Source of the DNA: an uncultured Sphingomonadales bacterium
GTDB lineage: Bacteria > Pseudomonadota > Alphaproteobacteria > Sphingomonadales > Sphingomonadaceae
DNA length: 64,000 nucleotides
Direction of reading: 5' to 3'
Assembly (NCBI GenBank): GCA_903839675.1
Contig: CAIMDB010000034.1
Span: 99,830-163,829, forward strand
Below the pieces are notes generated by a model that made no database searches, was not told where the DNA came from, and saw only the letters and a program-made list of their open reading frames with translations. Position 1 is the stretch's first letter; every line of letters starts with the position of its first letter. This document shows, piece after piece, positions 1 through 64,000 of the stretch. Position numbers and translations under genes: made by a program.

Positions 1-434
1 TTAAGGAGCGGGAATCGAGGTCTGCCAACCGCGACGTGCGCATTGCCTTTGCCCGCCCGCAACGCGGATCCACGCGTGTTATGGGCGACAAAGGCGGGCT
101 TATGCGCGTGTTTGACAATCTCATCGATAATGCGGTGTCATTTTCACCATCGGGCGGCGTCGTGCGGATCTCAGCCACGCGATCAGGTGACGCCGTCATT
201 GCAACCGTGGAGGATGCAGGCCCCGGCGTGCCGGAACATGCGCGCGACCAGATTTTTGAGCGTTTCCATAGCCTGCGTCCCGAGGGGGAAGCGTTTGGCA
301 AGCACTCCGGACTAGGTCTGGCCATCGCACGCACCATCATATCTGGCCATGACGGCAGCCTCATCTTGCGCGATCGGGCAGATGCGCAGCAGGGCGCCGT
401 CTTTGTCGTCACGCTTGCGGCTGCAACGCAATGA
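1..434 (+). CDS. Sensor histidine kinase C-terminal ATPase domain (ChvG-like), 5' truncated by window edge
   Basis: HATPase motifs in the ORF: DNLIDNAVSFSPSGG, VEDAGPGVP, GLGLAIARTII; located directly upstream of hprK as in many alphaproteobacteria. Confidence 0.8.
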   Translation, partial: KERESRSANRDVRIAFARPQRGSTRVMGDKGGLMRVFDNLIDNAVSFSPSGGVVRISATRSGDAVIATVEDAGPGVPEHARDQIFERFHSLRPEGEAFGKHSGLGLAIARTIISGHDGSLILRDRADAQQGAVFVVTLAAATQ

Positions 435-856
435 GCGGCACCCGACATATCCATGCGACCTGCGTCGCAACAGACGCAGGAGGGGTGCTCCTCCTTGGCC
501 CCTCAGGTAGTGGCAAGTCAGACCTCGCTTTGCGCCTGATTGACCGGGGTGCAAAGCTCGTAAGCGATGATCAGGTGGCCGTGCGCCCTGAAGGCGGAAC
601 GCTGATCGCCGCAACACCCGGACCCCTGTTCGGCAAGCTGGAAGTCCGAGGTGTCGGCATTTGCGACGTCCCGGCCCAGCGGGAAACCGTCGTTACGCTC
701 ATCGTGCGCTTAGTCGATGACGAGGATCGTCTTCCGGATGCCACGACCGAAACTCTGGAAGGAATTTCTCTTCCGCTTCTGAGGCTTGCACCCCATAGAG
801 CCTCCGCGCCGATCAAGATTGAGCTCGCGCTTTCACAAGGAGTTGGCACGACATGA
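431..856 (+). CDS. hprK: HPr kinase/phosphorylase, short alphaproteobacterial form
   Basis: Walker A GPSGSGKSDLALRLI, followed by LVSDDQV; context with rapZ, EIIA, HPr. Confidence 0.88.
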   Translation: MSGTRHIHATCVATDAGGVLLLGPSGSGKSDLALRLIDRGAKLVSDDQVAVRPEGGTLIAATPGPLFGKLEVRGVGICDVPAQRETVVTLIVRLVDDEDRLPDATTETLEGISLPLLRLAPHRASAPIKIELALSQGVGTT

Positions 857-1758
857 AGCAGAGACGTCCGGACCGCATTCTGCTTGTGACGGGCATGTCG
901 GGCGCCGGCAAATCGACTGTACTCAACACGCTTGAGGACATGGGCTGGGAAGTCGTGGACAACCTCCCCTTCCAACTGCTCGACCGTCTGCTCGCCACAG
1001 AGGCACCTGCCGGCATATCAAATGAACGCCCGCTCGCCCTTGGCATTGACAGCCGCACGCGCGGATTTGGCGCACAAGCCATCATCGATCGCGTCAAATC
1101 CATGAATGAGCGCCGCGAAAACAACATTTCCGTACTTTTTATGGACTGTTCCGGTGCCGAACTGGAACGCCGTTATTCCGAGACGCGCAGGCGCCATCCG
1201 CTCGCACTTGATCGCCCCGCTGCCGACGGCATTGCGCGGGAACGCGAATTGGTGGCGCCCTTGCGGCAATGGGCGGCCCATGTCGTCGACACAACGTCCA
1301 GCACGACCAACGATCTGAAGCAGGAAATCCGCACCCGGTTCAGCGACTGGGGCAATGCAGGGATGAGCCTTGCCATATTGTCCTTCGGCTTTTCGCGAGG
1401 CTTGCCGCGTAATGCCGACCTCGTTTTTGACATGCGGTTTCTGCAGAACCCCTATTGGGTGGAAGACTTGCGACACTTGACCGGACGCGATGCGCTGGTC
1501 AGCGATTATGTCCGATCCGACCCGGCTTATGAGGATGCGGTGTCGCGCATTGAAGGGCTGCTGCTGACGCTGCTGCCCCGATACAAGGCCGAAGGAAAGG
1601 CCTATGTCACAATTGCTTTTGGGTGTACGGGCGGCCGCCACCGGTCTGTGCATGTCGCAGAACGAGTCGCGGCCCACTTGGCGAGCGCAGGCTTTGCTCC
1701 TACGCTTTCCCACCGCGACGTGGGGGACGGAACGGAAGAACCGGTCACACGGGTATAA
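853..1758 (+). CDS. rapZ: RNase adapter protein RapZ (P-loop nucleotide-binding)
   Basis: GMSGAGKSTVLNTLEDMGWEVVDNLP; C-terminal FGCTGGRHRSVHVAE. Confidence 0.93.
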   Translation: MKQRRPDRILLVTGMSGAGKSTVLNTLEDMGWEVVDNLPFQLLDRLLATEAPAGISNERPLALGIDSRTRGFGAQAIIDRVKSMNERRENNISVLFMDCSGAELERRYSETRRRHPLALDRPAADGIARERELVAPLRQWAAHVVDTTSSTTNDLKQEIRTRFSDWGNAGMSLAILSFGFSRGLPRNADLVFDMRFLQNPYWVEDLRHLTGRDALVSDYVRSDPAYEDAVSRIEGLLLTLLPRYKAEGKAYVTIAFGCTGGRHRSVHVAERVAAHLASAGFAPTLSHRDVGDGTEEPVTRV

Positions 1759-1795
1759 AGTTGTAAACGCGTAGGCGATATTGAAGACGGGGTAG

Positions 1796-2206
1796 TTGAT
1801 GATTGGTCTTGTGCTTGTAACGCATGGACGGCTCGCCACCGAGTTCGTGACGGCCATGGAACATGTGGTGGGTCCGCAAACAGCCATTGAGGCGATCTGC
1901 ATCGGCCCGGAAGATGACATGGAGGCGCGCCGCGCCGACATCGCCGCCGCCATCGCCAAAGTGGACAGCGGCAGTGGCGTGATCGTCCTGACCGATCTGT
2001 TCGGCGGCACCCCTTCCAACCTCGCTATTTCGCTAATGGATGTCGGCCGGGTTGAAGTCATTGCCGGTATCAATCTGCCCATGCTTATCCGGCTGGAAAG
2101 CGCGCGCCGCCGCATGAAAGTGGTCGAAGCGGTCGCCGCCGCGCGTGAAGCCGGTCGCAAATACATCTCCGTCGCCTCTGAAGTGCTTGGCGAACAAGCG
2201 GCATGA
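1796..2206 (+). CDS. PTS mannose-family EIIA component
   Basis: MIGLVLVTHGRLATEF and VLTDLFGGTPSN motifs. Confidence 0.9.
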   Translation: MMIGLVLVTHGRLATEFVTAMEHVVGPQTAIEAICIGPEDDMEARRADIAAAIAKVDSGSGVIVLTDLFGGTPSNLAISLMDVGRVEVIAGINLPMLIRLESARRRMKVVEAVAAAREAGRKYISVASEVLGEQAA

Positions 2207-2475
2207 ACGTCAGCCGCACCGTCCAAATCTGCAATGTGCGGGGTCTACACGCCCGGGCCAGTGCGAAATTTGTGACGATGGCGTCCGGGCAGACAGCTCA
2301 GGTTCACGTCGAAAAAGACGGATCGAGTGTTGTCGGGACATCAATCATGGGCCTGATGATGTTGGGCGCGGCGCTCGGCGATGAAATCGTCATTAGCGCA
2401 TCGGGAGACGGCGCAGAACAGGCCGTTCAGGCGCTCGCAGAGCTTGTCGAAGCCCGTTTTCACGAGGCTGAATAA
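2203..2475 (+). CDS. ptsH: HPr family phosphocarrier protein
   Basis: GLHARASAKFV active-site motif, GLMMLGAALGDEI; 4-bp overlap with EIIA. Confidence 0.9.
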   Translation: MNVSRTVQICNVRGLHARASAKFVTMASGQTAQVHVEKDGSSVVGTSIMGLMMLGAALGDEIVISASGDGAEQAVQALAELVEARFHEAE

Positions 2476-2481
2476 GCCGCA

Positions 2482-3285
2482 ATGTTCCGCGAAATTACCG
2501 GATTTTCAAACCCTCTCGTCAAGCGGGTCCGCTCGCTGCGAGACAAAAAGGGTCGCCGCGAAGAAGGTCTGTTCCTTGCTGAAGGTCTACGCATCCTCAC
2601 CGAGGCACTCGACGCAGGCCGGGCGCCCGACATGCTCTGGTTTTCATCCGAAAGCGCGCGGCATCCGCTCGTCGAAACGCTGGTGGCCGCAACTAAGGCC
2701 CATGGCGGCGAAGTGTTCGTTACGCCGCGCGACATTCTTTCCAAGATATCGGGCAAGGACAACCCGGGGGCCGTCATTGGCATTTATCCCGAACACTGGA
2801 CGCCGCTTGCAGATATTGACCGGGCGACAGCACCCATCTGGATGGTTGCGGAACGTCTGCGCGACCCTGGCAATCTTGGCACCATCCTGCGCACGGGCGA
2901 TGCCGTGGGCGCGGGCGGGTTGATCCTCATTGACGACTGCACCGACCCGTTCTCCGTCGAAGCGGTCCGTGCGAGCATGGGGGCGCTGTTCACTCAGTCC
3001 ATCAGCAAGGCCAGCTGGCCGGAATTCATCGCATGGCTGCGTCAGGGACCGGGCCAATTGGTTGGCACCAGCCTAAACACGGACAATGACTATCAGGACC
3101 CGGCCTACACACCGCCGGTATTCCTGCTCGTCGGCAATGAGTCGCAGGGCCTTCCGGACGCCTATGAGGCGGACTGCGACCTGCTCGTTAAAATGCCGAT
3201 GATGGGCAAGGCCGATAGCCTCAATGCGGCTGTGGCAACCTCGGTGATGGCCTATGAAATTTTAAACCAGTTGCGGAGGCGCTAA
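2482..3285 (+). CDS. TrmH/SpoU family RNA methyltransferase
   Basis: RDPGNLGTILRTGDAVGA, LLVGNESQGLP, NAAVATSVMAYE SPOUT motifs. Confidence 0.92.
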   Translation: MFREITGFSNPLVKRVRSLRDKKGRREEGLFLAEGLRILTEALDAGRAPDMLWFSSESARHPLVETLVAATKAHGGEVFVTPRDILSKISGKDNPGAVIGIYPEHWTPLADIDRATAPIWMVAERLRDPGNLGTILRTGDAVGAGGLILIDDCTDPFSVEAVRASMGALFTQSISKASWPEFIAWLRQGPGQLVGTSLNTDNDYQDPAYTPPVFLLVGNESQGLPDAYEADCDLLVKMPMMGKADSLNAAVATSVMAYEILNQLRRR

Positions 3286-4661
3286 GCTGGATCGTTCTCG
3301 CCAGAATTCGCCACCAGCTTCACCAGCGGTCGCGAATGACCCTCCACAATCGGCAGCGCCTCAATGGATTTAGCCCCCGTATCGATGCCGAGTTTCTCAA
3401 ATTTGTGGGCCGAACTCATCACCTGACTTTCAAGGCTGCCGACCATCTGGTTATAGGCGTTGACGGCGGTGTCGAGGTTCTTGCCGACGCGACTGACATG
3501 GCCACCCATCGTCGCCAGCCGCGAATATAGCTCGCGACCGAGTTCGGCGATTTCGCGCGCTTGGCCGGCCATCTTCTCCTGTTTCCACACAGCAGAAACC
3601 GTCCGGGCAATTGCAATCAAGTTCGTAGGTGTCGCCAATAAGACCTTGCGATCAAAAGCATAATCCCAAAGTTGACTATCCTGCTCCAAAGCTGCGGTCA
3701 GGAAATGCTCACCGGGCACGAACATAATCACGTAATCGGGTGCGTCATCAAACTGGCTCCAATAGGCCTTGGCGCCGAGCGTGTTGACGTGCGCCTTCAT
3801 GGCGGCGGCGTGTGCGGCCAAATGAATTTCCCGCTCCCGCTCATCCACAGCGCCAAACGCGTCCTGATAGGCATTGAGCGACACCTTGGCGTCGATCACG
3901 AGCGAATTGCCGCCCGGCACCCGCACAATAACATCAGGGCGCAGGCGACCACCCTCCCCATCTGACACGCTGACTTCGGTCGCAAAGTCGACATGGTCGG
4001 ATAAACCGCAGCTTTCGAGCACGTTGCGCAACTGCTGTTCACCCCAGCGACCGCGCGCTTTGGGCGCATTGCGGAGCGCATTGACCAGCTTTGCCGCCTC
4101 ACTCGACACCCGTTCGGTGCCTTTGCGCATCTCCGTGATCTGTCCCTCGAGAAGCCCAAAGGCATTGCGCCGTTCGGTTTCAACCTTGGTCACTTGCTCT
4201 TCATATTTCTGAAGACGCTCATGCACCGGCTGCAAAAGCGCCTTCAGACCCTGACCGGACGTTTCCTCGGACTGCCGGAACCGCGCCTCTGCACGTTCCA
4301 AGAACTGCTTTTGGGCCGATTCGAGGAGTTTGCCCCCCACTTCGCTGAACTGCGCCGACAGTGCCTCTTTGGCGTCCTGCAAAGAGCGCAGTTGCGCCTC
4401 ATGCGCTTCTTCGCGCGCTTTGTGCTCTGCCGTTGCCCCTGCGAGTTGGGCGTTGAGGGAATTGCGTTCGGTAAGAGCAGCTTCGAGATCGACGATCGCC
4501 GCCTTGAAGTCGGTCTCAACCCGGTCCCGTTCAGTCCGCGCGGCATCGCGCTCGGCCTGCAGCCCCGCAGTTGCGCGGCCCGCAAACAGCCAACCAACCA
4601 CGCCACCCAGAACTAGACCGAGCAGCAGAATTCCCAAATATTGCATCGAAGTTCCCGCCAT
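3282..4661 (-). CDS. rmuC: DNA recombination protein RmuC
   Basis: N-terminal TM plus coiled coil, then GRWGEQQLRNVLESCGL and RPDVIVRVPGGNSLVIDAKVSL. Confidence 0.93.
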   Translation of the reverse strand: MAGTSMQYLGILLLGLVLGGVVGWLFAGRATAGLQAERDAARTERDRVETDFKAAIVDLEAALTERNSLNAQLAGATAEHKAREEAHEAQLRSLQDAKEALSAQFSEVGGKLLESAQKQFLERAEARFRQSEETSGQGLKALLQPVHERLQKYEEQVTKVETERRNAFGLLEGQITEMRKGTERVSSEAAKLVNALRNAPKARGRWGEQQLRNVLESCGLSDHVDFATEVSVSDGEGGRLRPDVIVRVPGGNSLVIDAKVSLNAYQDAFGAVDEREREIHLAAHAAAMKAHVNTLGAKAYWSQFDDAPDYVIMFVPGEHFLTAALEQDSQLWDYAFDRKVLLATPTNLIAIARTVSAVWKQEKMAGQAREIAELGRELYSRLATMGGHVSRVGKNLDTAVNAYNQMVGSLESQVMSSAHKFEKLGIDTGAKSIEALPIVEGHSRPLVKLVANSGENDPA

Positions 4662-4740
4662 GATGTGCGGAACATAGAACGAACAATCCTACATTGGAAG
4701 CCGTTTTGAAGCCGTGCGACAAGGCGCCCTAATTTGGCGG

Positions 4741-5268
4741 TCAGGCCGCCATTTTGCGCGCCTTTGCGAGCTTCTTGAGGACAATGTCGCGCTTCAGCTT
4801 CGACAAGCGGTCGATGAAGAGGATGCCGTTCAGATGGTCCATCTCATGCTGAAGACAGGTGGCCAGCAGCCCGTCAATCTGCTCGACATGCTCTTTTCCG
4901 TCGGCATCGAGCCACTTGGCCTTGATCACCGCCGGGCGGGCAACATCGGCATATTGCTCCGGCACCGACAGGCAGCCTTCGCTGTAAACGCTCAACTCTT
5001 CGGATTCTTCAAGGATCTCAGGATTGATGAAAACCCTTGGATCCTTGATGGTTTCGCCCGTTTCCTCATCTTTGTCCTGAAGATCGATAACAAGAACACG
5101 CTTGGCGAGACCGACCTGAATGGCGGCAAGACCAATGCCCGGCGCGTCGTACATCGTCTCGAACATGTCGGCGATGAACACGCGCAGATCGTCATCCACC
5201 TTTTCAACGGGCGCAGAAATCGCCTTGAGGCGCGGATCGGGTGTTTCGATAATCGGAAGAAGTGCCAT
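4741..5268 (-). CDS. def: Peptide deformylase
   Basis: GIGLAAIQVG, EGCLSVPE, QHEMDHLNGILF motifs. Confidence 0.96.
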   Translation of the reverse strand: MALLPIIETPDPRLKAISAPVEKVDDDLRVFIADMFETMYDAPGIGLAAIQVGLAKRVLVIDLQDKDEETGETIKDPRVFINPEILEESEELSVYSEGCLSVPEQYADVARPAVIKAKWLDADGKEHVEQIDGLLATCLQHEMDHLNGILFIDRLSKLKRDIVLKKLAKARKMAA

Positions 5269-5299
5269 GTCGCTCAGTTAGGTATGGGGTTGCTGATGG

Positions 5300-5920
5300 T
5301 CAAGCCACAGGCCGACGGGCACGCAGCGCCTGCGCCAATGTGCCGTCATCAAGATAGTCGAGTTCCCCGCCAACGGGAAGGCCATGCGCCAATTGTGTGA
5401 TCCGAACCGGAGATGTTTCCAACTTTTCCGCGATGTAGTGCGCCGTTGTCTGCCCTTCCAGCGTGGCATTCATCGCCAACACAACCTCATCAATACCCCC
5501 CTCGGCAATCCGGGCGAGGAGAGGCGCGATGTTCAAATCCTCCGGCCGCACGCCCTCCAGCGCAGACAGCCGGCCACCCAGAACATGGAATTTACCGGGA
5601 AACAGGCGAGAGCGTTCCAGCGCCCAAAGGTCCGGCACGTCCTCCACCACGCAGAGCATGCGGCTGTCCCGCCGCACGTCGCGGCAAATGCCGCACGGGT
5701 CGGTCGTGTCGACATTACCGCACACGCCGCAGGTCGAAAGTTTCTCGTTCACCAGCGCGAGCGCTTCGAGCAGCGGAACCATAGCCCCTTCCCGTTTTTT
5801 TAGCAGATACAGCACGGCACGCCGCGCCGAACGCGGGCCAAGGCCGGGCAAGCGCGCCAGCGCCTGTGTCAGTCGATCTATCTCGGGCGATGCCATGATG
5901 ATGCTGATAGGGGCTTGCAA
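5300..5920 (-). CDS. recR: Recombination protein RecR
   Basis: [17 protein letters not shown]; zinc-finger [16 protein letters not shown]; Toprim [11 protein letters not shown]. Confidence 0.95.
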
Positions 5921-5949
5921 TGTGCCTTGCCAAGGGCTTGGAGAAGATC

Positions 5950-6855
5950 ATGCGGATCATCTTCATGGGCACCCCCGATTTTGCGGTTCCAACGCTGAAC
6001 GCTTTGGCGGCGGCAGGGCACGACATCTGCGCCGTTTATTCCCAGCCACCACGGCGGGCCGGACGTGGCAAAACGCTTTCCCCGACGCCTGTACACAAGC
6101 GCGCGGAAGAGCTGGGCCTGGATGTGCGGACCCCTGCTTCTCTCAAGCTGCCGGAAGAGCAGTCAGCCTTTGCCGAATTGGAAGCCGATATTGCCGTGGT
6201 CGCGGCCTATGGGCTGATTCTCCCCCAGGTCATTCTAGATGCGCCGAAACTAGGCTGTGTGAATGTCCACGCCTCGCTCCTGCCCCGCTGGCGTGGGGCA
6301 GCGCCCATCCAACGCGCGATCCTTGCGGGAGACATAGAAACCGGCGTCACGATCATGCAGATGGAGGCTGGGCTAGATACCGGCCCGATGCTGGTCAAGG
6401 TGCACACCGGTATTGACGGGAAAACGGCGGGCGAACTGACGGATGAACTCGCACATTTGGGGGCGGAGCTGCTCGTGACGGTTCTGGGCTATTTGTCAGC
6501 CCATCCTCCCGTCGATCAACCGGATACAGGTGTCACCTATGCCGCGAAAATCGACAAGGCGGAAAGCCGGATCGATTTCCAGCAGGCCGCCGAAGCGGTG
6601 GAGCGCCAAATCCGCGCCTTGGCCCCAGCCCCGGGCGCATTTTTTGAGTTTGGGGATGAACGCTTCCGTATCCTCTCAACTCAAGTGCTGAACGAGACTG
6701 GACCTGCAGGCACGGTGATTGACGACCAGTTGACGATTGGCTGTGGGACAGGTGCCGTAAGGCCCTCCCTCATTCAGCGGGCAGGAAAATCCGCCATGAC
6801 GCCAGCTGAACTGCTGCGCGGTTTTGCGATTCCGCAGTGGTCTATCCTGTCGTGA
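5950..6855 (+). CDS. fmt: Methionyl-tRNA formyltransferase (start at internal [19 protein letters not shown])
   Basis: [25 protein letters not shown] motifs. Confidence 0.95.
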
Positions 6856-7595
6856 CGCGTTTTCGACTGACGGTGGAGTTTGATGGGCGGCCCTTCATGG
6901 GCTGGCAGCGGCAGGCGCACGGCTCCAGCGTGCAGGCCGCTATTGAAGACGCGGCAAAGAAAGTAACCGGGGAAGACGTTGTTGTTTACGCCGCGGGCCG
7001 AACCGATGCCGGCGTTCATGCCGAAGCCATGGTCGCGCATCTCAACATCACCAAAGAGATGACGCCTTTCCGCCTCATGGAAGCCCTGAACGCGGTGATG
7101 CGCCCACAGCCCATCTCCATTCTGGATTGCACCGTCGTTTCAGATGATTGGCATGCCCGGTTTTCCTGCACGGGGCGCCGTTATATCTACCGGATCGTGA
7201 ACCGTCGGGCGCCACTGGCGCTGGATCAGGGTCGGGCATGGCGGGTTGTGCCGTCACTGGACCATGAAGCCATGCACAATGCCGCACAAATTTTTGTCGG
7301 TACGCATGATTTCACGACCTTCCGGTCGGTCCACTGTCAGTCCGCCAGCCCCATCAAATCCATCGACCGCCTGGTCGTCCGCCGCTTTGGCGAGGAGCTT
7401 GAAGTTGAGGTCGCCGCGCGCTCTTTCCTGCACCATCAGGTCCGTTCCATGGTTGGTTGCCTTGTGCTTGTTGGAGAAGGCAAATGGTCTGCGGACGATT
7501 TGAAAGCAGCGCTCGACGCCAAAAATAGGACTGCCCTCGGCTTCAATGCGCCGCCTGACGGCCTCTATTTCGTTGAGGCAACCTATCCCAATTAA
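6837..7595 (+). CDS. truA: tRNA pseudouridine synthase A (start may be an internal GTG near 6852)
   Basis: [33 protein letters not shown] motifs. Confidence 0.94.
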
Positions 7596-7671
7596 TAGAC
7601 ACATTTATTGTCGCCATATTGAAACCATTTCGGCATAGACCGTCTCCGATTCGGCGGGAATAGTTTTGTAA

Positions 7672-7863
7672 ATGTTTATATCTCAAGATGTTCGGGCAGG
7701 ACTGTCCCGGGAAGCGCGGGTGGAGGCAATGCGTCTGCGTGATCGCCATGGGGGCAATGCGGAGACTGTCTGCGACACAGAACTCAGGCGGACACGCATG
7801 TTCAGCAAGCGCCGCCTTTTCTGGAAATCGGTTATGGACGCACTAACGCGTACGGGTGGCTGA
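7672..7863 (+). CDS. Small hypothetical protein (63 aa)
   Basis: ORF occupies the only gap between truA and the XrtA cluster with no competing ORF of substance; no recognised domain. Confidence 0.35.
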   Translation: MFISQDVRAGLSREARVEAMRLRDRHGGNAETVCDTELRRTRMFSKRRLFWKSVMDALTRTGG

Positions 7864-7869
7864 ACGCGC

Positions 7870-9762
7870 CTAGCCAAACAGGCGTTTCACCGACTTTTCA
7901 AGCATGACTAACTGCCACAAAAGTCGGCCATTGTCGGCCAGCCCGGCCTTATGGTCACGTGCCGCCTTGGCGATGATGGCGGAATCGAACCAGCCGGTTT
8001 CTGCCAATGTAGAGCTGGTCGCCAGATCAGCCGCCTCTGTTGCCAGCGGGCCTTTGAACCAAGCCGAGATTGGCGTCACAAAGCCCATTTTCTGACGATA
8101 GAGAATGTCATCGGGCAGATGACCTTCCATCGTCTTTTTGAGGAGCCACTTCCCTTCCCCACCACTCAGACGGAGCGAGACCGGCAGACGCGCTGCGAAT
8201 TCGATGAGGTTGTAGTCGAGCAGCGGCTCCCGCGCCTCTAGGCTCACATTCATGCTGGTGCGATCCACCTTGGTGAGAATGTCTCCTGGCAGCCATATCT
8301 TCATGTCGGCATATTGCGCCCGATCCAGCGCCTCACGGGCTGGCGCATTGGCCATAGCGGTGACGTAGCGATCTTCCGCCCGATGCCCGGAAAGGCTCTG
8401 GCGAAATGCACCGCTAAACAGGCCGGAGCGCTGTTCCGGCAGGGTCACACCCACCGACCGTGCATAAGCCTCTCCCCCATTTCGGGCGAGCGACTGGAAG
8501 GTCGACTTTGCGCGGAGAAAGCGCGGTGCCCAATCCGCCTTGGGATAATGACGGCCAAGCGCGCCAAAGACGCCTTGGCGCAAACCGGCCGGGATGAGCC
8601 CGCGCATCCGCTCTTCGGCATGCTGGAACTTATGACGCCGGTATCCGGCAAAGGCTTCGTCTGCGCCGTCACCGGACAAAGCCACCGTCACTGTTTCCCG
8701 CGCCAGCTGGCAGACCCGCCAGGTCGGCAGGGCCGAGGCATCGGCAAAAGGTTCGTCAAAGGCGTCGGAGAGAATGTTGATCGCCGCGAAATCATCAGAC
8801 GCAACAGTCCGCTTGCGGTGATGGGTGCCGAACCGGGCCGCCACGCGGTCCGCAAACTGGGTTTCGTCCAGCGCCCCGACATCAAAGCCGATGGAGCAAG
8901 TCTCAACAGGTTTCGCGCTGATCTCCGCCATGAAGGCAACCACGGTTGAGCTATCGACACCGCCCGAAAGAAACGCACCCAACGGCACGTCCGCCACCAT
9001 GCGCGATGCGACGGCGTCATGAAGCAAGTGGCGCAGTTCTTCTTGCAACGACCCCATAGATGCATTGGTCCGCTCGCTGAAATCCACGTCCCACCAGATG
9101 GACGGCTGCGGCAGTGGTTTGCCGCGGGACAGCATCAGGAAGCTACCTGCGGGAAGCTTCTGCACACCGGCCACGATGCAGGCATCATCGGGGACATAGC
9201 CAAACGCCATATAGTCCTCGACCGCACGGACATCGGGCTCCCGCCGGACTGCGGGATTGGCGAGTAGGCCTTTGAGTTCGGATGAAAACGCGACACTGCC
9301 ATCTGCCAACATCATATAGTGAAGCGGCTTCACGCCAAAGCGGTCACGGGCGAGGAACAACTGCTGCGTGCGTGCGTCATGGATCGCAAAGGCGAACATC
9401 CCGTTCAGCCGGGGCAAAACCTGCGGACCCCATTGCCGATAGCCGTGGAGGATGACCTCTGTGTCGCCCGATGTCGTGAAGATATGGCCGAGACGCTTCA
9501 GCTCTTCACGCAATTCCTGAAAATTGTAGATCTCGCCATTGAAGATGATCGAAAGCTGCCCGTCTGCCCCGTGCATCGGCTGTGGACTGCCCGCGACGTC
9601 GATGATCGAAAGGCGCCGATGCCCCAAGCCGACCCCCGGCGCTGTCCAGACACCCGAGCCATCCGGGCCACGATGTGCCTGTGCATCCGCCATTGCCCGC
9701 ACACGCGCTTCGGCAACCGGCTTTGCCGTCTCCAGATGAAAAAGGCCTGCGATGCCGCACAT
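7870..9762 (-). CDS. Glutamine-hydrolysing asparagine synthetase-like amidotransferase, XrtA-system associated
   Basis: MCGIAGLFHLE N-terminal Cys, HRGPDGSG, FLSGGVDSSTVVA PP-loop; beside xrtA. Confidence 0.92.
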   Translation of the reverse strand: MCGIAGLFHLETAKPVAEARVRAMADAQAHRGPDGSGVWTAPGVGLGHRRLSIIDVAGSPQPMHGADGQLSIIFNGEIYNFQELREELKRLGHIFTTSGDTEVILHGYRQWGPQVLPRLNGMFAFAIHDARTQQLFLARDRFGVKPLHYMMLADGSVAFSSELKGLLANPAVRREPDVRAVEDYMAFGYVPDDACIVAGVQKLPAGSFLMLSRGKPLPQPSIWWDVDFSERTNASMGSLQEELRHLLHDAVASRMVADVPLGAFLSGGVDSSTVVAFMAEISAKPVETCSIGFDVGALDETQFADRVAARFGTHHRKRTVASDDFAAINILSDAFDEPFADASALPTWRVCQLARETVTVALSGDGADEAFAGYRRHKFQHAEERMRGLIPAGLRQGVFGALGRHYPKADWAPRFLRAKSTFQSLARNGGEAYARSVGVTLPEQRSGLFSGAFRQSLSGHRAEDRYVTAMANAPAREALDRAQYADMKIWLPGDILTKVDRTSMNVSLEAREPLLDYNLIEFAARLPVSLRLSGGEGKWLLKKTMEGHLPDDILYRQKMGFVTPISAWFKGPLATEAADLATSSTLAETGWFDSAIIAKAARDHKAGLADNGRLLWQLVMLEKSVKRLFG

Positions 9763-9765
9763 GGT

Positions 9766-11313
9766 TTATCGGCGCGCTTCTGCGATAGCGCGCGCCGCCA
9801 CCTTGTCAGGGCTGCTAAGGCTCTTTGCAAAGGCGCGCACGGTCGCCTCTGCCGGGAGACCTTCCCGGTCCTGCGCCGACACGATGACAGCTGCCACAGC
9901 CTGATCACGACCGACAAGGCGTGACACCATGGTGTCGAGCTTCACCCGAACCGGCGAGCCCGTCACACGTCCGCCCGCCACAAACCATGTCGCAGCCAAG
10001 CGGCGGACGGCACCGGGCGCGGTTACATATTCGGTTCGAGCAGTGTCAATCATCGGACCTGCCGAGGACCAGACCCAGCGGTCGGCGTCAAGCCCTGCCG
10101 CGCCTTGGCCGTAACCAATGATCTCCCGTCCTTCTGCCTGCGAAGCGTAAAGAACGATGGCGAGATCGACGATATGCCCTTTGCCGTCAGCATAATGCCC
10201 GATGACGAGATGATCTGCGCCCGCATATCGTGGCGCCCAAGGCACAATGCCCTTTGGCTGCACAGGCGACCACCCCGGAACATCCGGCAACCCGATGGGC
10301 GACGGCATCGGCACCCGACCAATCGCCGCACTTGCATGTGACCAGCCAACAGGTGCGAGCGCGATCAGGATGGCTGGAAGAATGATCTGTGAAGATTTAC
10401 TGGCCGGTCGACCGTCACAGGCAACAGTCTTTGTGAGCCAAGGGTCGGTAAGCTTGCGGTCAAAAAAGGGCCAAGCCATTGCCATGACCAGCGCCATGAC
10501 CATGGCGAAAAAGAACCAGCCGTAAAAAACATGGTCAAAGCTGGATGCCGTATCGGCGGTCGTCAGATAACCCACATACATCGTCGCAAAAGCGCGCACG
10601 CCATTGGCAAGGATTGGAATGACGATGCACGCAGCCATGAAGGCAATGCGGCGCGACCATGCCCGGAAGCACATGTTTGCGACCAGCGCCCCATAAGCCA
10701 CCATCGCGACCAGAAACTTCACACCGGCGCAGGCTTCAGCCACTTTGTAATAGCCATTAGGGGTGGTGATGAAGATACCTTCGATATGCGCCGGGATGCC
10801 GACCATATCGAGCATCGCCATCGACATTTTCGCCGTCAACGTTTGAAGGACCGGAAGCAGCTCTTCTCCGATCGGCACACAAAACAGCAAATAGGCGACT
10901 GGAAACAAAAGCGCGCGGGACAGCGTCAATCCTAGGAACAGCGGCACGAGCGATTGCAGCATCAGCACCAAAGCCGTCTGACGTGCGACGGCGACCTCAC
11001 CCGCATCCCCCAAAAGCCAGAGAGCAGCCCCCGCGCCCATCAAAAAAAGGCCAGAAAAGGACGGCTGCGGCGTCACATGGACAATCTCGTCCCGCCGCTG
11101 CCAGGCAAGCCAGCCACTCAGGAAGGGAACCAGTGCACAGTGATTATAGGTCGACGCCGTCAGCCAGATCGTCACCATGTCGCGCAGGTCAGAAGCGAAC
11201 AAGAGACACAAGCCCAGCGCCGCAACAGCCATCTGAGACAATAGGAGGCGCCACGCTGACCCGATGCCGCTTGAGCGATCACCTAACGCTGCGTTGACCG
11301 TCGCCCGGCTCAC
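9766..11313 (-). CDS. xrtA: Exosortase A with C-terminal EpsI domain
   Basis: Polytopic TM N-half with AEACAGVKFLVAM (Cys), NGVRAFATMYVGY (Arg), FDHVFYGWFFF (His); EpsI-like C-terminal half. Confidence 0.9.
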   Translation of the reverse strand: MSRATVNAALGDRSSGIGSAWRLLLSQMAVAALGLCLLFASDLRDMVTIWLTASTYNHCALVPFLSGWLAWQRRDEIVHVTPQPSFSGLFLMGAGAALWLLGDAGEVAVARQTALVLMLQSLVPLFLGLTLSRALLFPVAYLLFCVPIGEELLPVLQTLTAKMSMAMLDMVGIPAHIEGIFITTPNGYYKVAEACAGVKFLVAMVAYGALVANMCFRAWSRRIAFMAACIVIPILANGVRAFATMYVGYLTTADTASSFDHVFYGWFFFAMVMALVMAMAWPFFDRKLTDPWLTKTVACDGRPASKSSQIILPAILIALAPVGWSHASAAIGRVPMPSPIGLPDVPGWSPVQPKGIVPWAPRYAGADHLVIGHYADGKGHIVDLAIVLYASQAEGREIIGYGQGAAGLDADRWVWSSAGPMIDTARTEYVTAPGAVRRLAATWFVAGGRVTGSPVRVKLDTMVSRLVGRDQAVAAVIVSAQDREGLPAEATVRAFAKSLSSPDKVAARAIAEARR

Positions 11314-12524
11314 GCAGCTACCCGTTCGTTGGACGGGAAGACAAACGCGGCAAGCGGAGCCATCTTGGCATCCCAGCTATACCGCGCCTCCATGGCGGCT
11401 CGGGCCGCCAGTTCCATCCGCTCCCGTCTGACAGGATCATGCAAGAGCGAGATGATCGCATCTGCCTGCGCAGCCGCACTCCCGGCGATCAGAATCTCTT
11501 TGCCATTGCAGGCATCAATGCCCTCCGCGGCTTCCGGGGAAGCGACGACCGCCTTACCCGACGCCATGGCTTCCAGAACCTTGTTCTGAATGCCCCGTGC
11601 AATCCGCAAAGGCGCGACCACGACACGCGCCGATGCAAGCCAAGGCCGGGTGTCGGGCACCTCGCCTGTCACAATGACACCGGGCAATTCGGCAAGCTGG
11701 CGCACATCCTCTGTCGGCGCACGACCGACAATCGCGAACCGGGCGTCAGCCTGCCGGTCGCGCACAATCGGCAAAACCTCACGCGCAAAGAAGGACGCCG
11801 CACCCACATTGGGGGGATAGTCCATCTGCCCCGTAAACACGATCAGCGGCGTGTCTCGGTCGATATTGTCGCAAAGACCATGACCCGGCGAGAACCGATC
11901 AAGATCCACCCCGTTTTCCAGGACCCCGAGCGGGACGTTGCCGTTCCCCGCCACACGGCGGAACATCTGCTCTTCGGTCTTGCTGACAAACAAATTGATA
12001 TCCGCGCGCTTGGCGACCTGCAATTCAAACGCCCGCAATCGACGCGCCTCAAAGCGGTTGGCGAGACCGGCCACGCCAACGGCCATACGACCATAGGACG
12101 CAAACTTTTCTGAATCGACATCGGTGAAGTCCATGACGAACCGGATCGACGACGGCAAATCGCCCACATACTGCCCCATCTGCCCTGAAAAGGCGTAGAC
12201 GGTCGCGATGTCATGTTCGTTCAGCACGAGGTCGACTGCCGCCTGGAACGTGGGTGAACTGAACATTTCAACCGATGCCGGGCGACCGGACAGCAGCGCT
12301 GCCGCCATTGCAGTTGTCTTGCCCTTTTGATCCCGGATCAGGTGGGCCGAAGCACAAACCTGGTCCAACGCCTGTTGCGTCTCAGGATCACTGTCTGCGA
12401 AGGACACGAGATGAACCGGCGCAAGCTTGGCCAGTGCCTTCAGGATGTTCCAGCTGCGGATGCTATCCCCGCGATTGGGCGGGAAAGGCTGTCTGTGTGC
12501 CAGAAACAGAATGCCGCCATTCAT
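11310..12524 (-). CDS. Glycosyltransferase, XrtA/PEP-CTERM system-associated
   Basis: LAHRQPFPPNRGDSIRSWNILKALA start; GT-B C-terminal RIARGIQNKVLEAMASGKAVV; start taken at MNGGILFL, giving 4-bp overlap with the upstream gene. Confidence 0.9.
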   Translation of the reverse strand: MNGGILFLAHRQPFPPNRGDSIRSWNILKALAKLAPVHLVSFADSDPETQQALDQVCASAHLIRDQKGKTTAMAAALLSGRPASVEMFSSPTFQAAVDLVLNEHDIATVYAFSGQMGQYVGDLPSSIRFVMDFTDVDSEKFASYGRMAVGVAGLANRFEARRLRAFELQVAKRADINLFVSKTEEQMFRRVAGNGNVPLGVLENGVDLDRFSPGHGLCDNIDRDTPLIVFTGQMDYPPNVGAASFFAREVLPIVRDRQADARFAIVGRAPTEDVRQLAELPGVIVTGEVPDTRPWLASARVVVAPLRIARGIQNKVLEAMASGKAVVASPEAAEGIDACNGKEILIAGSAAAQADAIISLLHDPVRRERMELAARAAMEARYSWDAKMAPLAAFVFPSNERVAA

Positions 12525-13582
12525 CCCAGCCCCCGCGATATCCATGGACCGATCATGTTCGCGATGGGAAGCGGAAGCTTCTGCCACAAGGCAATCTGCA
12601 TCCGATATTTGGGGCTGAGCGGATTGATATCGCGGATCTCGCCGCCGTCCAGCGCGCGCTTGGCGTAGTGCAACTCAATCGGCTCGAACCCGAAATTCTT
12701 CTTGAACGAGGCAGGACCAGTCCCGGCTTTGGACCGACCAAAATCAAAGCTGTGGCAGCCCTTCTTTGCCCGCGCATGAAGCATCAGGGCGTAATACATC
12801 ATCTCGTTCGCCCGCCAGTTCCGCGCATCGGCAACGCCGCCACCCCAGTAAGGCATGACCACGCCCTGATGGTAGAGCGAGAGAACAGACGACAGCGCCC
12901 TTCCCTCATGACTGACGGTGAGAATGTCCGCATCTTCGCCAAAGGCGGTGAGAACCTCTTTGAACAGGCTGCGCGGGAAAACGGGCGTACCCAGATTGCG
13001 GACACTCTCGGAATAGGCCTGATAATGGCCTTCGATCAGAGCCGCGCTCTTGCCCACACTAACCTCGAGTTCAAGGCCCAAGGCACGACGTACCTCAGCG
13101 CGCTGCTTGCGCGGAATGGCGAGCAACTGGGCTTCGTCATCGGCCTTCAGCTCTGTCCGAAAACCAAGATAGGTCTCCGTATCAATATTCCAGCCGGAGA
13201 CAGGCAGCGATCCACCACGCAGTTCGATGGTCTGGCACCCGAGGCGCTTTGCCAACTGCAGCGCCTCTTCGGCCAAGACCGGCGCCTCACCCAGAATCCC
13301 CCCGCCAACGGCAAAGCCCGAGGAGACCAGTGCATTGCCAAAGAGCGGCGAACGGATCTCATGCAGCGGCAGGACGGCGATCAGGTCACCGCCGCGCTCT
13401 GCCAAAAGATAGTGCGATTTCGCACCGCAACCGCGTTCAATGGCAATGCTCCACGCCGGACGGTGGAAGGGCGTCGAGCCAGGGTGGTTCGCAACGAAAC
13501 TTTCAATGCGGGCCACCTCGGCCACATCAGCAAGAATGGCGAGACGGGTGATGATCGGTGCGAAGGTTACAGGCGCGTTCAT
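12521..13582 (-). CDS. FemAB-like GNAT-fold protein, XrtA/PEP-CTERM associated
   Basis: FemAB-type features FDFGRSKAGTGPASFKKNFGFEPIELHY; cluster context. Confidence 0.87.
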   Translation of the reverse strand: MNAPVTFAPIITRLAILADVAEVARIESFVANHPGSTPFHRPAWSIAIERGCGAKSHYLLAERGGDLIAVLPLHEIRSPLFGNALVSSGFAVGGGILGEAPVLAEEALQLAKRLGCQTIELRGGSLPVSGWNIDTETYLGFRTELKADDEAQLLAIPRKQRAEVRRALGLELEVSVGKSAALIEGHYQAYSESVRNLGTPVFPRSLFKEVLTAFGEDADILTVSHEGRALSSVLSLYHQGVVMPYWGGGVADARNWRANEMMYYALMLHARAKKGCHSFDFGRSKAGTGPASFKKNFGFEPIELHYAKRALDGGEIRDINPLSPKYRMQIALWQKLPLPIANMIGPWISRGLG

Positions 13583-14424
13583 GGCAGGCGTCCGCGTTCT
13601 GCCGCGACAACCTCATCCACCCGTCCCCAGCCAAAGTCCCGCGTCACCCGGCGCAGCTTGCCTGCCATCTTCGACAAGTTGGTGTAGTGCCGCAGGCGGG
13701 ATTTCAAAGGCGCATTCGCCATGAAAGGCTGGCCGGGGTCCATATCCCATGGATGGAAATAGAAGACGGCGGGCCGCCCCTCCCCGTTCACGCGGGCAAT
13801 TGTCGCGCGGGATACCGGGTAAGGCAACAACCGGAAGAACCCGCCACCACCGGCCGCAAAGTTCCGTCCACCCACCTGCACCGTCGATACCGGCAGTTCG
13901 AGCAGGTCCGCATCTGCCAGCGGCTTCCACAGGAAGCGTGGCGACTGCGGCCAGCCATAATGATCATGGGCCAGAGGCGCGACGCTCGACGAGTAGAGAT
14001 AGCCCGCTTCCGACAGGAGCCCATGGGCCCATGGCGTGCGCTGATCGATGGAGAAATTGGGCGCGCGATATCCTGAAACAGCAGCGCCGCCTGCATCCTC
14101 CAATTGCGCCTTTGATGTCGCAATGTCTTTGGCGAATTCATCTGGCGACATCTGGAACACGCGCTTATGGTCGCATCCGTGGCTCGCCACTTCATGCCCC
14201 TGCTCGGCGATCCGGCGGATCAGGGCGGGAAAGCGCTCAGCGACCCAACCCAGCGTGAAGAACGTCGCCTTTACGTCTGAATCGGCAAAGAGCTGAAGAA
14301 CGGCGTCGGTGTTGGCCTCAACCCGCACAGGATATTCCGGCCAGTCTTCCTTACGGATGACGGTTTCAAAGGCTCCGACCTGGAACCAGTCCTCCACATC
14401 GACAGACAAAGCATTTCGGATCAT
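13579..14424 (-). CDS. Polysaccharide deacetylase, XrtA system-associated
   Basis: NALSVDVEDWFQVGAFE, TFFTLGWVAERFP, EVASHGCDHKRV, GYRAPNFSI. Confidence 0.93.
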   Translation of the reverse strand: MIRNALSVDVEDWFQVGAFETVIRKEDWPEYPVRVEANTDAVLQLFADSDVKATFFTLGWVAERFPALIRRIAEQGHEVASHGCDHKRVFQMSPDEFAKDIATSKAQLEDAGGAAVSGYRAPNFSIDQRTPWAHGLLSEAGYLYSSSVAPLAHDHYGWPQSPRFLWKPLADADLLELPVSTVQVGGRNFAAGGGGFFRLLPYPVSRATIARVNGEGRPAVFYFHPWDMDPGQPFMANAPLKSRLRHYTNLSKMAGKLRRVTRDFGWGRVDEVVAAERGRLP

Positions 14425-14436
14425 CGCACACCTTGG

Positions 14437-15495
14437 TCAGACGGCAGCGACGGGGACACGACGTCCCACATTTTCGCGTTCGACCCAATCGATCAGCAGG
14501 TTGAGCACACGGCGAAGTGTGGCCTCCTGCTCAGCGACCTGGGCTTCAAGCATCGTGATACGTGCCACGATATCGAGCGCGACATCATCTGTAATCAGGG
14601 CCGAAGCCGTGCCCGATGATGTGTCGGGTAAAAGTGCATCCGCAACAGGGCGGCCCGCTTCTTCCTCGCGGGAGAGGTCTGCAATGACCGAGACCATCAG
14701 GCTGTCTGAGACGACATCACTATCCTCAAGCGCTGCCATGAGCATCGCCCGCGTCATCATCTGATTGATACGCCGAGGGATACCGCCACTGCGTTCAAAG
14801 ACCTGTTCAACCGCCTCTTCAGAGATGCGGGGACGCCCCTGCCACCCAACATTGCGGAGCCGATGTTCAATATAGGGCTGAACTTCCTCGGCCTCCATCG
14901 GGCCAAGGTGATGCGTCGCGATAACCCGCTGCTTCAACTGCTCAAGCGGTGCGGAGGCAATTGTGTCTTTAAACTCGGGCTGACCCAGCAGAAGGAACTG
15001 CACCACCGGCTGGCTACCGGTTGAGAAGTTTGAGACCATGCGCAACTCTTCCAGCGCGCCGATCGTCATATTCTGCACTTCGTCGACGACGATCAGAACC
15101 CGCTTTCCGGCCCGTGCGCGGTCTTTCAACTGCGCCTCAATGACGGTCAGCACTTTTGCCCGATCAGAGCCACTGCAGTCTTCCCCCATCGCATGGGCGA
15201 CAAGCTTCAGCACATCGTCCCCGCGCACAAGCGTTGAGGCCAGTTGGATGGCCTCTACCCGGTTGGGATCGATCGTCTCTAGAAGATGCGACAATAGCGT
15301 CGTCTTCCCCGCGCCAATTTCGCCGGTGATGACAATGAAGCCCTCGCCCAGCGCAAGGCCATAGCCGAGATAGGCCATCGCCTTTCGGTGTGTCGCACTT
15401 TCGTACCAGAAGCTTGCATCCGGCGTGAGCTGGAAGGGCCGGCCCGTCAGGCCATAATGTTCGGTATCCATAGACACTGGACTTTCACTTCCCAT
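14437..15495 (-). CDS. XrtA-associated AAA ATPase
   Basis: GLTGRPFQLTPDASFWYES; Walker A TGEIGAGKTTLLSHLL; Walker B VLIVVDEVQNM. Confidence 0.92.
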   Translation of the reverse strand: MGSESPVSMDTEHYGLTGRPFQLTPDASFWYESATHRKAMAYLGYGLALGEGFIVITGEIGAGKTTLLSHLLETIDPNRVEAIQLASTLVRGDDVLKLVAHAMGEDCSGSDRAKVLTVIEAQLKDRARAGKRVLIVVDEVQNMTIGALEELRMVSNFSTGSQPVVQFLLLGQPEFKDTIASAPLEQLKQRVIATHHLGPMEAEEVQPYIEHRLRNVGWQGRPRISEEAVEQVFERSGGIPRRINQMMTRAMLMAALEDSDVVSDSLMVSVIADLSREEEAGRPVADALLPDTSSGTASALITDDVALDIVARITMLEAQVAEQEATLRRVLNLLIDWVERENVGRRVPVAAV

Positions 15496-17108
15496 TAGAA
15501 TGAGTACCGCAGTCCGGCAAAGGCCGAGGCGACCAGATCACTGGTCACGCCCTCCACACGGGTCGAATAAAGACCGAGCGTGGCGTTCGCATCGAGTTTG
15601 CGGGTGAAGCGGTGCGTCAACGCGCCGGTGCCGCCCACAGAAGTGACGTTCCCCGCGCCGACGATACCCGGATCAAACAAGGTCACATAGACATCGCCGG
15701 TGAAGTCCGTCCGCGGCGACAGCGCGTAACCGACATTGCCCTGCGCATACCACATCTCGTCCTTCACACCGTTGGTGGAGAAGACCCCGGCCTGCGTCGG
15801 CGCGACAAATTTGCGTTGTGTGTAACCACCACCAAGGCCTGCGTTGAAACGACCACGCGTGGTTGACCACAAGAGCGCAAGGCCACGACTGCGATAGGCA
15901 GACGTATTGATCGCGCCCAGCGCATCATTCAGGCAGCCGCCCGATCCGGCCCCACCAAACACACAGCCATTCAAATTGTTGGCCAAGGCATTGCGCGGCA
16001 CCGTGAACGATGTCGGCAGGCGCGACAAATTGTCGCTCAGCTGCTGGCCAAAAGTTTGAAACTCATCATAAACGGCCAGCTGCAGCCCGCTGTTCTGCGT
16101 TGCCTGCCAGCTAAACGTCCCGAAATACGTCATCGAGCCATAACGGCGACCGGCACGTGCTTCGAGCGACGTGCGGCTGCTCGGCTGCCAGAGAACACCG
16201 GCATCCCAATAGAGCCCGTCAAATTCATAAGCGAGTTGACGGCCCGCAGCGGCATCCGTCACGAAACGACCATTGCCATCGACAACGGGTTCGCCGGTCG
16301 GATCCAGCAGGACAGGACGCTGACTGATCTGCACATCCTCATAGCCCACGCCACCGACAAGAGCGACGGTCCGGGTGATGGGGAATGTCACGTCACCACG
16401 GACATTCTTGCCTTCAAAACGTTGATCCAGTTGGCGCGCATCCTCGCGCTCATACGCGCCTGACACGGACCAGCCGAAGGGGAGAGTCCCCGGCTGCATA
16501 CCGACGCTTGCCGTGGCAAAGTGCGACACCGAGTCGTCAAACTGGTCGAGCTCCGGCTGTCCAACCGGCAGTATCAGCCCGTCATTAGTTTCAACCTTGG
16601 TATAGCCGACGCGATACGCAGCCGCGACATCAAGCGCGCCGATGGACGTTGCCAATGACGGACCGGCATAGACCGAATAGAGCTGAGACGTATTCGACAC
16701 ATTGCCGACGAGAAGAGGCGCTGCTTCCCCGCGAATGTCAGTGCGGACACGTGTCGCCAAGGCGCCGGCCTCGATGCTCAGCAACTCTGGCGCCACGTCC
16801 AGACGTGCACGGAGAATACCGGTATGCACCGTCTCATCCGCGACATCCTTCTGCCAAGCAAAGCGACGCTCATAGCGGTAATTCGCCTGCACTTCAGCCC
16901 GAGGGCCACTGATCGAGGCATCGACGCCCGCCGCGACCGTGCTGTATGTCAGCACGTCTCCGCCGTTCTTGAGGTCCGCTGTCGCGATCTGGCCGACTTC
17001 CAGATAGGGCGACACATCGGTCCGCGCCTGCGCCGGTGTTGCAAGAACAGACGTTGCGACCAGCGCGATCACCGACCCGTGCCGTGTCAGGGTGTTATAC
17101 TTGGCCAT
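15495..17108 (-). CDS. Outer membrane beta-barrel, PEP-CTERM system-associated family
   Basis: Signal peptide VLATPAQA, many amphipathic strands, C-terminal FAGLRYSF; position in XrtA cluster. Confidence 0.85.
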   Translation of the reverse strand: MAKYNTLTRHGSVIALVATSVLATPAQARTDVSPYLEVGQIATADLKNGGDVLTYSTVAAGVDASISGPRAEVQANYRYERRFAWQKDVADETVHTGILRARLDVAPELLSIEAGALATRVRTDIRGEAAPLLVGNVSNTSQLYSVYAGPSLATSIGALDVAAAYRVGYTKVETNDGLILPVGQPELDQFDDSVSHFATASVGMQPGTLPFGWSVSGAYEREDARQLDQRFEGKNVRGDVTFPITRTVALVGGVGYEDVQISQRPVLLDPTGEPVVDGNGRFVTDAAAGRQLAYEFDGLYWDAGVLWQPSSRTSLEARAGRRYGSMTYFGTFSWQATQNSGLQLAVYDEFQTFGQQLSDNLSRLPTSFTVPRNALANNLNGCVFGGAGSGGCLNDALGAINTSAYRSRGLALLWSTTRGRFNAGLGGGYTQRKFVAPTQAGVFSTNGVKDEMWYAQGNVGYALSPRTDFTGDVYVTLFDPGIVGAGNVTSVGGTGALTHRFTRKLDANATLGLYSTRVEGVTSDLVASAFAGLRYSF

Positions 17109-17110
17109 AC

Positions 17111-18112
17111 TCAGCCTCCATACCCATAATAAGAACCATATTTCTGGCTGCTTCCCGGGAAGGTCATCCCGTTCAAAAGCAACTGTATCGGGGCCTGACC
17201 GGCGAGCAGTTTCACTGCTTCGGACAGGTCATTCTCGCTGGTGCGGTCCGCGCGGACGACCAGCAGAATTTGCCCAATGTGATGTGCCAGTGCGGATGCA
17301 GGCGATGCCGCAAGCGCCGGCGCGCAATCAAAGATGACGATCCGTGCTGGATTCTTCGCCAGTAGCGCCTCGACCAGCGCAAAGGCCTCGGTCGACGACA
17401 GCAGTTCGGTATCATTCGGCGATTGGTGACCTGCCGGGAGCACAGATAGCCCCGGGATATTCGTTGGAATGATCAGCGTTTCCGGATCAACATCCTGCAC
17501 GATGGCATCCAACAATCCGGCAGCACCTGTTACGCCCAGCGTTGAGAGAATCTCCGGCTTCGCCACGTCAGCGTCGACGAGCACAACCTCCACATTGCGT
17601 TCATTGACGAGCGACATGGCGAGATTGATCGAGCAGAAGGTTTTGCCCTCATTGGGATGCGCAGAACAAACTAGGATGGCGCGCCCGCGATCAACCGAAG
17701 GCGTCGAACGCCCGCCAAACGCATTGAGCAACAGCGGTCGCTTCACGATACGAAACTCTTCCGACAGGGCTGTCGGCGGATGACCCGGGACGATGAAGCC
17801 AAGATCTGCGAGACGTTGAAGATTGATCTCAGCCGAGCCCGCAGCTTGCGTCACACGAGTCTGCGCCTTGACTGGCGCTGGCGCTGGTTCCGGCACCGCT
17901 TGCGGCAGCACTTCAGGAAGGGCCTGTTCAACTGTGACGACTGAACCAGCGTCTACCCCTGCGACAACAGGTTCCGGGATCAACGGAACATCAAGCCGCT
18001 TGCGGGCGCGGGGCTCGCTGGAGGTGGACAGTCCATAGCGCGAAGACGCGCGCTCGATGAGCGAAGTCATATCGCGTGACGGCTTTTCGGGTTTCATATC
18101 AGGAATTCCCAT
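17111..18112 (-). CDS. XrtA-associated tyrosine autokinase (CpsD/BY-kinase type)
   Basis: CSAHPNEGKTFCSINLAMSL Walker A-like, VVLVDADVAKP; Tyr-rich C-terminus KYGSYYGYGG. Confidence 0.92.
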   Translation of the reverse strand: MGIPDMKPEKPSRDMTSLIERASSRYGLSTSSEPRARKRLDVPLIPEPVVAGVDAGSVVTVEQALPEVLPQAVPEPAPAPVKAQTRVTQAAGSAEINLQRLADLGFIVPGHPPTALSEEFRIVKRPLLLNAFGGRSTPSVDRGRAILVCSAHPNEGKTFCSINLAMSLVNERNVEVVLVDADVAKPEILSTLGVTGAAGLLDAIVQDVDPETLIIPTNIPGLSVLPAGHQSPNDTELLSSTEAFALVEALLAKNPARIVIFDCAPALAASPASALAHHIGQILLVVRADRTSENDLSEAVKLLAGQAPIQLLLNGMTFPGSSQKYGSYYGYGG

Positions 18113-19632
18113 TACGCCACTCCGCTCCGCTGGATCATGTCCACCACGACGAGTAGGGCGAACACACCGCCCAACCCGGCAGCACCGCCCAGAAACATCT
18201 TCTTCCGCTTCGCCGCCATCGCCTTGCGTGCCGGCGTTTCAACTTCGCCAATCGCGCCGATGACGGCCATGCCGGTTACTGCGGACAGCTTTTGCGGCGT
18301 CGCAAAGCCGCTGTTGAGCTGGCTCAGCGCAAACGCTGTTCCGAGACCAGCCAACAGCCCGGCGATCAGCACGCCCGCCATCAACAATGGACGATCTGGC
18401 GCAACCGGCTGGCGCGGGCTGGATGGTGGATCGATGACGCGAAACGCGACTGAGTCTGTCGAGGATGCGACCTGACCACGCATACGGATCGCTTCGCGGT
18501 CGGCGAGCAACTTGTCGTACTGAAGTTTAATGGCCTCATAGTCACGTGACAGACGGTCCTGCTCGGCCTGAGCGCCGGGTTGGTCCACCTGGCGCGCTGC
18601 ATATTGCGACAACTCTGCCTGAAGCTGGGCTTTGCGCGCAGACATAGCGCCGACAGCAGCCTGCTTTTCCGCCTGCATCGCGCGAAGCGAGGAGTAAGCT
18701 GGGTTGGGGGTCGAATAGCCTCCGCTGCCAGCGCGCGAGCCAGCAGCCCTCGCCCGCGCAAGCTGGCCGCGAAGGGCCTGCATATCGGGATGGCTATCGG
18801 TCCAGCCGCGCGATTGCGCTTCGGAGAGTTGACCCTCAAGGATGGCCACGCGGCTATCGCCGCCGCCCAAGCCCGGCATGGCAATCGTCGGCTGGGTGGC
18901 GGCCAATTGTCCGTTCACCGCTGCCAATGAGCCCTGCGCCGCCATCAGATTGGAATCCATCTGGTTCAGCTCAGCGCGCGCAGATTCCATCCGAGACTGC
19001 ACCGATCCAACGCCGGGGAGCAAGCCAAGTGAATTGCGCTCAAATTCAACGCGGCGTGCTTCCGCCCCGCGAAGCTGCTCTTCCTTTTGGACAATCTGCT
19101 GGTCGAGAAACTTGAGCGACTGCGACGTTTCGCGGCGATCTCCGCTCAAATTTTCCTCAACAAAGATGTCGATCATCTTCTGCACGACCGCGCGCGAAAG
19201 CTTCGCATTTTCCGGGTCGGACATGCCGGGCAAGCCGATTTTCGCTTTGATCTCGAACAGGTTTTCCTGCTGCTCCGTCACCTTGATCGCATCCCGAAGG
19301 CCAAAGGCAGCGCCGGTCACTTCTTTGTCAGTCGACACAGTGTTGGCAAGGTCCGTCCCACGGACGACCTTTTCGAGGTTCACCGTAGACGTCAGCGTGC
19401 GTTTGACGCGGTCAATATCGCGCTGCTGTTCCAACGGCGTGACGCCAATCTTGTCACTCAAAAGGCTTTGCATCTGCACAAACACCCGTGCCTGCGATTC
19501 ATAACGGTTCGGCACCATGCTGACGACGATCCAGCCAATCAGACACACGCCCCAGGCCACGCCAAGCGCGATCCAGCGGCGGCGCCAGATGCCGTGCAGT
19601 ATCAGCTGAATTTCTTGATAGAGATTACCCAT
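18112..19632 (-). CDS. XrtA system polysaccharide chain-length determinant (Wzz-like)
   Basis: N- and C-terminal TM, long coiled coil, VIDPPSSPRQPVAPDRPLLMAGVLIAGLLAGLG; start taken at MGNLYQEI. Confidence 0.9.
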   Translation of the reverse strand: MGNLYQEIQLILHGIWRRRWIALGVAWGVCLIGWIVVSMVPNRYESQARVFVQMQSLLSDKIGVTPLEQQRDIDRVKRTLTSTVNLEKVVRGTDLANTVSTDKEVTGAAFGLRDAIKVTEQQENLFEIKAKIGLPGMSDPENAKLSRAVVQKMIDIFVEENLSGDRRETSQSLKFLDQQIVQKEEQLRGAEARRVEFERNSLGLLPGVGSVQSRMESARAELNQMDSNLMAAQGSLAAVNGQLAATQPTIAMPGLGGGDSRVAILEGQLSEAQSRGWTDSHPDMQALRGQLARARAAGSRAGSGGYSTPNPAYSSLRAMQAEKQAAVGAMSARKAQLQAELSQYAARQVDQPGAQAEQDRLSRDYEAIKLQYDKLLADREAIRMRGQVASSTDSVAFRVIDPPSSPRQPVAPDRPLLMAGVLIAGLLAGLGTAFALSQLNSGFATPQKLSAVTGMAVIGAIGEVETPARKAMAAKRKKMFLGGAAGLGGVFALLVVVDMIQRSGVA

Positions 19633-19642
19633 GACGCGCGGA

Positions 19643-20287
19643 TCAGAAGGCAGATTCTGGGATGATGATGACGTCACCGGGCTGGAGACGCACATTGGCG
19701 GTGGTATCGCCCCGCTTCAGCAGGTTGCCGATCCGCAACGAATATTCACGCTGTCGGCCCGACACGCGATCAAAACGGATGAGCCTTGCCCGGTTGCCCG
19801 ACGCGAATTCTGAAAGTCCGCCAACCGAGATCATCGCATCCAGCAGCGTCATGTTCGCCCGGAACGGGATAGAGGCTGGCTTTTCCGTCGCCCCCACCAC
19901 ACGCACCTGCTGCGAGTATGTACCGGCAAAGTTATCGACGATCACCGATACCAGCGGGTCACGGATATATTCCGACAAAGCGAGCTTGATGTCCTGCGCG
20001 AGCATCGTCGGCGATTTGCCTACGGCGGGCATGTCTGTAATCAGCGGCGTCGTGATGCGGCCATCTGGGCGCACTTGCACCTTTGCTGACAGTTCCGGAT
20101 TACGCCAGACAAAGATGTTCAGCTGATCGAGCGGGCCAATGACGTATTCTTCGCCCGGCCCTTCCTGCATCGCGACGAACGACGCGGGCGGAAGTTCCGG
20201 CCCATTACGTCCACCTGCACATCCCGACAAGGCCAGCGCGACAAGGCTAACGCCCATCAACACCTTGGAATTTCGCCCCATTCGCAT
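19643..20287 (-). CDS. XrtA system polysaccharide export lipoprotein (Wza-like)
   Basis: Lipobox LALSGC; YVIGPLDQLNIFVWRNPELS, VRVVGATEKP, LQPGDVIIIPES. Confidence 0.9.
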   Translation of the reverse strand: MRMGRNSKVLMGVSLVALALSGCAGGRNGPELPPASFVAMQEGPGEEYVIGPLDQLNIFVWRNPELSAKVQVRPDGRITTPLITDMPAVGKSPTMLAQDIKLALSEYIRDPLVSVIVDNFAGTYSQQVRVVGATEKPASIPFRANMTLLDAMISVGGLSEFASGNRARLIRFDRVSGRQREYSLRIGNLLKRGDTTANVRLQPGDVIIIPESAF

Positions 20288-20443
20288 CTTTGCGTCCCTT
20301 GTAACTGCCAAGGCCGCACCCGGAGGCTCCGTGTACAACCCATCCACTCAGGACTTCGTTGTGCGCCAAAGAGGTGAAGATACCGTTAGGAACGAATTGT
20401 TTTTGGCATCATTCTGCGGCTTTTCTGGCCGCCAAACATGACG

Positions 20444-21676
20444 TCAGTCGTCGATACCGACGATCATCTCATGGGCCGCAGGATGGCCCAGAAAGGCCGA
20501 AGGACTGGCCGATGCACCATAGGCGCCCGCCATAAACACAGCGATGACGTCATCTTCTGCGGCGGGTGGCAGCAGCACCTGATCCCCCAGCCGGTCGAGC
20601 GGGGTGCATAGGCACCCAACGACCGAGGCAACTTCGCTCGGCGGCGTGTCAAACTTGGACGCGACAGCGATGGGGTAGTTCCGCCGGACGACAGTCCCGA
20701 AATTGCCACTCGCCGCCAATTGGTGATGCATGCCGCCATCCGTCACGAGGAAAACCTCGCCGTGGCTTTCCTTACGGTCCACCACACGCGTGAGATAAAC
20801 GCCGGCTTCCGCGACGAGATAACGGCCCAGTTCAATTGCGAACTTTGTTTTCTCTATAATATCAGCACGTTGATCCAGAGACTTGGCAAGCTCCTGACCC
20901 ACCTTTTCGACGTCTAGAGCGACATCATTGGGGAAGTAAGGCACGCCGTAGCCACCGCCCAGATTGACGAACGGTGCCGCAGCGCCGGCTTCGTCTGAAA
21001 GCTGCGCGGCCAGGGCAATCGTCTGCCGCTGGGTTTCCGCAATGGCGTCTGCATCCAATGCTTGGGAGCCTGCAAAAATATGGAAACCGCGCCAATCAGC
21101 CCCGCTCGCGATTATATCCCGGACCATCGCCGGAACGCGGGCGGCATCGACCCCAAACGGCTTTGCACCGCCACCCATGCGCATGCCGGAGCCTTTCAGG
21201 TCGAAATCTGGATTAACCCGCACGGCGAACTTCGGCTGTTTTCCAAGCTTCTCGGCAATTGCCAATGCCCGCCGCAATTCCCCTTCTGATTCCAGATTGA
21301 GGATGACTCCCGCCTCGAGCGCAGCCGTCAGTTCGGCAGCCGTCTTGCCGGGCCCTGCGAAGGAAATGTGCTTTGTCCCCGTTGCCAGTGCCACACCCAG
21401 TTCACCACCGGAAGCAACGTCGAGCCCATCCACCAGCGGCGCGATCATATTGACCAAGGCAGGCAGAGGGTTTGCCTTGATCGCAAAATGCACTGCCAAT
21501 TGCGGCGGCATTGCAGCCTTTAGTTGCGAAATACGGCTCTTAATTAACTGAAAATCATACACAAAGATTGGCGTAGGGCCTGCCGCACTCACAAGTTCAT
21601 CAACTCGCTTTCCGCCGATCGTCATCACGCCGTCGGTACAGCCGAAACCCTCTGGAATGGGCCCCATCGGCTTCAT
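20444..21676 (-). CDS. PLP-dependent decarboxylase, exosortase A system-associated
   Basis: FAIKANP (PLP lysine), LNLESEGELRRAL, NLGGGYGVPY; start taken at MKPMGPIPEG, giving 4-bp overlap. Confidence 0.92.
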   Translation of the reverse strand: MKPMGPIPEGFGCTDGVMTIGGKRVDELVSAAGPTPIFVYDFQLIKSRISQLKAAMPPQLAVHFAIKANPLPALVNMIAPLVDGLDVASGGELGVALATGTKHISFAGPGKTAAELTAALEAGVILNLESEGELRRALAIAEKLGKQPKFAVRVNPDFDLKGSGMRMGGGAKPFGVDAARVPAMVRDIIASGADWRGFHIFAGSQALDADAIAETQRQTIALAAQLSDEAGAAAPFVNLGGGYGVPYFPNDVALDVEKVGQELAKSLDQRADIIEKTKFAIELGRYLVAEAGVYLTRVVDRKESHGEVFLVTDGGMHHQLAASGNFGTVVRRNYPIAVASKFDTPPSEVASVVGCLCTPLDRLGDQVLLPPAAEDDVIAVFMAGAYGASASPSAFLGHPAAHEMIVGIDD

Positions 21677-23196
21677 GCGGCCAGCTCCTGCATCAGGCGT
21701 CCGCGAATGGCCGCGCGGTCCAGCTTTCCGTTCGGATTTCGCGGCATTTCTGGCCACCATTCCACGCGATTGGGCTGCATGAACGACGGCAGCTCCTGTT
21801 TGAGATACTGCTCAAACGCCTCGGAACGGGCCTGATCCCCGCGAACAATCATGACGATCGCTTGACCCAGCCGCGGATCCGGCACGCCCAAGGCAACGGC
21901 CTCAGCGGCAATTCCGCTCGCGGTGGCGGCTTCCTCCAACTCTGCAGGGCTGATGCGGTTGCCGGAACTCTTGATCATTTCGTCATCCCGCCCGACAAAA
22001 TAGAGCAGGCCTTCAGCATCCCGACGCACGGTATCGCCGGACCAGACAGCGGTGCCGCCATGAAGCGACCATGACGGCGCGGGCTTGTAGCGGAGCGCCG
22101 TACGCTCGGCATCCTGCCAATATCCATGCGCCACCAATGGCCCTGCATGAACGAGCTCACCGGGTTCATCGACCCCCGCCTCCTGCCCGTCCCGCCCTAC
22201 GACCATGATTTCAGCAAAGGGAATCGCCTTCCCCATCGACGTTGGGTGCATGTCGATGAGCGCAGGATCGAGATAGGTAGACCGGAAAGCCTCGGTCAAA
22301 CCATACATCGGATAGACGTCAGCATTAGGGAATAGGCCACGCATCTGACGCACCAGCGTAATGGTCAACGCACCTCCCGAATTGGTGACACGCCGAACTT
22401 GTGCAGCAATTTCCGTCGGCCAGCCGGCCTCGCACAGCTGGATCCAAAGCGGCGGCACCCCTGCAATCGTCGTGACGTCATGACGTTCGACAGCTTTAAT
22501 CACGTCCCGCGCGGTCAGATAGTCGAGCGGAATGACCGCCCCACCCGCCGCCCATGTCGAGAGCAGCTGGTTCTGACCATAATCGAAGCTGAGCGGGAGG
22601 ACGGCAAGCACCCGGTCTGCAGCACCAACCTTCAGATAATGCGCAACGCTGATCGCACCCAGCCACATATTGGCGTGGCTGAGCATAACGCCCTTGGGCC
22701 GCCCGGTGGAGCCAGAGGTATACAGAATGGCAGCGAGCGAATCTGGCGCTTGCGCAGACGGCGGCAACGGGGAGGCAGAGCCCGCCTGTTCCTCAATATC
22801 GTCCGGTGCACACACCCGACACGCCTCCGGCACATCGCCCTCAGTCAGAAGCACAGACCTCGCCGGTGGGGTCACAAGCAGCTTTGCCCCGCTATCGGCG
22901 AGGATATGCTCCACCTGCGCGCGTTTGAGCGCCGGATTTATTGGCACATGGACAAGCCCTGCCCGCGCCGCCGCCAGCGGCATCAGGCAAGCAAGTCGCG
23001 TCTTGGGGAGCCAAGTCGCAACCCGGTCCCCGTTGTTCAGACCCATGCCGAGCAGGGCCGCAGATAGACCTCCCACCAGCTTTTCCAGCGCAGCGTAAGA
23101 AATTGTTTCATCCCGCGTGATAAGAGCAGGGCTATCCGGTCCTCCGCGCAATAGCAGGTGGTCCAACGGATATGGCGTCGGGTCAGGGGATTGCAC
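21673..23196 (-). CDS. Acyl-CoA ligase (AMP-forming), exosortase A system-associated
   Basis: LYTSGSTGRPKGVMLSH, PMYGLTEAFRSTYL, SGNRISPAELEE, NGKLDR; GTG start at 23196 preceded by AAGGAAG. Confidence 0.9.
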   Translation of the reverse strand: MQSPDPTPYPLDHLLLRGGPDSPALITRDETISYAALEKLVGGLSAALLGMGLNNGDRVATWLPKTRLACLMPLAAARAGLVHVPINPALKRAQVEHILADSGAKLLVTPPARSVLLTEGDVPEACRVCAPDDIEEQAGSASPLPPSAQAPDSLAAILYTSGSTGRPKGVMLSHANMWLGAISVAHYLKVGAADRVLAVLPLSFDYGQNQLLSTWAAGGAVIPLDYLTARDVIKAVERHDVTTIAGVPPLWIQLCEAGWPTEIAAQVRRVTNSGGALTITLVRQMRGLFPNADVYPMYGLTEAFRSTYLDPALIDMHPTSMGKAIPFAEIMVVGRDGQEAGVDEPGELVHAGPLVAHGYWQDAERTALRYKPAPSWSLHGGTAVWSGDTVRRDAEGLLYFVGRDDEMIKSSGNRISPAELEEAATASGIAAEAVALGVPDPRLGQAIVMIVRGDQARSEAFEQYLKQELPSFMQPNRVEWWPEMPRNPNGKLDRAAIRGRLMQELAA

Positions 23197-23245
23197 TCTA
23201 CTTCCTTCAGGCCCAGAATTATCAAGGAAATGCGGGGCTAGCACA

Positions 23246-24289
23246 ATGTGGGTTAAGGGGGAGTTGTTCGATGACCTGCAATCTGTCGCGGCCCGATTTG
23301 CTGATCGGCTGAGCGATGAGGCGCAACCCCACCTCTTTAATCGCCTCACTTGGTACGAATTAACAAAGACTTATGCTCGGCCGGACGCGCGACCGCTGAT
23401 CGCCTATGCCCATGCACAGGGTCATGATGCCTGGCTGTTTCTGGACCGCACAGCCCCTAAGGCCGCTCATGGGCTCGGCAGCTGGTATACGCTGGCCTTT
23501 CGGCCCGTCTTTTCCGCCGATGTACCAACCAACATCAGATACGCTCTGCTGGTCGCCATGGCCCGTCGCCTGCGCAAGACGCTGGGAAGCTTCCGTCTTG
23601 AACCCGTGCCCGATGCTGATGGGACGAGGGATATGCTCGTCCGCGCGTTCCGTAAGGCAGGCTGGTCCGTTGCATCTTCTCCCAAGACCGGCAACTGGTT
23701 CACCATCGTCGAGGATATAAGTTTTGGCGAATTCTGGTTGCGGCGGCCGGGGCAAGTCCGAAGCACACATGACCGGCGTGCCAAGAAGTTTCCGATGGAT
23801 CTTCAGGTACATTCTGAAGTGACGTCAGACTTATGGGCGCAGTACGAATCGATTTTTGCGGACAGTTGGAAAGGTGATGAGGGCGCCCCGGAGTTCCTGC
23901 GTGCATTGGCGGAGCACCATAGCACAATGGGCTCCCTCCGCCTTGGATTTGCGTCCTTTGAAGGCCGACCAATTGCGGCTCAGTTGTGGACCGTCGATCA
24001 CGGCCATGCCATCATCCACAAACTCGCCTACCGGGAAGATAGTGCCCAAATGTCGCCGGGAACTTTGCTCTCGGCCGCGATGTTCCGCCACGCCATCGAC
24101 ACCGACAAAGTGCAGTCCATCAGCTACGGCACCGGCGATGACGGCTATAAGCGCGATTGGATGGACCAGCGTGACCAATTGCACACTTTGGAATTCTTCA
24201 ACCCTTTGAGCGTAACGGGCTTGCTTGGAATGGCGAAATCAGCCGCCAGTTGCGCCTTTAACGCCCTGAAAACACGAAAGAAGACCTGA
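23246..24289 (+). CDS. GNAT/FemAB-like N-acetyltransferase, XrtA cluster-linked
   Basis: C-terminal GNAT-like FASFEGRPIAAQLWTVDHGHAIIHKLAYREDSAQMSPGTLL; ATG at 23246. Confidence 0.78.
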   Translation: MWVKGELFDDLQSVAARFADRLSDEAQPHLFNRLTWYELTKTYARPDARPLIAYAHAQGHDAWLFLDRTAPKAAHGLGSWYTLAFRPVFSADVPTNIRYALLVAMARRLRKTLGSFRLEPVPDADGTRDMLVRAFRKAGWSVASSPKTGNWFTIVEDISFGEFWLRRPGQVRSTHDRRAKKFPMDLQVHSEVTSDLWAQYESIFADSWKGDEGAPEFLRALAEHHSTMGSLRLGFASFEGRPIAAQLWTVDHGHAIIHKLAYREDSAQMSPGTLLSAAMFRHAIDTDKVQSISYGTGDDGYKRDWMDQRDQLHTLEFFNPLSVTGLLGMAKSAASCAFNALKTRKKT

Positions 24290-24290
24290 A

Positions 24291-24560
24291 TTGCAACCCG
24301 ACCGTCCCGCCCTCTCCGACGATATCCGCAGCCTCTTGTCCGATGTTCTCGGTATTGCGCAGGATCGTGCTGCAACCTTCACGGATACAACAGAATTGTT
24401 CGGTTCTCTTCCGGAGCTGGACTCGATGGCCGTGGCCAATCTTCTCGCGGAGCTCGAAGATCGCATGGGTATAATCGTTGAAGCCGATGAGGTCGATGGG
24501 GATATGCTTGGGACATTTGGCGGACTGGTCGATTTCGTTAGCAGAAAACTGTCCAGGTGA
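24291..24560 (+). CDS. Acyl carrier protein (TTG start)
   Basis: LFGSLPELDSMAVANLLAELEDRMGI; conserved Ser of the DSM motif. Confidence 0.87.
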   Translation: MQPDRPALSDDIRSLLSDVLGIAQDRAATFTDTTELFGSLPELDSMAVANLLAELEDRMGIIVEADEVDGDMLGTFGGLVDFVSRKLSR

Positions 24561-25225
24561 CCTTTGAGACCCGCTGTTTGGCGGGACTGCCGGCATTCAA
24601 TAATCTTGCAGATCAGCGCTTCATCGTTTTGATCTTGCAGCCTCTTTTTGAAGAGGCAAACCGCATGCGCCGAACGCTGGCACTGATGGCCCGCGCACTG
24701 GATCGCCAGGGCGTCGGCCTAGTGATGCCCGATCTTCCGGGCATGGGAGAACATCATATAGGCGCCAATCGAGTTGGCATCAGCGACATTGAGACAGCTT
24801 CAAATTTACTCAGCGACGCATTGACCAGTCAGGGTCGCCCCGTCCTTGTGGCGGGCTTCCGCGCAGCCTGTCTTTTTGACTTGCTCCCCGGCGCGTCTGC
24901 GAACTGGCGATTTGCCCCCGAACCGGGCGACCGCCTTGTCCGGACCCTGTTGCGTACAGAGATGCCTGAGGAGTCCACTGCAACGCACGCTTTCATCAAT
25001 GGCCAACTCGTCTCCCGCGCATTCCTTGATGATATGGCACGCTTGCCCCTCCCCAATCCTGCGCGGCTGCGTACTTTGCGCCTTGCCACCGATCGGGCCG
25101 AGGCAGACCATCATGTCGAGGCGAGCCCATTGTGGCGCCATGCTGAGCCGGGCGAAGACCCGGCGCTTGCCGAGCTACTTGCCGGAGATATCCTGAATTG
25201 GGCTGTAACATGCGGCATTTCCTGA
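24557..25225 (+). CDS. Exosortase A system-associated alpha/beta hydrolase type 2
   Basis: LQPLFEEANRMRRTLALMARAL, PDLPGMGE; overlaps ACP by 4 bp. Confidence 0.85.
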   Translation: MTFETRCLAGLPAFNNLADQRFIVLILQPLFEEANRMRRTLALMARALDRQGVGLVMPDLPGMGEHHIGANRVGISDIETASNLLSDALTSQGRPVLVAGFRAACLFDLLPGASANWRFAPEPGDRLVRTLLRTEMPEESTATHAFINGQLVSRAFLDDMARLPLPNPARLRTLRLATDRAEADHHVEASPLWRHAEPGEDPALAELLAGDILNWAVTCGIS

Positions 25226-26007
25226 CCTTTTCCTGCGAAGGCTCGAAGCTTGCGGCCACATTGGATGAGGCTTCGGGCGAAACCGGCCTCTTAATCGTCT
25301 CCGGCGGCAACGAGATCCGCATCGGTGCGCATCGCGGCATGGAAAAAGTGTCGGCTGATCTTGCGGCCCTTGGCCATCCCGTCTTCCGGTTTGACCGGCG
25401 TGGCATTGGCGACAGCGAAGGCGACAATGGCGGATTTGAAGCCAGCGGCCCGGACATTCAGGCCGCCATCCCCGCTTTCAAGGCCGCCTGCCCTACGCTG
25501 AAGCGCATCATCGCCTTTGGCAATTGTGATGCGGCCAGCGCTTTGCTTCTTCACCAGCCTGAAGGCCTCTCAGCGCTTGTCCTGTCCAATATCTGGGTGG
25601 TGGAGCCGACGGATGATCTTCCGCCGACGGCCGCCATCAAATCCCACTATCTGCAACGCCTGAAAGACCCAAAAGCGTGGGTTGCGCTGGTGACCGGGGC
25701 AATCAATATCCGCAAGCTGGTGTCCGGCCTTGCGCGGCTGGCATCACCACAGGCGCCATCCGCACTGTCTGATCGGGTGGCCAATGCCATGGCCAATGCC
25801 ACGATACCTGCGCGCATCCTTCTGGCGCGGCGGGACGGGACTGCCCTTGCCTTTGCAGAGGCATGGCAGACCCCCGGATTTACTGCGGCCCGACAATCAG
25901 GCCTTTACCAAATCACAATGCTCGACAGCAGCGCACACAGCTTTGCGCGCGCGGCTGACTATACGGCGCTGAGGGGCGCCCTTCTGGAAAGCCTAAGCAG
26001 GAACTGA
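25210..26007 (+). CDS. Exosortase A system-associated alpha/beta hydrolase type 1
   Basis: GLLIVSGGNEIRIGAHRGM, FRFDRRGIGDSEG, GNCDAASALLL nucleophile-elbow-like. Confidence 0.87.
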   Translation: MRHFLTFSCEGSKLAATLDEASGETGLLIVSGGNEIRIGAHRGMEKVSADLAALGHPVFRFDRRGIGDSEGDNGGFEASGPDIQAAIPAFKAACPTLKRIIAFGNCDAASALLLHQPEGLSALVLSNIWVVEPTDDLPPTAAIKSHYLQRLKDPKAWVALVTGAINIRKLVSGLARLASPQAPSALSDRVANAMANATIPARILLARRDGTALAFAEAWQTPGFTAARQSGLYQITMLDSSAHSFARAADYTALRGALLESLSRN

Positions 26008-26964
26008 CGCGCGGGCTTCAAAGTCCGCATGGGCGATGAACTTCTCTGCGTCCAACGCCGCCATGCACCCCATTCCGGCCGCCGTTACCGCCTGGCGATA
26101 AATCTTGTCGGTGACGTCGCCTGCTGCAAACACGCCGGGGATGGACGTCCGCGTGCTGCCCGTTTCAACGAGGAGATACCCCTCACCGTCCATCGGCAAA
26201 TGTCCCGCGAAGACCTCCGTCGCTGGCTTGTGCCCAATGGCGACGAATGCGCCATCTGTTTCGAGATGGGAAACCTCGCTCGTCACCGTGTCACGCAGAT
26301 CAAGCCCGGTGACGACTTCTGGCGTGCCGGAGCCAACGAAACGATCCACCGCCTTATTCCAGAGCACTTTGATGCCGGGATGCGCAAACAGACGATCCTG
26401 CAGGATCTTTTCGGCGCGCAGACTATCCCTGCGATGGATCAACGTCACATCGGGGCTGTGATTGGTCAGGTACAATGCCTCCTCGACGGCCGTATTGCCG
26501 CCGCCGATGACAACGACCTTCTTGCCGCGATAAAAGAACCCGTCACACGTCGCGCAGGCGGAAATGCCCTTACCCTGCAGCGTCATTTCGCTTTCAAGGC
26601 CGAGCCACTTGGCCTGAGCACCTGTCGCAATGACGACGGTGTCTGCCACATAGACGTCGCCACTATCGCCTGTCAGGCGGAAGGGTCGCTGCGAAAAATC
26701 AACATCTGTGATGATGTCCCAAACCATTTGGGTCCCGACATGTTCAGCCTGCGCCTGCATTTCCTCCATAAGCCATGGACCCTGGATGACACTGCGAAAG
26801 CCGGGATAGTTTTCGACGTCCGTTGTAATCGTCAATTGCCCACCCGGCTGCAAACCCTGCACAACAATCGGCTTCATTCCGGCGCGCGCTGCATAAATTG
26901 CAGCCGACAAACCGGCCGGGCCGGACCCCATGATGATCATGCGCGTGGTGATGGTCTTTGACAT
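25993..26964 (-). CDS. trxB: Thioredoxin reductase
   Basis: GSGPAGLSAAIYAARAG, redox CATCDGFFY, GGGNTAVEEALYL, GVFAAGDVTD. Confidence 0.96.
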   Translation of the reverse strand: MSKTITTRMIIMGSGPAGLSAAIYAARAGMKPIVVQGLQPGGQLTITTDVENYPGFRSVIQGPWLMEEMQAQAEHVGTQMVWDIITDVDFSQRPFRLTGDSGDVYVADTVVIATGAQAKWLGLESEMTLQGKGISACATCDGFFYRGKKVVVIGGGNTAVEEALYLTNHSPDVTLIHRRDSLRAEKILQDRLFAHPGIKVLWNKAVDRFVGSGTPEVVTGLDLRDTVTSEVSHLETDGAFVAIGHKPATEVFAGHLPMDGEGYLLVETGSTRTSIPGVFAAGDVTDKIYRQAVTAAGMGCMAALDAEKFIAHADFEARASVPA

Positions 26965-27306
26965 ATTATGAACCCGAACTTTGCTTGAAATCGGCGACGG
27001 CCATAGGGCCACAGAGCAGATCAATGCAATGCCTGCCTGAGTGCTTCCGTATTTACCCTGAATTGATCGCTTTTGGATATAAGCGATACGGGATACATGG
27101 TATCATGAAAATTGTGGGTTTGTTGTCTGGGTTCGTCGGGTGCATGATATTCAATCAGGCTTAAAACTTGGAGTGCCCGGGTAAGGCCCCAGAAATGACA
27201 AAAGGGTAATCTGAAGGTTAAAACAGATTGTGCCGTGGGGGTGTAACGCAATGCCGAGTGAAAGGTGTCGTTAAGCGAGGCATTGAGTTCGGAGGGATAG
27301 GAAACA

Positions 27307-27684
27307 ATGACCGCAGAAGTTGTGGTTCATATCGTCGATGACGATGTGAACGTGCTCGACTCAACGGCGATGCTATTGGAGCTTCTGGGTCATCGCGTCC
27401 AAAAGTGGAACTCCGCTTTCCACTTTCTTGAAAAAATGTCGCTAACAGAAGGACATATCGTTCTGCTGGACCTCCGCATGCCCGAACATGACGGTTTCGC
27501 AGTCTTCCGCAAATTACGCGCTGCCAGCTATCTCAATGCCGTCGTTCTTATGACCGGCCACGGCGATAGCGATTTGGAGGCAGAGGCAATTTCGCTCGGC
27601 CTCTCAGCAATTTTGCACAAGCCGTTTAGCGAAGATGAACTAGTTGCCGCTATCGAAGGCGCGAAGGTCTCGGAACTGAGATAG
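27307..27684 (+). CDS. Single-domain response regulator (FixJ-type REC, no output domain)
   Basis: VHIVDDDVNVLDS, VLLDLRMPEHDG, MTGHGDSDLEAEA, LHKPFSEDEL. Confidence 0.88.
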   Translation: MTAEVVVHIVDDDVNVLDSTAMLLELLGHRVQKWNSAFHFLEKMSLTEGHIVLLDLRMPEHDGFAVFRKLRAASYLNAVVLMTGHGDSDLEAEAISLGLSAILHKPFSEDELVAAIEGAKVSELR

Positions 27685-27751
27685 CCGCTGGGCGGTTGTT
27701 ACCGGTTTCAGGCCCTGAATTCGGGCGCAATCGGTTGAAAGACAATTTCTC

Positions 27752-28762
27752 ATGACAACATCGCTGGATAGCTTGACGGTTCTCGTAACGGGTGGCGCTG
27801 GTTATATCGGAAGCCACGCCGTGCTTGCGCTTCGTGATCATGGCATCAAAACAATCGTCATCGACAATCTGACGACCGGATACCGCTGGGCTGTTCCGGC
27901 AGATGTTCCGCTCATCGTGGCGGATATCGGTGATTTTGCAGCCGTCTCCCGCACGATCACGCAGCATGATGTCGGGGCGATCCTTCATTTTGCCGGGTCC
28001 GTTGTGGTTCCGGAATCGGTGGAAAATCCGCTGAAATATTATGCGAATAACACCGCCAATTCCCGCACCCTCATAGAAGCCGCAGTGACCAATGGCGTGC
28101 GGCACATCATCTTTTCATCGACGGCGGCGACTTATGGCATTCCAGACCATGTGCCCGTCGCTGAGGATGCGCCGAAAAGCCCCATCAATCCTTACGGGAT
28201 GTCGAAGCTGATGACCGAGCAGATGCTGGCCGACGTCGCCAAAGCGCATTCCATCAATTACTGTGCCCTGCGCTATTTCAACGTGGCCGGGGCTGATCCC
28301 AAGCGGCGCACGGGACAATCAACGGCCGGTGCCACGCATCTCATCAAAGTTGCGGTTGAAGCAGCCTTGGGGAAGCGCGACCATGTTAGCATTTTTGGCA
28401 CCGATTACGATACGCCGGACGGCACGGGCGTTCGGGACTATATCCATGTCTCGGACCTTGCCGATGCGCATGTCCTTGCCCTGAAGGCCCTTATTGAGGT
28501 GCCGGAAGAGAGCCTGACCATGAACTGCGGCTATGGCCGCGGCTTTTCTGTGACCGAAGTGCTCGATGCCGTTGACCGTGTGGCCGGTGTTAAAATCAAC
28601 CGCAAGTTCGAAGGGCGTAGAGCCGGTGATCCCGATGCCTTAACCGCCGATAACAGCCGCATCCGCGCGCGCCTGCCTTGGACGCCAGCATATGAAGATC
28701 TCGACATCATCGTCACCCATGCGCTGGCTTGGGAAAAGGAGCTGGAGCGACGCGCGTTTTAG
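27752..28762 (+). CDS. galE: UDP-glucose 4-epimerase
   Basis: LVTGGAGYIGSHAVLAL, SSTAATYG, NPYGMSKLM, GTGVRDYIHVSDLADAH. Confidence 0.96.
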   Translation: MTTSLDSLTVLVTGGAGYIGSHAVLALRDHGIKTIVIDNLTTGYRWAVPADVPLIVADIGDFAAVSRTITQHDVGAILHFAGSVVVPESVENPLKYYANNTANSRTLIEAAVTNGVRHIIFSSTAATYGIPDHVPVAEDAPKSPINPYGMSKLMTEQMLADVAKAHSINYCALRYFNVAGADPKRRTGQSTAGATHLIKVAVEAALGKRDHVSIFGTDYDTPDGTGVRDYIHVSDLADAHVLALKALIEVPEESLTMNCGYGRGFSVTEVLDAVDRVAGVKINRKFEGRRAGDPDALTADNSRIRARLPWTPAYEDLDIIVTHALAWEKELERRAF

Positions 28763-29376
28763 GCGCGTGTTAAGGCAGCGCTCCGCATTGCAGCGTCCGT
28801 AATCGCCGCACGATCCGGCGCACCGCGCCCGACAACCCAGCTGCCGCCGACGCACAGCACCGGCTCATGCGCCAGCCAAAGCGGCGCCGTCTCCAAAGAA
28901 ATCCCGCCGGTCGGGCAGAAGCTGGCTTGCGCGAATGGTGCCGACAAGGCCTTAAGTGCAGCCAGCCCGCCGGACGCCTCAGCTGGAAAGAACTTGAAGT
29001 GCGATAGGCCCAGATCGAGCCCGCGCATGATGTCACCCGCATTGGCGATGCCGGGCAGGAACGGCACCCCAGCGGCGATGGCAGCCTTGCCGAGCGGTTC
29101 TGTCAGTCCGGGCGACACGATAAACTCTGCTCCGGCGTTGAGCGATGCACGAAGATCTGCTTCATTTAGGACAGTTCCGGCGCCAACAATTGCGCCGTCG
29201 ACCTTCTTCATCTCCCGGATCACGTCCAGCGCCGCAGTCGTGCGCAGGGTGACTTCCAGCACCCGAAGGCCGCCTGCGACGAGCGCTTCGGCAATCGGGC
29301 GAGCGTGCGCCACATCCTCAATGACCAGCACCGGGATGACGGGCGACGTGCGCATAATGACTTCGATCGGGTTCAA
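28759..29376 (-). CDS. eda: 2-dehydro-3-deoxyphosphogluconate (KDPG) aldolase
   Basis: EVTLRT, VGAGTVLN, FIVSPG, FKFFPAEASGG, CPTGGI. Confidence 0.95.
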   Translation of the reverse strand: MNPIEVIMRTSPVIPVLVIEDVAHARPIAEALVAGGLRVLEVTLRTTAALDVIREMKKVDGAIVGAGTVLNEADLRASLNAGAEFIVSPGLTEPLGKAAIAAGVPFLPGIANAGDIMRGLDLGLSHFKFFPAEASGGLAALKALSAPFAQASFCPTGGISLETAPLWLAHEPVLCVGGSWVVGRGAPDRAAITDAAMRSAALTRA

Positions 29377-30344
29377 ATTCCATGCTCCTTACAAAAGGCC
29401 GCTGCAGCCCCAAAAAGGCCCGGCTGGGGATGCGTGATCAGTTTGACGGGCATGCGCGCCATCATGGCTTCAAAACGACCTTTGGCGCGGAACCGTTCGG
29501 CGAAGCCGGAGGTGAGAAGGATGTCCTTGATCCGCAGACCCAGACCACCGGCGATGACCACCGCAGATGCGCCATGCGTCAGCGCGATATCCCCCGCCAC
29601 ACTGCCGAGCGAGAGGCAGAAGCGCTCAATCGCGGCTGTTGCTAGACTGTCCTCACCGGACATGCCGAGCGTCCACAAAGCCTTGTCGTCCAACTGCTGG
29701 ACGGCGCGTCCTTCGATCCGCGCCAAAGCCTGATAAATGTCCACGAGACCCGGCCCAGCAACGATCCGCTCCACTGACACCCGGCGATAACGCTTGCGCA
29801 ACTGACTTAGAATTTCATCCTCGATCGCATCAAGCGGGGCGAAATCAGTGTGCCCGCCTTCGGTTGCGACGACATGGTAGTCTGCGCCTGCGCGCCACAC
29901 CTGTGATACACCAAGACCCGTGCCCGGCCCAACGACACTGATCGTCCCGACAGATGGCAGGTCGGTTTCCGGCCCGCACAAATGCAGAAAATGTTCTGGC
30001 CCGGCTTGTGCGACGGCGTGGCCGACAGCCCCGAAGTCATTGACAAGCGATAGGGCATCAACCTGCAATTGGGCTGGTAACTGCGTGGGCTGAAGCACCC
30101 ATGGATTGTTGGTGAACTTGATCACATCCCCGTCGACGGGACCTGCAACGGCAATGCCAACGGAATTAGGCAGGCTGTGCCCTGTCTGGGCGGCAAAAGC
30201 CTCCCACGCCGTCTGGAAAGACGCGTGGTCCGCTGTCTGGAGCGTGACAGCCTCGCCTAGGGAAAGAACCTGACCGTCCGCCACATCAGCCAGCGCAAAG
30301 CGGGCGTGCGTACCTCCGATGTCGACGGCGACGATCTGCGTCAC
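29373..30344 (-). CDS. glk: Glucokinase
   Basis: [35 protein letters not shown]. Confidence 0.94.
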
Positions 30345-32152
30345 AGGCCCGCTGCCGACAGCATGGCGGAGGCGCCCATCTCCGCACCATCCGCTGCATG
30401 GCGCATCATGGCGAAAAGTTCCCGACCAAGTCCATCTTCGCTTGGCGGCGGCGGTGCAGGATCACGTCCTGAAATATCCGTCAGCACTTCGAGTGAACCA
30501 TCATGCCCGCACAGACGGATGACATCGCCGTCGCGCAGACGCGCAATCGGTCCCCCGCCGAGCGCTTCAGGCGTCAAATGAATGGCCGCGGGCACTTTAC
30601 CACTGGCACCCGACATGCGGCCGTCAGTGACAAGGGCGACCTTGAATCCCCGATCCTGCAAGACGCCCAAGGGCGGCGTCAGCTTGTGCAGTTCCGGCAT
30701 GCCGTTTGCCCTTGGTCCCTGAAAGCGGACAACGACGACCACATCCTTTTCCAGCTCGCCCGCCTTGAACGCCGCGATCACGGCTTCCTGGGTTTCAAAA
30801 ACGCGGCACGGCGCCTCAATGGTCCATCGTTCTTTATCGACAGCGCTGGTCTTGAAGGTCGCCCGTCCAAGATTGCCCTGCACCAGCCGCATGCCGCCAT
30901 CGGGCTGGAAGGGCGCGTCGGGCCGACGTAGCATCGTGTCGTCCGCGCTCTCGGCAGGACCATCACGCCACACCAGCTTTTCGTCATTGAGAAATGGCTC
31001 GCGCCCGTAATCGCTCAAGTCACTGCCGGCGACGGTCATGATGTCGCGATGGAGGAGCCCGGCGTCGAGCAGCGTTCGGATCACAAAGCCGATGCCTCCT
31101 GCCGCATGGAAATGGTTCACATCGCCTGCGCCGTTTGGATACACCCTTGCGATGAGAGGGACAGCCGCTGAGAGCTCATCAAGGTCCTGCCAGTCAATCT
31201 TAATCTCGGCGGCACGGGCAATGGCAGGAATATGAATAGCATGGTTGGTCGACCCGCCGGTGGCGAGCAGCCCGACACAGGCGTTCACAATGGCCTTTTC
31301 GTCCACACAATGTCCAAGCGGACGATAATCCCCCTCCGCGCCGATCTCCGCCAGACGGTGCACAGCCGCCCGCGTCAATTCGGTGCGCAGCTTGGTGCCC
31401 GGATTGATGAAGGCCGCGCCGGGCATATGGAGGCCCATTACCTCCATCATCATCTGGTTGGAGTTGGCCGTGCCGTAAAAGGTGCACGTACCCGCCCCAT
31501 GATAAGAGGCAGATTCTGCTTCGAGGAGTTCCGCGCGCGTCGCCTTGCCTTCGGCATAGAGCTGCCGGACACGCTGCTTTTCCTTATTGGCGAGCCCCGT
31601 CGGCATCGGTCCTGCAGGAATGAGGATCGTCGGCAAATGGCCGAAGCGCAGCGCGCCCATCAGCAGGCCGGGCACGATCTTGTCGCAAATGCCGAGCAGC
31701 AACACACCTTCAAACATCGCATGGCTGAGCGCGACCGCTGTCCCCAGTGCGATGGTGTCGCGGCTGAACAACGACAGTTCCATGCCGGACTGGCCTTGCG
31801 TCACACCATCACACATGGCCGGGACGCCGCCTGCCACCTGTGCCGTCGCCCCCACTTCGCGCGCGAACATTTTGATGGCTTCCGGGTAACGGCCATAGGG
31901 CTGATGGGCGGACAGCATATCGTTATAGGCTGTCACGATGCCCATGTTCATCGCCCCGCCCGCGCGGATGGTGCCTTTGTCATCACCCGATGCGGCGAAG
32001 GCGTGGGCGAGGTTGCCACAGGACATCCGCTCCCGGTTCACGCCGGCTTCGCCCTGCCTCGCGATCAGATCAAGATAGCGCTGCCGCCCCGGCTTGCTCT
32101 TTTCGATGATCCGCGCGGTCACGGCCGCGATGACAGGGTGAAGGTTACTCAT
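30341..32152 (-). CDS. edd: Phosphogluconate dehydratase
   Basis: IlvD/Edd family: [54 protein letters not shown]. Confidence 0.96.
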
Positions 32153-33584
32153 GCCAGGTCACTCCATCGCGCTCAGCCAGCGCGATGGCCGCAGACGGTC
32201 CCCAGCTTCCCGCCGTGTAGGGCTTGGGCTCCATGTGATTGTCTGTCCAAGACTGGCGAATGGCATCAATCCAGTGCCATTGCGCTTCCACTTCGTCGCG
32301 ACGGACGAACAACGTTTGGTCCCCCTCGATCAGATCAAGCAGCAGCCGCTCATAGGCGATCCGCCGACGCGCGCCTGCAAAGGCGTTGGGCATCGAAATA
32401 TCTAGCGGCACTTCCCGCAGGCGAACCCCGCCCCTGTCCAGTCCGGGCACCTTGGCCATCACCGACATACGGACATTTTCCTGAGGCTGGATGCCGATGA
32501 TCAGCCGGTTGGGCTCTGTCTGGGCACCATGCCCCGCAAAGATGGAATGTGGCACCGGCTTGAACTGGATGGCAATCTCCGTCTTGCGTTCCGGCAGGCG
32601 CTTGCCGGTACGCAGGTAGAAAGGCACACCTTTCCAGCGCCAATTGTCGACATGGGCTTTCAGCGCAACAAAAGTTTCGGTGATGGAAGCTGCACCCAGT
32701 TCCTCATCATATCCCGGGACAGCTTGGCCCGCGATAGCCCCTGCCCGGTACTGGCCAATCACGCTTTCTGCTGGCTCCACTTTCCGAAGCGAACGCAGGA
32801 CTTTCACCTTCTCGTCACGCACGGCGGTCGCATCAAAACTCGAGGGCGGCTCCATCGCGACAAGGGCGAGAAGCTGGAGCATATGGTTTTGCACCATGTC
32901 CCGCAGTGCGCCTGCCCCGTCATAAAATCCGACACGCCCTTCTAAGCCCACAGTTTCGGACACCGTGATCTGGACATGGTCAATATGGCTGGCGTTCCAC
33001 AGGGGCTCAAACAAGATGTTGGCAAAACGCAGCGCGAGCAGGTTCTGAACGGTTTCCTTGCCCAGATAATGGTCAATCCGGAAAATCCGATCCTCTGAAA
33101 AGGCCGAGGCGACCGCATCATTAATCTGCTGGCTGGTCGCGAGATCCGTCCCCAGCGGCTTTTCCAGACCTATGCGGCTATTGCCCTTGGCAAGGCCGGT
33201 CGCGGACAATCCGGCAATTGTTCGTTCAAAAAGCGACGGTGCCGTTGACAAGAAAATGGCCAACCCGTCGCGCGCCTGCCCAACCTTTTCCGCAAGAGCA
33301 GGAAACTCGTCCGGAACCGATGCATCCACCTTTTGATAGAAAAGGCAATTCAGGAAGGACGGGATCGCCGCCTTACGGTCCTCTGGCAGGTAACGCTCCA
33401 GCGCAGTTGCAGCGAAGGCCCGGAAACTCTCGTCACTCATCTCCGAACGCGCAGTGCCGAAAATCTGGAGGTCCTCATGGACCAGCCCATCGGAATGAAG
33501 GGCACAGAGAGACGGCAGCAGCATGCGCTGCGAAAGATCGCCCGATGCACCAAATAAAATTAGCTTGTCGGCTACAAAGCGCAT
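32145..33584 (-). CDS. zwf: Glucose-6-phosphate 1-dehydrogenase
   Basis: [46 protein letters not shown]. Confidence 0.97.
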
Positions 33585-33990
33585 TGGTTACCTGCCCTGT
33601 TAAAGATGTTGAGTTCGTCCTAGGGAAATTGCCGCAAGAGACAAGAATGGTGCATACGGATGCACCAGCGCAATGCGTCATCCCAAGGCACAAAGACCTC
33701 AACGACGGCCTCTGCCTCTCCCGGGTCCGAACCCAGCAAAAGCGGCAAAAAAGGGCGCCGCCGCGGACCGGAGCTTCCAAAAGCTTCGATTCTTAAACCT
33801 TTATTATGACAGCATTATTCAATCCACTTTAACCATTGAGACATGCCAATATGGTCGCAGATTAACGTGCTATTTTTGAAAAATGCAGTGATGCCTCCCC
33901 CAAGAGAATTTTAGAGCCTGCATGGCTCTTCGCCGCTCGGGCCGAACGGTCACCGAATTGCGGCGGCATATTTTTGGGTGGGGAGATTAC

Positions 33991-35643
33991 ATGGTGGCCA
34001 CAAAAGCTTCAGATCTGTTTGTACAATGCCTTGAGGACGAAGGCTGTGAGTATATATTCGGCGTTCCGGGAGAAGAGAACCTGGACATGCTGGACAGCCT
34101 TTCACGTTCCAAGAAGATCAAATTGATCCTGACACGGCATGAACAGGGCGCTGGCTTTATGGCCGCCACATATGGCCGTCATACCGGAAAGACAGGCGTC
34201 TGCATGGCAACGCTTGGACCGGGTGCCACAAACTTCGTGACAGCAGCTGCCTATGCCTATCTCGGCGGCATGCCGATGCTCATGGTCACCGGCCAGAAGC
34301 CAATCAAGAAGTCTAAGCAAGGGCGTTTCCAAATCCTTGACGTTGTCGACATGATGCGCCCGATCACCAAGTTCACGCAGCAACTGACGTCTGCCGACAA
34401 TATCCCAAGCCGCATCCGCGAAGCGTTCCGCTTGGCGGAAGAAGAAAAGCCGGGCGCGACGCACATCGAATTTCCGGAAGATATTGCCGACGAACATACC
34501 GACGCTGTCCCGATGAAGCGCAGCAATGTCCGTCGTCCGAATGCAGACCCCAAATCAATCCGGGCAGCTGTCCAGAAGATTGAAGCGGCTAAGGCGCCGG
34601 TTCTGGTGATTGGCGCAGGCGCAAACCGCACCATGACGAGCCGGATGCTCCTGCAGTTCATTGAAAAGACGGGCATCCCCTTCGTCACGACGCAGCTCGG
34701 CAAGGGCACGATCGATGAAACGCATCCCAAGTTCCTTGGTTGCGCCGCGCTCTCGGCAGGTGATTTCGTTCACCGCTCCATCGAGCATGCCGATCTGATC
34801 GTGAACATCGGCCATGACGTCATTGAAAAACCGCCCTTCTTCATGAAGGACGGTGGCACGGAAGTCATCCACATCAGTTCCAAATCGGCTGAAGTAGACC
34901 CCGTATACTTCCCGCAGATTGAGGTCATTGGCGACATCGCCAATGCCATCTGGCAGATTAAGGAAGACGTGGTTCCTTCCGGCACATGGAACTTTGATTT
35001 CATGTACAAGGCCCGTCAGGCCGAAGTTGCGCACACCAAGTCGCTGGACGGTGACGCCCGCTTCCCAATCTTTCCGCCATTCTTGGTGCGTGAAGTTCGC
35101 GAGGCAATGCCTGCAAACGGCATCATCTGCCTTGATAACGGCGTCTACAAGATCTGGTTCGCCCGCAACTATGAGGCCCGCCAGCAGAACACAGTTCTTC
35201 TCGACAATGCTCTGGCAACCATGGGCGCAGGCCTGCCATCGGCGATGGCCTCTGCAATGGTCTATCCAGACCGCAAGATCATGGCGATCTGCGGCGATGG
35301 TGGCTTCATGATGAACAGCCAGGAAATGGAAACAGCCGTCCGTCTCGGCCTCAACCTGACTGTGCTGATCCTCAATGACTCAAGCTACGGCATGATCCGC
35401 TGGAAGCAGGCGAACATGGGCTTTGACGATTGGGGCCTGACCTACGGCAATCCTGATTTCGTGAAATATGCCGAAAGCTATGGCGCCTTTGGTCATCGCG
35501 TCGAAAGCGCGGCGCATCTGAAGGAGCTGCTTCAGCACACGCTCAACACGCCCGGCGTCCATCTGATCGACTGCCCTGTGGATTACACGGAGAACGACCA
35601 AATCCTTAACAAGGACATCAAGGCGCTCAGCCAGCAGGTTTGA
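33991..35643 (+). CDS. TPP-dependent enzyme, acetolactate synthase large-subunit family
   Basis: FGVPGEENLDMLD, HEQGAGFMAATYGR, GDGGFMMNSQEMETAVRLGLNLTVLILND (TPP motif); no small subunit gene adjacent. Confidence 0.9.
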   Translation: MVATKASDLFVQCLEDEGCEYIFGVPGEENLDMLDSLSRSKKIKLILTRHEQGAGFMAATYGRHTGKTGVCMATLGPGATNFVTAAAYAYLGGMPMLMVTGQKPIKKSKQGRFQILDVVDMMRPITKFTQQLTSADNIPSRIREAFRLAEEEKPGATHIEFPEDIADEHTDAVPMKRSNVRRPNADPKSIRAAVQKIEAAKAPVLVIGAGANRTMTSRMLLQFIEKTGIPFVTTQLGKGTIDETHPKFLGCAALSAGDFVHRSIEHADLIVNIGHDVIEKPPFFMKDGGTEVIHISSKSAEVDPVYFPQIEVIGDIANAIWQIKEDVVPSGTWNFDFMYKARQAEVAHTKSLDGDARFPIFPPFLVREVREAMPANGIICLDNGVYKIWFARNYEARQQNTVLLDNALATMGAGLPSAMASAMVYPDRKIMAICGDGGFMMNSQEMETAVRLGLNLTVLILNDSSYGMIRWKQANMGFDDWGLTYGNPDFVKYAESYGAFGHRVESAAHLKELLQHTLNTPGVHLIDCPVDYTENDQILNKDIKALSQQV

Positions 35644-35683
35644 GCGCCTGTCCACTTTGGACAGTCATTGAAGGATTTTAGTC

Positions 35684-37120
35684 ATGAAACTTCGCGATCA
35701 ATATCCACTCTATCTGGCGAATGAAGCCCTTCAGCCGAACACCGATCTGGCTGTTACGGACAAGTTCACAGGCGAAGTGGCCACGCGCGTCGCACTGGCT
35801 GACGCGGCCATGATCGATAAAGCCATCGGCGCGGCGGTGAAGGCCGCCCAACCGATGGCCCGGATGGCGAGCTATGAACGGCGCAATGTGCTCCAGCATT
35901 GTGTCGACCGCTTCATCGAGCGCCAAGATGAACTGGCCTATGCGCTTTGTATTGAGGCCGGAAAGCCTATCAACGATTCCCGCGGCGAAGTGGGCCGTCT
36001 GATCGACACCTTCCGTATCGCCGCCGAAGAATCGGTGCGGATGACGGGTGAGGTTCAGCCGCTCGACATCAGCCCGCGTGCACGGGGGTATCAGGGCATC
36101 TGGAAGCGGGTTCCCATCGGCCCCTGCTCCTTCATTTCACCGTTCAATTTTCCTCTGAACTTGGCGGCCCACAAGATTGCGCCCGCCATCGCTGTTGGCT
36201 GCCCGTTCGTCATGAAGCCGGCAAGCCGCACACCGCTGGGCGCGATCATCATGGGCGAAGTGCTGGCCGAAACGAATTTGCCGAAGGGCGCGTTCTCGAT
36301 CCTTCCGGCAACGCGCGACGGGGCAGACCTGTTTACTGTGGATGATCGGCTCAAGCTTCTGTCCTTCACCGGTTCTCCGGATGTGGGTTGGGATCTCAAG
36401 GCAAAATCCGGCAAGAAGAAGGTTGTTCTGGAACTGGGCGGCAACGCTGCAGTCATCATCGATGCGGATGCGGACCTCGACGACGCGGTCGACCGGACGG
36501 TTTTCGGCGCCTTTTACCAATCGGGTCAGTCCTGCATCGGCGTCCAGCGCATCTTGGTGCACGAAGCGGTTTACGATGCCTTCAAGGCAAAGCTCGTCGC
36601 CAAAACGTCGACGTTGATCGCGGGCAGCCCGCACGATGAGAAGACCTTTGTTGGTCCGATGATCGATGTGAAGGAAGCCGCGCGACTGGAAAACTGGATT
36701 GAAGAAGCGCTGGGCAAAGGCGCGGCCCTTCTCTGCGGCGGAAAGCGTGAGGGCGCGATGCTCGAAGCCACACTGCTTGAGAATGTCGATCCGGATACCA
36801 AACTTAATCGCGAAGAGGCCTTTGGCCCTGTCGCGTTCCTCATCCGCTTTGGCACTTGGGAAGAAGCACTGCACATCTGCAACGACTCCAAGTTCGGTCT
36901 GCAGGCTGGCATCTTCACGCGCGATATTTTCAAGATTCTCGACGCTTGGGATGACCTTGATGTGGGTGGTGTCGTCGTCAACGACGTGCCGAGCTACCGC
37001 GTCGACAACATGCCTTATGGCGGCGTGAAAGACTCCGGCATCGGCCGCGAAGGTGTCCGCTTTGCCATGGAAGACATGACCGAAATCCGGAACCTCGTCA
37101 TTCGGCGCAAGCAGCCCTGA
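35684..37120 (+). CDS. Aldehyde dehydrogenase family protein
   Basis: ISPFNFPLNLAAHKIAPA, LELGGNAAVI, FYQSGQSCIGVQRI. Confidence 0.94.
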   Translation: MKLRDQYPLYLANEALQPNTDLAVTDKFTGEVATRVALADAAMIDKAIGAAVKAAQPMARMASYERRNVLQHCVDRFIERQDELAYALCIEAGKPINDSRGEVGRLIDTFRIAAEESVRMTGEVQPLDISPRARGYQGIWKRVPIGPCSFISPFNFPLNLAAHKIAPAIAVGCPFVMKPASRTPLGAIIMGEVLAETNLPKGAFSILPATRDGADLFTVDDRLKLLSFTGSPDVGWDLKAKSGKKKVVLELGGNAAVIIDADADLDDAVDRTVFGAFYQSGQSCIGVQRILVHEAVYDAFKAKLVAKTSTLIAGSPHDEKTFVGPMIDVKEAARLENWIEEALGKGAALLCGGKREGAMLEATLLENVDPDTKLNREEAFGPVAFLIRFGTWEEALHICNDSKFGLQAGIFTRDIFKILDAWDDLDVGGVVVNDVPSYRVDNMPYGGVKDSGIGREGVRFAMEDMTEIRNLVIRRKQP

Positions 37121-37175
37121 CGGGACGGAAAAACTTACAACAACACTGCGTATTTTTTAAGAGGGGGAACAGAGA

Positions 37176-38531
37176 ATGGCGAATAGCGATCACGTAAATC
37201 TAGCTGATTTCATGGTAGGCGTCACCCGCCGCAATCCTGGGCAGACTGAATTCATTCAGGCGGTTCAGGAAGTTGCTGAAGATATCTACGACTTCATGGA
37301 AGACAAGGAAGATTATCATCGCGAGCAGATCCTGCGCCGCATCGCAGAGCCGGATCGCGTCGTCAGCTTCCGCGTCTGCTGGGAAGACGATAACGGCAAC
37401 ATCCGCGTGCAGCGCGGCTGGCGCGTCCAGAACAATAACGCCATCGGTCCATATAAGGGCGGCATTCGCTTCCACCCGAGCGTTACAGAATCGATCCTGA
37501 AGTTCCTGGCGTTTGAACAGACGTTCAAGAACTCGCTGACCGGCCTGCCCATGGGCGGCGGCAAGGGCGGTTCCAACTTCAACCCGAAGGGCAAGAGCGA
37601 CCGCGAAATCATGCGCTTCTGCCAGAGCTTCATGAATGAGCTCTATCGCCACATCGGCCCGGATTGCGACGTTCCCGCAGGCGACATCGGCGTCGGTGGC
37701 CGCGAAATCGGCTTCATGTTTGGCCAGTATAAGCGCCTCACGAACCAGTGGAACGGCGTGCTGACCGGTAAGGGTCTCGAATATGGTGGCTCGGCCATCC
37801 GCCCCGAAGCGACCGGCTATGGCGCGGTCTACTTCCTTGCGGCCATGCTGCGCACCAAGGGTCAAGACCTCAATGGCAAAACAGCCGTCATTTCGGGTTC
37901 GGGTAACGTTGCCACGCACGCGGCAGAAAAGATCACCCAATTGGGTGGCAAGGTGCTCACCCTGTCAGACAGCAGCGGCTTCGTTCACGATCCCGACGGG
38001 ATGGACCAGGAAAAGATCAACTGGGTCAAGGAACTGAAGAACAAGCGTCGCGGTCGTATTGAAGAATATGTCGCGGCCTATCCCAACGCAGTCTTCCACG
38101 CCGGCAAGACGCCTTGGAACGTGCCTTGCGACGTTGCCCTGCCCTGCGCCACGCAGAATGAATTGCTGGGTGACGATGCCCGCGCTCTTGTGGCCAATGG
38201 CTGCATCGCGGTCAGCGAAGGCGCTAACATGCCAACCAATCTGGAAGGTGCACATGTCTTCCGCGATGCGAAGATCCTCTTCGCACCGGGCAAGGCTGCT
38301 AATGCCGGCGGTGTCGCAGTCTCAGGTCTCGAAATGAGCCAGAACAGCGAACGTCGTTCCTGGAAGGAAGCAGAGCTTCAGCAGATGCTCCTCGACATCA
38401 TGGAAGGCATCCACGCCCGCTGCGTGCAATATGGCGGCGATGGCAAAGGCCATGTCGATTATGTGCGCGGCGCCAACATCGCCGGCTTCAAGAAGGTCGC
38501 TGATGCGATGCTTGCTTTCGGCGTCGTCTAA
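37176..38531 (+). CDS. gdhA: Glutamate dehydrogenase, NADP-type Glu/Leu/Phe/Val dehydrogenase family
   Basis: GPYKGGIRFHPSV, LPMGGGKGGSNFNPKGKSD, GSGNVATHAAEKI. Confidence 0.96.
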   Translation: MANSDHVNLADFMVGVTRRNPGQTEFIQAVQEVAEDIYDFMEDKEDYHREQILRRIAEPDRVVSFRVCWEDDNGNIRVQRGWRVQNNNAIGPYKGGIRFHPSVTESILKFLAFEQTFKNSLTGLPMGGGKGGSNFNPKGKSDREIMRFCQSFMNELYRHIGPDCDVPAGDIGVGGREIGFMFGQYKRLTNQWNGVLTGKGLEYGGSAIRPEATGYGAVYFLAAMLRTKGQDLNGKTAVISGSGNVATHAAEKITQLGGKVLTLSDSSGFVHDPDGMDQEKINWVKELKNKRRGRIEEYVAAYPNAVFHAGKTPWNVPCDVALPCATQNELLGDDARALVANGCIAVSEGANMPTNLEGAHVFRDAKILFAPGKAANAGGVAVSGLEMSQNSERRSWKEAELQQMLLDIMEGIHARCVQYGGDGKGHVDYVRGANIAGFKKVADAMLAFGVV

Positions 38532-38558
38532 AAACGACCGCCTACGTGCTAAAAAAGA

Positions 38559-38593
38559 GGGAGCCGTCCGATATTTCGGGCGGCTCCCTTTTT
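38559..38593 (+). terminator. Rho-independent terminator after gdhA
   Basis: GGGAGCCGTCCGA-TATT-TCGGGCGGCTCCC followed by TTTTT; about 13-bp stem with one G-T wobble. Confidence 0.88.
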
Positions 38594-38637
38594 ATGTACC
38601 CTCGCTTCTCGTTTCCGAATGAAGCCGGGTTGATTGG

Positions 38638-39561
38638 CTAGCGCGGAATGGCGAGCGTATCCGCCGCCGCTTTGATCCGCGCGACAGCAGCAGCGTCAGT
38701 GCCGAATATCTGCAGGGCCTTGTCCCGCGCCTGACGCGCTTTGTCGGCCTGACCCATGACCATGCGGGCGCGCATCAGCCGCAGCCACCCGGCTTCGTTC
38801 TTGCCGTCCGCGGCCAGCTTGCGCTCCAAACTCTCAACCATTTGACTGACCATGGCCTGCTGCTGGCTGGGCGGTAGCGAGGAGGCCTGCGCCAACTGAC
38901 TGGCGGTTGGTCCCGGAATAGCATCCGTTGCTGGAGTACTCGGCATCCGCGTCGGCGCTGATGCGACCATCCGGCCAGACACATCAATCTTGTGTTCGCG
39001 CGCGACCTTCTCAATTGTGTCGCGCACCCCCTGCTCCCAAGGCGCGCCCTTTGGCGTGTCATTCAAAAGAGCGATCCAATCGTTGATCGCTCCCTTGCTG
39101 TCGCCGATCAGATCCTTCTGAACGCCCAGAAAATATCGGGCCCGCGGGTCCTGCGGATCAATGGCAATGGCTCTGCGGAAGGCCGATACGGCTTCGTCCG
39201 CAAACGGGCCTGTGGCGTCCTGCACAAGCGATTCGCCGAGCGAAGACCAATAATCACCAGTGTTGGGAGATATCTGTGTCGCTTTGCGATAGGCTTCAGC
39301 CGCCTTTGCATAGGCACCCATGTTGAAGTGGGACCAGCCGAGCATACGCCAACCTTCCGCATCATCCGGATTGCTGGCAAGCTTCTGCTCCAATTTGGCA
39401 ATAGAATCGTCGACACCCTTTTGAGCCACTTGTGAACTACCGGCGCCTAATGGTGCTTTTTCATCAATAGATCGATAAACGGACCATGAAATAGCCGAAA
39501 TGGCCAATACAATAGAACCAATTAGAATATAATTAGAACGAATTTCAAATCTCTTTGGCAT
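38638..39561 (-). CDS. Membrane-anchored TPR protein, CcmI/NrfG-like cytochrome c biogenesis factor
   Basis: N-terminal TM, tandem TPRs (DDAEGWRMLGWSHFNMGAYAKAAEAYRKA...), C-terminal CcmI-like region; divergent from the multiheme cluster. Confidence 0.75.
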   Translation of the reverse strand: MPKRFEIRSNYILIGSIVLAISAISWSVYRSIDEKAPLGAGSSQVAQKGVDDSIAKLEQKLASNPDDAEGWRMLGWSHFNMGAYAKAAEAYRKATQISPNTGDYWSSLGESLVQDATGPFADEAVSAFRRAIAIDPQDPRARYFLGVQKDLIGDSKGAINDWIALLNDTPKGAPWEQGVRDTIEKVAREHKIDVSGRMVASAPTRMPSTPATDAIPGPTASQLAQASSLPPSQQQAMVSQMVESLERKLAADGKNEAGWLRLMRARMVMGQADKARQARDKALQIFGTDAAAVARIKAAADTLAIPR

Positions 39562-39611
39562 TTATACTCCCCCGATATCCGGGTCATGTCGCTTGCGCTT
39601 GCCTCATAGAC

Positions 39612-39666
39612 TGTGCGACACGATAAGTAGAAGTAATTTTAGATTTTGTTGTTTTTGTACGACACG
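39612..39666. promoter_or_regulatory. Putative regulator-binding direct repeat TGT(G/A)CGACACG x2, 44 bp apart
   Basis: TGTGCGACACG at 39612-39622 and TGTACGACACG at 39656-39666 in the divergent intergenic region; each contains TGT-N3-ACA. Confidence 0.4.
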
Positions 39667-39699
39667 TTTGGGGCGTGCGGCTGAGCGGGGGGCGAAGGC

Positions 39700-42141
39700 G
39701 TGACGAGCACCTATAAGGTGGCAATTGTCGGATCAGGTCCGGCGGGATTGAGTGCAGCTGCACGCGCAGCGCAGCTTGGGATGGCACACATACTTCTGGA
39801 AAAGACGGATCACCTTTCTGATACGATCTTCCGTTACCAGAAGGGCAAGCACGTCATGGCGACGCCAAGCCAACTGGTGCTGCGGTCCGACTTTGATTTT
39901 GACGCCGGCAAGCGCGAGAAAATCCTCCAGACTTGGAACGATCAGGCCGCCAGCCAAAACGTGCAGGTCCGCTATCGGTCGGAAGTGACGGCCATCACCG
40001 GCGCACCGGGAGCTTTCACTATCAAACTGGCCGATGGCGACACTATCAACGCCGAGACTGTCATCCTTGCCATCGGGACACAGGGGAATCCAAACCTGAT
40101 GCGGTGTCCGGGCGGTGATCTTCCGCATGTCGAATATCAGCTCGACGATCCGACAGCCATTTTGGACGAACATATTACCGTCATTGGCGCAGGCGACGCC
40201 GGGATTGAAAACGCTTTGGGCCTCGCAGCAGACCCTGAGCAGCGCAATGTCGTGACGATCGTCAATCGCTCCGCTGACTTCAGCCGGGCAAAAGACGCCA
40301 ACGTCAAAGCGCTAACATCTGCGGCCGAAGAAGGTCGTATCACCATCCTGACGGAAACGTCGACCAACCGGATCGAACCTGAGCACATCGTTCTCGACAC
40401 GCGCGACGGTGAATTGCGTATCCCGTGCAACCGCATCATCGCGCGGATGGGCTCAGCCCCACCCCGTGGCTTTGTGGAAAGCTGCGGCATTGAATTCAGC
40501 AGTAAGGATCGGGAAGCCTTCCCTATCCTCTCACCCGTGTTTGAATCGACGGCGCCCGGCATCTTCGTGATCGGCGCCCTCGCAGGCTATCCCCTGATCA
40601 AGCATTGCATGAACCAGGGCTATGACGTTGTCGAATTCATCAACGGCAACACCAATCTCAAGCCCGCCGATGAACCGATTTTGGAAGCCAAATTCAGCAG
40701 CCTCCCCGGCAATCGATCCGTTGACGAATGGCTGGACCTGCTGCGGACAGAAATCGACATCCTGCGCGATCTGACGCCGTTGCAAATGCGCGAGTTCACA
40801 CTCGACAGTGATGTCAGCTTTGTCCGCAAGGGAGATGTGATCTTTGACCGCGGAGCGCCCGGTTCTTCCTTGTTCAACGTTGCTACCGGCGGCGTCCATG
40901 TCCAGGTAAACCCCAGCGATCCAAGCATTGTTGTCCCCATCGGCAAAGGCGCGATGTTTGGGGAAGTCGGACTAATTTCCGGCCGCAAACGCGGTGCCAC
41001 GGTGGTCGCGGCTGAAGACAGCATCCTGATGGAAATCCCCCGCAATGCTGCGTTGAAGCTGATTGCGACCGTACCGGCTGTGAAGCGGGCCGTGACGCGC
41101 GTATCGATCGAGCGCCAGTTGCTTCAGCTTTTCAAGGCCGGCTTGAGCCCTTCCGACATCGCAGGGGTCGTTGAAAGCGCCGAGACAATGAGCGTCCGCG
41201 CCGGTGAGTCCATCATTGCCGAGGGTGATGAAAGTTACGATATTTACGTCATTCGCGTCGGATCCATGGTCGTTGAGCGGACGATCGCCGGAAAGACGGT
41301 ATTCATCTCTTACCTCCCCGCAGGCTCCTATGTCGGGGAAATGGCGCTGATCGAGGGTGGACGCAGAACAGCTTCGGTGCGCGCCGCAGTGAAATCCGAA
41401 GTCATCAAACTGAACGGCGATGCATTCCGCGGCTTGCTCGACCGCAATCCGGCGCTCCTCGAGCGGCTGAAGGTCGATATGGCGACGCGCAAAGACGTCA
41501 ACGCGCATATCGAAACGATGAAGAGCACCTTCTCTGACGTGGCAGACATGTATTCGTCGGTTGCAAGCTTCCTCGTCGAAAACGGCATCGGCGAAGCAAC
41601 CGACGTGTTGCTCATCGATGAACGGCTCTGTGTCGGTTGCGACAATTGCGAGAAGGCTTGTGCCGACAGCCATGATGGATTGTCGCGCTTGGACCGCGAA
41701 GCGGGCAAGACCTACGCCCATCTTCACGTTCCGACGTCCTGCCGCCACTGTGAACACCCACATTGCATGGCCGATTGCCCGCCGAACGCGATCCATCGTG
41801 GGATGGACGGGGAAGTCTTCATTGACGACACCTGTATCGGTTGCGGAAATTGCCAGCGTGGCTGTCCTTATGGGGTGATCCGTATGGACAAGGTGCCGCC
41901 GAAAAAACCGCCGCTTCTTAACTGGCTGTTATTCGGCAGTGGCCCCGGACCCGGCGAACCCAATGCCAAATGGGCCAAGAAACATGGCAATCCGGAAGCC
42001 CCAAAAAAGGCGATTAAGTGCGACATGTGCGCGGGCCTTGAAGGCGGCCCAAGCTGCGTGCGGGCCTGCCCGACCGGCGCTGCCATCCGCATTTCGCCGG
42101 AACAGTTCCTGAGCGTTTCTCATATGCAGAAGGGCAACTAG
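39700..42141 (+). CDS. FAD/NAD(P) oxidoreductase, two cyclic-nucleotide-binding domains and NrfC/DmsB-like four-[4Fe-4S] ferredoxin in one chain
   Basis: Two dinucleotide motifs (VGSGPAGLSAA, IGAGDAGIENAL); CNB cassettes FGEVGLISGRKRGATV and VGEMALIEGGRRTASVRA; Cys clusters CVGCDNCEKAC, CRHCEHPHCMADC, CIGCGNCQRGC, CDMC...CVRAC. Confidence 0.92.
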   Translation: MTSTYKVAIVGSGPAGLSAAARAAQLGMAHILLEKTDHLSDTIFRYQKGKHVMATPSQLVLRSDFDFDAGKREKILQTWNDQAASQNVQVRYRSEVTAITGAPGAFTIKLADGDTINAETVILAIGTQGNPNLMRCPGGDLPHVEYQLDDPTAILDEHITVIGAGDAGIENALGLAADPEQRNVVTIVNRSADFSRAKDANVKALTSAAEEGRITILTETSTNRIEPEHIVLDTRDGELRIPCNRIIARMGSAPPRGFVESCGIEFSSKDREAFPILSPVFESTAPGIFVIGALAGYPLIKHCMNQGYDVVEFINGNTNLKPADEPILEAKFSSLPGNRSVDEWLDLLRTEIDILRDLTPLQMREFTLDSDVSFVRKGDVIFDRGAPGSSLFNVATGGVHVQVNPSDPSIVVPIGKGAMFGEVGLISGRKRGATVVAAEDSILMEIPRNAALKLIATVPAVKRAVTRVSIERQLLQLFKAGLSPSDIAGVVESAETMSVRAGESIIAEGDESYDIYVIRVGSMVVERTIAGKTVFISYLPAGSYVGEMALIEGGRRTASVRAAVKSEVIKLNGDAFRGLLDRNPALLERLKVDMATRKDVNAHIETMKSTFSDVADMYSSVASFLVENGIGEATDVLLIDERLCVGCDNCEKACADSHDGLSRLDREAGKTYAHLHVPTSCRHCEHPHCMADCPPNAIHRGMDGEVFIDDTCIGCGNCQRGCPYGVIRMDKVPPKKPPLLNWLLFGSGPGPGEPNAKWAKKHGNPEAPKKAIKCDMCAGLEGGPSCVRACPTGAAIRISPEQFLSVSHMQKGN

Positions 42142-42144
42142 GCC

Positions 42145-43023
42145 ATGGCTTTTCTCGCCAATAACAAGGCCGCGAAACGTGCCGGGCCATCGAGCCATGT
42201 GTCGTTTCTGAAATATGCGGATTACCGTTGGCTCAAAATTGCATCCGGATTGTCAGCGCTGTCGATCCTGATCTACGCCCTTATCGATGTCGAGCCACGC
42301 CACAGCGGTAACAGCTGGTACGGCTATACGCTCGGCACAATCGGCGCCATTCTCATCATCTGGCTTGCCCTTCTCGGCTGGCGCAAACGCTCCATCAAGC
42401 CCGGCCAGTGGACGCTCAAGTCCTGGGTCTCCGCACATGTCTGGCTGGGGCTATCGCTGATCATTGTCGCGACACTCCACTGTGCGTTCCAGTTCGGCTG
42501 GAACGTCCATACGCTCGCCTACGTCTTAATGATGATCGTCATCCTTTCGGGCATTTATGGCATTTGCGCCTATACCATTCTGCCCAAACAACTCAGCGCG
42601 AACCGGGGCGATATGACGCAGGTCGAAATGCTCGACAATCTGCGCAGTATCGACCGACAGTTGCACGACGCAACGCAGCCGTTGAGCACCGAATTGGCCA
42701 ATATCATCGGCGCGTCGCTCAATGCTGATCCGTTCGCGGGCTCCATCCTTGCGCGCTTGAAAAACCAATACCCATCCTGCCCGACGCAGCACGCCTTTGA
42801 AACGGTTGGTGCCGCGTCGCGATCCAAAGCGACCGGCAATGTGGACGACATCGTTCGCGCCGCACAATTGCTCTCACGCAAGGTGACCGCGCTGGCCAAC
42901 ATTCGTCGGCATCTTCAGTTGAAGGCGCAGCTTGAGATTTGGCTCTATTTCCACGTCCCTGTGACGTTCGCGCTGATTGCGGCCCTTACGGCGCACGTTG
43001 TCAGCGTCTTCTTCTATTGGTGA
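42145..43023 (+). CDS. Polytopic membrane protein, probable b-type cytochrome
   Basis: Several TM helices with His in or near the membrane (WVSAHVWLG, ATLHCAFQFGWNVHTLAYV, FHVPVTFALIAALTAHVVSVFFYW); 4 bp after the flavoprotein gene. Confidence 0.7.
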   Translation: MAFLANNKAAKRAGPSSHVSFLKYADYRWLKIASGLSALSILIYALIDVEPRHSGNSWYGYTLGTIGAILIIWLALLGWRKRSIKPGQWTLKSWVSAHVWLGLSLIIVATLHCAFQFGWNVHTLAYVLMMIVILSGIYGICAYTILPKQLSANRGDMTQVEMLDNLRSIDRQLHDATQPLSTELANIIGASLNADPFAGSILARLKNQYPSCPTQHAFETVGAASRSKATGNVDDIVRAAQLLSRKVTALANIRRHLQLKAQLEIWLYFHVPVTFALIAALTAHVVSVFFYW

Positions 43024-43030
43024 TCTGCAC

Positions 43031-44818
43031 ATGATTTTTACCGTTCACCACGTCAGCTTCACCAATGACGGCCGCGAAATCATCCGGTCGAAGGACTTTG
43101 ATCAACCGGCTCTGTCGGTTGGCCGCGGCCCGGGCTGCGATATTGCCTTGCCCGACGTGTCTGTGCCGCTTGACCATGCCCGCATCACTGCCAACACGGA
43201 TGGGACGATATCGGTAGACGCCGTTGCCGGCGCGCCCTTCATGGCAAATGGCCGCAGTGTCACAACCCTTATCATTGGTCGCGGCGATGGTGCCGTTATC
43301 AACTTTGGCAGCCATGAATTCATCATCAGCCGCGCCGCAGAAGACGTGGTCATCCGTGTTGAACGCAAGAGCGCTGTGGCCGATTCCAGCGAAGCCAAAG
43401 ACAGCAAGTTTGTCTTTTCCCTTGGCAAGGTTGGCGGCAAAATGCGCCTTCCCGCGTGGATCCTGGTTGTCACCATTCTCGCAACTTTGCTGGTCTGGCC
43501 GATTTGGACCTGGTCAAACTTCCATATGGCCAAAAGCCGCGCGGATACATTCCACGCAGACCAAAGCTGGTCGTCCGGCAAGCTCTCGCTCGGCCATGCG
43601 GCTCTGGCAAAGGACTGTCAGGCCTGCCATGTAAACGCCTTTGAATCCGTGCGCGACAGCAGTTGCGTTGCATGCCACACGAAGGTGCACGACCACGCCG
43701 ATCCCAAAAGCCTGATGGGCGCCAAGGGTGAACCCAATCCATTCCGCCAGGTTCTGAATGCGACATCTCGCATGTTCAATCGGCCTGAAAATAGCTGTGT
43801 CGACTGCCATATGGAGCATGAAGGGGCTGTCTCCGCGCCGGCAACGCCGCAGCGCTTCTGCACCGATTGCCATGTCGGTTTGAGCACGCGGGTCAAGACA
43901 ACCAAACTTCTCGACGTTGGTGATTTTGCGAAGGATCACCCCGAATTCCGCCCATCAATTGTGACATCTCCTGGCGAACCGCCGACGATTCAGCGAATTT
44001 CCCTGGCTGCAAAGCCCAAGGAAAACACGGGTCTAAAATTCCCACACGCATTGCATCTGTCCTCCACCAACGGTGTCGCGAGAATGGCGATGACGCTTCC
44101 GGCGTATAAAGGCGCGGGAAGTGCCGGCCTGAAATGCAGCGATTGCCATACCGCATCGGCTGACAAGTCAACGTTTGTCCCGGTCGAGATGGAAAAGAAC
44201 TGCGGCGCCTGCCACAGCCTTGGATTTGGAAAGGTTGGGAACACAGTTCTTACCCTACGTCATGGTGATGTTCCCCAGACCATCGCTCAGATCAGAGCTC
44301 TGTATCGCGGCGTTGGTCCACAAAATCCCGCGGGCAACGGTTTCCTTCAGGGCCGTCACGTGCCGGGAAGCAGCAGCCCCACACCGCGCTTTGATGTCGG
44401 AAGTTCAAGCCCGGATGCTGCTATCCGCCGCGTCTTCTCAAAGGGTGGCACCTGCTATGATTGCCATCAGGTTGTGGCCCCGGCCAATCCGGCAAGTCTC
44501 AACTTCACCATCAAGTCAGTCTCCGTGCCGAAGCACTATATGCCAAAGGCATGGTTCGACCATAAGGCGCATGACACGTCTAAATGTGAAAGCTGCCACG
44601 CGGCACCGAGGTCAAAGACCGCGGCCGACGTTCTCATGCCGGGAATTAAATCCTGCCAGAGCTGCCATGCAGGTGCCACGCCCGAGCATGATAAGGTCCC
44701 GTCGACGTGCTCCATGTGTCACGGCTATCACTTTGAAGACCCCTTGAAGGCGAAGCCTGCGGCGAGCGGATCGAAAACAACCGCCGCTCAAAAAAGGCGG
44801 GGTACAACAACCGGATAA
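43031..44818 (+). CDS. FHA domain - TM - decaheme cytochrome c fusion
   Basis: N-terminal FHA-like ALSVGRGPGCDIALPDVSVPLDHARI; TM LPAWILVVTILATLLVWPIWTW; ten CXXCH (CQACH, CVACH, CVDCH, CTDCH, CSDCH, CGACH, CYDCH, CESCH, CQSCH, CSMCH). Confidence 0.92.
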   Translation: MIFTVHHVSFTNDGREIIRSKDFDQPALSVGRGPGCDIALPDVSVPLDHARITANTDGTISVDAVAGAPFMANGRSVTTLIIGRGDGAVINFGSHEFIISRAAEDVVIRVERKSAVADSSEAKDSKFVFSLGKVGGKMRLPAWILVVTILATLLVWPIWTWSNFHMAKSRADTFHADQSWSSGKLSLGHAALAKDCQACHVNAFESVRDSSCVACHTKVHDHADPKSLMGAKGEPNPFRQVLNATSRMFNRPENSCVDCHMEHEGAVSAPATPQRFCTDCHVGLSTRVKTTKLLDVGDFAKDHPEFRPSIVTSPGEPPTIQRISLAAKPKENTGLKFPHALHLSSTNGVARMAMTLPAYKGAGSAGLKCSDCHTASADKSTFVPVEMEKNCGACHSLGFGKVGNTVLTLRHGDVPQTIAQIRALYRGVGPQNPAGNGFLQGRHVPGSSSPTPRFDVGSSSPDAAIRRVFSKGGTCYDCHQVVAPANPASLNFTIKSVSVPKHYMPKAWFDHKAHDTSKCESCHAAPRSKTAADVLMPGIKSCQSCHAGATPEHDKVPSTCSMCHGYHFEDPLKAKPAASGSKTTAAQKRRGTTTG

Positions 44819-44979
44819 TGGCCTGCATGAGGTGTGATAACGTTGGCGCCGATTCGGCTCAAAAAATCATCTTAAATTGTTGTAATATATAAATTTAATC
44901 TGCTTCAGTTTAAGAAATTGGAAAGGTGGCTCCCTTAGCGGCAAAAACAGAAGTCGCGGGGACTACAAACCACGATAGG

Positions 44980-45011
44980 GCGCGACCTTCGCTGTTAGAT
45001 GTGGGTCGCGC
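44980..45011. promoter_or_regulatory. Inverted repeat GCGCGACC-N16-GGTCGCGC upstream of the phosphodiesterase-like gene
   Basis: Perfect 8-bp arms read from the sequence; no T-tract, 31 bp before the ATG at 45043. Confidence 0.4.
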
Positions 45012-45042
45012 AGCCGCCATGAGCTCTACTAGAGGCTAAAAA

Positions 45043-45885
45043 ATGCTGATTGCGCAAATTACTGACATTCATCTGGGGTTTGAACCCGACAATCCCGGTG
45101 AATTTAATCGCCAGCGATTTGACGCCATTCTCCGGAAATTAGGTGCCATGACGCCGCTGCCGGACATGCTCATCTGCACAGGCGACCTTACCGACAAAGG
45201 CGATGTCGGCAGTTATCAGCAGCTAAAAGAAGCGCTGACGGCCGCGCCATGTGAAACACATCTTTGCATTGGCAATCACGACGAGCGTGGGAATTTTCTA
45301 GAAGTTTTTCCTGATACGCCAACAAGCGATGGCTTTGTCCACTATACCGTCGACAAGGGCGCGTTCGTGCTTGTTGTGCTCGACACCCTCGAACCCGGTG
45401 AACATGGTGGTGCCTTTTGTAAACGCCGGGCGGCCTGGCTTTCTGCCACGCTGGACGCTTGTTCGGAAAGGCCAGTTGTCATCGCCCTTCACCACCCACC
45501 TGTCCGACACGGTATCGAATGGATGGATGTGGAACCGGATGCGGAGTGGGTCAAAACTCTCTCTGGCGTTCTGAGGAACCGCAGCAATATCCGGGCAATG
45601 TTGGCAGGCCATGTCCACCGCCCCTTCACAACGACCTTTGAAAATCACCTTTTGGCGGTCACCGGATCTTCCGCCCCGCAGGTGGCATTGGAACTGGCAC
45701 CCATCGATCCATCAAATCCCGACAATCGACCGATGATCGTATCTGAAGAGCCGGGCTATTCGCTTCATCACTGGACAGGTGATGACTTAGTTACCTTTTT
45801 CCAGACGGCTGGTGATTATCCGACGTTGGCCCGTTTTGACGCCTCTTTGCAGCCCTTGGTTCAAAGTTTAGTGCCGGACGCCTAG
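45043..45885 (+). CDS. Calcineurin-like metallophosphoesterase, class III cyclic-nucleotide phosphodiesterase (CpdA-like)
   Basis: QITDIHLG, CTGDLTDKGD, IGNHDERG, LAGHVHRPF: full metallophosphoesterase motif set. Confidence 0.87.
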   Translation: MLIAQITDIHLGFEPDNPGEFNRQRFDAILRKLGAMTPLPDMLICTGDLTDKGDVGSYQQLKEALTAAPCETHLCIGNHDERGNFLEVFPDTPTSDGFVHYTVDKGAFVLVVLDTLEPGEHGGAFCKRRAAWLSATLDACSERPVVIALHHPPVRHGIEWMDVEPDAEWVKTLSGVLRNRSNIRAMLAGHVHRPFTTTFENHLLAVTGSSAPQVALELAPIDPSNPDNRPMIVSEEPGYSLHHWTGDDLVTFFQTAGDYPTLARFDASLQPLVQSLVPDA

Positions 45886-46169
45886 TCGAAGTCGCCCAAG
45901 CAGATTGAGGCCGATCCCTGTCGGCGAGCTCCCACGAGAGACACCTCTCACCTTGGCCGGTTATCGTCTCCATTTCGGCATAAACAATCCAGCGATTTAC
46001 TTGATTTTTCTCGATATTTTCCGCAACCCTCTGGGTCGTCAACGCTCCACTATCGAGTTGCTGACCGGATGATGCCGCGGCCCTGATTTTCTTCAGTTTT
46101 CGCGCCTTGTTCGTGAAATTGGCGAGGGGGGCTTGGCAATTTCGTAATGGCCATTTTGGGGGCGTTTTC

Positions 46170-47576
46170 ATGGGCAGTTCGGATCCCGTCCAAAGTGGCG
46201 CTTCATCAGGCGGATTTACGCGCCTATTCGGTTTCCTGTTTGCCCTGCTGACGATTGGCGCTGCCGCCTATGTCATGCTGGCTGGCGCGCAACCTGCGAC
46301 AGCAACCGATGTCGCGCAAAACGTGCATCTGGGTGTCGCAAGCTGCGCTGGCTCAACCTGTCACGGGCGCCAAGTCGCCGACGGTGCTGTTGTCCGTCAG
46401 GATGAACTGCTGCGCTGGCAGGAAGACTCCTCCACATCCGGCGCTCACAGCCGCGCGTTCCGCACGTTGGGCACGGCGCGGTCCGCGGCCATTGCCCGGA
46501 ACCTCGGCTTGGCTTCTGCAGAAACAGCACCCATGTGCCTCGGCTGCCATAGTGACAATGCGAGTGCGACTGGCCCGAAACATCAGCTTTCCGACGGCGT
46601 GGGATGCGAATCCTGCCATGGCGGAGCTTCAGGATGGATCAGCAGCCATTATGCCGTTGGCGCATCCCATGAGCGCAATGTCGCGCAAGGCTTGATCCCG
46701 CTGGACAACCCGAAGAGCCGCGCTTCAAATTGCCTCGATTGCCACTTCGGATCCTCAAAGCCCGGCCAGTTTGTCAGCCATCGGATCATGGCCGCAGGGC
46801 ACCCCCGCGTCACCTTTGAACTCGACCTGTTCACTGGCCTTCAGGCCCATCACAATGAAGATGCGGACTATGTCCGCCGTAAGGGGAAGCGCGACCCGGT
46901 TCAGGATTGGGCGGTCGGACAGGCAATGGCGCTAGATCGCGCCCTTTCCCTCTGGTCCGATGCTGGGCTTGGTCAGGAAGGCATCTTCCCTGAATATTAC
47001 TTCTTCGATTGCCACAGCTGCCACCGCCGTATTTCGGACGATCCTTCCTTCCGGGCCGCAGCTGTCGCCAATCCGGGCCGCCCCATTCCGCGCGGTATGG
47101 CGCCATTCAGTGATGGCAACATGATCATGCTCAGCGCAGCTGCACGACGGACGTCCTCTGCCTTGGCCCAGCGCTTTGATGCGGACAGCAAGGCCTTCCA
47201 CGCGGCCCTGGCCAGTGATCGGCCAAAGGCGCTGAAGGCAGCAGCCCGGCTCCGCAGCACCACGAATGCGCTTTTGGCGGCATTTGGGAGCAAGCGCTTC
47301 TCATCGGGCGACATCAAGGCACTTGTGGCCAGCATCAGCGATGCAGCCATGCGCCCGCGCTACACCGACTATGATGGCAGCACGCAGGCCGTCATGGCCG
47401 TCGACACTCTCCTGAATGCTTTGGTGAACAACGGATCAGTTTCAGCCGGACAGGCAGCTTCCATCCGTGCCGAGATCAACCGCGCCTATGCCGCTGTCAA
47501 AGATCCGTATGGCTACCAGCCTGCGGCATTCCGGTCTGCTTTATCTCGGGCAAGCAACGCGATTGGGGCCCTCTAA
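46170..47576 (+). CDS. Membrane-anchored multiheme cytochrome c (cytochrome c554-like), 5 predicted hemes
   Basis: N-terminal TM; heme motifs CAGSTCH (CX4CH), CLGCH, CESCH, CLDCH, CHSCH; ATG at 46170 preferred. Confidence 0.88.
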   Translation: MGSSDPVQSGASSGGFTRLFGFLFALLTIGAAAYVMLAGAQPATATDVAQNVHLGVASCAGSTCHGRQVADGAVVRQDELLRWQEDSSTSGAHSRAFRTLGTARSAAIARNLGLASAETAPMCLGCHSDNASATGPKHQLSDGVGCESCHGGASGWISSHYAVGASHERNVAQGLIPLDNPKSRASNCLDCHFGSSKPGQFVSHRIMAAGHPRVTFELDLFTGLQAHHNEDADYVRRKGKRDPVQDWAVGQAMALDRALSLWSDAGLGQEGIFPEYYFFDCHSCHRRISDDPSFRAAAVANPGRPIPRGMAPFSDGNMIMLSAAARRTSSALAQRFDADSKAFHAALASDRPKALKAAARLRSTTNALLAAFGSKRFSSGDIKALVASISDAAMRPRYTDYDGSTQAVMAVDTLLNALVNNGSVSAGQAASIRAEINRAYAAVKDPYGYQPAAFRSALSRASNAIGAL

Positions 47577-49519
47577 TGAGGCCTTGGCAGTTTAAGCCAG
47601 TATCAACCCTCGTTCTTAGTGCGTTCCTGCTTGCCAGTTGCGGACCCGGTTCAGGTGAAAGCAGCACCCCGACCACAATTACGCCGACGACGACAACCAG
47701 TTCGACCAGCAGCTATCCCGCCAGCACGATCGAGGCTTTAACAACGGCTGAAGTCGAACAGATCCTCGCACAGGCGATTGAAGAAGCTTCTGCCCGACGG
47801 TTGCCGGCGACAATTGCCGTCGTTGATCGCGTCGGCAATGTGCTTGGCGTTTTCAATATGAGCGGTGCGCGGGCCACCGCTGTCACCCGCGCGGCGGCCA
47901 ATGGTCAGAGCACAGATGCCCAGAACCTGACGGTTCCGGCAACAGCTGCCGCCATCGCTAAAGCGGTTACGGCGGCCTATCTTTCATCAAGCGGCAATGC
48001 CTTTTCCACGCGGACCGCCAGCCAGATTGTTCAGGAACATTTTCCACCCGGGCCAAGCACGGTCGGACTTGAAAGCGGCCCGCTCTTTGGCGTGCAGTTC
48101 AGCCAGTTGCCCTGCTCTGACCTCAGCGCACGCTTCGGCCAAGCCGCTATTGGTCCGAAACGCTCCCCACTCGGGATGGCCGCAGACGCGGGCGGCCTGC
48201 CACTCTACAAAAACGGCGTGGTCGTTGGTGGGATCGGCATCATGGCCGATGGCGACTACGGCTTTGATCTCTCAACGCTCGACATCGATCAGGACGACGA
48301 GGAATTCATCGCCCTTGCTGGCACAACCGGCTTTGCCGCGCCAGAGACTATTCAGGCAGGTCGTATCTCAGTTGACGGCACCTTCCTCCGCTTTGCGGAC
48401 GTCACCTCCACAGGCCTATCGGCACGCGGGACAGCGCGCTCTTTCGCAGCACTCTCAGGCACCCTTGGGTCTCTCGTTGCAGTTCCGGGATATGCCAATG
48501 CCGTCATCACGGCCGGCACGCCCTATGGCACCGAAGCCTCCGGCATCCGCCGCGCGACCAGCGCCGAGTTTTCAGACAGCGATGCCTTCCTCCTCACCAA
48601 CGGTCAGGGCAGTGCCCGTTTCCCCATTCGGGCCGGTTCGGAAACGCTGGCCGCGCTGACGCCGGCTGAAGTCCGGACGATCCTTGAGGAAGCCTTCCGC
48701 ATCGTGAAGCGGGCGCGGGCGCAGATCCGCAAGCCCCTCGACAGCAAGGCCGAAGTGACCGTGTCTGTAGTGGACTCCAATGGCGTCGTGCTTGGGCAGG
48801 TCCGTTCCCCCGACGCGCCGGTCTTCGGGATTGATGTCTCGCTCCAAAAGGCCCGCACAGCGGCCTTCTTCTCAAACCCTGGCGCCGCGTCGGACCTCCA
48901 AGGAACGAGCGACAGCAACGTCTCTCAATATCTGACAGCCTACCGCGCTTTCCTCTCCAACCAATCGCAGCTGGTGGGGGAAAAGGCGATCAGCGCACGC
49001 TGGATCGGTCTCTTGGCCCGCCCCTATTTCCCAGATGGGCAAATCGACCGTCCGCACGGGCCGCTTTCCCGCCCCATGGGCCAATTCAGTCCCTTCTCAA
49101 ACGGCCTGCAATCCGCCCTCATCGTCCAGGATTTGGCCGCTCATCTCGCCTTCGTGGGGGGCGCCAGCCAGACGGATACACCTGCCCGGTGCACCAACCT
49201 GCCTGCGGTCTCCGGTGGTCTGAACCGGCTTCAAAACGGCATTCAGATCTTTCCGGGTGCCGTACCCATCTATCGCGGAACCACGCTGATTGGGGCGATC
49301 GGGACGTCTGGAGACGGGATCGATCAGGATGACATGATCAGTTTCCTCGGCCTTGCGAACGCTGCGGAGAAGATTTCCGGCATCGGCAATGCGCCAAGCA
49401 GCCTGCGCGCATCGGCCATCTTGTTCTCACAGGCAGGAAACACGGCCCTGCCCTACGCCCAATGTCCCTTTGCGCCCTTCCTCGACACGGCGGCGCAAAA
49501 CGTATGCCAAGGCAAATAA
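47576..49519 (+). CDS. Lipoprotein with two GlcG/HbpS (DUF336)-like heme-binding domains
   Basis: Lipobox LLASCGPG; ALTTAEVEQILAQAIEEASARRLPATIAVVDRVGNVLGVF and ALTPAEVRTILEEAF...VTVSVVDSNGVVLGQVR...KARTAAFFS. Confidence 0.75.
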   Translation: MRPWQFKPVSTLVLSAFLLASCGPGSGESSTPTTITPTTTTSSTSSYPASTIEALTTAEVEQILAQAIEEASARRLPATIAVVDRVGNVLGVFNMSGARATAVTRAAANGQSTDAQNLTVPATAAAIAKAVTAAYLSSSGNAFSTRTASQIVQEHFPPGPSTVGLESGPLFGVQFSQLPCSDLSARFGQAAIGPKRSPLGMAADAGGLPLYKNGVVVGGIGIMADGDYGFDLSTLDIDQDDEEFIALAGTTGFAAPETIQAGRISVDGTFLRFADVTSTGLSARGTARSFAALSGTLGSLVAVPGYANAVITAGTPYGTEASGIRRATSAEFSDSDAFLLTNGQGSARFPIRAGSETLAALTPAEVRTILEEAFRIVKRARAQIRKPLDSKAEVTVSVVDSNGVVLGQVRSPDAPVFGIDVSLQKARTAAFFSNPGAASDLQGTSDSNVSQYLTAYRAFLSNQSQLVGEKAISARWIGLLARPYFPDGQIDRPHGPLSRPMGQFSPFSNGLQSALIVQDLAAHLAFVGGASQTDTPARCTNLPAVSGGLNRLQNGIQIFPGAVPIYRGTTLIGAIGTSGDGIDQDDMISFLGLANAAEKISGIGNAPSSLRASAILFSQAGNTALPYAQCPFAPFLDTAAQNVCQGK

Positions 49520-49524
49520 TCGCC

Positions 49525-51399
49525 ATGCGGATGCGCACCCTTCCGCTCCTGCTATTGTCTGCCGGACCGCAGATTGCAGCCGCTCAGGAAGCGCCTGTGT
49601 TAGACACGCCGCCACCCGCCGATGTTGTTAGCGAAGGCGACAGCTTGCCCCCCCTCTTTGAGGTGGACGCAGACGGGGCGCTGATCGTCGGTCGGCGTAT
49701 CCCCGGTCGTGAGCGCGCCTTGCCGGACAAGGTCACTCAGGAAAACATCGGCGCCGTTCGCGCGCCACCACCAGAGGCCTTTCCGACCGACCAAGTACCA
49801 ATCCCTGATCGCTGGCGCCTCATCCAGACGCTTGGCATCGTTAAGGAAAAGTGGTGGGACCCGTATAACCAGAACACCTACAAGGGTGACCGCCCGATTG
49901 ATCTGCACAAGAAGCCCAAATGGCTGCCGATCAAGAGCGAGGACTGGTTCCTCGCGGCGTCATTTATTTCCGATACGGTGGTTGAGCCACGCAGCTTTCC
50001 GCAACCGGTCGGGCGACAGGTGAATGAGACTGTCGGCGATTTGGACGTTTTCGGGCGGGCATCAAGCGTCGTGGCTTCGCAGACATTCATTGCCGCAGCC
50101 TCGCTGTTCAAAGGATCGACGGCGTTCAAGCCGCCAGAAATCGAATATAAAATCGCCCTTGCCTTCAATACGTCCTTTGTCGACGTGTCTGAGCGTCGCT
50201 TGCTCTTTGTCCAGCCGTCACGCCCCAGCCATCGGTTTGACCATTTTCTGGGTGTTCAGGAACTGTTCGTCGATAAGCATCTACGCAACGTCTCTGACCG
50301 TTATGATTTTGATAGCGTCCGCATCGGCATTCAGCCTTTCCAAGCTGATTTCCGCGGCTTCTTGTTCAACGACCAGCAGCTTGGCCTCCGCTATTTCGGC
50401 AATCGCGACAACAACCGCGTCCAGTATAATTATGGCGTTTTCTGGCGGCTGGAAAAGGACACGAACTCAGGCCTGAACAGCCTTGTCAAAATGCCGCGCA
50501 AAGATTGGGTCGCATTCGCCAATGTGTATCGGCAGGACTTTCCCATCCCAGCCGTCACCAGCCAGTTGACCGTGGTTTACAACATGAACCGCGAGGCCAA
50601 GAACATCCACATCGATGATAACGGCTTCCCCGTTCGTCCGGCGCTTTTGGGCAATCTGCGCGGCCGCAACTACGACGTGGTTTATCTCGGCTATAATGCG
50701 GATGGCCATGCGGGACGGATTAATCTCACCACCTCGCTTTATGCCGCACTTGGCAGTGACCGAAACAGCTTCTTCACCGGAAAGTCGGCCCAGATACGTG
50801 CGGGCTTTGCCGCCGCCGAGGCAAGCTATGACAAGGATTGGGCGCGTTTCCGCGTGTCCGCGCTTTACGCCACAGGCGACAAAGATCCTTATGACAATCG
50901 CGAAACGGGCTTTGACGCCATTGTCGAAAACCCGATCTTCGCCGGTGCAGACACCAGCTACTGGATCCGCCAGTCGCTTCCCTTCGCAGGCGGCGGCCGT
51001 GTCATCGGCATTAATGGCCGCAACGGTGTTCTTAATTCGCTTCGTTCCTCCAAGGATGAAGGGCAGAGCAATTTCAACAATCCCGGCACGATTCTTCTCG
51101 GCGCCGGGGCGGATTTCGACATCACACCGCAATTCCGCCTATCCACAAATGCCAACCATCTTTGGTTCGCCAACACAGCCACTGTCCGCGAACTCCGCAA
51201 CGAAGGATCAATCCCCCGCGCCATCGGCTGGGACCTATCAGCAGCCGCGATTTACAGGCCATCCATGATCCAGAACGTCGTGTTCCGCCTCTCCGGCGCC
51301 ATGCTGGAACCGGGGGCTGCATTCAAAGATCTCTACACAACCACCAGTGGCAACAAACGTCACTATTCCGTCCTTTTTAACACGGTTTTGTCATACTGA
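49525..51399 (+). CDS. Large outer-membrane beta-barrel protein, candidate porin partner of the adjacent multiheme cytochrome
   Basis: Signal peptide MRMRTLPLLLLSAGPQIAAAQ; alternating amphipathic strands; terminal HYSVLFNTVLSY; between multiheme genes in an operon. Confidence 0.7.
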   Translation: MRMRTLPLLLLSAGPQIAAAQEAPVLDTPPPADVVSEGDSLPPLFEVDADGALIVGRRIPGRERALPDKVTQENIGAVRAPPPEAFPTDQVPIPDRWRLIQTLGIVKEKWWDPYNQNTYKGDRPIDLHKKPKWLPIKSEDWFLAASFISDTVVEPRSFPQPVGRQVNETVGDLDVFGRASSVVASQTFIAAASLFKGSTAFKPPEIEYKIALAFNTSFVDVSERRLLFVQPSRPSHRFDHFLGVQELFVDKHLRNVSDRYDFDSVRIGIQPFQADFRGFLFNDQQLGLRYFGNRDNNRVQYNYGVFWRLEKDTNSGLNSLVKMPRKDWVAFANVYRQDFPIPAVTSQLTVVYNMNREAKNIHIDDNGFPVRPALLGNLRGRNYDVVYLGYNADGHAGRINLTTSLYAALGSDRNSFFTGKSAQIRAGFAAAEASYDKDWARFRVSALYATGDKDPYDNRETGFDAIVENPIFAGADTSYWIRQSLPFAGGGRVIGINGRNGVLNSLRSSKDEGQSNFNNPGTILLGAGADFDITPQFRLSTNANHLWFANTATVRELRNEGSIPRAIGWDLSAAAIYRPSMIQNVVFRLSGAMLEPGAAFKDLYTTTSGNKRHYSVLFNTVLSY

Positions 51400-54300
51400 T
51401 GTCACAGCTTTTCCGCCTCCTCCTCGTCATCGCGCTCATGGTGCCGTCCGGTCTCCTCGCGTCTGACGCTGAGAAGCCGGTAGCGCGAGATTACACCCTT
51501 GTCCGCGCTCCTGCCGCGCCCGCCGGGCAGACGGCGGATCAGGCCAAGGCAAAAAGCATCGGTTGTGTGTCCTGCCACACCAAGACCGACGCCTACAGCA
51601 TGCACAAATCAGAGGCTGTCGTGCTCGGCTGCACCGACTGCCATGGTGGCAATGCGACGGTGTCGGCGCCCGACAACGCAAAGGAAGGCGATAAAGCTTA
51701 CACGACCGCGCTGTCCAAAGCGCATGTCATGCCGCGCTTTCCTAAGGCTTGGAACTGGCCGTCTTCGGCCAACCCGAAGCAGAGCTACACGCTGCTAAAT
51801 AAGGAAAGCCGGGAGTTTGTAAGGTTCAACAACCCGTCCGACTACCGCGTTGTGCGGGACTCGTGTGGCGCGTGCCATATGTCGGTGATTGAGGCGACTG
51901 ATCGCTCCATCATGTCGACCGGCGCAATGCTCTGGGGTGGTGCCGCTTACAACAACGGCATTGCCCCGTTCAAAAACTACATCTTTGGCGAAGCTTATAC
52001 CGAGAAAAGCGAGCCTGCGAAAATCCTGTCACCGGGGGCAACTCCCGGCACAGTGACGACGGAGCAGGAAGCTCGCGGCGCGCTCGCCGCGCTCTACCCA
52101 CTGCCCACATGGCAGGTCGTTCCACCGGCTGACATTTTCCGCGTATTCGAACGCGGTGGCCGCACGAACGGAACGCAGTTCCCTGAAGTCGGTCTCCCGA
52201 ACTCAACGGGCCAGTTGCAGCGCTTGGAAGAACCGGGCCGTCCCGACATTCGCCAGTCCAACCGCGGCGCCGGCACGGGCCTGCGCGTCGCCATTCCGGT
52301 GCTCAACATCCACAAGACCCGCCTCAACGATCCCTTCACCTGGTTCATGGGGACAAACGATCAGCCGGGCGATTACCGCCATTCGGGCTGCGCAAGTTGC
52401 CACGTGCCATATGCCAACAGCCGTGAAGCACCACAAAGCCTCACCTATGCCAAATTCGGCAATGACGGACAGACGTTCACGCTTGATCCGACCATCGCGG
52501 ACAAGATGGAAGGCCAGAAGCGCGCGGCCTTGGGCGACAGTCATGGCAAGGGACATGGTGAAGGGCATGGAGATGTCCACGGCCACGGCGAAAAAAAATC
52601 CGGGCATGATGACGGGCACGGAAAGAGCCACGCTCCTGATCCACGCAAGGAAAGCGGACACCCGCTTGAGCACGCCTTCACACGCGCCATTCCGACCGCG
52701 CAGTGCATGAATTGCCACATGCATCAGCCGAACATTTTCCTGAATTCCTTCCTTGGCTACACCATGTGGGACTATGAAAGTGACGCGCCGCTGATGTGGC
52801 CGAAGAAGCAGAAATATCCGACAGCTGCGGAAACTCGCAAGGTTCTCGACCGCAATCCTGAAGGGGCGGCCCCAAGAGGCAAATGGTCCGATGTCGAATT
52901 TGTCCGCCGCGTCGCCGACGACATTAATCCACAGGCGAAAGACACGCAGTTTGCGGACTATCATGGCCACGGCTGGAACTTCCGCGCGATCTTTAAGCGC
53001 GACCGTGAAGGCAATCTGCTGGATGCCGAAGGCAAGGTCGTCTCAAATGACGATCCGGAAAAGTTCCGCCGAAAGGGCGAAGGTAACTTTCCACCTATTG
53101 GTACGAACCCCGGCAAATCTGTCCATCTCATGGACATTCATGCCGAAAAGGGCATGCAGTGCGTGGATTGCCACTTCTCGCAGGACAGCCACGGCAATGG
53201 CCTCATCTATGGTGAAGTCGCCAACGCAATCGAGATCGGCTGCAAGGATTGCCATGGGACAACCAAGGCTGATCCAACCCTGCTGACATCCGGACCCGCG
53301 GCTCCTCCCGAAGGTAACAACCTTGCCTTGATCCGAAACCCGGATGGCCAGCGTCGCTTTGAGTGGAAGGAAGACGATAACGGCAAGCGCTATCTCGTTC
53401 AGCGCTCCGTGCTCGATCCCAAGCTGGAATGGCGCATGAGCCTCGTCAAAGACAGCGTTGATCCGGACAGCCCGAATTTCAACCTGAAGGCGGCCCGATC
53501 AAAACTGATGGCCAAAACAGGTTCTGAAACCGGCAAGTTTGAATTCGGCGCCGGTATTGCGGACGATCAGTTGGCGCACAAGGAAAGCGAAATGGCATGT
53601 TTCACTTGCCATCTGAGCTGGACGACAAGCTGCGGCGGCTGCCATCTGCCTATTGAGGCAAACTGGAAGACCACATCCCACAAATATGAGGGGGAAGAGA
53701 CGCGCAATTTTGCGACTTACAACCCCCAAGTCGCGCGTGATGACATGTTCCAGCTTGGCCGCCATCAGACCACTAAGGGCAACATCATTACGCCAGTGCG
53801 GTCGACGTCTGCCCTGATCCTGTCCTCCACCAACGTGAACCGCGAACGCATCTATGTGCAGCAGCCGCCGATTTCTGCGGTCGGCTTCTCATCGCAGGCC
53901 TTTGCACCGCACTTCCCGCACACCGTCCGCACGACGGAGACCAAGAAGTGCAGCGATTGCCATGTGTCGGTGGATAACGACAACAACGCGATCATGGCCC
54001 AGTTGCTTCTGCAGGGAACAAACTTCGTCAATTTCGTCGGCATGTACGCGTGGACGGGTCTAGAAAACGGCGTCGAAGCGGTGCGCGTGACCGAGTATGA
54101 CGAACCTCAGGCCGTCTTCGGATCCTATTTGCAGAAGTACGCTTATCCCGACTTCTACAAGGCCCATGTCGACCGGAATAAGCGCGAGCTCATCAACTGG
54201 ACGCGCGGAAAATCCTTCGACAAGCGGCTCAGCGGTGAAACCGGCCTCAAGGAAATCATCCGTAACGAGGTGAAGGGCACCGATGATGCCGTCCGTTGTC

Positions 54301-55442
54301 TGCAGATGCGCGGTGAGTATCTTTATGTTGCAGAAGGCCGTGCCGGCTTCCGCGCCTACGACATCGCCTCTGTTGCGAACAAGGGCGTGTCAGAACGCAT
54401 TCTGACCGGCCCCTTCTCCCAACTTGGCCACGACACGCAGGTGAAGTCGACCAACGCAACTTGCATGGCGCTGGCAACCAACCAGCCGATCAACCCGGCA
54501 AAGAATACGCCGGAAATGCGCCGCATGAACCAGGAACAACCGTTCCACCCGATCTATGACTATGCGTTTGTGACGGACAGCGTCGAAGGTCTGATCCTTG
54601 TCGACATCAACACATTGGCTGATGGTGAGCCGCGCAATAACTTCCTGCGGCGCGCGCTCACATGGAATGAGGGCAACATCCTCAAGGGGGCGACGCACAT
54701 CACACTCGGCGGGCATTATGCCTATGTCGCAGCGGATGCAGGTGTCGTCGTTCTTGATCTCAACGATCCGCTGAAGCCCCGCGTCATGCAGGTGCTCCCG
54801 GCCAAGGGTCCCAGAGCATCGGCGCTGCAATTCCGCTATCTCTGGGTCACTGATGAAGATGGCGTGAAGCTGTTCGACATCACCAATGCACGCAAGATCG
54901 TTGCTGTCCCGGAAGCGACCGTACCGCTCAGCAACGCCCGTCGCATCTACATCGCGCGGACATACGCCTATGTCGCAGCCAAGCAGGACGGTCTTGTCAT
55001 CCTGAATGTGACCAACCCGGAAAAGCCAACCATCTATCAGAAGGTGACGTTTGACGGCCTGCTGAATGATGCTGAGGATGTGATCGTGGGCTCCACCAAC
55101 GCATCGCTCTTTGCCTATGTGGCGGACGGCCGCAACGGCATGAAGGTCCTGCAGCTCACATCGCCGGCTTCGCAGCCAAATTACTATGGCTTCTCCCCGG
55201 CACCCAAGCCTGAGCTGATCGCTTGGGCGAAGACCCCCTCGCCTGCTCTCGCGATGTCAAAGGGGCTCGACCGGGATCGCGGTGTGGATGAAACAGGCGG
55301 ACAGATGGCGGTGTTCGGCCGCTTGGGCTCACGCCCGTTCAACCGTGAAGAGATGGAACGCTTCTATCGCAACCGCGGTGGCTTCCTGTACCGCGTGAGC
55401 GATAAGCCGACCTTTGCGGATTGGGTTCCAAAGAAGAAGTGA
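51399..55442 (+). CDS. Giant (1347 aa) decaheme cytochrome c with His/Gly-rich insert and C-terminal LVIVD-type beta-propeller
   Basis: Signal peptide; ten CXXCH (CVSCH, CTDCH, CGACH, CASCH, CMNCH, CVDCH, CKDCH, CFTCH, CGGCH, CSDCH); repeats such as HYAYVAADAGVVVLDLNDPLKPRVM, TYAYVAAKQDGLVILNVTNPEKPTI. Confidence 0.93.
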   Translation: MSQLFRLLLVIALMVPSGLLASDAEKPVARDYTLVRAPAAPAGQTADQAKAKSIGCVSCHTKTDAYSMHKSEAVVLGCTDCHGGNATVSAPDNAKEGDKAYTTALSKAHVMPRFPKAWNWPSSANPKQSYTLLNKESREFVRFNNPSDYRVVRDSCGACHMSVIEATDRSIMSTGAMLWGGAAYNNGIAPFKNYIFGEAYTEKSEPAKILSPGATPGTVTTEQEARGALAALYPLPTWQVVPPADIFRVFERGGRTNGTQFPEVGLPNSTGQLQRLEEPGRPDIRQSNRGAGTGLRVAIPVLNIHKTRLNDPFTWFMGTNDQPGDYRHSGCASCHVPYANSREAPQSLTYAKFGNDGQTFTLDPTIADKMEGQKRAALGDSHGKGHGEGHGDVHGHGEKKSGHDDGHGKSHAPDPRKESGHPLEHAFTRAIPTAQCMNCHMHQPNIFLNSFLGYTMWDYESDAPLMWPKKQKYPTAAETRKVLDRNPEGAAPRGKWSDVEFVRRVADDINPQAKDTQFADYHGHGWNFRAIFKRDREGNLLDAEGKVVSNDDPEKFRRKGEGNFPPIGTNPGKSVHLMDIHAEKGMQCVDCHFSQDSHGNGLIYGEVANAIEIGCKDCHGTTKADPTLLTSGPAAPPEGNNLALIRNPDGQRRFEWKEDDNGKRYLVQRSVLDPKLEWRMSLVKDSVDPDSPNFNLKAARSKLMAKTGSETGKFEFGAGIADDQLAHKESEMACFTCHLSWTTSCGGCHLPIEANWKTTSHKYEGEETRNFATYNPQVARDDMFQLGRHQTTKGNIITPVRSTSALILSSTNVNRERIYVQQPPISAVGFSSQAFAPHFPHTVRTTETKKCSDCHVSVDNDNNAIMAQLLLQGTNFVNFVGMYAWTGLENGVEAVRVTEYDEPQAVFGSYLQKYAYPDFYKAHVDRNKRELINWTRGKSFDKRLSGETGLKEIIRNEVKGTDDAVRCLQMRGEYLYVAEGRAGFRAYDIASVANKGVSERILTGPFSQLGHDTQVKSTNATCMALATNQPINPAKNTPEMRRMNQEQPFHPIYDYAFVTDSVEGLILVDINTLADGEPRNNFLRRALTWNEGNILKGATHITLGGHYAYVAADAGVVVLDLNDPLKPRVMQVLPAKGPRASALQFRYLWVTDEDGVKLFDITNARKIVAVPEATVPLSNARRIYIARTYAYVAAKQDGLVILNVTNPEKPTIYQKVTFDGLLNDAEDVIVGSTNASLFAYVADGRNGMKVLQLTSPASQPNYYGFSPAPKPELIAWAKTPSPALAMSKGLDRDRGVDETGGQMAVFGRLGSRPFNREEMERFYRNRGGFLYRVSDKPTFADWVPKKK

Positions 55443-55449
55443 ACCGTGA

Positions 55450-55474
55450 GGGCCGTCCGCCACGCGGGCGGCCC
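55450..55474. terminator. Hairpin between convergent multiheme operon and ccm operon
   Basis: GGGCCGTCCGC-CAC-GCGGGCGGCCC (11-bp arms with one wobble); weak T-tract, so possibly bidirectional. Confidence 0.6.
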
Positions 55475-55502
55475 ATTGTTGGCACTAGGAACGCCGAAAC
55501 GA

Positions 55503-55682
55503 TTACTTGGAAGTGCTGACCGGAAAGCCGGGCTGATTTGGTGTCCCCTGCCAGGCATAGCCTGCAACAGCCAACATCAAGGCTGCGCCGAGAAGCTCAA
55601 GCGCGGTGCGGGAAAATCGACCTGACCACCACAAGGCACCAAAGGTCGCGGCACAGAGAATTAAGACGCTGATCCAGGCCAT
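55503..55682 (-). CDS. Short membrane protein resembling the N-terminal membrane part of CcmI (59 aa from internal ATG)
   Basis: MAWISVLILCAATFGALWWSGRF...GAALMLAVAGYAWQGTPNQPG: two TM segments; abuts ccmH. Confidence 0.6.
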   Translation of the reverse strand: MAWISVLILCAATFGALWWSGRFSRTALELLGAALMLAVAGYAWQGTPNQPGFPVSTSK

Positions 55683-56071
55683 TACTTTTTCTTTCGTTTG
55701 AAACGCCGGGAATAGAGCAGGCCTGCGCCGCCCAAGGCGATGAGCGGGATCAGCCACAAAGGCGCGGTCAACTCGTTGACCTCCGGCTTCAGACTAACCC
55801 ACTGGCCATAGCGGCTGACGAGCCAAGCCCGCACCGTCTCAGGGCTTTCGCCTGCGGCAATACGCTCCCGGACAAGGCGACGCATATCACGCGCAAGATC
55901 TGCATTGCTGCCAGAAATAGGCTGGCCCTGACACACCACGCAGCGCAGCGTATCCATCAGCGCGACGGCCTGCGTTTCCTGATTGACGTCTGGCAGAGAT
56001 TCCTCGGCATAATCCTGCCCAAAAGCGGGTTGAGCCAAACATAAGGTTGCCGCGATCAGAAAACGACGCAT
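55682..56071 (-). CDS. ccmH: Cytochrome c-type biogenesis protein CcmH
   Basis: LRCVVCQGQPISGSNADLARDMR; C-terminal TM. Confidence 0.95.
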   Translation of the reverse strand: MRRFLIAATLCLAQPAFGQDYAEESLPDVNQETQAVALMDTLRCVVCQGQPISGSNADLARDMRRLVRERIAAGESPETVRAWLVSRYGQWVSLKPEVNELTAPLWLIPLIALGGAGLLYSRRFKRKKK

Positions 56072-56598
56072 CAGCTGCCTTTCAGTTTTGCGAGGATGTC
56101 GGGAATGTCGGCCTCGGTGATGACACCGATATGCTGACCAACGACCCGTCCTTTGCCATCAATGATAAATGTCTCCGGGACGCCTGCTGATCCGAATGCG
56201 ATTTGTGCACGTCCGCCTTGGTCCAGCCCAACGCGCGCATAGGGATTTCCATTCTCGGCAAAAAACCGAGAGAGATCCTCTGGCTTGTCGTGAATCGCAA
56301 CCCCGTTGATCTCGACACCCATGGCCTGAAGCTGAAGTAGAACCGGTATTTCAGCCACACATGGTCCGCACCAGCTGGCAAACACATTCAACAGCCTTGG
56401 CTTGCCGTCGGCATAGTCTCGACTGTTCGTGCCCGGCTGATCCGGCATTGCGGCAGGCGCTTCAAAGGCGGGCAATGCGTGCCCAACTAATTGCGACTCG
56501 ATGGTCCGGTCCGACGGCCTCACCAAGGCAACAAGAAAGGTTGCGAACATCGCAATCGTTACCGCCACCGGGAGCCAGAAGACCCAAGAGCGCTTCAT
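56071..56598 (-). CDS. ccmG: Thiol:disulfide interchange protein CcmG/DsbE
   Basis: LLNVFASWCGPCVAEIPVL; GVPETFIIDGKGRVV. Confidence 0.94.
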   Translation of the reverse strand: MKRSWVFWLPVAVTIAMFATFLVALVRPSDRTIESQLVGHALPAFEAPAAMPDQPGTNSRDYADGKPRLLNVFASWCGPCVAEIPVLLQLQAMGVEINGVAIHDKPEDLSRFFAENGNPYARVGLDQGGRAQIAFGSAGVPETFIIDGKGRVVGQHIGVITEADIPDILAKLKGS

Positions 56599-58535
56599 GC
56601 AGCGGAGAGCCCTTTAGCTTTGCGGCTCTGCGCGCTCCGGCGGACACGACCGATCAGCGACAGAAAGCCGCCGCCGGCAATCATGATCCCACCCACCCAG
56701 ATGAGCGTCACAAAGGGCTTCCACCACATCCGGACGACCCACACATTGCCGGGCCTCTCATCGCCCAGAACTACGTAAAGCTGGCCGTTCCAAAACGTAC
56801 GGATCGCTGCCTCATTGGTGACCATGGCCGGGGTGGAAAAGCGGTGCAAAGCCGGTTTCAGCACCATTGAATCACCATTGGACGTTTCCGCCCGCAGCGT
56901 CGCCTGAAGGGCATCATAATTGGGGCCAGGGACCTGCGCCACATCCTCGAATGTCACGCGGAAGTCGCCGATGGAGCGCGTGTCGCCAATCCGCATGGGC
57001 ACAAGCGCTTCCTTCATGAAGGCGCTGTCTGCCGCCATTCCCGCAATGCTCACCGCGCAACCAAGATGCGCAATAACCATACCCCAAGTGAATAGCGGGG
57101 TCCGCGCCAGATTGCGTTTCCACAGTGGCGCCACACTCGCCACGGCGACGCCTGCGGCCACAACGATCCCCATTGCGGGAAGAAATGAGGCTTTGCCCGC
57201 GAACACATAGACGGCGACCATGGTGAGCGCTGAGACAAGCAAAGGCACGGCGAGCCTGCGGATGACCGCACGGCCTTCATCGTGTCGCCAGCGCAGCAAC
57301 GGCCCGACCGCCATGAAGGCAACCAGAGCAAGCGCGAGGGGACCCGTTGTTGCGTTGAAGAAGGGCGCTCCTACGGAAATCTTCTGCCCCGTGAACGCTT
57401 CCAGCGCCAGGGGATAGAGCGTGCCCACCATCACCACGACCAGAATAACCGAAAGCAGGAGGTTGTTGATAACCAGCAGCCCTTCCCGGCTCACAGGTTC
57501 AAACCGCTTCCCTTCAGAAATTGTGCCCACGCGCAAAGCAAAAAGGACCAGCGCCCCAATGATGTAGATGGTCAGCAGGGCCAAGATGAATATCCCTCGC
57601 TTGGGGTCAACCGCGAAGCTATGAACGCTGGTCAGAATGCCTGAGCGCACGAGAAACGTGCCGACCATCGACATGGAGAAGGCAACGCAGGACAGCATGA
57701 TCGTCCATGTCCGCAGGGCGTCACGTGTCGCGAGGACCGTCACCGAGTGGAAGAGTGCCGTCGCTGCAAGCCAGGGCATGAGCGACGCATTCTCGACAGG
57801 ATCCCAGAACCACCAGCCGCCCCAGCCAAGCTCATAATAAGCCCAATAGCTGCCCGCCGTGATCCCGATCGTCAGGAATATCCATGCTCCCAAGATCCAA
57901 GGGCGCATGGCACGCGCAAAACTTGGTGTGACGTCGCGTGTAATAAGCGCGCCAATGGCGAAGCTGAACGCCGCCGACATCCCAACATAGCCGATGTACA
58001 GTGTCGGCGGATGGAAGGCGAGGCCGGGATCCTGAAGCAACGGGTTCAGTCCCTGCCCCTCTGTCACCCCGGCGATCCGCGCAAACGGATTGGAAGCAAA
58101 CAGGAGAAAGACATAGAAGCCGAGCGCAATCGCCGCCTGAACCGTCAGCGTCGCGATCTTTGTATCCGCGCGCAAGGCACGTTCGAACAAGGCGATAGTG
58201 GCACCAGCTACGCCCAAGATGGAAACCCACAACAGCATGGACCCCTCATGGTTGCCCCATGTTCCAGCAAATTTGTAAAGCCATGGCTTTTCGGAATGGC
58301 TGTTCGTCGCGACAAGCAGGACGGACATGTCCGACCGGAGAAAAAGCACCATCAAGACCAAAAATGCCAGACCGCAGAGCACGGCCTGTGCGACTGCAAG
58401 GGGTGCAATTGTCCTCGCGAGATCATCGCGATTTTGTCGAAGCACGGCAACACCAAGGGCAAACTGGAGGAGAGCCAATGCCGCTGCGACCCAAAGCGCC
58501 GCCATGCCAAATTCTGCTAACATGCGCTGAGGCAT
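56595..58535 (-). CDS. ccmF: Cytochrome c heme lyase subunit CcmF
   Basis: WGNHEGSMLLWV, WAYYELGWGGWWFWDPVENASLMPWL (WWD domain). Confidence 0.96.
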   Translation of the reverse strand: MPQRMLAEFGMAALWVAAALALLQFALGVAVLRQNRDDLARTIAPLAVAQAVLCGLAFLVLMVLFLRSDMSVLLVATNSHSEKPWLYKFAGTWGNHEGSMLLWVSILGVAGATIALFERALRADTKIATLTVQAAIALGFYVFLLFASNPFARIAGVTEGQGLNPLLQDPGLAFHPPTLYIGYVGMSAAFSFAIGALITRDVTPSFARAMRPWILGAWIFLTIGITAGSYWAYYELGWGGWWFWDPVENASLMPWLAATALFHSVTVLATRDALRTWTIMLSCVAFSMSMVGTFLVRSGILTSVHSFAVDPKRGIFILALLTIYIIGALVLFALRVGTISEGKRFEPVSREGLLVINNLLLSVILVVVMVGTLYPLALEAFTGQKISVGAPFFNATTGPLALALVAFMAVGPLLRWRHDEGRAVIRRLAVPLLVSALTMVAVYVFAGKASFLPAMGIVVAAGVAVASVAPLWKRNLARTPLFTWGMVIAHLGCAVSIAGMAADSAFMKEALVPMRIGDTRSIGDFRVTFEDVAQVPGPNYDALQATLRAETSNGDSMVLKPALHRFSTPAMVTNEAAIRTFWNGQLYVVLGDERPGNVWVVRMWWKPFVTLIWVGGIMIAGGGFLSLIGRVRRSAQSRKAKGLSAA

Positions 58536-58834
58536 AGTTTGCCGCGGCGCAATGTCGAGAAGGAAGAGATCAGGATTGGCTCAAATAGATCAACGAAATG
58601 AACCATTTAAGATGCAAATCGACAATTCCTTTTCGGATCGAACTGTAAAAGCCTTATTTTTCTGGGGCATCCTCGAACCTCCATTCCCACCTGATTGGAA
58701 GGATTGAACCTGAGGGCGTCAATGTAACCAACTTCGCTTCTTCTTCAGTTGAGCGAAAACGCCCTCCCGCTATGTTCCGACGGTCATCTAGAGCGATCCG
58801 ACGTCGCTTGAGCTTTTGGGACGACTTTTCATAA

Positions 58835-59305
58835 ATGAGCAGCTTCGTTCCCCCGCCCTATCGTGACGCTGCCATGGCTCCGAAGATCGAGTTGATTGCT
58901 TCCAGCTATCTAAGGCAGGCGCGGCGCCCCCTCGTCCAAAAATCAGATGACGTCATTGCCGCCCTGTGGACGGCACCGTGCGCGATACTGGCCCAATATG
59001 AATTGTCGGACGCGGCCACGCATTTTGCGAACAGATGCGCGCTAGAGGTCTATGAAACAGACTATCTCGGCTTCAGCCCGCAGGTTAAGGGCTCCCATGC
59101 CGGGAAGGATGGATCGGCAAGCGCGAACGAACTGTTCTCCGCGGCCAACCATGCAGGCGGCGTTGCCAAATATTCCGGGAATCTCATGTCCTGCCGCGGC
59201 AACCGCTTTCGGGTGCAGCATGCCATTACCTGGCCGCTGATTGACGAAAGCGGCGCATGCTATGGCTATGCCGCCATGTTTGATCTTTGGATTGCGTTAG
59301 ACTGA
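58835..59305 (+). CDS. MEKHLA-domain (PAS-like) protein
   Basis: LWTAPCAILAQYELSDAATHFANRCALEVYETDYLGF...YSGNLMSCRGNRFRVQHAITWPLIDESGACYGYAAMF matches the MEKHLA pattern. Confidence 0.75.
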   Translation: MSSFVPPPYRDAAMAPKIELIASSYLRQARRPLVQKSDDVIAALWTAPCAILAQYELSDAATHFANRCALEVYETDYLGFSPQVKGSHAGKDGSASANELFSAANHAGGVAKYSGNLMSCRGNRFRVQHAITWPLIDESGACYGYAAMFDLWIALD

Positions 59306-59308
59306 CGC

Positions 59309-59875
59309 TTAGCCACGCAGCCAATATTGGGCAACAAATGCCAAAAACGACAAAACAAGGCCCAAAAGGAAAGTCCTATACGCCAGCGCAAGGTATCGAT
59401 ATTTTCGGAACGCCAGCACTTGGCCGCTCTGATAAATGTCGCGCGTTATTGCCGAGTATAGCTGATCATCGGATACCAGCTTTCTTTTCAGTTCCCTCAT
59501 AAAGTCAGCTTCCGACATGCGCGCAAACTCACCAAAAAAGAGAAGATTCCCCTCAAGTTTCCGCGTTCCCGCGACGCCCAACTGCGGCATGACAACCATC
59601 ATCGACAGGACAACAGCCAGTAATGCAAATGTGGCAAGAATAACCAACGCGGGAGACACTTTGCCGGCTGCCAATTGGCCGATGGAAATGGTGAACGAAA
59701 CAAATGTCGCCCCCATCAGGATCGACGCCTTCTGATCCGCCATTTGGGAAAGCTGCAACTGCATCTGCTGGGTTGTGCGCATGAGATGGATGGCATTGGG
59801 CACGTAGATCAGGTCGTCTTCCACAAATAGAATATCTGACGGCGCCGCCTCCCGGCTGGTGATTGCCTCATCCAT
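59309..59875 (-). CDS. Pycsar-type TM effector family protein (PycTM/DUF5706-like)
   Basis: LSQMADQKASILMGATFVSFTISIGQL TM, second TM VSPALVILATFALLAVVLSMMVVMP, DIYQSGQVLAFRKYRYLALAYRTFLLGLVLSFLAFVAQYWL. Confidence 0.78.
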   Translation of the reverse strand: MDEAITSREAAPSDILFVEDDLIYVPNAIHLMRTTQQMQLQLSQMADQKASILMGATFVSFTISIGQLAAGKVSPALVILATFALLAVVLSMMVVMPQLGVAGTRKLEGNLLFFGEFARMSEADFMRELKRKLVSDDQLYSAITRDIYQSGQVLAFRKYRYLALAYRTFLLGLVLSFLAFVAQYWLRG

Positions 59876-59877
59876 TC

Positions 59878-62169
59878 CTACTTATCCTTCATCGTCCACA
59901 CGCCGTCCCATTCTCCGGCAGGCGGAGACGCCTGAAGGGTTTTGCAGCGATCAATATAAGTCTTTGACAACCCATCATCGGGGTTGAGATCGATGCACTT
60001 TTCAAACCGCTGAATGGCCTTCTCCCAATTGGCCAAACGATAATCTGACACGCCCTCGCTAAAATGACCGACAACGTCCAACAGATTGGGGAAGGTTTGC
60101 GTGTCGTGGAAATCAAGCATTTCAAAGACACGGACGGGTTGGGTTTTGCCTTTAACGATGACAAGATCAATGTCGCGCAAGCGATACGTTCCACGCAGCT
60201 TACTGACCGTCGATTCACTGACGAGGATGCGGGCCGAATAGGCCTTGCAGGCGCTTTCCAGTCGCGAGGCGAGGTTCACGCCATCGCCGATCACCGTGTA
60301 ATCCATGCGTTTGGGGGAACCGATATTGCCTGAAACGACCATGTCGGTGTTGAGACCGATGCCCATATCGACCGTTTTCAAACCTTGCGCGCGGCGCTCT
60401 TCATTCCATTCCCACAACTCGCGGATCATGGAAATCGCGGCTCGGGCGGCGCGGTCTGGATCATCGTCATGCGCCACAGGCAACCCGAAACAAGCCATAA
60501 TCGCGTCGCCGATAAACTTGTCCAGCATCCCGCCTTCACGCGTGATGCAATCGACCATCATCGTGAAATAGTCGTTCAGGAAGGACACGGTACCTTGCGC
60601 ACCATATTCTTCGGTTATGGTCGTGAAACCTCGAACATCGGTGAACATGATGGTCGCTTCGGCGGTTCTGCCCCCGAGGAAATCAAGCCCCTCCCCGTCG
60701 AGCATCTGGGCCGCGATCACCGGATCCATGTACCGCGACATGGTGGACTTCATGCGCTTTTCACTGCTGATATCTTCAAACATCAACATCGATCCCAGCG
60801 CGCTTTCCCCTTCCGCTGCGAGCAACGGCGTGAAGGTGATATTCACAGACTTGCTGACAGATCCAATGGTCATGCTCGTATCGGGTAGCGAGAAACTGTC
60901 CTGCCCGTTTTTGGCGCGTTCAAGCTGATCGAAAACCCAGCCACAGTCCTCCCCCAGAACATCCGTCAGCGCCTTGCCGACCAGTTCTTCCTCCGTCGTT
61001 TCCCATATACGCAACGCCGCCGCGTTACCGGTGACGATCTTGCTATCAGGATCAAGGGTAATCACACCGTTCGACATGCTCTGCAGCATGCTCTCATTAT
61101 AATTCTTCACGCGTTGAACGTCGTCAAACAGCTTTGAGTTTTCGAGAGCGATTGCAATCTGAGCAGTAAATGCCTTCAGCCGCTGCTCATCCTCGTCGGA
61201 GAATGTGCCCCCCTTCTTGTTCAGCACCTGCGTTACACCAATGACGCGATTGTCCTTGTTGCTGATCGGCACGCACAGAATGGAGCGGGTGAAGAACCCG
61301 GTCTGCTTATCGAAAGATGGATTGAACCGAAGATCTGCATACGCATAGGGTATGTTCATCGTCGCACCGGACGTGAACACGGCCCCGGCAATCCCCAGAT
61401 GGGACGGAAACCGGATTTCGGAGACCTCGCCACCAGTTGCCACCCGTGAGAACAGCGTCTGCGTGGCTGCATCGAACAGAAATACTGTCGCACGTTCGGC
61501 GCCCAACATCCGGGTCGTTTCCGCCACCGCGCGCTGGAGCAACTTGGCAAGATCGAATTCAGAGTTGATGTCTGAAACCAGTTCAAGGAAGTCCATTTCC
61601 TTGATCCGGATGCGCTCAATCTCTTCGATATATTGCATGCTTTGAAGGATCGTCGCAGCGTGGTTGGTCATATCACTGAGCAAGTCCAGATCGTCCTGCG
61701 TGAACGCCCCTTCCCGCTTGTTCAGGCTCTGCATGACGCCAATCAACTCGCCCGCCATCGTCCGCACAGGCACACAGACAATGCTGCGCGTTACAAAACC
61801 GGTGCGCTCATCAACTGAGCGGTTGAAACGTTCGTCGTCATAAGGGCTATCAGTGCAGATCGCTTCGCCAGTCTGATAGACGTGCCCGGCAATCCCACTG
61901 CTGTTGAGGATGCGGATTTCCCGTTTAAGATCGCCTTGAGCCACACGAGAGTAAAGTTCGCCCGAGGCGGGATCATTCAGAAAGAGCGTGCCCCGTTCGC
62001 AATCCAGCTCACGCGATGTGAGTTCAACCAACTCCGCCAATACGCTGTCGAGGTCAGTTAATGCGGCGCACCGCTGCGTGACTTCCAGAAGGATCTGCGC
62101 CCGACGAAGCGCCGCGTCCTTGCGCAACCGACGGGCCCGCGCAGGTGTGATAGACGTTTGAATATTCAC
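59878..62169 (-). CDS. GAF-GAF-PAS class III adenylate/guanylate cyclase with C-terminal TPR-like region
   Basis: Two GAF repeats (GTLFLND...SGIAGHVYQTGEAICTDSPYDDERFN and ATVFLFD...LGIAGAVFTSGATMNIPYAYADLRFN); CHD IMFTDVRGFTTITEEYG, LDKFIGDAIMACFG, MDYTVIGDGVNLASRLE. Confidence 0.93.
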   Translation of the reverse strand: MNIQTSITPARARRLRKDAALRRAQILLEVTQRCAALTDLDSVLAELVELTSRELDCERGTLFLNDPASGELYSRVAQGDLKREIRILNSSGIAGHVYQTGEAICTDSPYDDERFNRSVDERTGFVTRSIVCVPVRTMAGELIGVMQSLNKREGAFTQDDLDLLSDMTNHAATILQSMQYIEEIERIRIKEMDFLELVSDINSEFDLAKLLQRAVAETTRMLGAERATVFLFDAATQTLFSRVATGGEVSEIRFPSHLGIAGAVFTSGATMNIPYAYADLRFNPSFDKQTGFFTRSILCVPISNKDNRVIGVTQVLNKKGGTFSDEDEQRLKAFTAQIAIALENSKLFDDVQRVKNYNESMLQSMSNGVITLDPDSKIVTGNAAALRIWETTEEELVGKALTDVLGEDCGWVFDQLERAKNGQDSFSLPDTSMTIGSVSKSVNITFTPLLAAEGESALGSMLMFEDISSEKRMKSTMSRYMDPVIAAQMLDGEGLDFLGGRTAEATIMFTDVRGFTTITEEYGAQGTVSFLNDYFTMMVDCITREGGMLDKFIGDAIMACFGLPVAHDDDPDRAARAAISMIRELWEWNEERRAQGLKTVDMGIGLNTDMVVSGNIGSPKRMDYTVIGDGVNLASRLESACKAYSARILVSESTVSKLRGTYRLRDIDLVIVKGKTQPVRVFEMLDFHDTQTFPNLLDVVGHFSEGVSDYRLANWEKAIQRFEKCIDLNPDDGLSKTYIDRCKTLQASPPAGEWDGVWTMKDK

Positions 62170-62579
62170 CCGTTGGTCTCCAATAGCGCCCGCAACGCCT
62201 TGATCTGATTTTTAAGGGCATCTTGCTCGCGGGCGGATTCCGCCTGCTGGCTGGCAAGGGCCTCTGTCGACGCATGGCGGGCGGCCTCAAGTTCTGCGCG
62301 AAGGGAGTTGATCGTGGCTTTCAGCTGCACTGCTTCCCCCATTTGGGCGGCACGCAACTCCTGAAGAGACGCCTCATGGCCACTCGCTTCTGTTTCAAGT
62401 CGCGAACGCAGTGACCCTATTGTCAGGCGCAGTTGAGCAATTTCGTCCGCCATCTCGGCCTTCCCGGCCTGAACGGCGGACACAGTCTTGGCCGCTTCGG
62501 CCTCCAACCCTTCCCGCAATCCATTGATCGTTGCCTGAAGATGCAGATTTGCCGCACGCAGATCAGAGAGCTCAACCAT
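62166..62579 (-). CDS. Coiled-coil protein with internal repeats, start of cyclase/PycTM operon (a GTG near 62600 is an alternative start)
   Basis: Repeated INGLREGLEAEA / IGSLRSRLETEA / INSLRAELEAAR / IKALRALLETNG; 4-bp overlap with cyclase. Confidence 0.75.
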   Translation of the reverse strand: MVELSDLRAANLHLQATINGLREGLEAEAAKTVSAVQAGKAEMADEIAQLRLTIGSLRSRLETEASGHEASLQELRAAQMGEAVQLKATINSLRAELEAARHASTEALASQQAESAREQDALKNQIKALRALLETNG

Positions 62580-62601
62580 CTTGTCGGACGGAACGCTCAC
62601 A

Positions 62602-64000
62602 TCACATCCCCGCCGGATTTCCAGTAAGCGAATATCGCGTATCGATACCCGGCACGCCTGCCGGACGAACGGGCAATGGAACGCTGACCGCGACAAAGGG
62701 GCTCAGCTGACTGACGATCGAAGTCGTCCGTTGCGCCGGTGGGGGTGGCGCTGGCGCCTCTGCAACTGACTGCAGAATTGGATCAGCGCTGTCGACGTCA
62801 TCTGCCGGAGTGGGCGGCGGCGTAGAGGGAACAGGAGACGGCGGCAAAGGCGCCACAGGTGCTGCTGCAACTGCAACGACCGCCACAGTGCTGCCAGACT
62901 CAGGGGCGCCGCCTGCATCGGCGGGAGCAGAGCTGGCAGCGGGAGCGGGAGCAGCAGCGGGTGCAGGCGCATCCGCTGGTGCCGGGGCTGGAGCTGGCGG
63001 CGGAGGCGGCCCGTCACCGGGCGCAGCAGGAGCTGCCTCCGGGGCTTCAGCTGCAGGCTCTTCGGCCGCAGGCTTACTACCGCCGTCAGCGGGAGCATCG
63101 GCGGCGGGAGCATCGGCGGCCGGCGCTGGCCCGCTAGCAGGTGCCTCAGATGCAGCTGGTGCTGCGGCTGATGCGGGAGCTGCGGCTGGCGCGGGAGCTG
63201 CGGCTGGTGCGGGAGCTGCGGCCGGTGCGGGAGCTGCGGCTGGTGCGGGAGCTGCGGCTGGTGCTGCTGTCTTTACCGGGGTTGGAGTTGGGGTTGGGGT
63301 CGGCGCCACCTTGGGCGTTGGCGCGACGGTTACGACCGGCACTGGCACCGGCACGACCACAGTCACTGCGGAAACAACCTGAGAGATGCTGGGCAGCGCC
63401 GCTTTAACTGTGAGGGCAGTCGCGTTTGAAGCAGCTTGTTCAAAAGTGTAATTCGTCGCCGACAAGCCTGTTCCGTTAATGGCATAGCGACCTTCAGCGC
63501 TGCTGGATGTCGCATCTGACCGGAAGGCCAAAGTGCCGGTGGTTGCGGAGCCAATCGTGTCACCGCCTGCAAAACCATTCACTGATCCTGTGAACACAGG
63601 GTTCTCTGTCTTCGCGGGGCGTTCAGCTGTATTGGCGACATATGTGAGCGCCCGCGGCGTGATCTCACCGACCCTTCCACTGGCGATATCGGGTAGGTTA
63701 TAATTTTCCAATGACGTGCTGCCAACGGCCGAAAATGCGGTCGGCGGCAACGTGACGGTCACCGTTATATCTTGGCCCACATCTTTCGCTGCATAAATGG
63801 CCTGGGCCTGACTGATCGAAATACCTTCCCCTTCGACCAAGCCCGAAACCGCATAGTTACCGCTGGACAATGTGGCAGCCACACCGCCATCATAGATACG
63901 CCGCACAGATCCGATGATTGCGACCGTCAGCGCACGCTTGGATATTTCTCCAATCACGCCACTCGCTGTGGTGGGCAAGACATAGTTGCTGGCAAGAGTG
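62602..64000 (-). CDS. YDG/MBG-repeat adhesin-like protein with Ala/Pro-rich C-terminal region, N-terminus beyond window edge
   Basis: Repeats such as SNYVLPTTASGVIGEISKRALTV and ENYNLPDIASGRVGEITPRALTY; long (APAA)n tract; frame stays open to the edge. Confidence 0.75.
   Translation of the reverse strand, partial: TLASNYVLPTTASGVIGEISKRALTVAIIGSVRRIYDGGVAATLSSGNYAVSGLVEGEGISISQAQAIYAAKDVGQDITVTVTLPPTAFSAVGSTSLENYNLPDIASGRVGEITPRALTYVANTAERPAKTENPVFTGSVNGFAGGDTIGSATTGTLAFRSDATSSSAEGRYAINGTGLSATNYTFEQAASNATALTVKAALPSISQVVSAVTVVVPVPVPVVTVAPTPKVAPTPTPTPTPVKTAAPAAAPAPAAAPAPAAAPAPAAAPAPAAAPASAAAPAASEAPASGPAPAADAPAADAPADGGSKPAAEEPAAEAPEAAPAAPGDGPPPPPAPAPAPADAPAPAAAPAPAASSAPADAGGAPESGSTVAVVAVAAAPVAPLPPSPVPSTPPPTPADDVDSADPILQSVAEAPAPPPPAQRTTSIVSQLSPFVAVSVPLPVRPAGVPGIDTRYSLTGNPAGM
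63167..63256. repeat. 18-bp tandem repeat, 5 near-identical units (GCTGGTGCGGGAGCTGCG)
   Basis: Units at 63167, 63185, 63203, 63221, 63239 differ by 1-2 nt; encodes the Ala/Pro repeat on the minus strand. Confidence 0.9.

Follow-up and report, generated by a model that had tools for sequence, protein, structure and literature searches.

Do the multiheme cytochromes, the flavoprotein and the predicted outer-membrane barrel encoded at one locus of an uncultured Sphingomonadales bacterium form an electron path across the whole cell envelope, and has such a path been described before? The locus lies in a window of 64,000 nucleotides, by which we mean the whole stretch of DNA that was analysed, and comprises seven core genes, all open and nearly abutting, in two same-strand blocks (39700-44818 and 46170-55442). 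An earlier note on this DNA had read them as a candidate for an undescribed trans-envelope conduit with about 25 c-type hemes; its gene layout holds, and the motif count gives exactly 25 c-heme sites (10 + 5 + 10). No experiment on this system was found in the literature, nor was any characterised homologue, although homologues of a proven unrelated function were looked for.

Gene content and conservation of the locus

The features of the locus are collected in Table 1.

Table 1. Core genes of the candidate conduit and genes in its neighbourhood (window coordinates)
Feature	Coordinates	Strand	Evidence
ThDP enzyme and aldehyde dehydrogenase, neighbourhood genes	33922..37120	+	NF006187 884 bits; synteny
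CcmI-type TPR protein, adjoins FAD gene	38638..39561	-	PF23914 2.6e-22
FAD protein of 813 aa with a YpdA/TrxR-like Pyr_redox part, a pair of cyclic-nucleotide-binding domains and, in the PF13247 region, four [4Fe-4S] sites	39700..42141	+	Pfam PF13738, PF07992, PF00027 x2, PF13247
Inner-membrane protein, 292 aa, five predicted helices, PCC4-type, presumed di-heme b	42145..43023	+	motifs as in He 2017; hydropathy
FHA domain-TM helix-decaheme cytochrome c, 595 aa	43031..44818	+	10 CXXCH; FHA-type matches in Pfam and against PDB FHA proteins; TM 136-164
Metallophosphoesterase, SpdA/CpdA-like cyclic nucleotide phosphodiesterase, accessory in sphingomonads	45043..45885	+	PF00149 3e-18; below curated cut-offs
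Pentaheme c554-like cytochrome	46170..47576	+	4 CXXCH + CX4CH; PF13435 1.1e-9
HbpS/GlcG-type lipoprotein, 647 aa	47576..49519	+	PF03928 2.2e-24
Outer-membrane beta-barrel, predicted 18 strands, AlgE-like; conserved disordered N-terminal extension	49525..51399	+	AlphaFold2; Foldseek
Exported decaheme cytochrome (DECA), C-terminal LVIVD propeller, 1347 aa	51399..55442	+	10 CXXCH; PF08309 3e-14; N-terminal signal-like stretch
ccmH-, ccmG-, ccmF-like cytochrome c maturation genes	55682..58535	-	named from translations, without family HMM scan

The start of the FHA-decaheme gene was corrected to the ATG at 43031 instead of the TTG at 42977, and the N-terminal hydrophobic stretch of the pentaheme may be either a signal peptide or an anchor, both of which are compatible with the alignment. 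The heme sites are well conserved, with ten being kept in 55 of 57 FHA-decaheme homologues and in 86 of 87 DECA homologues, and with the pentaheme set of four CXXCH and one longer motif being present in all 79 homologues. Additional histidines are also invariant, namely nine in the FHA protein (plus two at 90% or more), six in the pentaheme (plus one) and 13 in DECA (plus three), numbers close to those of the hemes, as expected of bis-His electron-transfer hemes; since every heme in all three cytochromes could be ligated in this way, no open catalytic heme is evident. ExtM, of a selenite/tellurite operon, was rejected as the family of DECA, as its score of 72 bits lies below the cut-off of 800 and the match was best over a short stretch. 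A PDB sequence search with the barrel, the membrane protein and DECA returned no matches.

The lipobox of the lipoprotein is found in 89 of 97 homologues. The AlphaFold2 model of the barrel gene product is a closed antiparallel barrel of 18 strands (mean pLDDT 68.6, mostly 80-92 in the strands), which is in line with its earlier designation as a beta-barrel, and Foldseek places the model closest to AlgE (5e-17, TM-score about 0.65 by target length) and to OprD-type channels. The predicted strand number is thus shared with the alginate exporter AlgE, but identity to it is only 11-13%, and the window cluster lacks alginate genes and stands in a wholly redox context.

The two blocks are one system, because the membrane protein of the first and DECA of the second co-occur even though in 35 of 71 genomes a distance of more than 20 kb or a contig boundary separates the blocks. 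Among 201 genomes of the sphingomonad family, the membrane protein was found in 71 and DECA in 72, these being the same genomes but for one that is 67% complete, and across 386 alphaproteobacteria all 29 genomes with the barrel also encode the membrane protein; these counts ignore phylogeny, although presence is patchy inside genera (g1, g16, g30). In Rudaea/Lysobacterales and further families the genes follow a single-operon order (FAD-TM-FHA-LIPO-BARR-DECA). The expected co-conservation of both blocks is therefore seen, while the description of the cluster as unusual in a heterotrophic alphaproteobacterium was too strong, because DECA occurs in 72 of the 201 family genomes and in 40 of 96 genera. 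Carriers include Sphingobium, Novosphingobium, Erythrobacter and Sphingomonas, catabolic degraders among them, and some copies are plasmid-borne.

Cytochrome c maturation genes (ccmI-, ccmH-, ccmG- and ccmF-like) flank the cluster on both sides. The CcmI-type gene stands beside the FAD gene in the same arrangement at loci L071, L091, L168 and L169, and homologues of the ccmH/ccmG/ccmF-like genes adjoin the cluster at L036, L057 and L059. In relatives, at 11 of 56 loci, the ThDP enzyme-aldehyde dehydrogenase pair directly precedes the pentaheme gene and is read in the same direction, with a gap of 32-148 bp; the comparison of this pair with conduit presence used a set of 18 conduit-negative genomes.

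Relation to PCC4 and other porin-cytochrome systems

PCC4 is a class of putative porin-cytochrome systems that He et al. introduced in 2017 (PMC5566968). Its inner-membrane protein has a WX3HX13H motif on helix 3, another on helix 5 and, between them, SGXXG on helix 4; in its Subgroup II a PF13247 Fe-S gene is located upstream of the membrane-protein gene. Published PCC4 genomes include those of Hyphomicrobium, Zetaproteobacteria and Oceanospirillum beijerinckii. Both traits are common to the window system. Its membrane protein carries the same three motifs (WX3HX13H with H98/H112 on helix 3 and H270/H284 on helix 5; SGXXG on helix 4), and directly upstream, ending 3 bp before it, is the FAD gene, whose product matches PF13247 at 44.3 bits. 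In the family of 27 membrane proteins, the two WX3HX13H motifs were found in 26 and 27 members and SGXXG in 25, and the motif histidines are invariant in all 27; the protein is presumed to bind two b hemes. In the NOX/ferric reductase domain (PF01794), too, helices 3 and 5 each carry an HX13H pair, but the window protein has no fused FNR-type flavin module, and it matches PF01794 below the cut-off (E 0.0023); at E<=0.1 this domain is matched by 8 of the 27 family members. As Foldseek with the membrane-protein model gave no significant match, a ferric-reductase-like fold would rest on the motifs.

At the PCC4-like loci L193 and L199-L201, the Fe-S protein, the membrane protein, a decaheme and a tetraheme (4 CXXCH) are homologous to their window counterparts. 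Judged by sequence, the inner half of the system (Fe-S protein, five-helix b-type protein, decaheme and tetraheme) is homologous to PCC4-type clusters. The outer half, on the other hand, differs: where the PCC4-like loci carry a pentaheme and an unrelated porin, the window system has the lipoprotein, barrel and decaheme. The porins of L193 and L199 match each other (2e-117), and the barrel profile matched neither of them; likewise, the separate 5-heme cytochrome of these loci was found neither at the window locus nor in the genome. PCC4 was described with three periplasmic multiheme cytochromes of 4, 5 and 10 sites (PMC5566968), a set not matched by the 4 (plus one CX4CH), 10 and 10 sites of the window. 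The same description has no extracellular cytochrome; the window system adds the lipoprotein and a further decaheme that bears a propeller and, having a signal-like N-terminus, is exported, and that may be either periplasmic or extracellular. The flavin module differs too, being a YpdA-like FAD domain in the window and an FNR-type 2Fe-2S flavoprotein in Zeta-like loci. The claim that the conduit is undescribed is therefore only half right: the outer half is undescribed as far as our literature search found, while the inner half is homologous to the PCC4-type clusters (PMC5566968). PCC3 shares the motif pattern of the membrane protein and the combination of a porin with multiheme cytochromes, but its cytochromes have medians of 34 and 21 hemes and its porins up to 42 strands (PMC5566968), against only 10, 10 and 5 hemes and 18 strands in the window.

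Cyclic-nucleotide-binding domains of the flavoprotein

The FAD protein contains two cyclic-nucleotide-binding domains (PF00027, 120 bits). The Glu/Arg pairs of their phosphate-binding cassettes (E422/R431 and E547/R556) and the 16 Fe-S cysteines are invariant in 13 homologues, and the nucleotide-site Glu/Arg motif is also present at 18 of 20 distant loci. At 15 of 20 loci examined, a gene for a CHASE2-adenylate cyclase lies upstream of, and in the same orientation as, the pentaheme gene; the window itself has no CHASE2 cyclase beside the cluster. The metallophosphoesterase gene sits between the two blocks, an association kept in sphingomonads according to synteny, and scores 133.6 bits against NCBIfam SpdA (cut-off 400). 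A GAF-GAF-PAS cyclase in the window (59878-62169) was not adopted as the cAMP source because it adjoins a PycTM effector gene, with which it may form a Pycsar-type pair. Both domains and the cyclase/phosphodiesterase context had been overlooked in the earlier note, and the main text of He et al. 2017 (PMC5566968) makes no mention of cyclic-nucleotide-binding domains with PCC4.

Proposed electron path and its alternatives

We consider it slightly more probable than its opposite that the seven core proteins act together as a trans-envelope conduit, driven by NAD(P)H and tuned by cyclic nucleotides, that leads to an acceptor in or beyond the outer membrane. The reading builds on the set of parts and their motifs, the numbers of hemes, the co-occurrence, the predicted barrel and an inner half homologous to PCC4-type loci. 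NAD(P)H would reduce the FAD of the flavoprotein, from which electrons would run along its four [4Fe-4S] clusters; through a putative stacked pair of b hemes in the five-helix protein they would cross the inner membrane. In the periplasm the FHA-anchored decaheme and the pentaheme, presumably in contact, would take them up, and the outer half (lipoprotein, 18-strand barrel and DECA) would pass them outward to an acceptor that lies at the outer membrane or beyond it, with the barrel as the putative passage and DECA probably at the surface. The two cyclic-nucleotide-binding domains, with cAMP as their putative ligand, would tune the flow, and in many relatives the CHASE2 adenylate cyclase and the phosphodiesterase gene beside the cluster may set the signal. 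Of the original proposal of a trans-envelope conduit, the co-conserved set with a predicted barrel stands, but a heme wire through the barrel is not supported, as the AlgE-like barrel of 18 strands is much smaller than MtrB and small for sheathing a multiheme wire. The missing fold match of the membrane protein and the lack of a CHASE2 cyclase next to the window cluster weigh against the reading as well. Also against the outward reading, PCC4 was drawn by He et al. in the opposite direction.

That direction, from an extracellular donor to quinone, was proposed for PCC4 in Fe(II)-oxidising Zetaproteobacteria, and b-type proteins with such motifs can be quinone-reactive (PMC5566968). For the window, a conduit that takes electrons at the surface from a donor such as Fe(II), Mn(II) or an organic compound in reduced form, and delivers them to quinones or, if energy is spent, to NAD(P)+, nevertheless appears improbable to us: its hosts are heterotrophs, and the gene just before that of the membrane protein encodes a flavoprotein of pyridine-nucleotide fold with four [4Fe-4S] sites. 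An inward flow to NAD(P)+ would be uphill, against the membrane potential, which likewise counts against it. The small barrel, closest to AlgE and OprD-type channels, would fit a cell-surface or periplasmic reductase of a specific small molecule (a ferric chelate, oxyanion, quinone or shuttle), where it would be a channel and not a cytochrome sheath, and where the HbpS-type lipoprotein and the LVIVD propeller could bind a ligand. We regard this, too, as rather unlikely, given that the conserved histidines suffice for bis-His ligation throughout all three cytochromes and that the same inner half is paired with another porin and a pentaheme in PCC4-type loci, a pairing that points to a supply of electrons for general use.

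A divergent form of the MtrCAB/PioAB or Omb-Omc conduits would account for the general part list, and an outer-membrane barrel with decaheme partners is indeed what the window shares with MtrCAB/MtoAB/PioAB. However, in Pfam and NCBIfam none of 41 barrel homologues fell into MtrB/PioB or any other family of porin-cytochrome barrels, MtrB is missing from the best 50 Foldseek matches, and no window protein matched an MtrA/MtrC family above cut-off in these databases; the barrel is far smaller than MtrB, and the cluster has an NAD(P)H-type flavoprotein instead of a CymA-type quinol-oxidising tetraheme entry. The earlier view was that these components do not resemble MtrA/MtrB by motif, and a divergent conduit of this kind is very improbable. 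Returning to the NAD(P)H-driven outward conduit, a more specific version of it can be put forward tentatively, as a possibility that we doubt: in aerobic heterotrophs the conduit would be quinone-independent and cAMP-gated, with the CHASE2 cyclase sensing the outside, cAMP switching on the flavoprotein, and electrons from NAD(P)H reaching the surface directly by way of a NOX-like di-heme b protein and then the 25 c hemes, and its outer-membrane module would have replaced that of PCC4 or been replaced by it.

Extracellular electron transfer has mostly been studied in metal-respiring or metal-oxidising specialists, while the candidate described here is complete and tightly conserved in about one third of the sampled sphingomonad genomes, that is, in culturable aerobic heterotrophs. 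PCC4-type conduits are modular, with one inner half and at least two outer halves, and they carry cyclic-nucleotide-binding domains. The function of the PCC4 class thereby becomes testable in ordinary laboratory strains.

Composition and distribution of the gene set

All seven ORFs claimed by an earlier note for the two blocks are present where it placed them. By motif count, the FHA-decaheme and last (DECA) proteins contain ten CXXCH sites each, and the pentaheme protein four plus one CX4CH. In Pfam, the 39700 protein matches a pyridine-nucleotide-disulphide oxidoreductase fold (YpdA being the nearest NCBIfam model), a pair of cyclic-nucleotide-binding domains and several domains of the 4Fe-4S type; HbpS-like domains are assigned to the lipoprotein, a cytochrome c554 domain to the pentaheme protein and an LVIVD propeller to DECA. 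The barrel gene matched no Pfam or NCBIfam family. The blocks are separated by a metallophosphoesterase gene, and both flanks of the cluster carry cytochrome c maturation-type genes, including one for a CcmI-type TPR protein (ccmH, ccmG and ccmF are named from translations).

Locations of features in the window and in homologous loci of other genomes (L-numbers)
Location	Strand	Feature
9766-20347		exosortase/exopolysaccharide-type gene cluster (the XrtA genes of the earlier note)
33922-38531		NADP-glutamate dehydrogenase gene alongside ThDP enzyme and aldehyde dehydrogenase genes
39700-44818		block 1: 39700 protein, membrane protein, FHA-decaheme
46170-55442		block 2: pentaheme, lipoprotein, barrel, DECA
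49525-51399		barrel gene
59309-59875	-	PycTM gene (PF18967, Pycsar effector), directly adjoining the next
59878-62169	-	GAF-GAF-PAS class III cyclase gene
L156:13632-14075; L160:13915-14367; L163:13295-13720		small exported-looking protein (~140-150 aa) between FHA-decaheme and lipoprotein genes
L168:2521-10674		TpsB-type transporter gene and 2092-aa exported-looking protein, between CHASE2 cyclase and pentaheme genes

The barrel assignment was borne out as a model: AlphaFold2 (41 sequences) predicts 18 strands, with pLDDT mostly 80-92 within them, and an N-terminal extension that is conserved although disordered. Foldseek matched the model best to AlgE (5e-17; TM-score normalised to target length ~0.65) and to channels of the OprD type, and MtrB was absent among the 50 matches listed. 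This modelling confirms a predicted outer-membrane barrel; we know of no barrel of such size that sheaths a decaheme.

The membrane protein has four invariant histidines, located in two WX3HX13H motifs (predicted helices 3 and 5), and SGXXG lies on helix 4. Exactly this combination has been given as diagnostic of inner-membrane proteins in the putative porin-cytochrome conduits PCC3 and PCC4, for which two b hemes have been argued (He et al. 2017, PMC5566968). From these motifs, the protein is putatively of that type, with two b hemes; its structure model is mediocre (mean pLDDT 72.6) and gave no significant fold match.

A search with DECA found carriers in 72 of 201 Sphingomonadaceae genomes and 40 of 96 genera, mostly at ~70% identity. 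The membrane protein occurs in the same genomes except one that is 67% complete (71/201; Fisher p 2.5e-54, in a test that ignores phylogeny), which marks the two blocks as one system and bears out the co-conservation whose absence the earlier note had named as refuting its reading. Of these 71 genomes, 35 have the blocks on separate contigs or with >20 kb between them (in 11, >100 kb on a single contig). Of 386 alphaproteobacteria, 29 have the barrel, each of them together with the membrane protein, and eight have the membrane protein without the barrel; in this sample, therefore, the barrel never occurs without the inner half (Fe-S protein, membrane protein, decaheme, tetraheme/pentaheme), and the inner half can dispense with this barrel.

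Scanning one genome per species for the barrel gave 80 loci, mostly in Sphingobium, Novosphingobium, Sphingomonas, Erythrobacter and relatives, and also in Rudaea/Lysobacterales; the blocks are neighbours in most of these and vary in orientation. Rudaea/Lysobacterales and many further alphaproteobacterial families have a single run, FAD-TM-FHA-LIPO-BARR-DECA, with the pentaheme gene, where found, adjacent or nearby. Heme sites are conserved in the FHA-decaheme (10 CXXCH in 55/57), pentaheme (4+1 in 79/79) and DECA (10 in 86/87) homologues, the exceptions including truncated frames.

Large plasmids typed as conjugative carry all eight conduit genes (L168, Sphingobium herbicidovorans pMSHV) or block 2 (L169, Sphingopyxis indica pMC4), and eleven Sphingobium replicons of 0.9-1.3 Mb likewise carry conduit genes. 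The small intergenic protein recurs in several non-sphingomonad loci; its L156 copy has no Pfam family. In L191 and L192 the flavoprotein/Fe-S and membrane proteins are fused (one ORF of ~1120 aa) and followed by a 9+1-heme FHA cytochrome, with no barrel nearby. L202 and L204 have the inner half (FAD, membrane protein, FHA-decaheme, tetraheme) with neither outer-membrane module in view, and the barrel was not found in their genomes.

Relation to PCC4

As described by He et al. 2017 (PMC5566968), PCC4 combines a porin and a conserved membrane protein with three cytochromes in the periplasm (4, 5 and 10 sites) and other redox proteins, and in its Subgroup II a PF13247 Fe-S gene lies upstream of the membrane-protein gene. 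Loci retrieved by membrane-protein profile search fit this description, their identity with the published clusters resting on architecture. L193, L194 and L197 encode an FNR-type flavoprotein with 2Fe-2S, a tetraheme, a cyclic-nucleotide-binding Fe-S protein, the membrane protein and a decaheme (L194 also a 5-heme protein); L199, L200, L201 and L203 encode a tetraheme, a 5-heme protein, a porin, an FHA-decaheme and the membrane protein, the first three also the full FAD/Fe-S protein. The L199 membrane-protein frame overlaps another and was detected by profile search.

The Fe-S protein, membrane protein, decaheme and tetraheme of these loci are homologous to those of the window (profile E-values between 5e-50 and 7e-16 in L193, and far lower in most alphaproteobacterial loci). 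Their porins, by contrast, belong to a single family (L193 versus L199, 2e-117), which is unrelated to the barrel of the window. Searches of the window's genome, run without a positive control, found neither this porin nor the 5-heme protein, and no locus examined has both outer modules. In the membrane-protein tree, whose backbone is poorly resolved, rows with the PCC4 outer module fall among rows with the new one, and the starred branches force at least three outer-module changes. Membership of PCC4 proper was rejected because two defining features, porin homology and the 4/5/10-heme cytochrome set, are absent; we call the conduit, on its genes, PCC4-related with a probably exchanged outer-membrane module. 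The open-access literature yielded no account of such a set in sphingomonads, only PMC5566968 being relevant, and an earlier account may exist elsewhere.

Proposed function and direction of the conduit

The most likely electron path runs from NAD(P)H to an acceptor at or beyond the outer membrane. Electrons would pass from NAD(P)H through the FAD and four [4Fe-4S] clusters of the 39700 protein to the two b hemes across the inner membrane, then through the FHA-decaheme to the pentaheme protein, and from there would reach the acceptor via the lipoprotein, barrel and DECA. A main rival to such a wire is a substrate-specific reductase. Beyond the heme-attached histidines, homologues of the FHA-decaheme, pentaheme and DECA proteins have 9, 6 and 13 invariant further histidines, respectively, and 2, 1 and 3 at >=90%. 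These would be about enough for two His ligands on every heme, as is typical of electron-transfer hemes, with no sign of an open catalytic heme, which makes a reductase less likely.

As to direction, PCC4 was drawn with electrons flowing inward, toward quinone (He et al. 2017, PMC5566968), and we keep this as a main rival. Outward flow is nevertheless favoured, because the donor end combines a pyridine-nucleotide fold with low-potential clusters and because electrons exiting the cytoplasm move along the membrane potential.

Possible cyclic-nucleotide and metabolic links

The phosphate-site Glu/Arg pairs of the 39700 protein's two binding domains (E422/R431, E547/R556) are kept in 13/13 aligned homologues, the motif recurs in 18/20 distant loci, and PDB matches include regulatory subunits of cAMP-dependent protein kinase. 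Of 20 sphingomonad loci with long upstream sequence, 15 have a CHASE2-domain class III cyclase gene, with a small partner gene, ahead of the pentaheme gene and in the same orientation; the annotated plasmid pMSHV has this arrangement too, with TpsB and the 2092-aa protein between. The window's own lineage lacks the CHASE2 cyclase at this position. The phosphoesterase gene separating the blocks encodes a member of the SpdA/CpdA-type superfamily, with scores under the curated cut-offs. We infer that the conduit may be cAMP-tuned, with cAMP as putative ligand.

The TpsB/2092-aa pair occurs between cyclase and pentaheme genes in many Sphingobium-type loci; the 2092-aa protein has no Pfam family. 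The adjoining PycTM and GAF-GAF-PAS cyclase genes of the window may encode a Pycsar-type pair acting in defence or, alternatively, make up a membrane cyclase unit.

In many relatives the conduit is found with genes for a ThDP enzyme, an aldehyde dehydrogenase and an NADP-glutamate dehydrogenase, often immediately 5' of the pentaheme gene. In the window, the genes for the ThDP enzyme, of acetolactate-synthase type (884 bits versus a cut-off of 509), and the aldehyde dehydrogenase precede block 1; in 11 of 56 loci the pair stands 32-148 bp ahead of the pentaheme gene, in its orientation, and further loci have it nearby. Close ThDP homologues (>=57%) were found in only 3 of 18 conduit-free family genomes. 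This correlation, from a small sample, hints that NAD(P)H-yielding carbon metabolism may feed the conduit.
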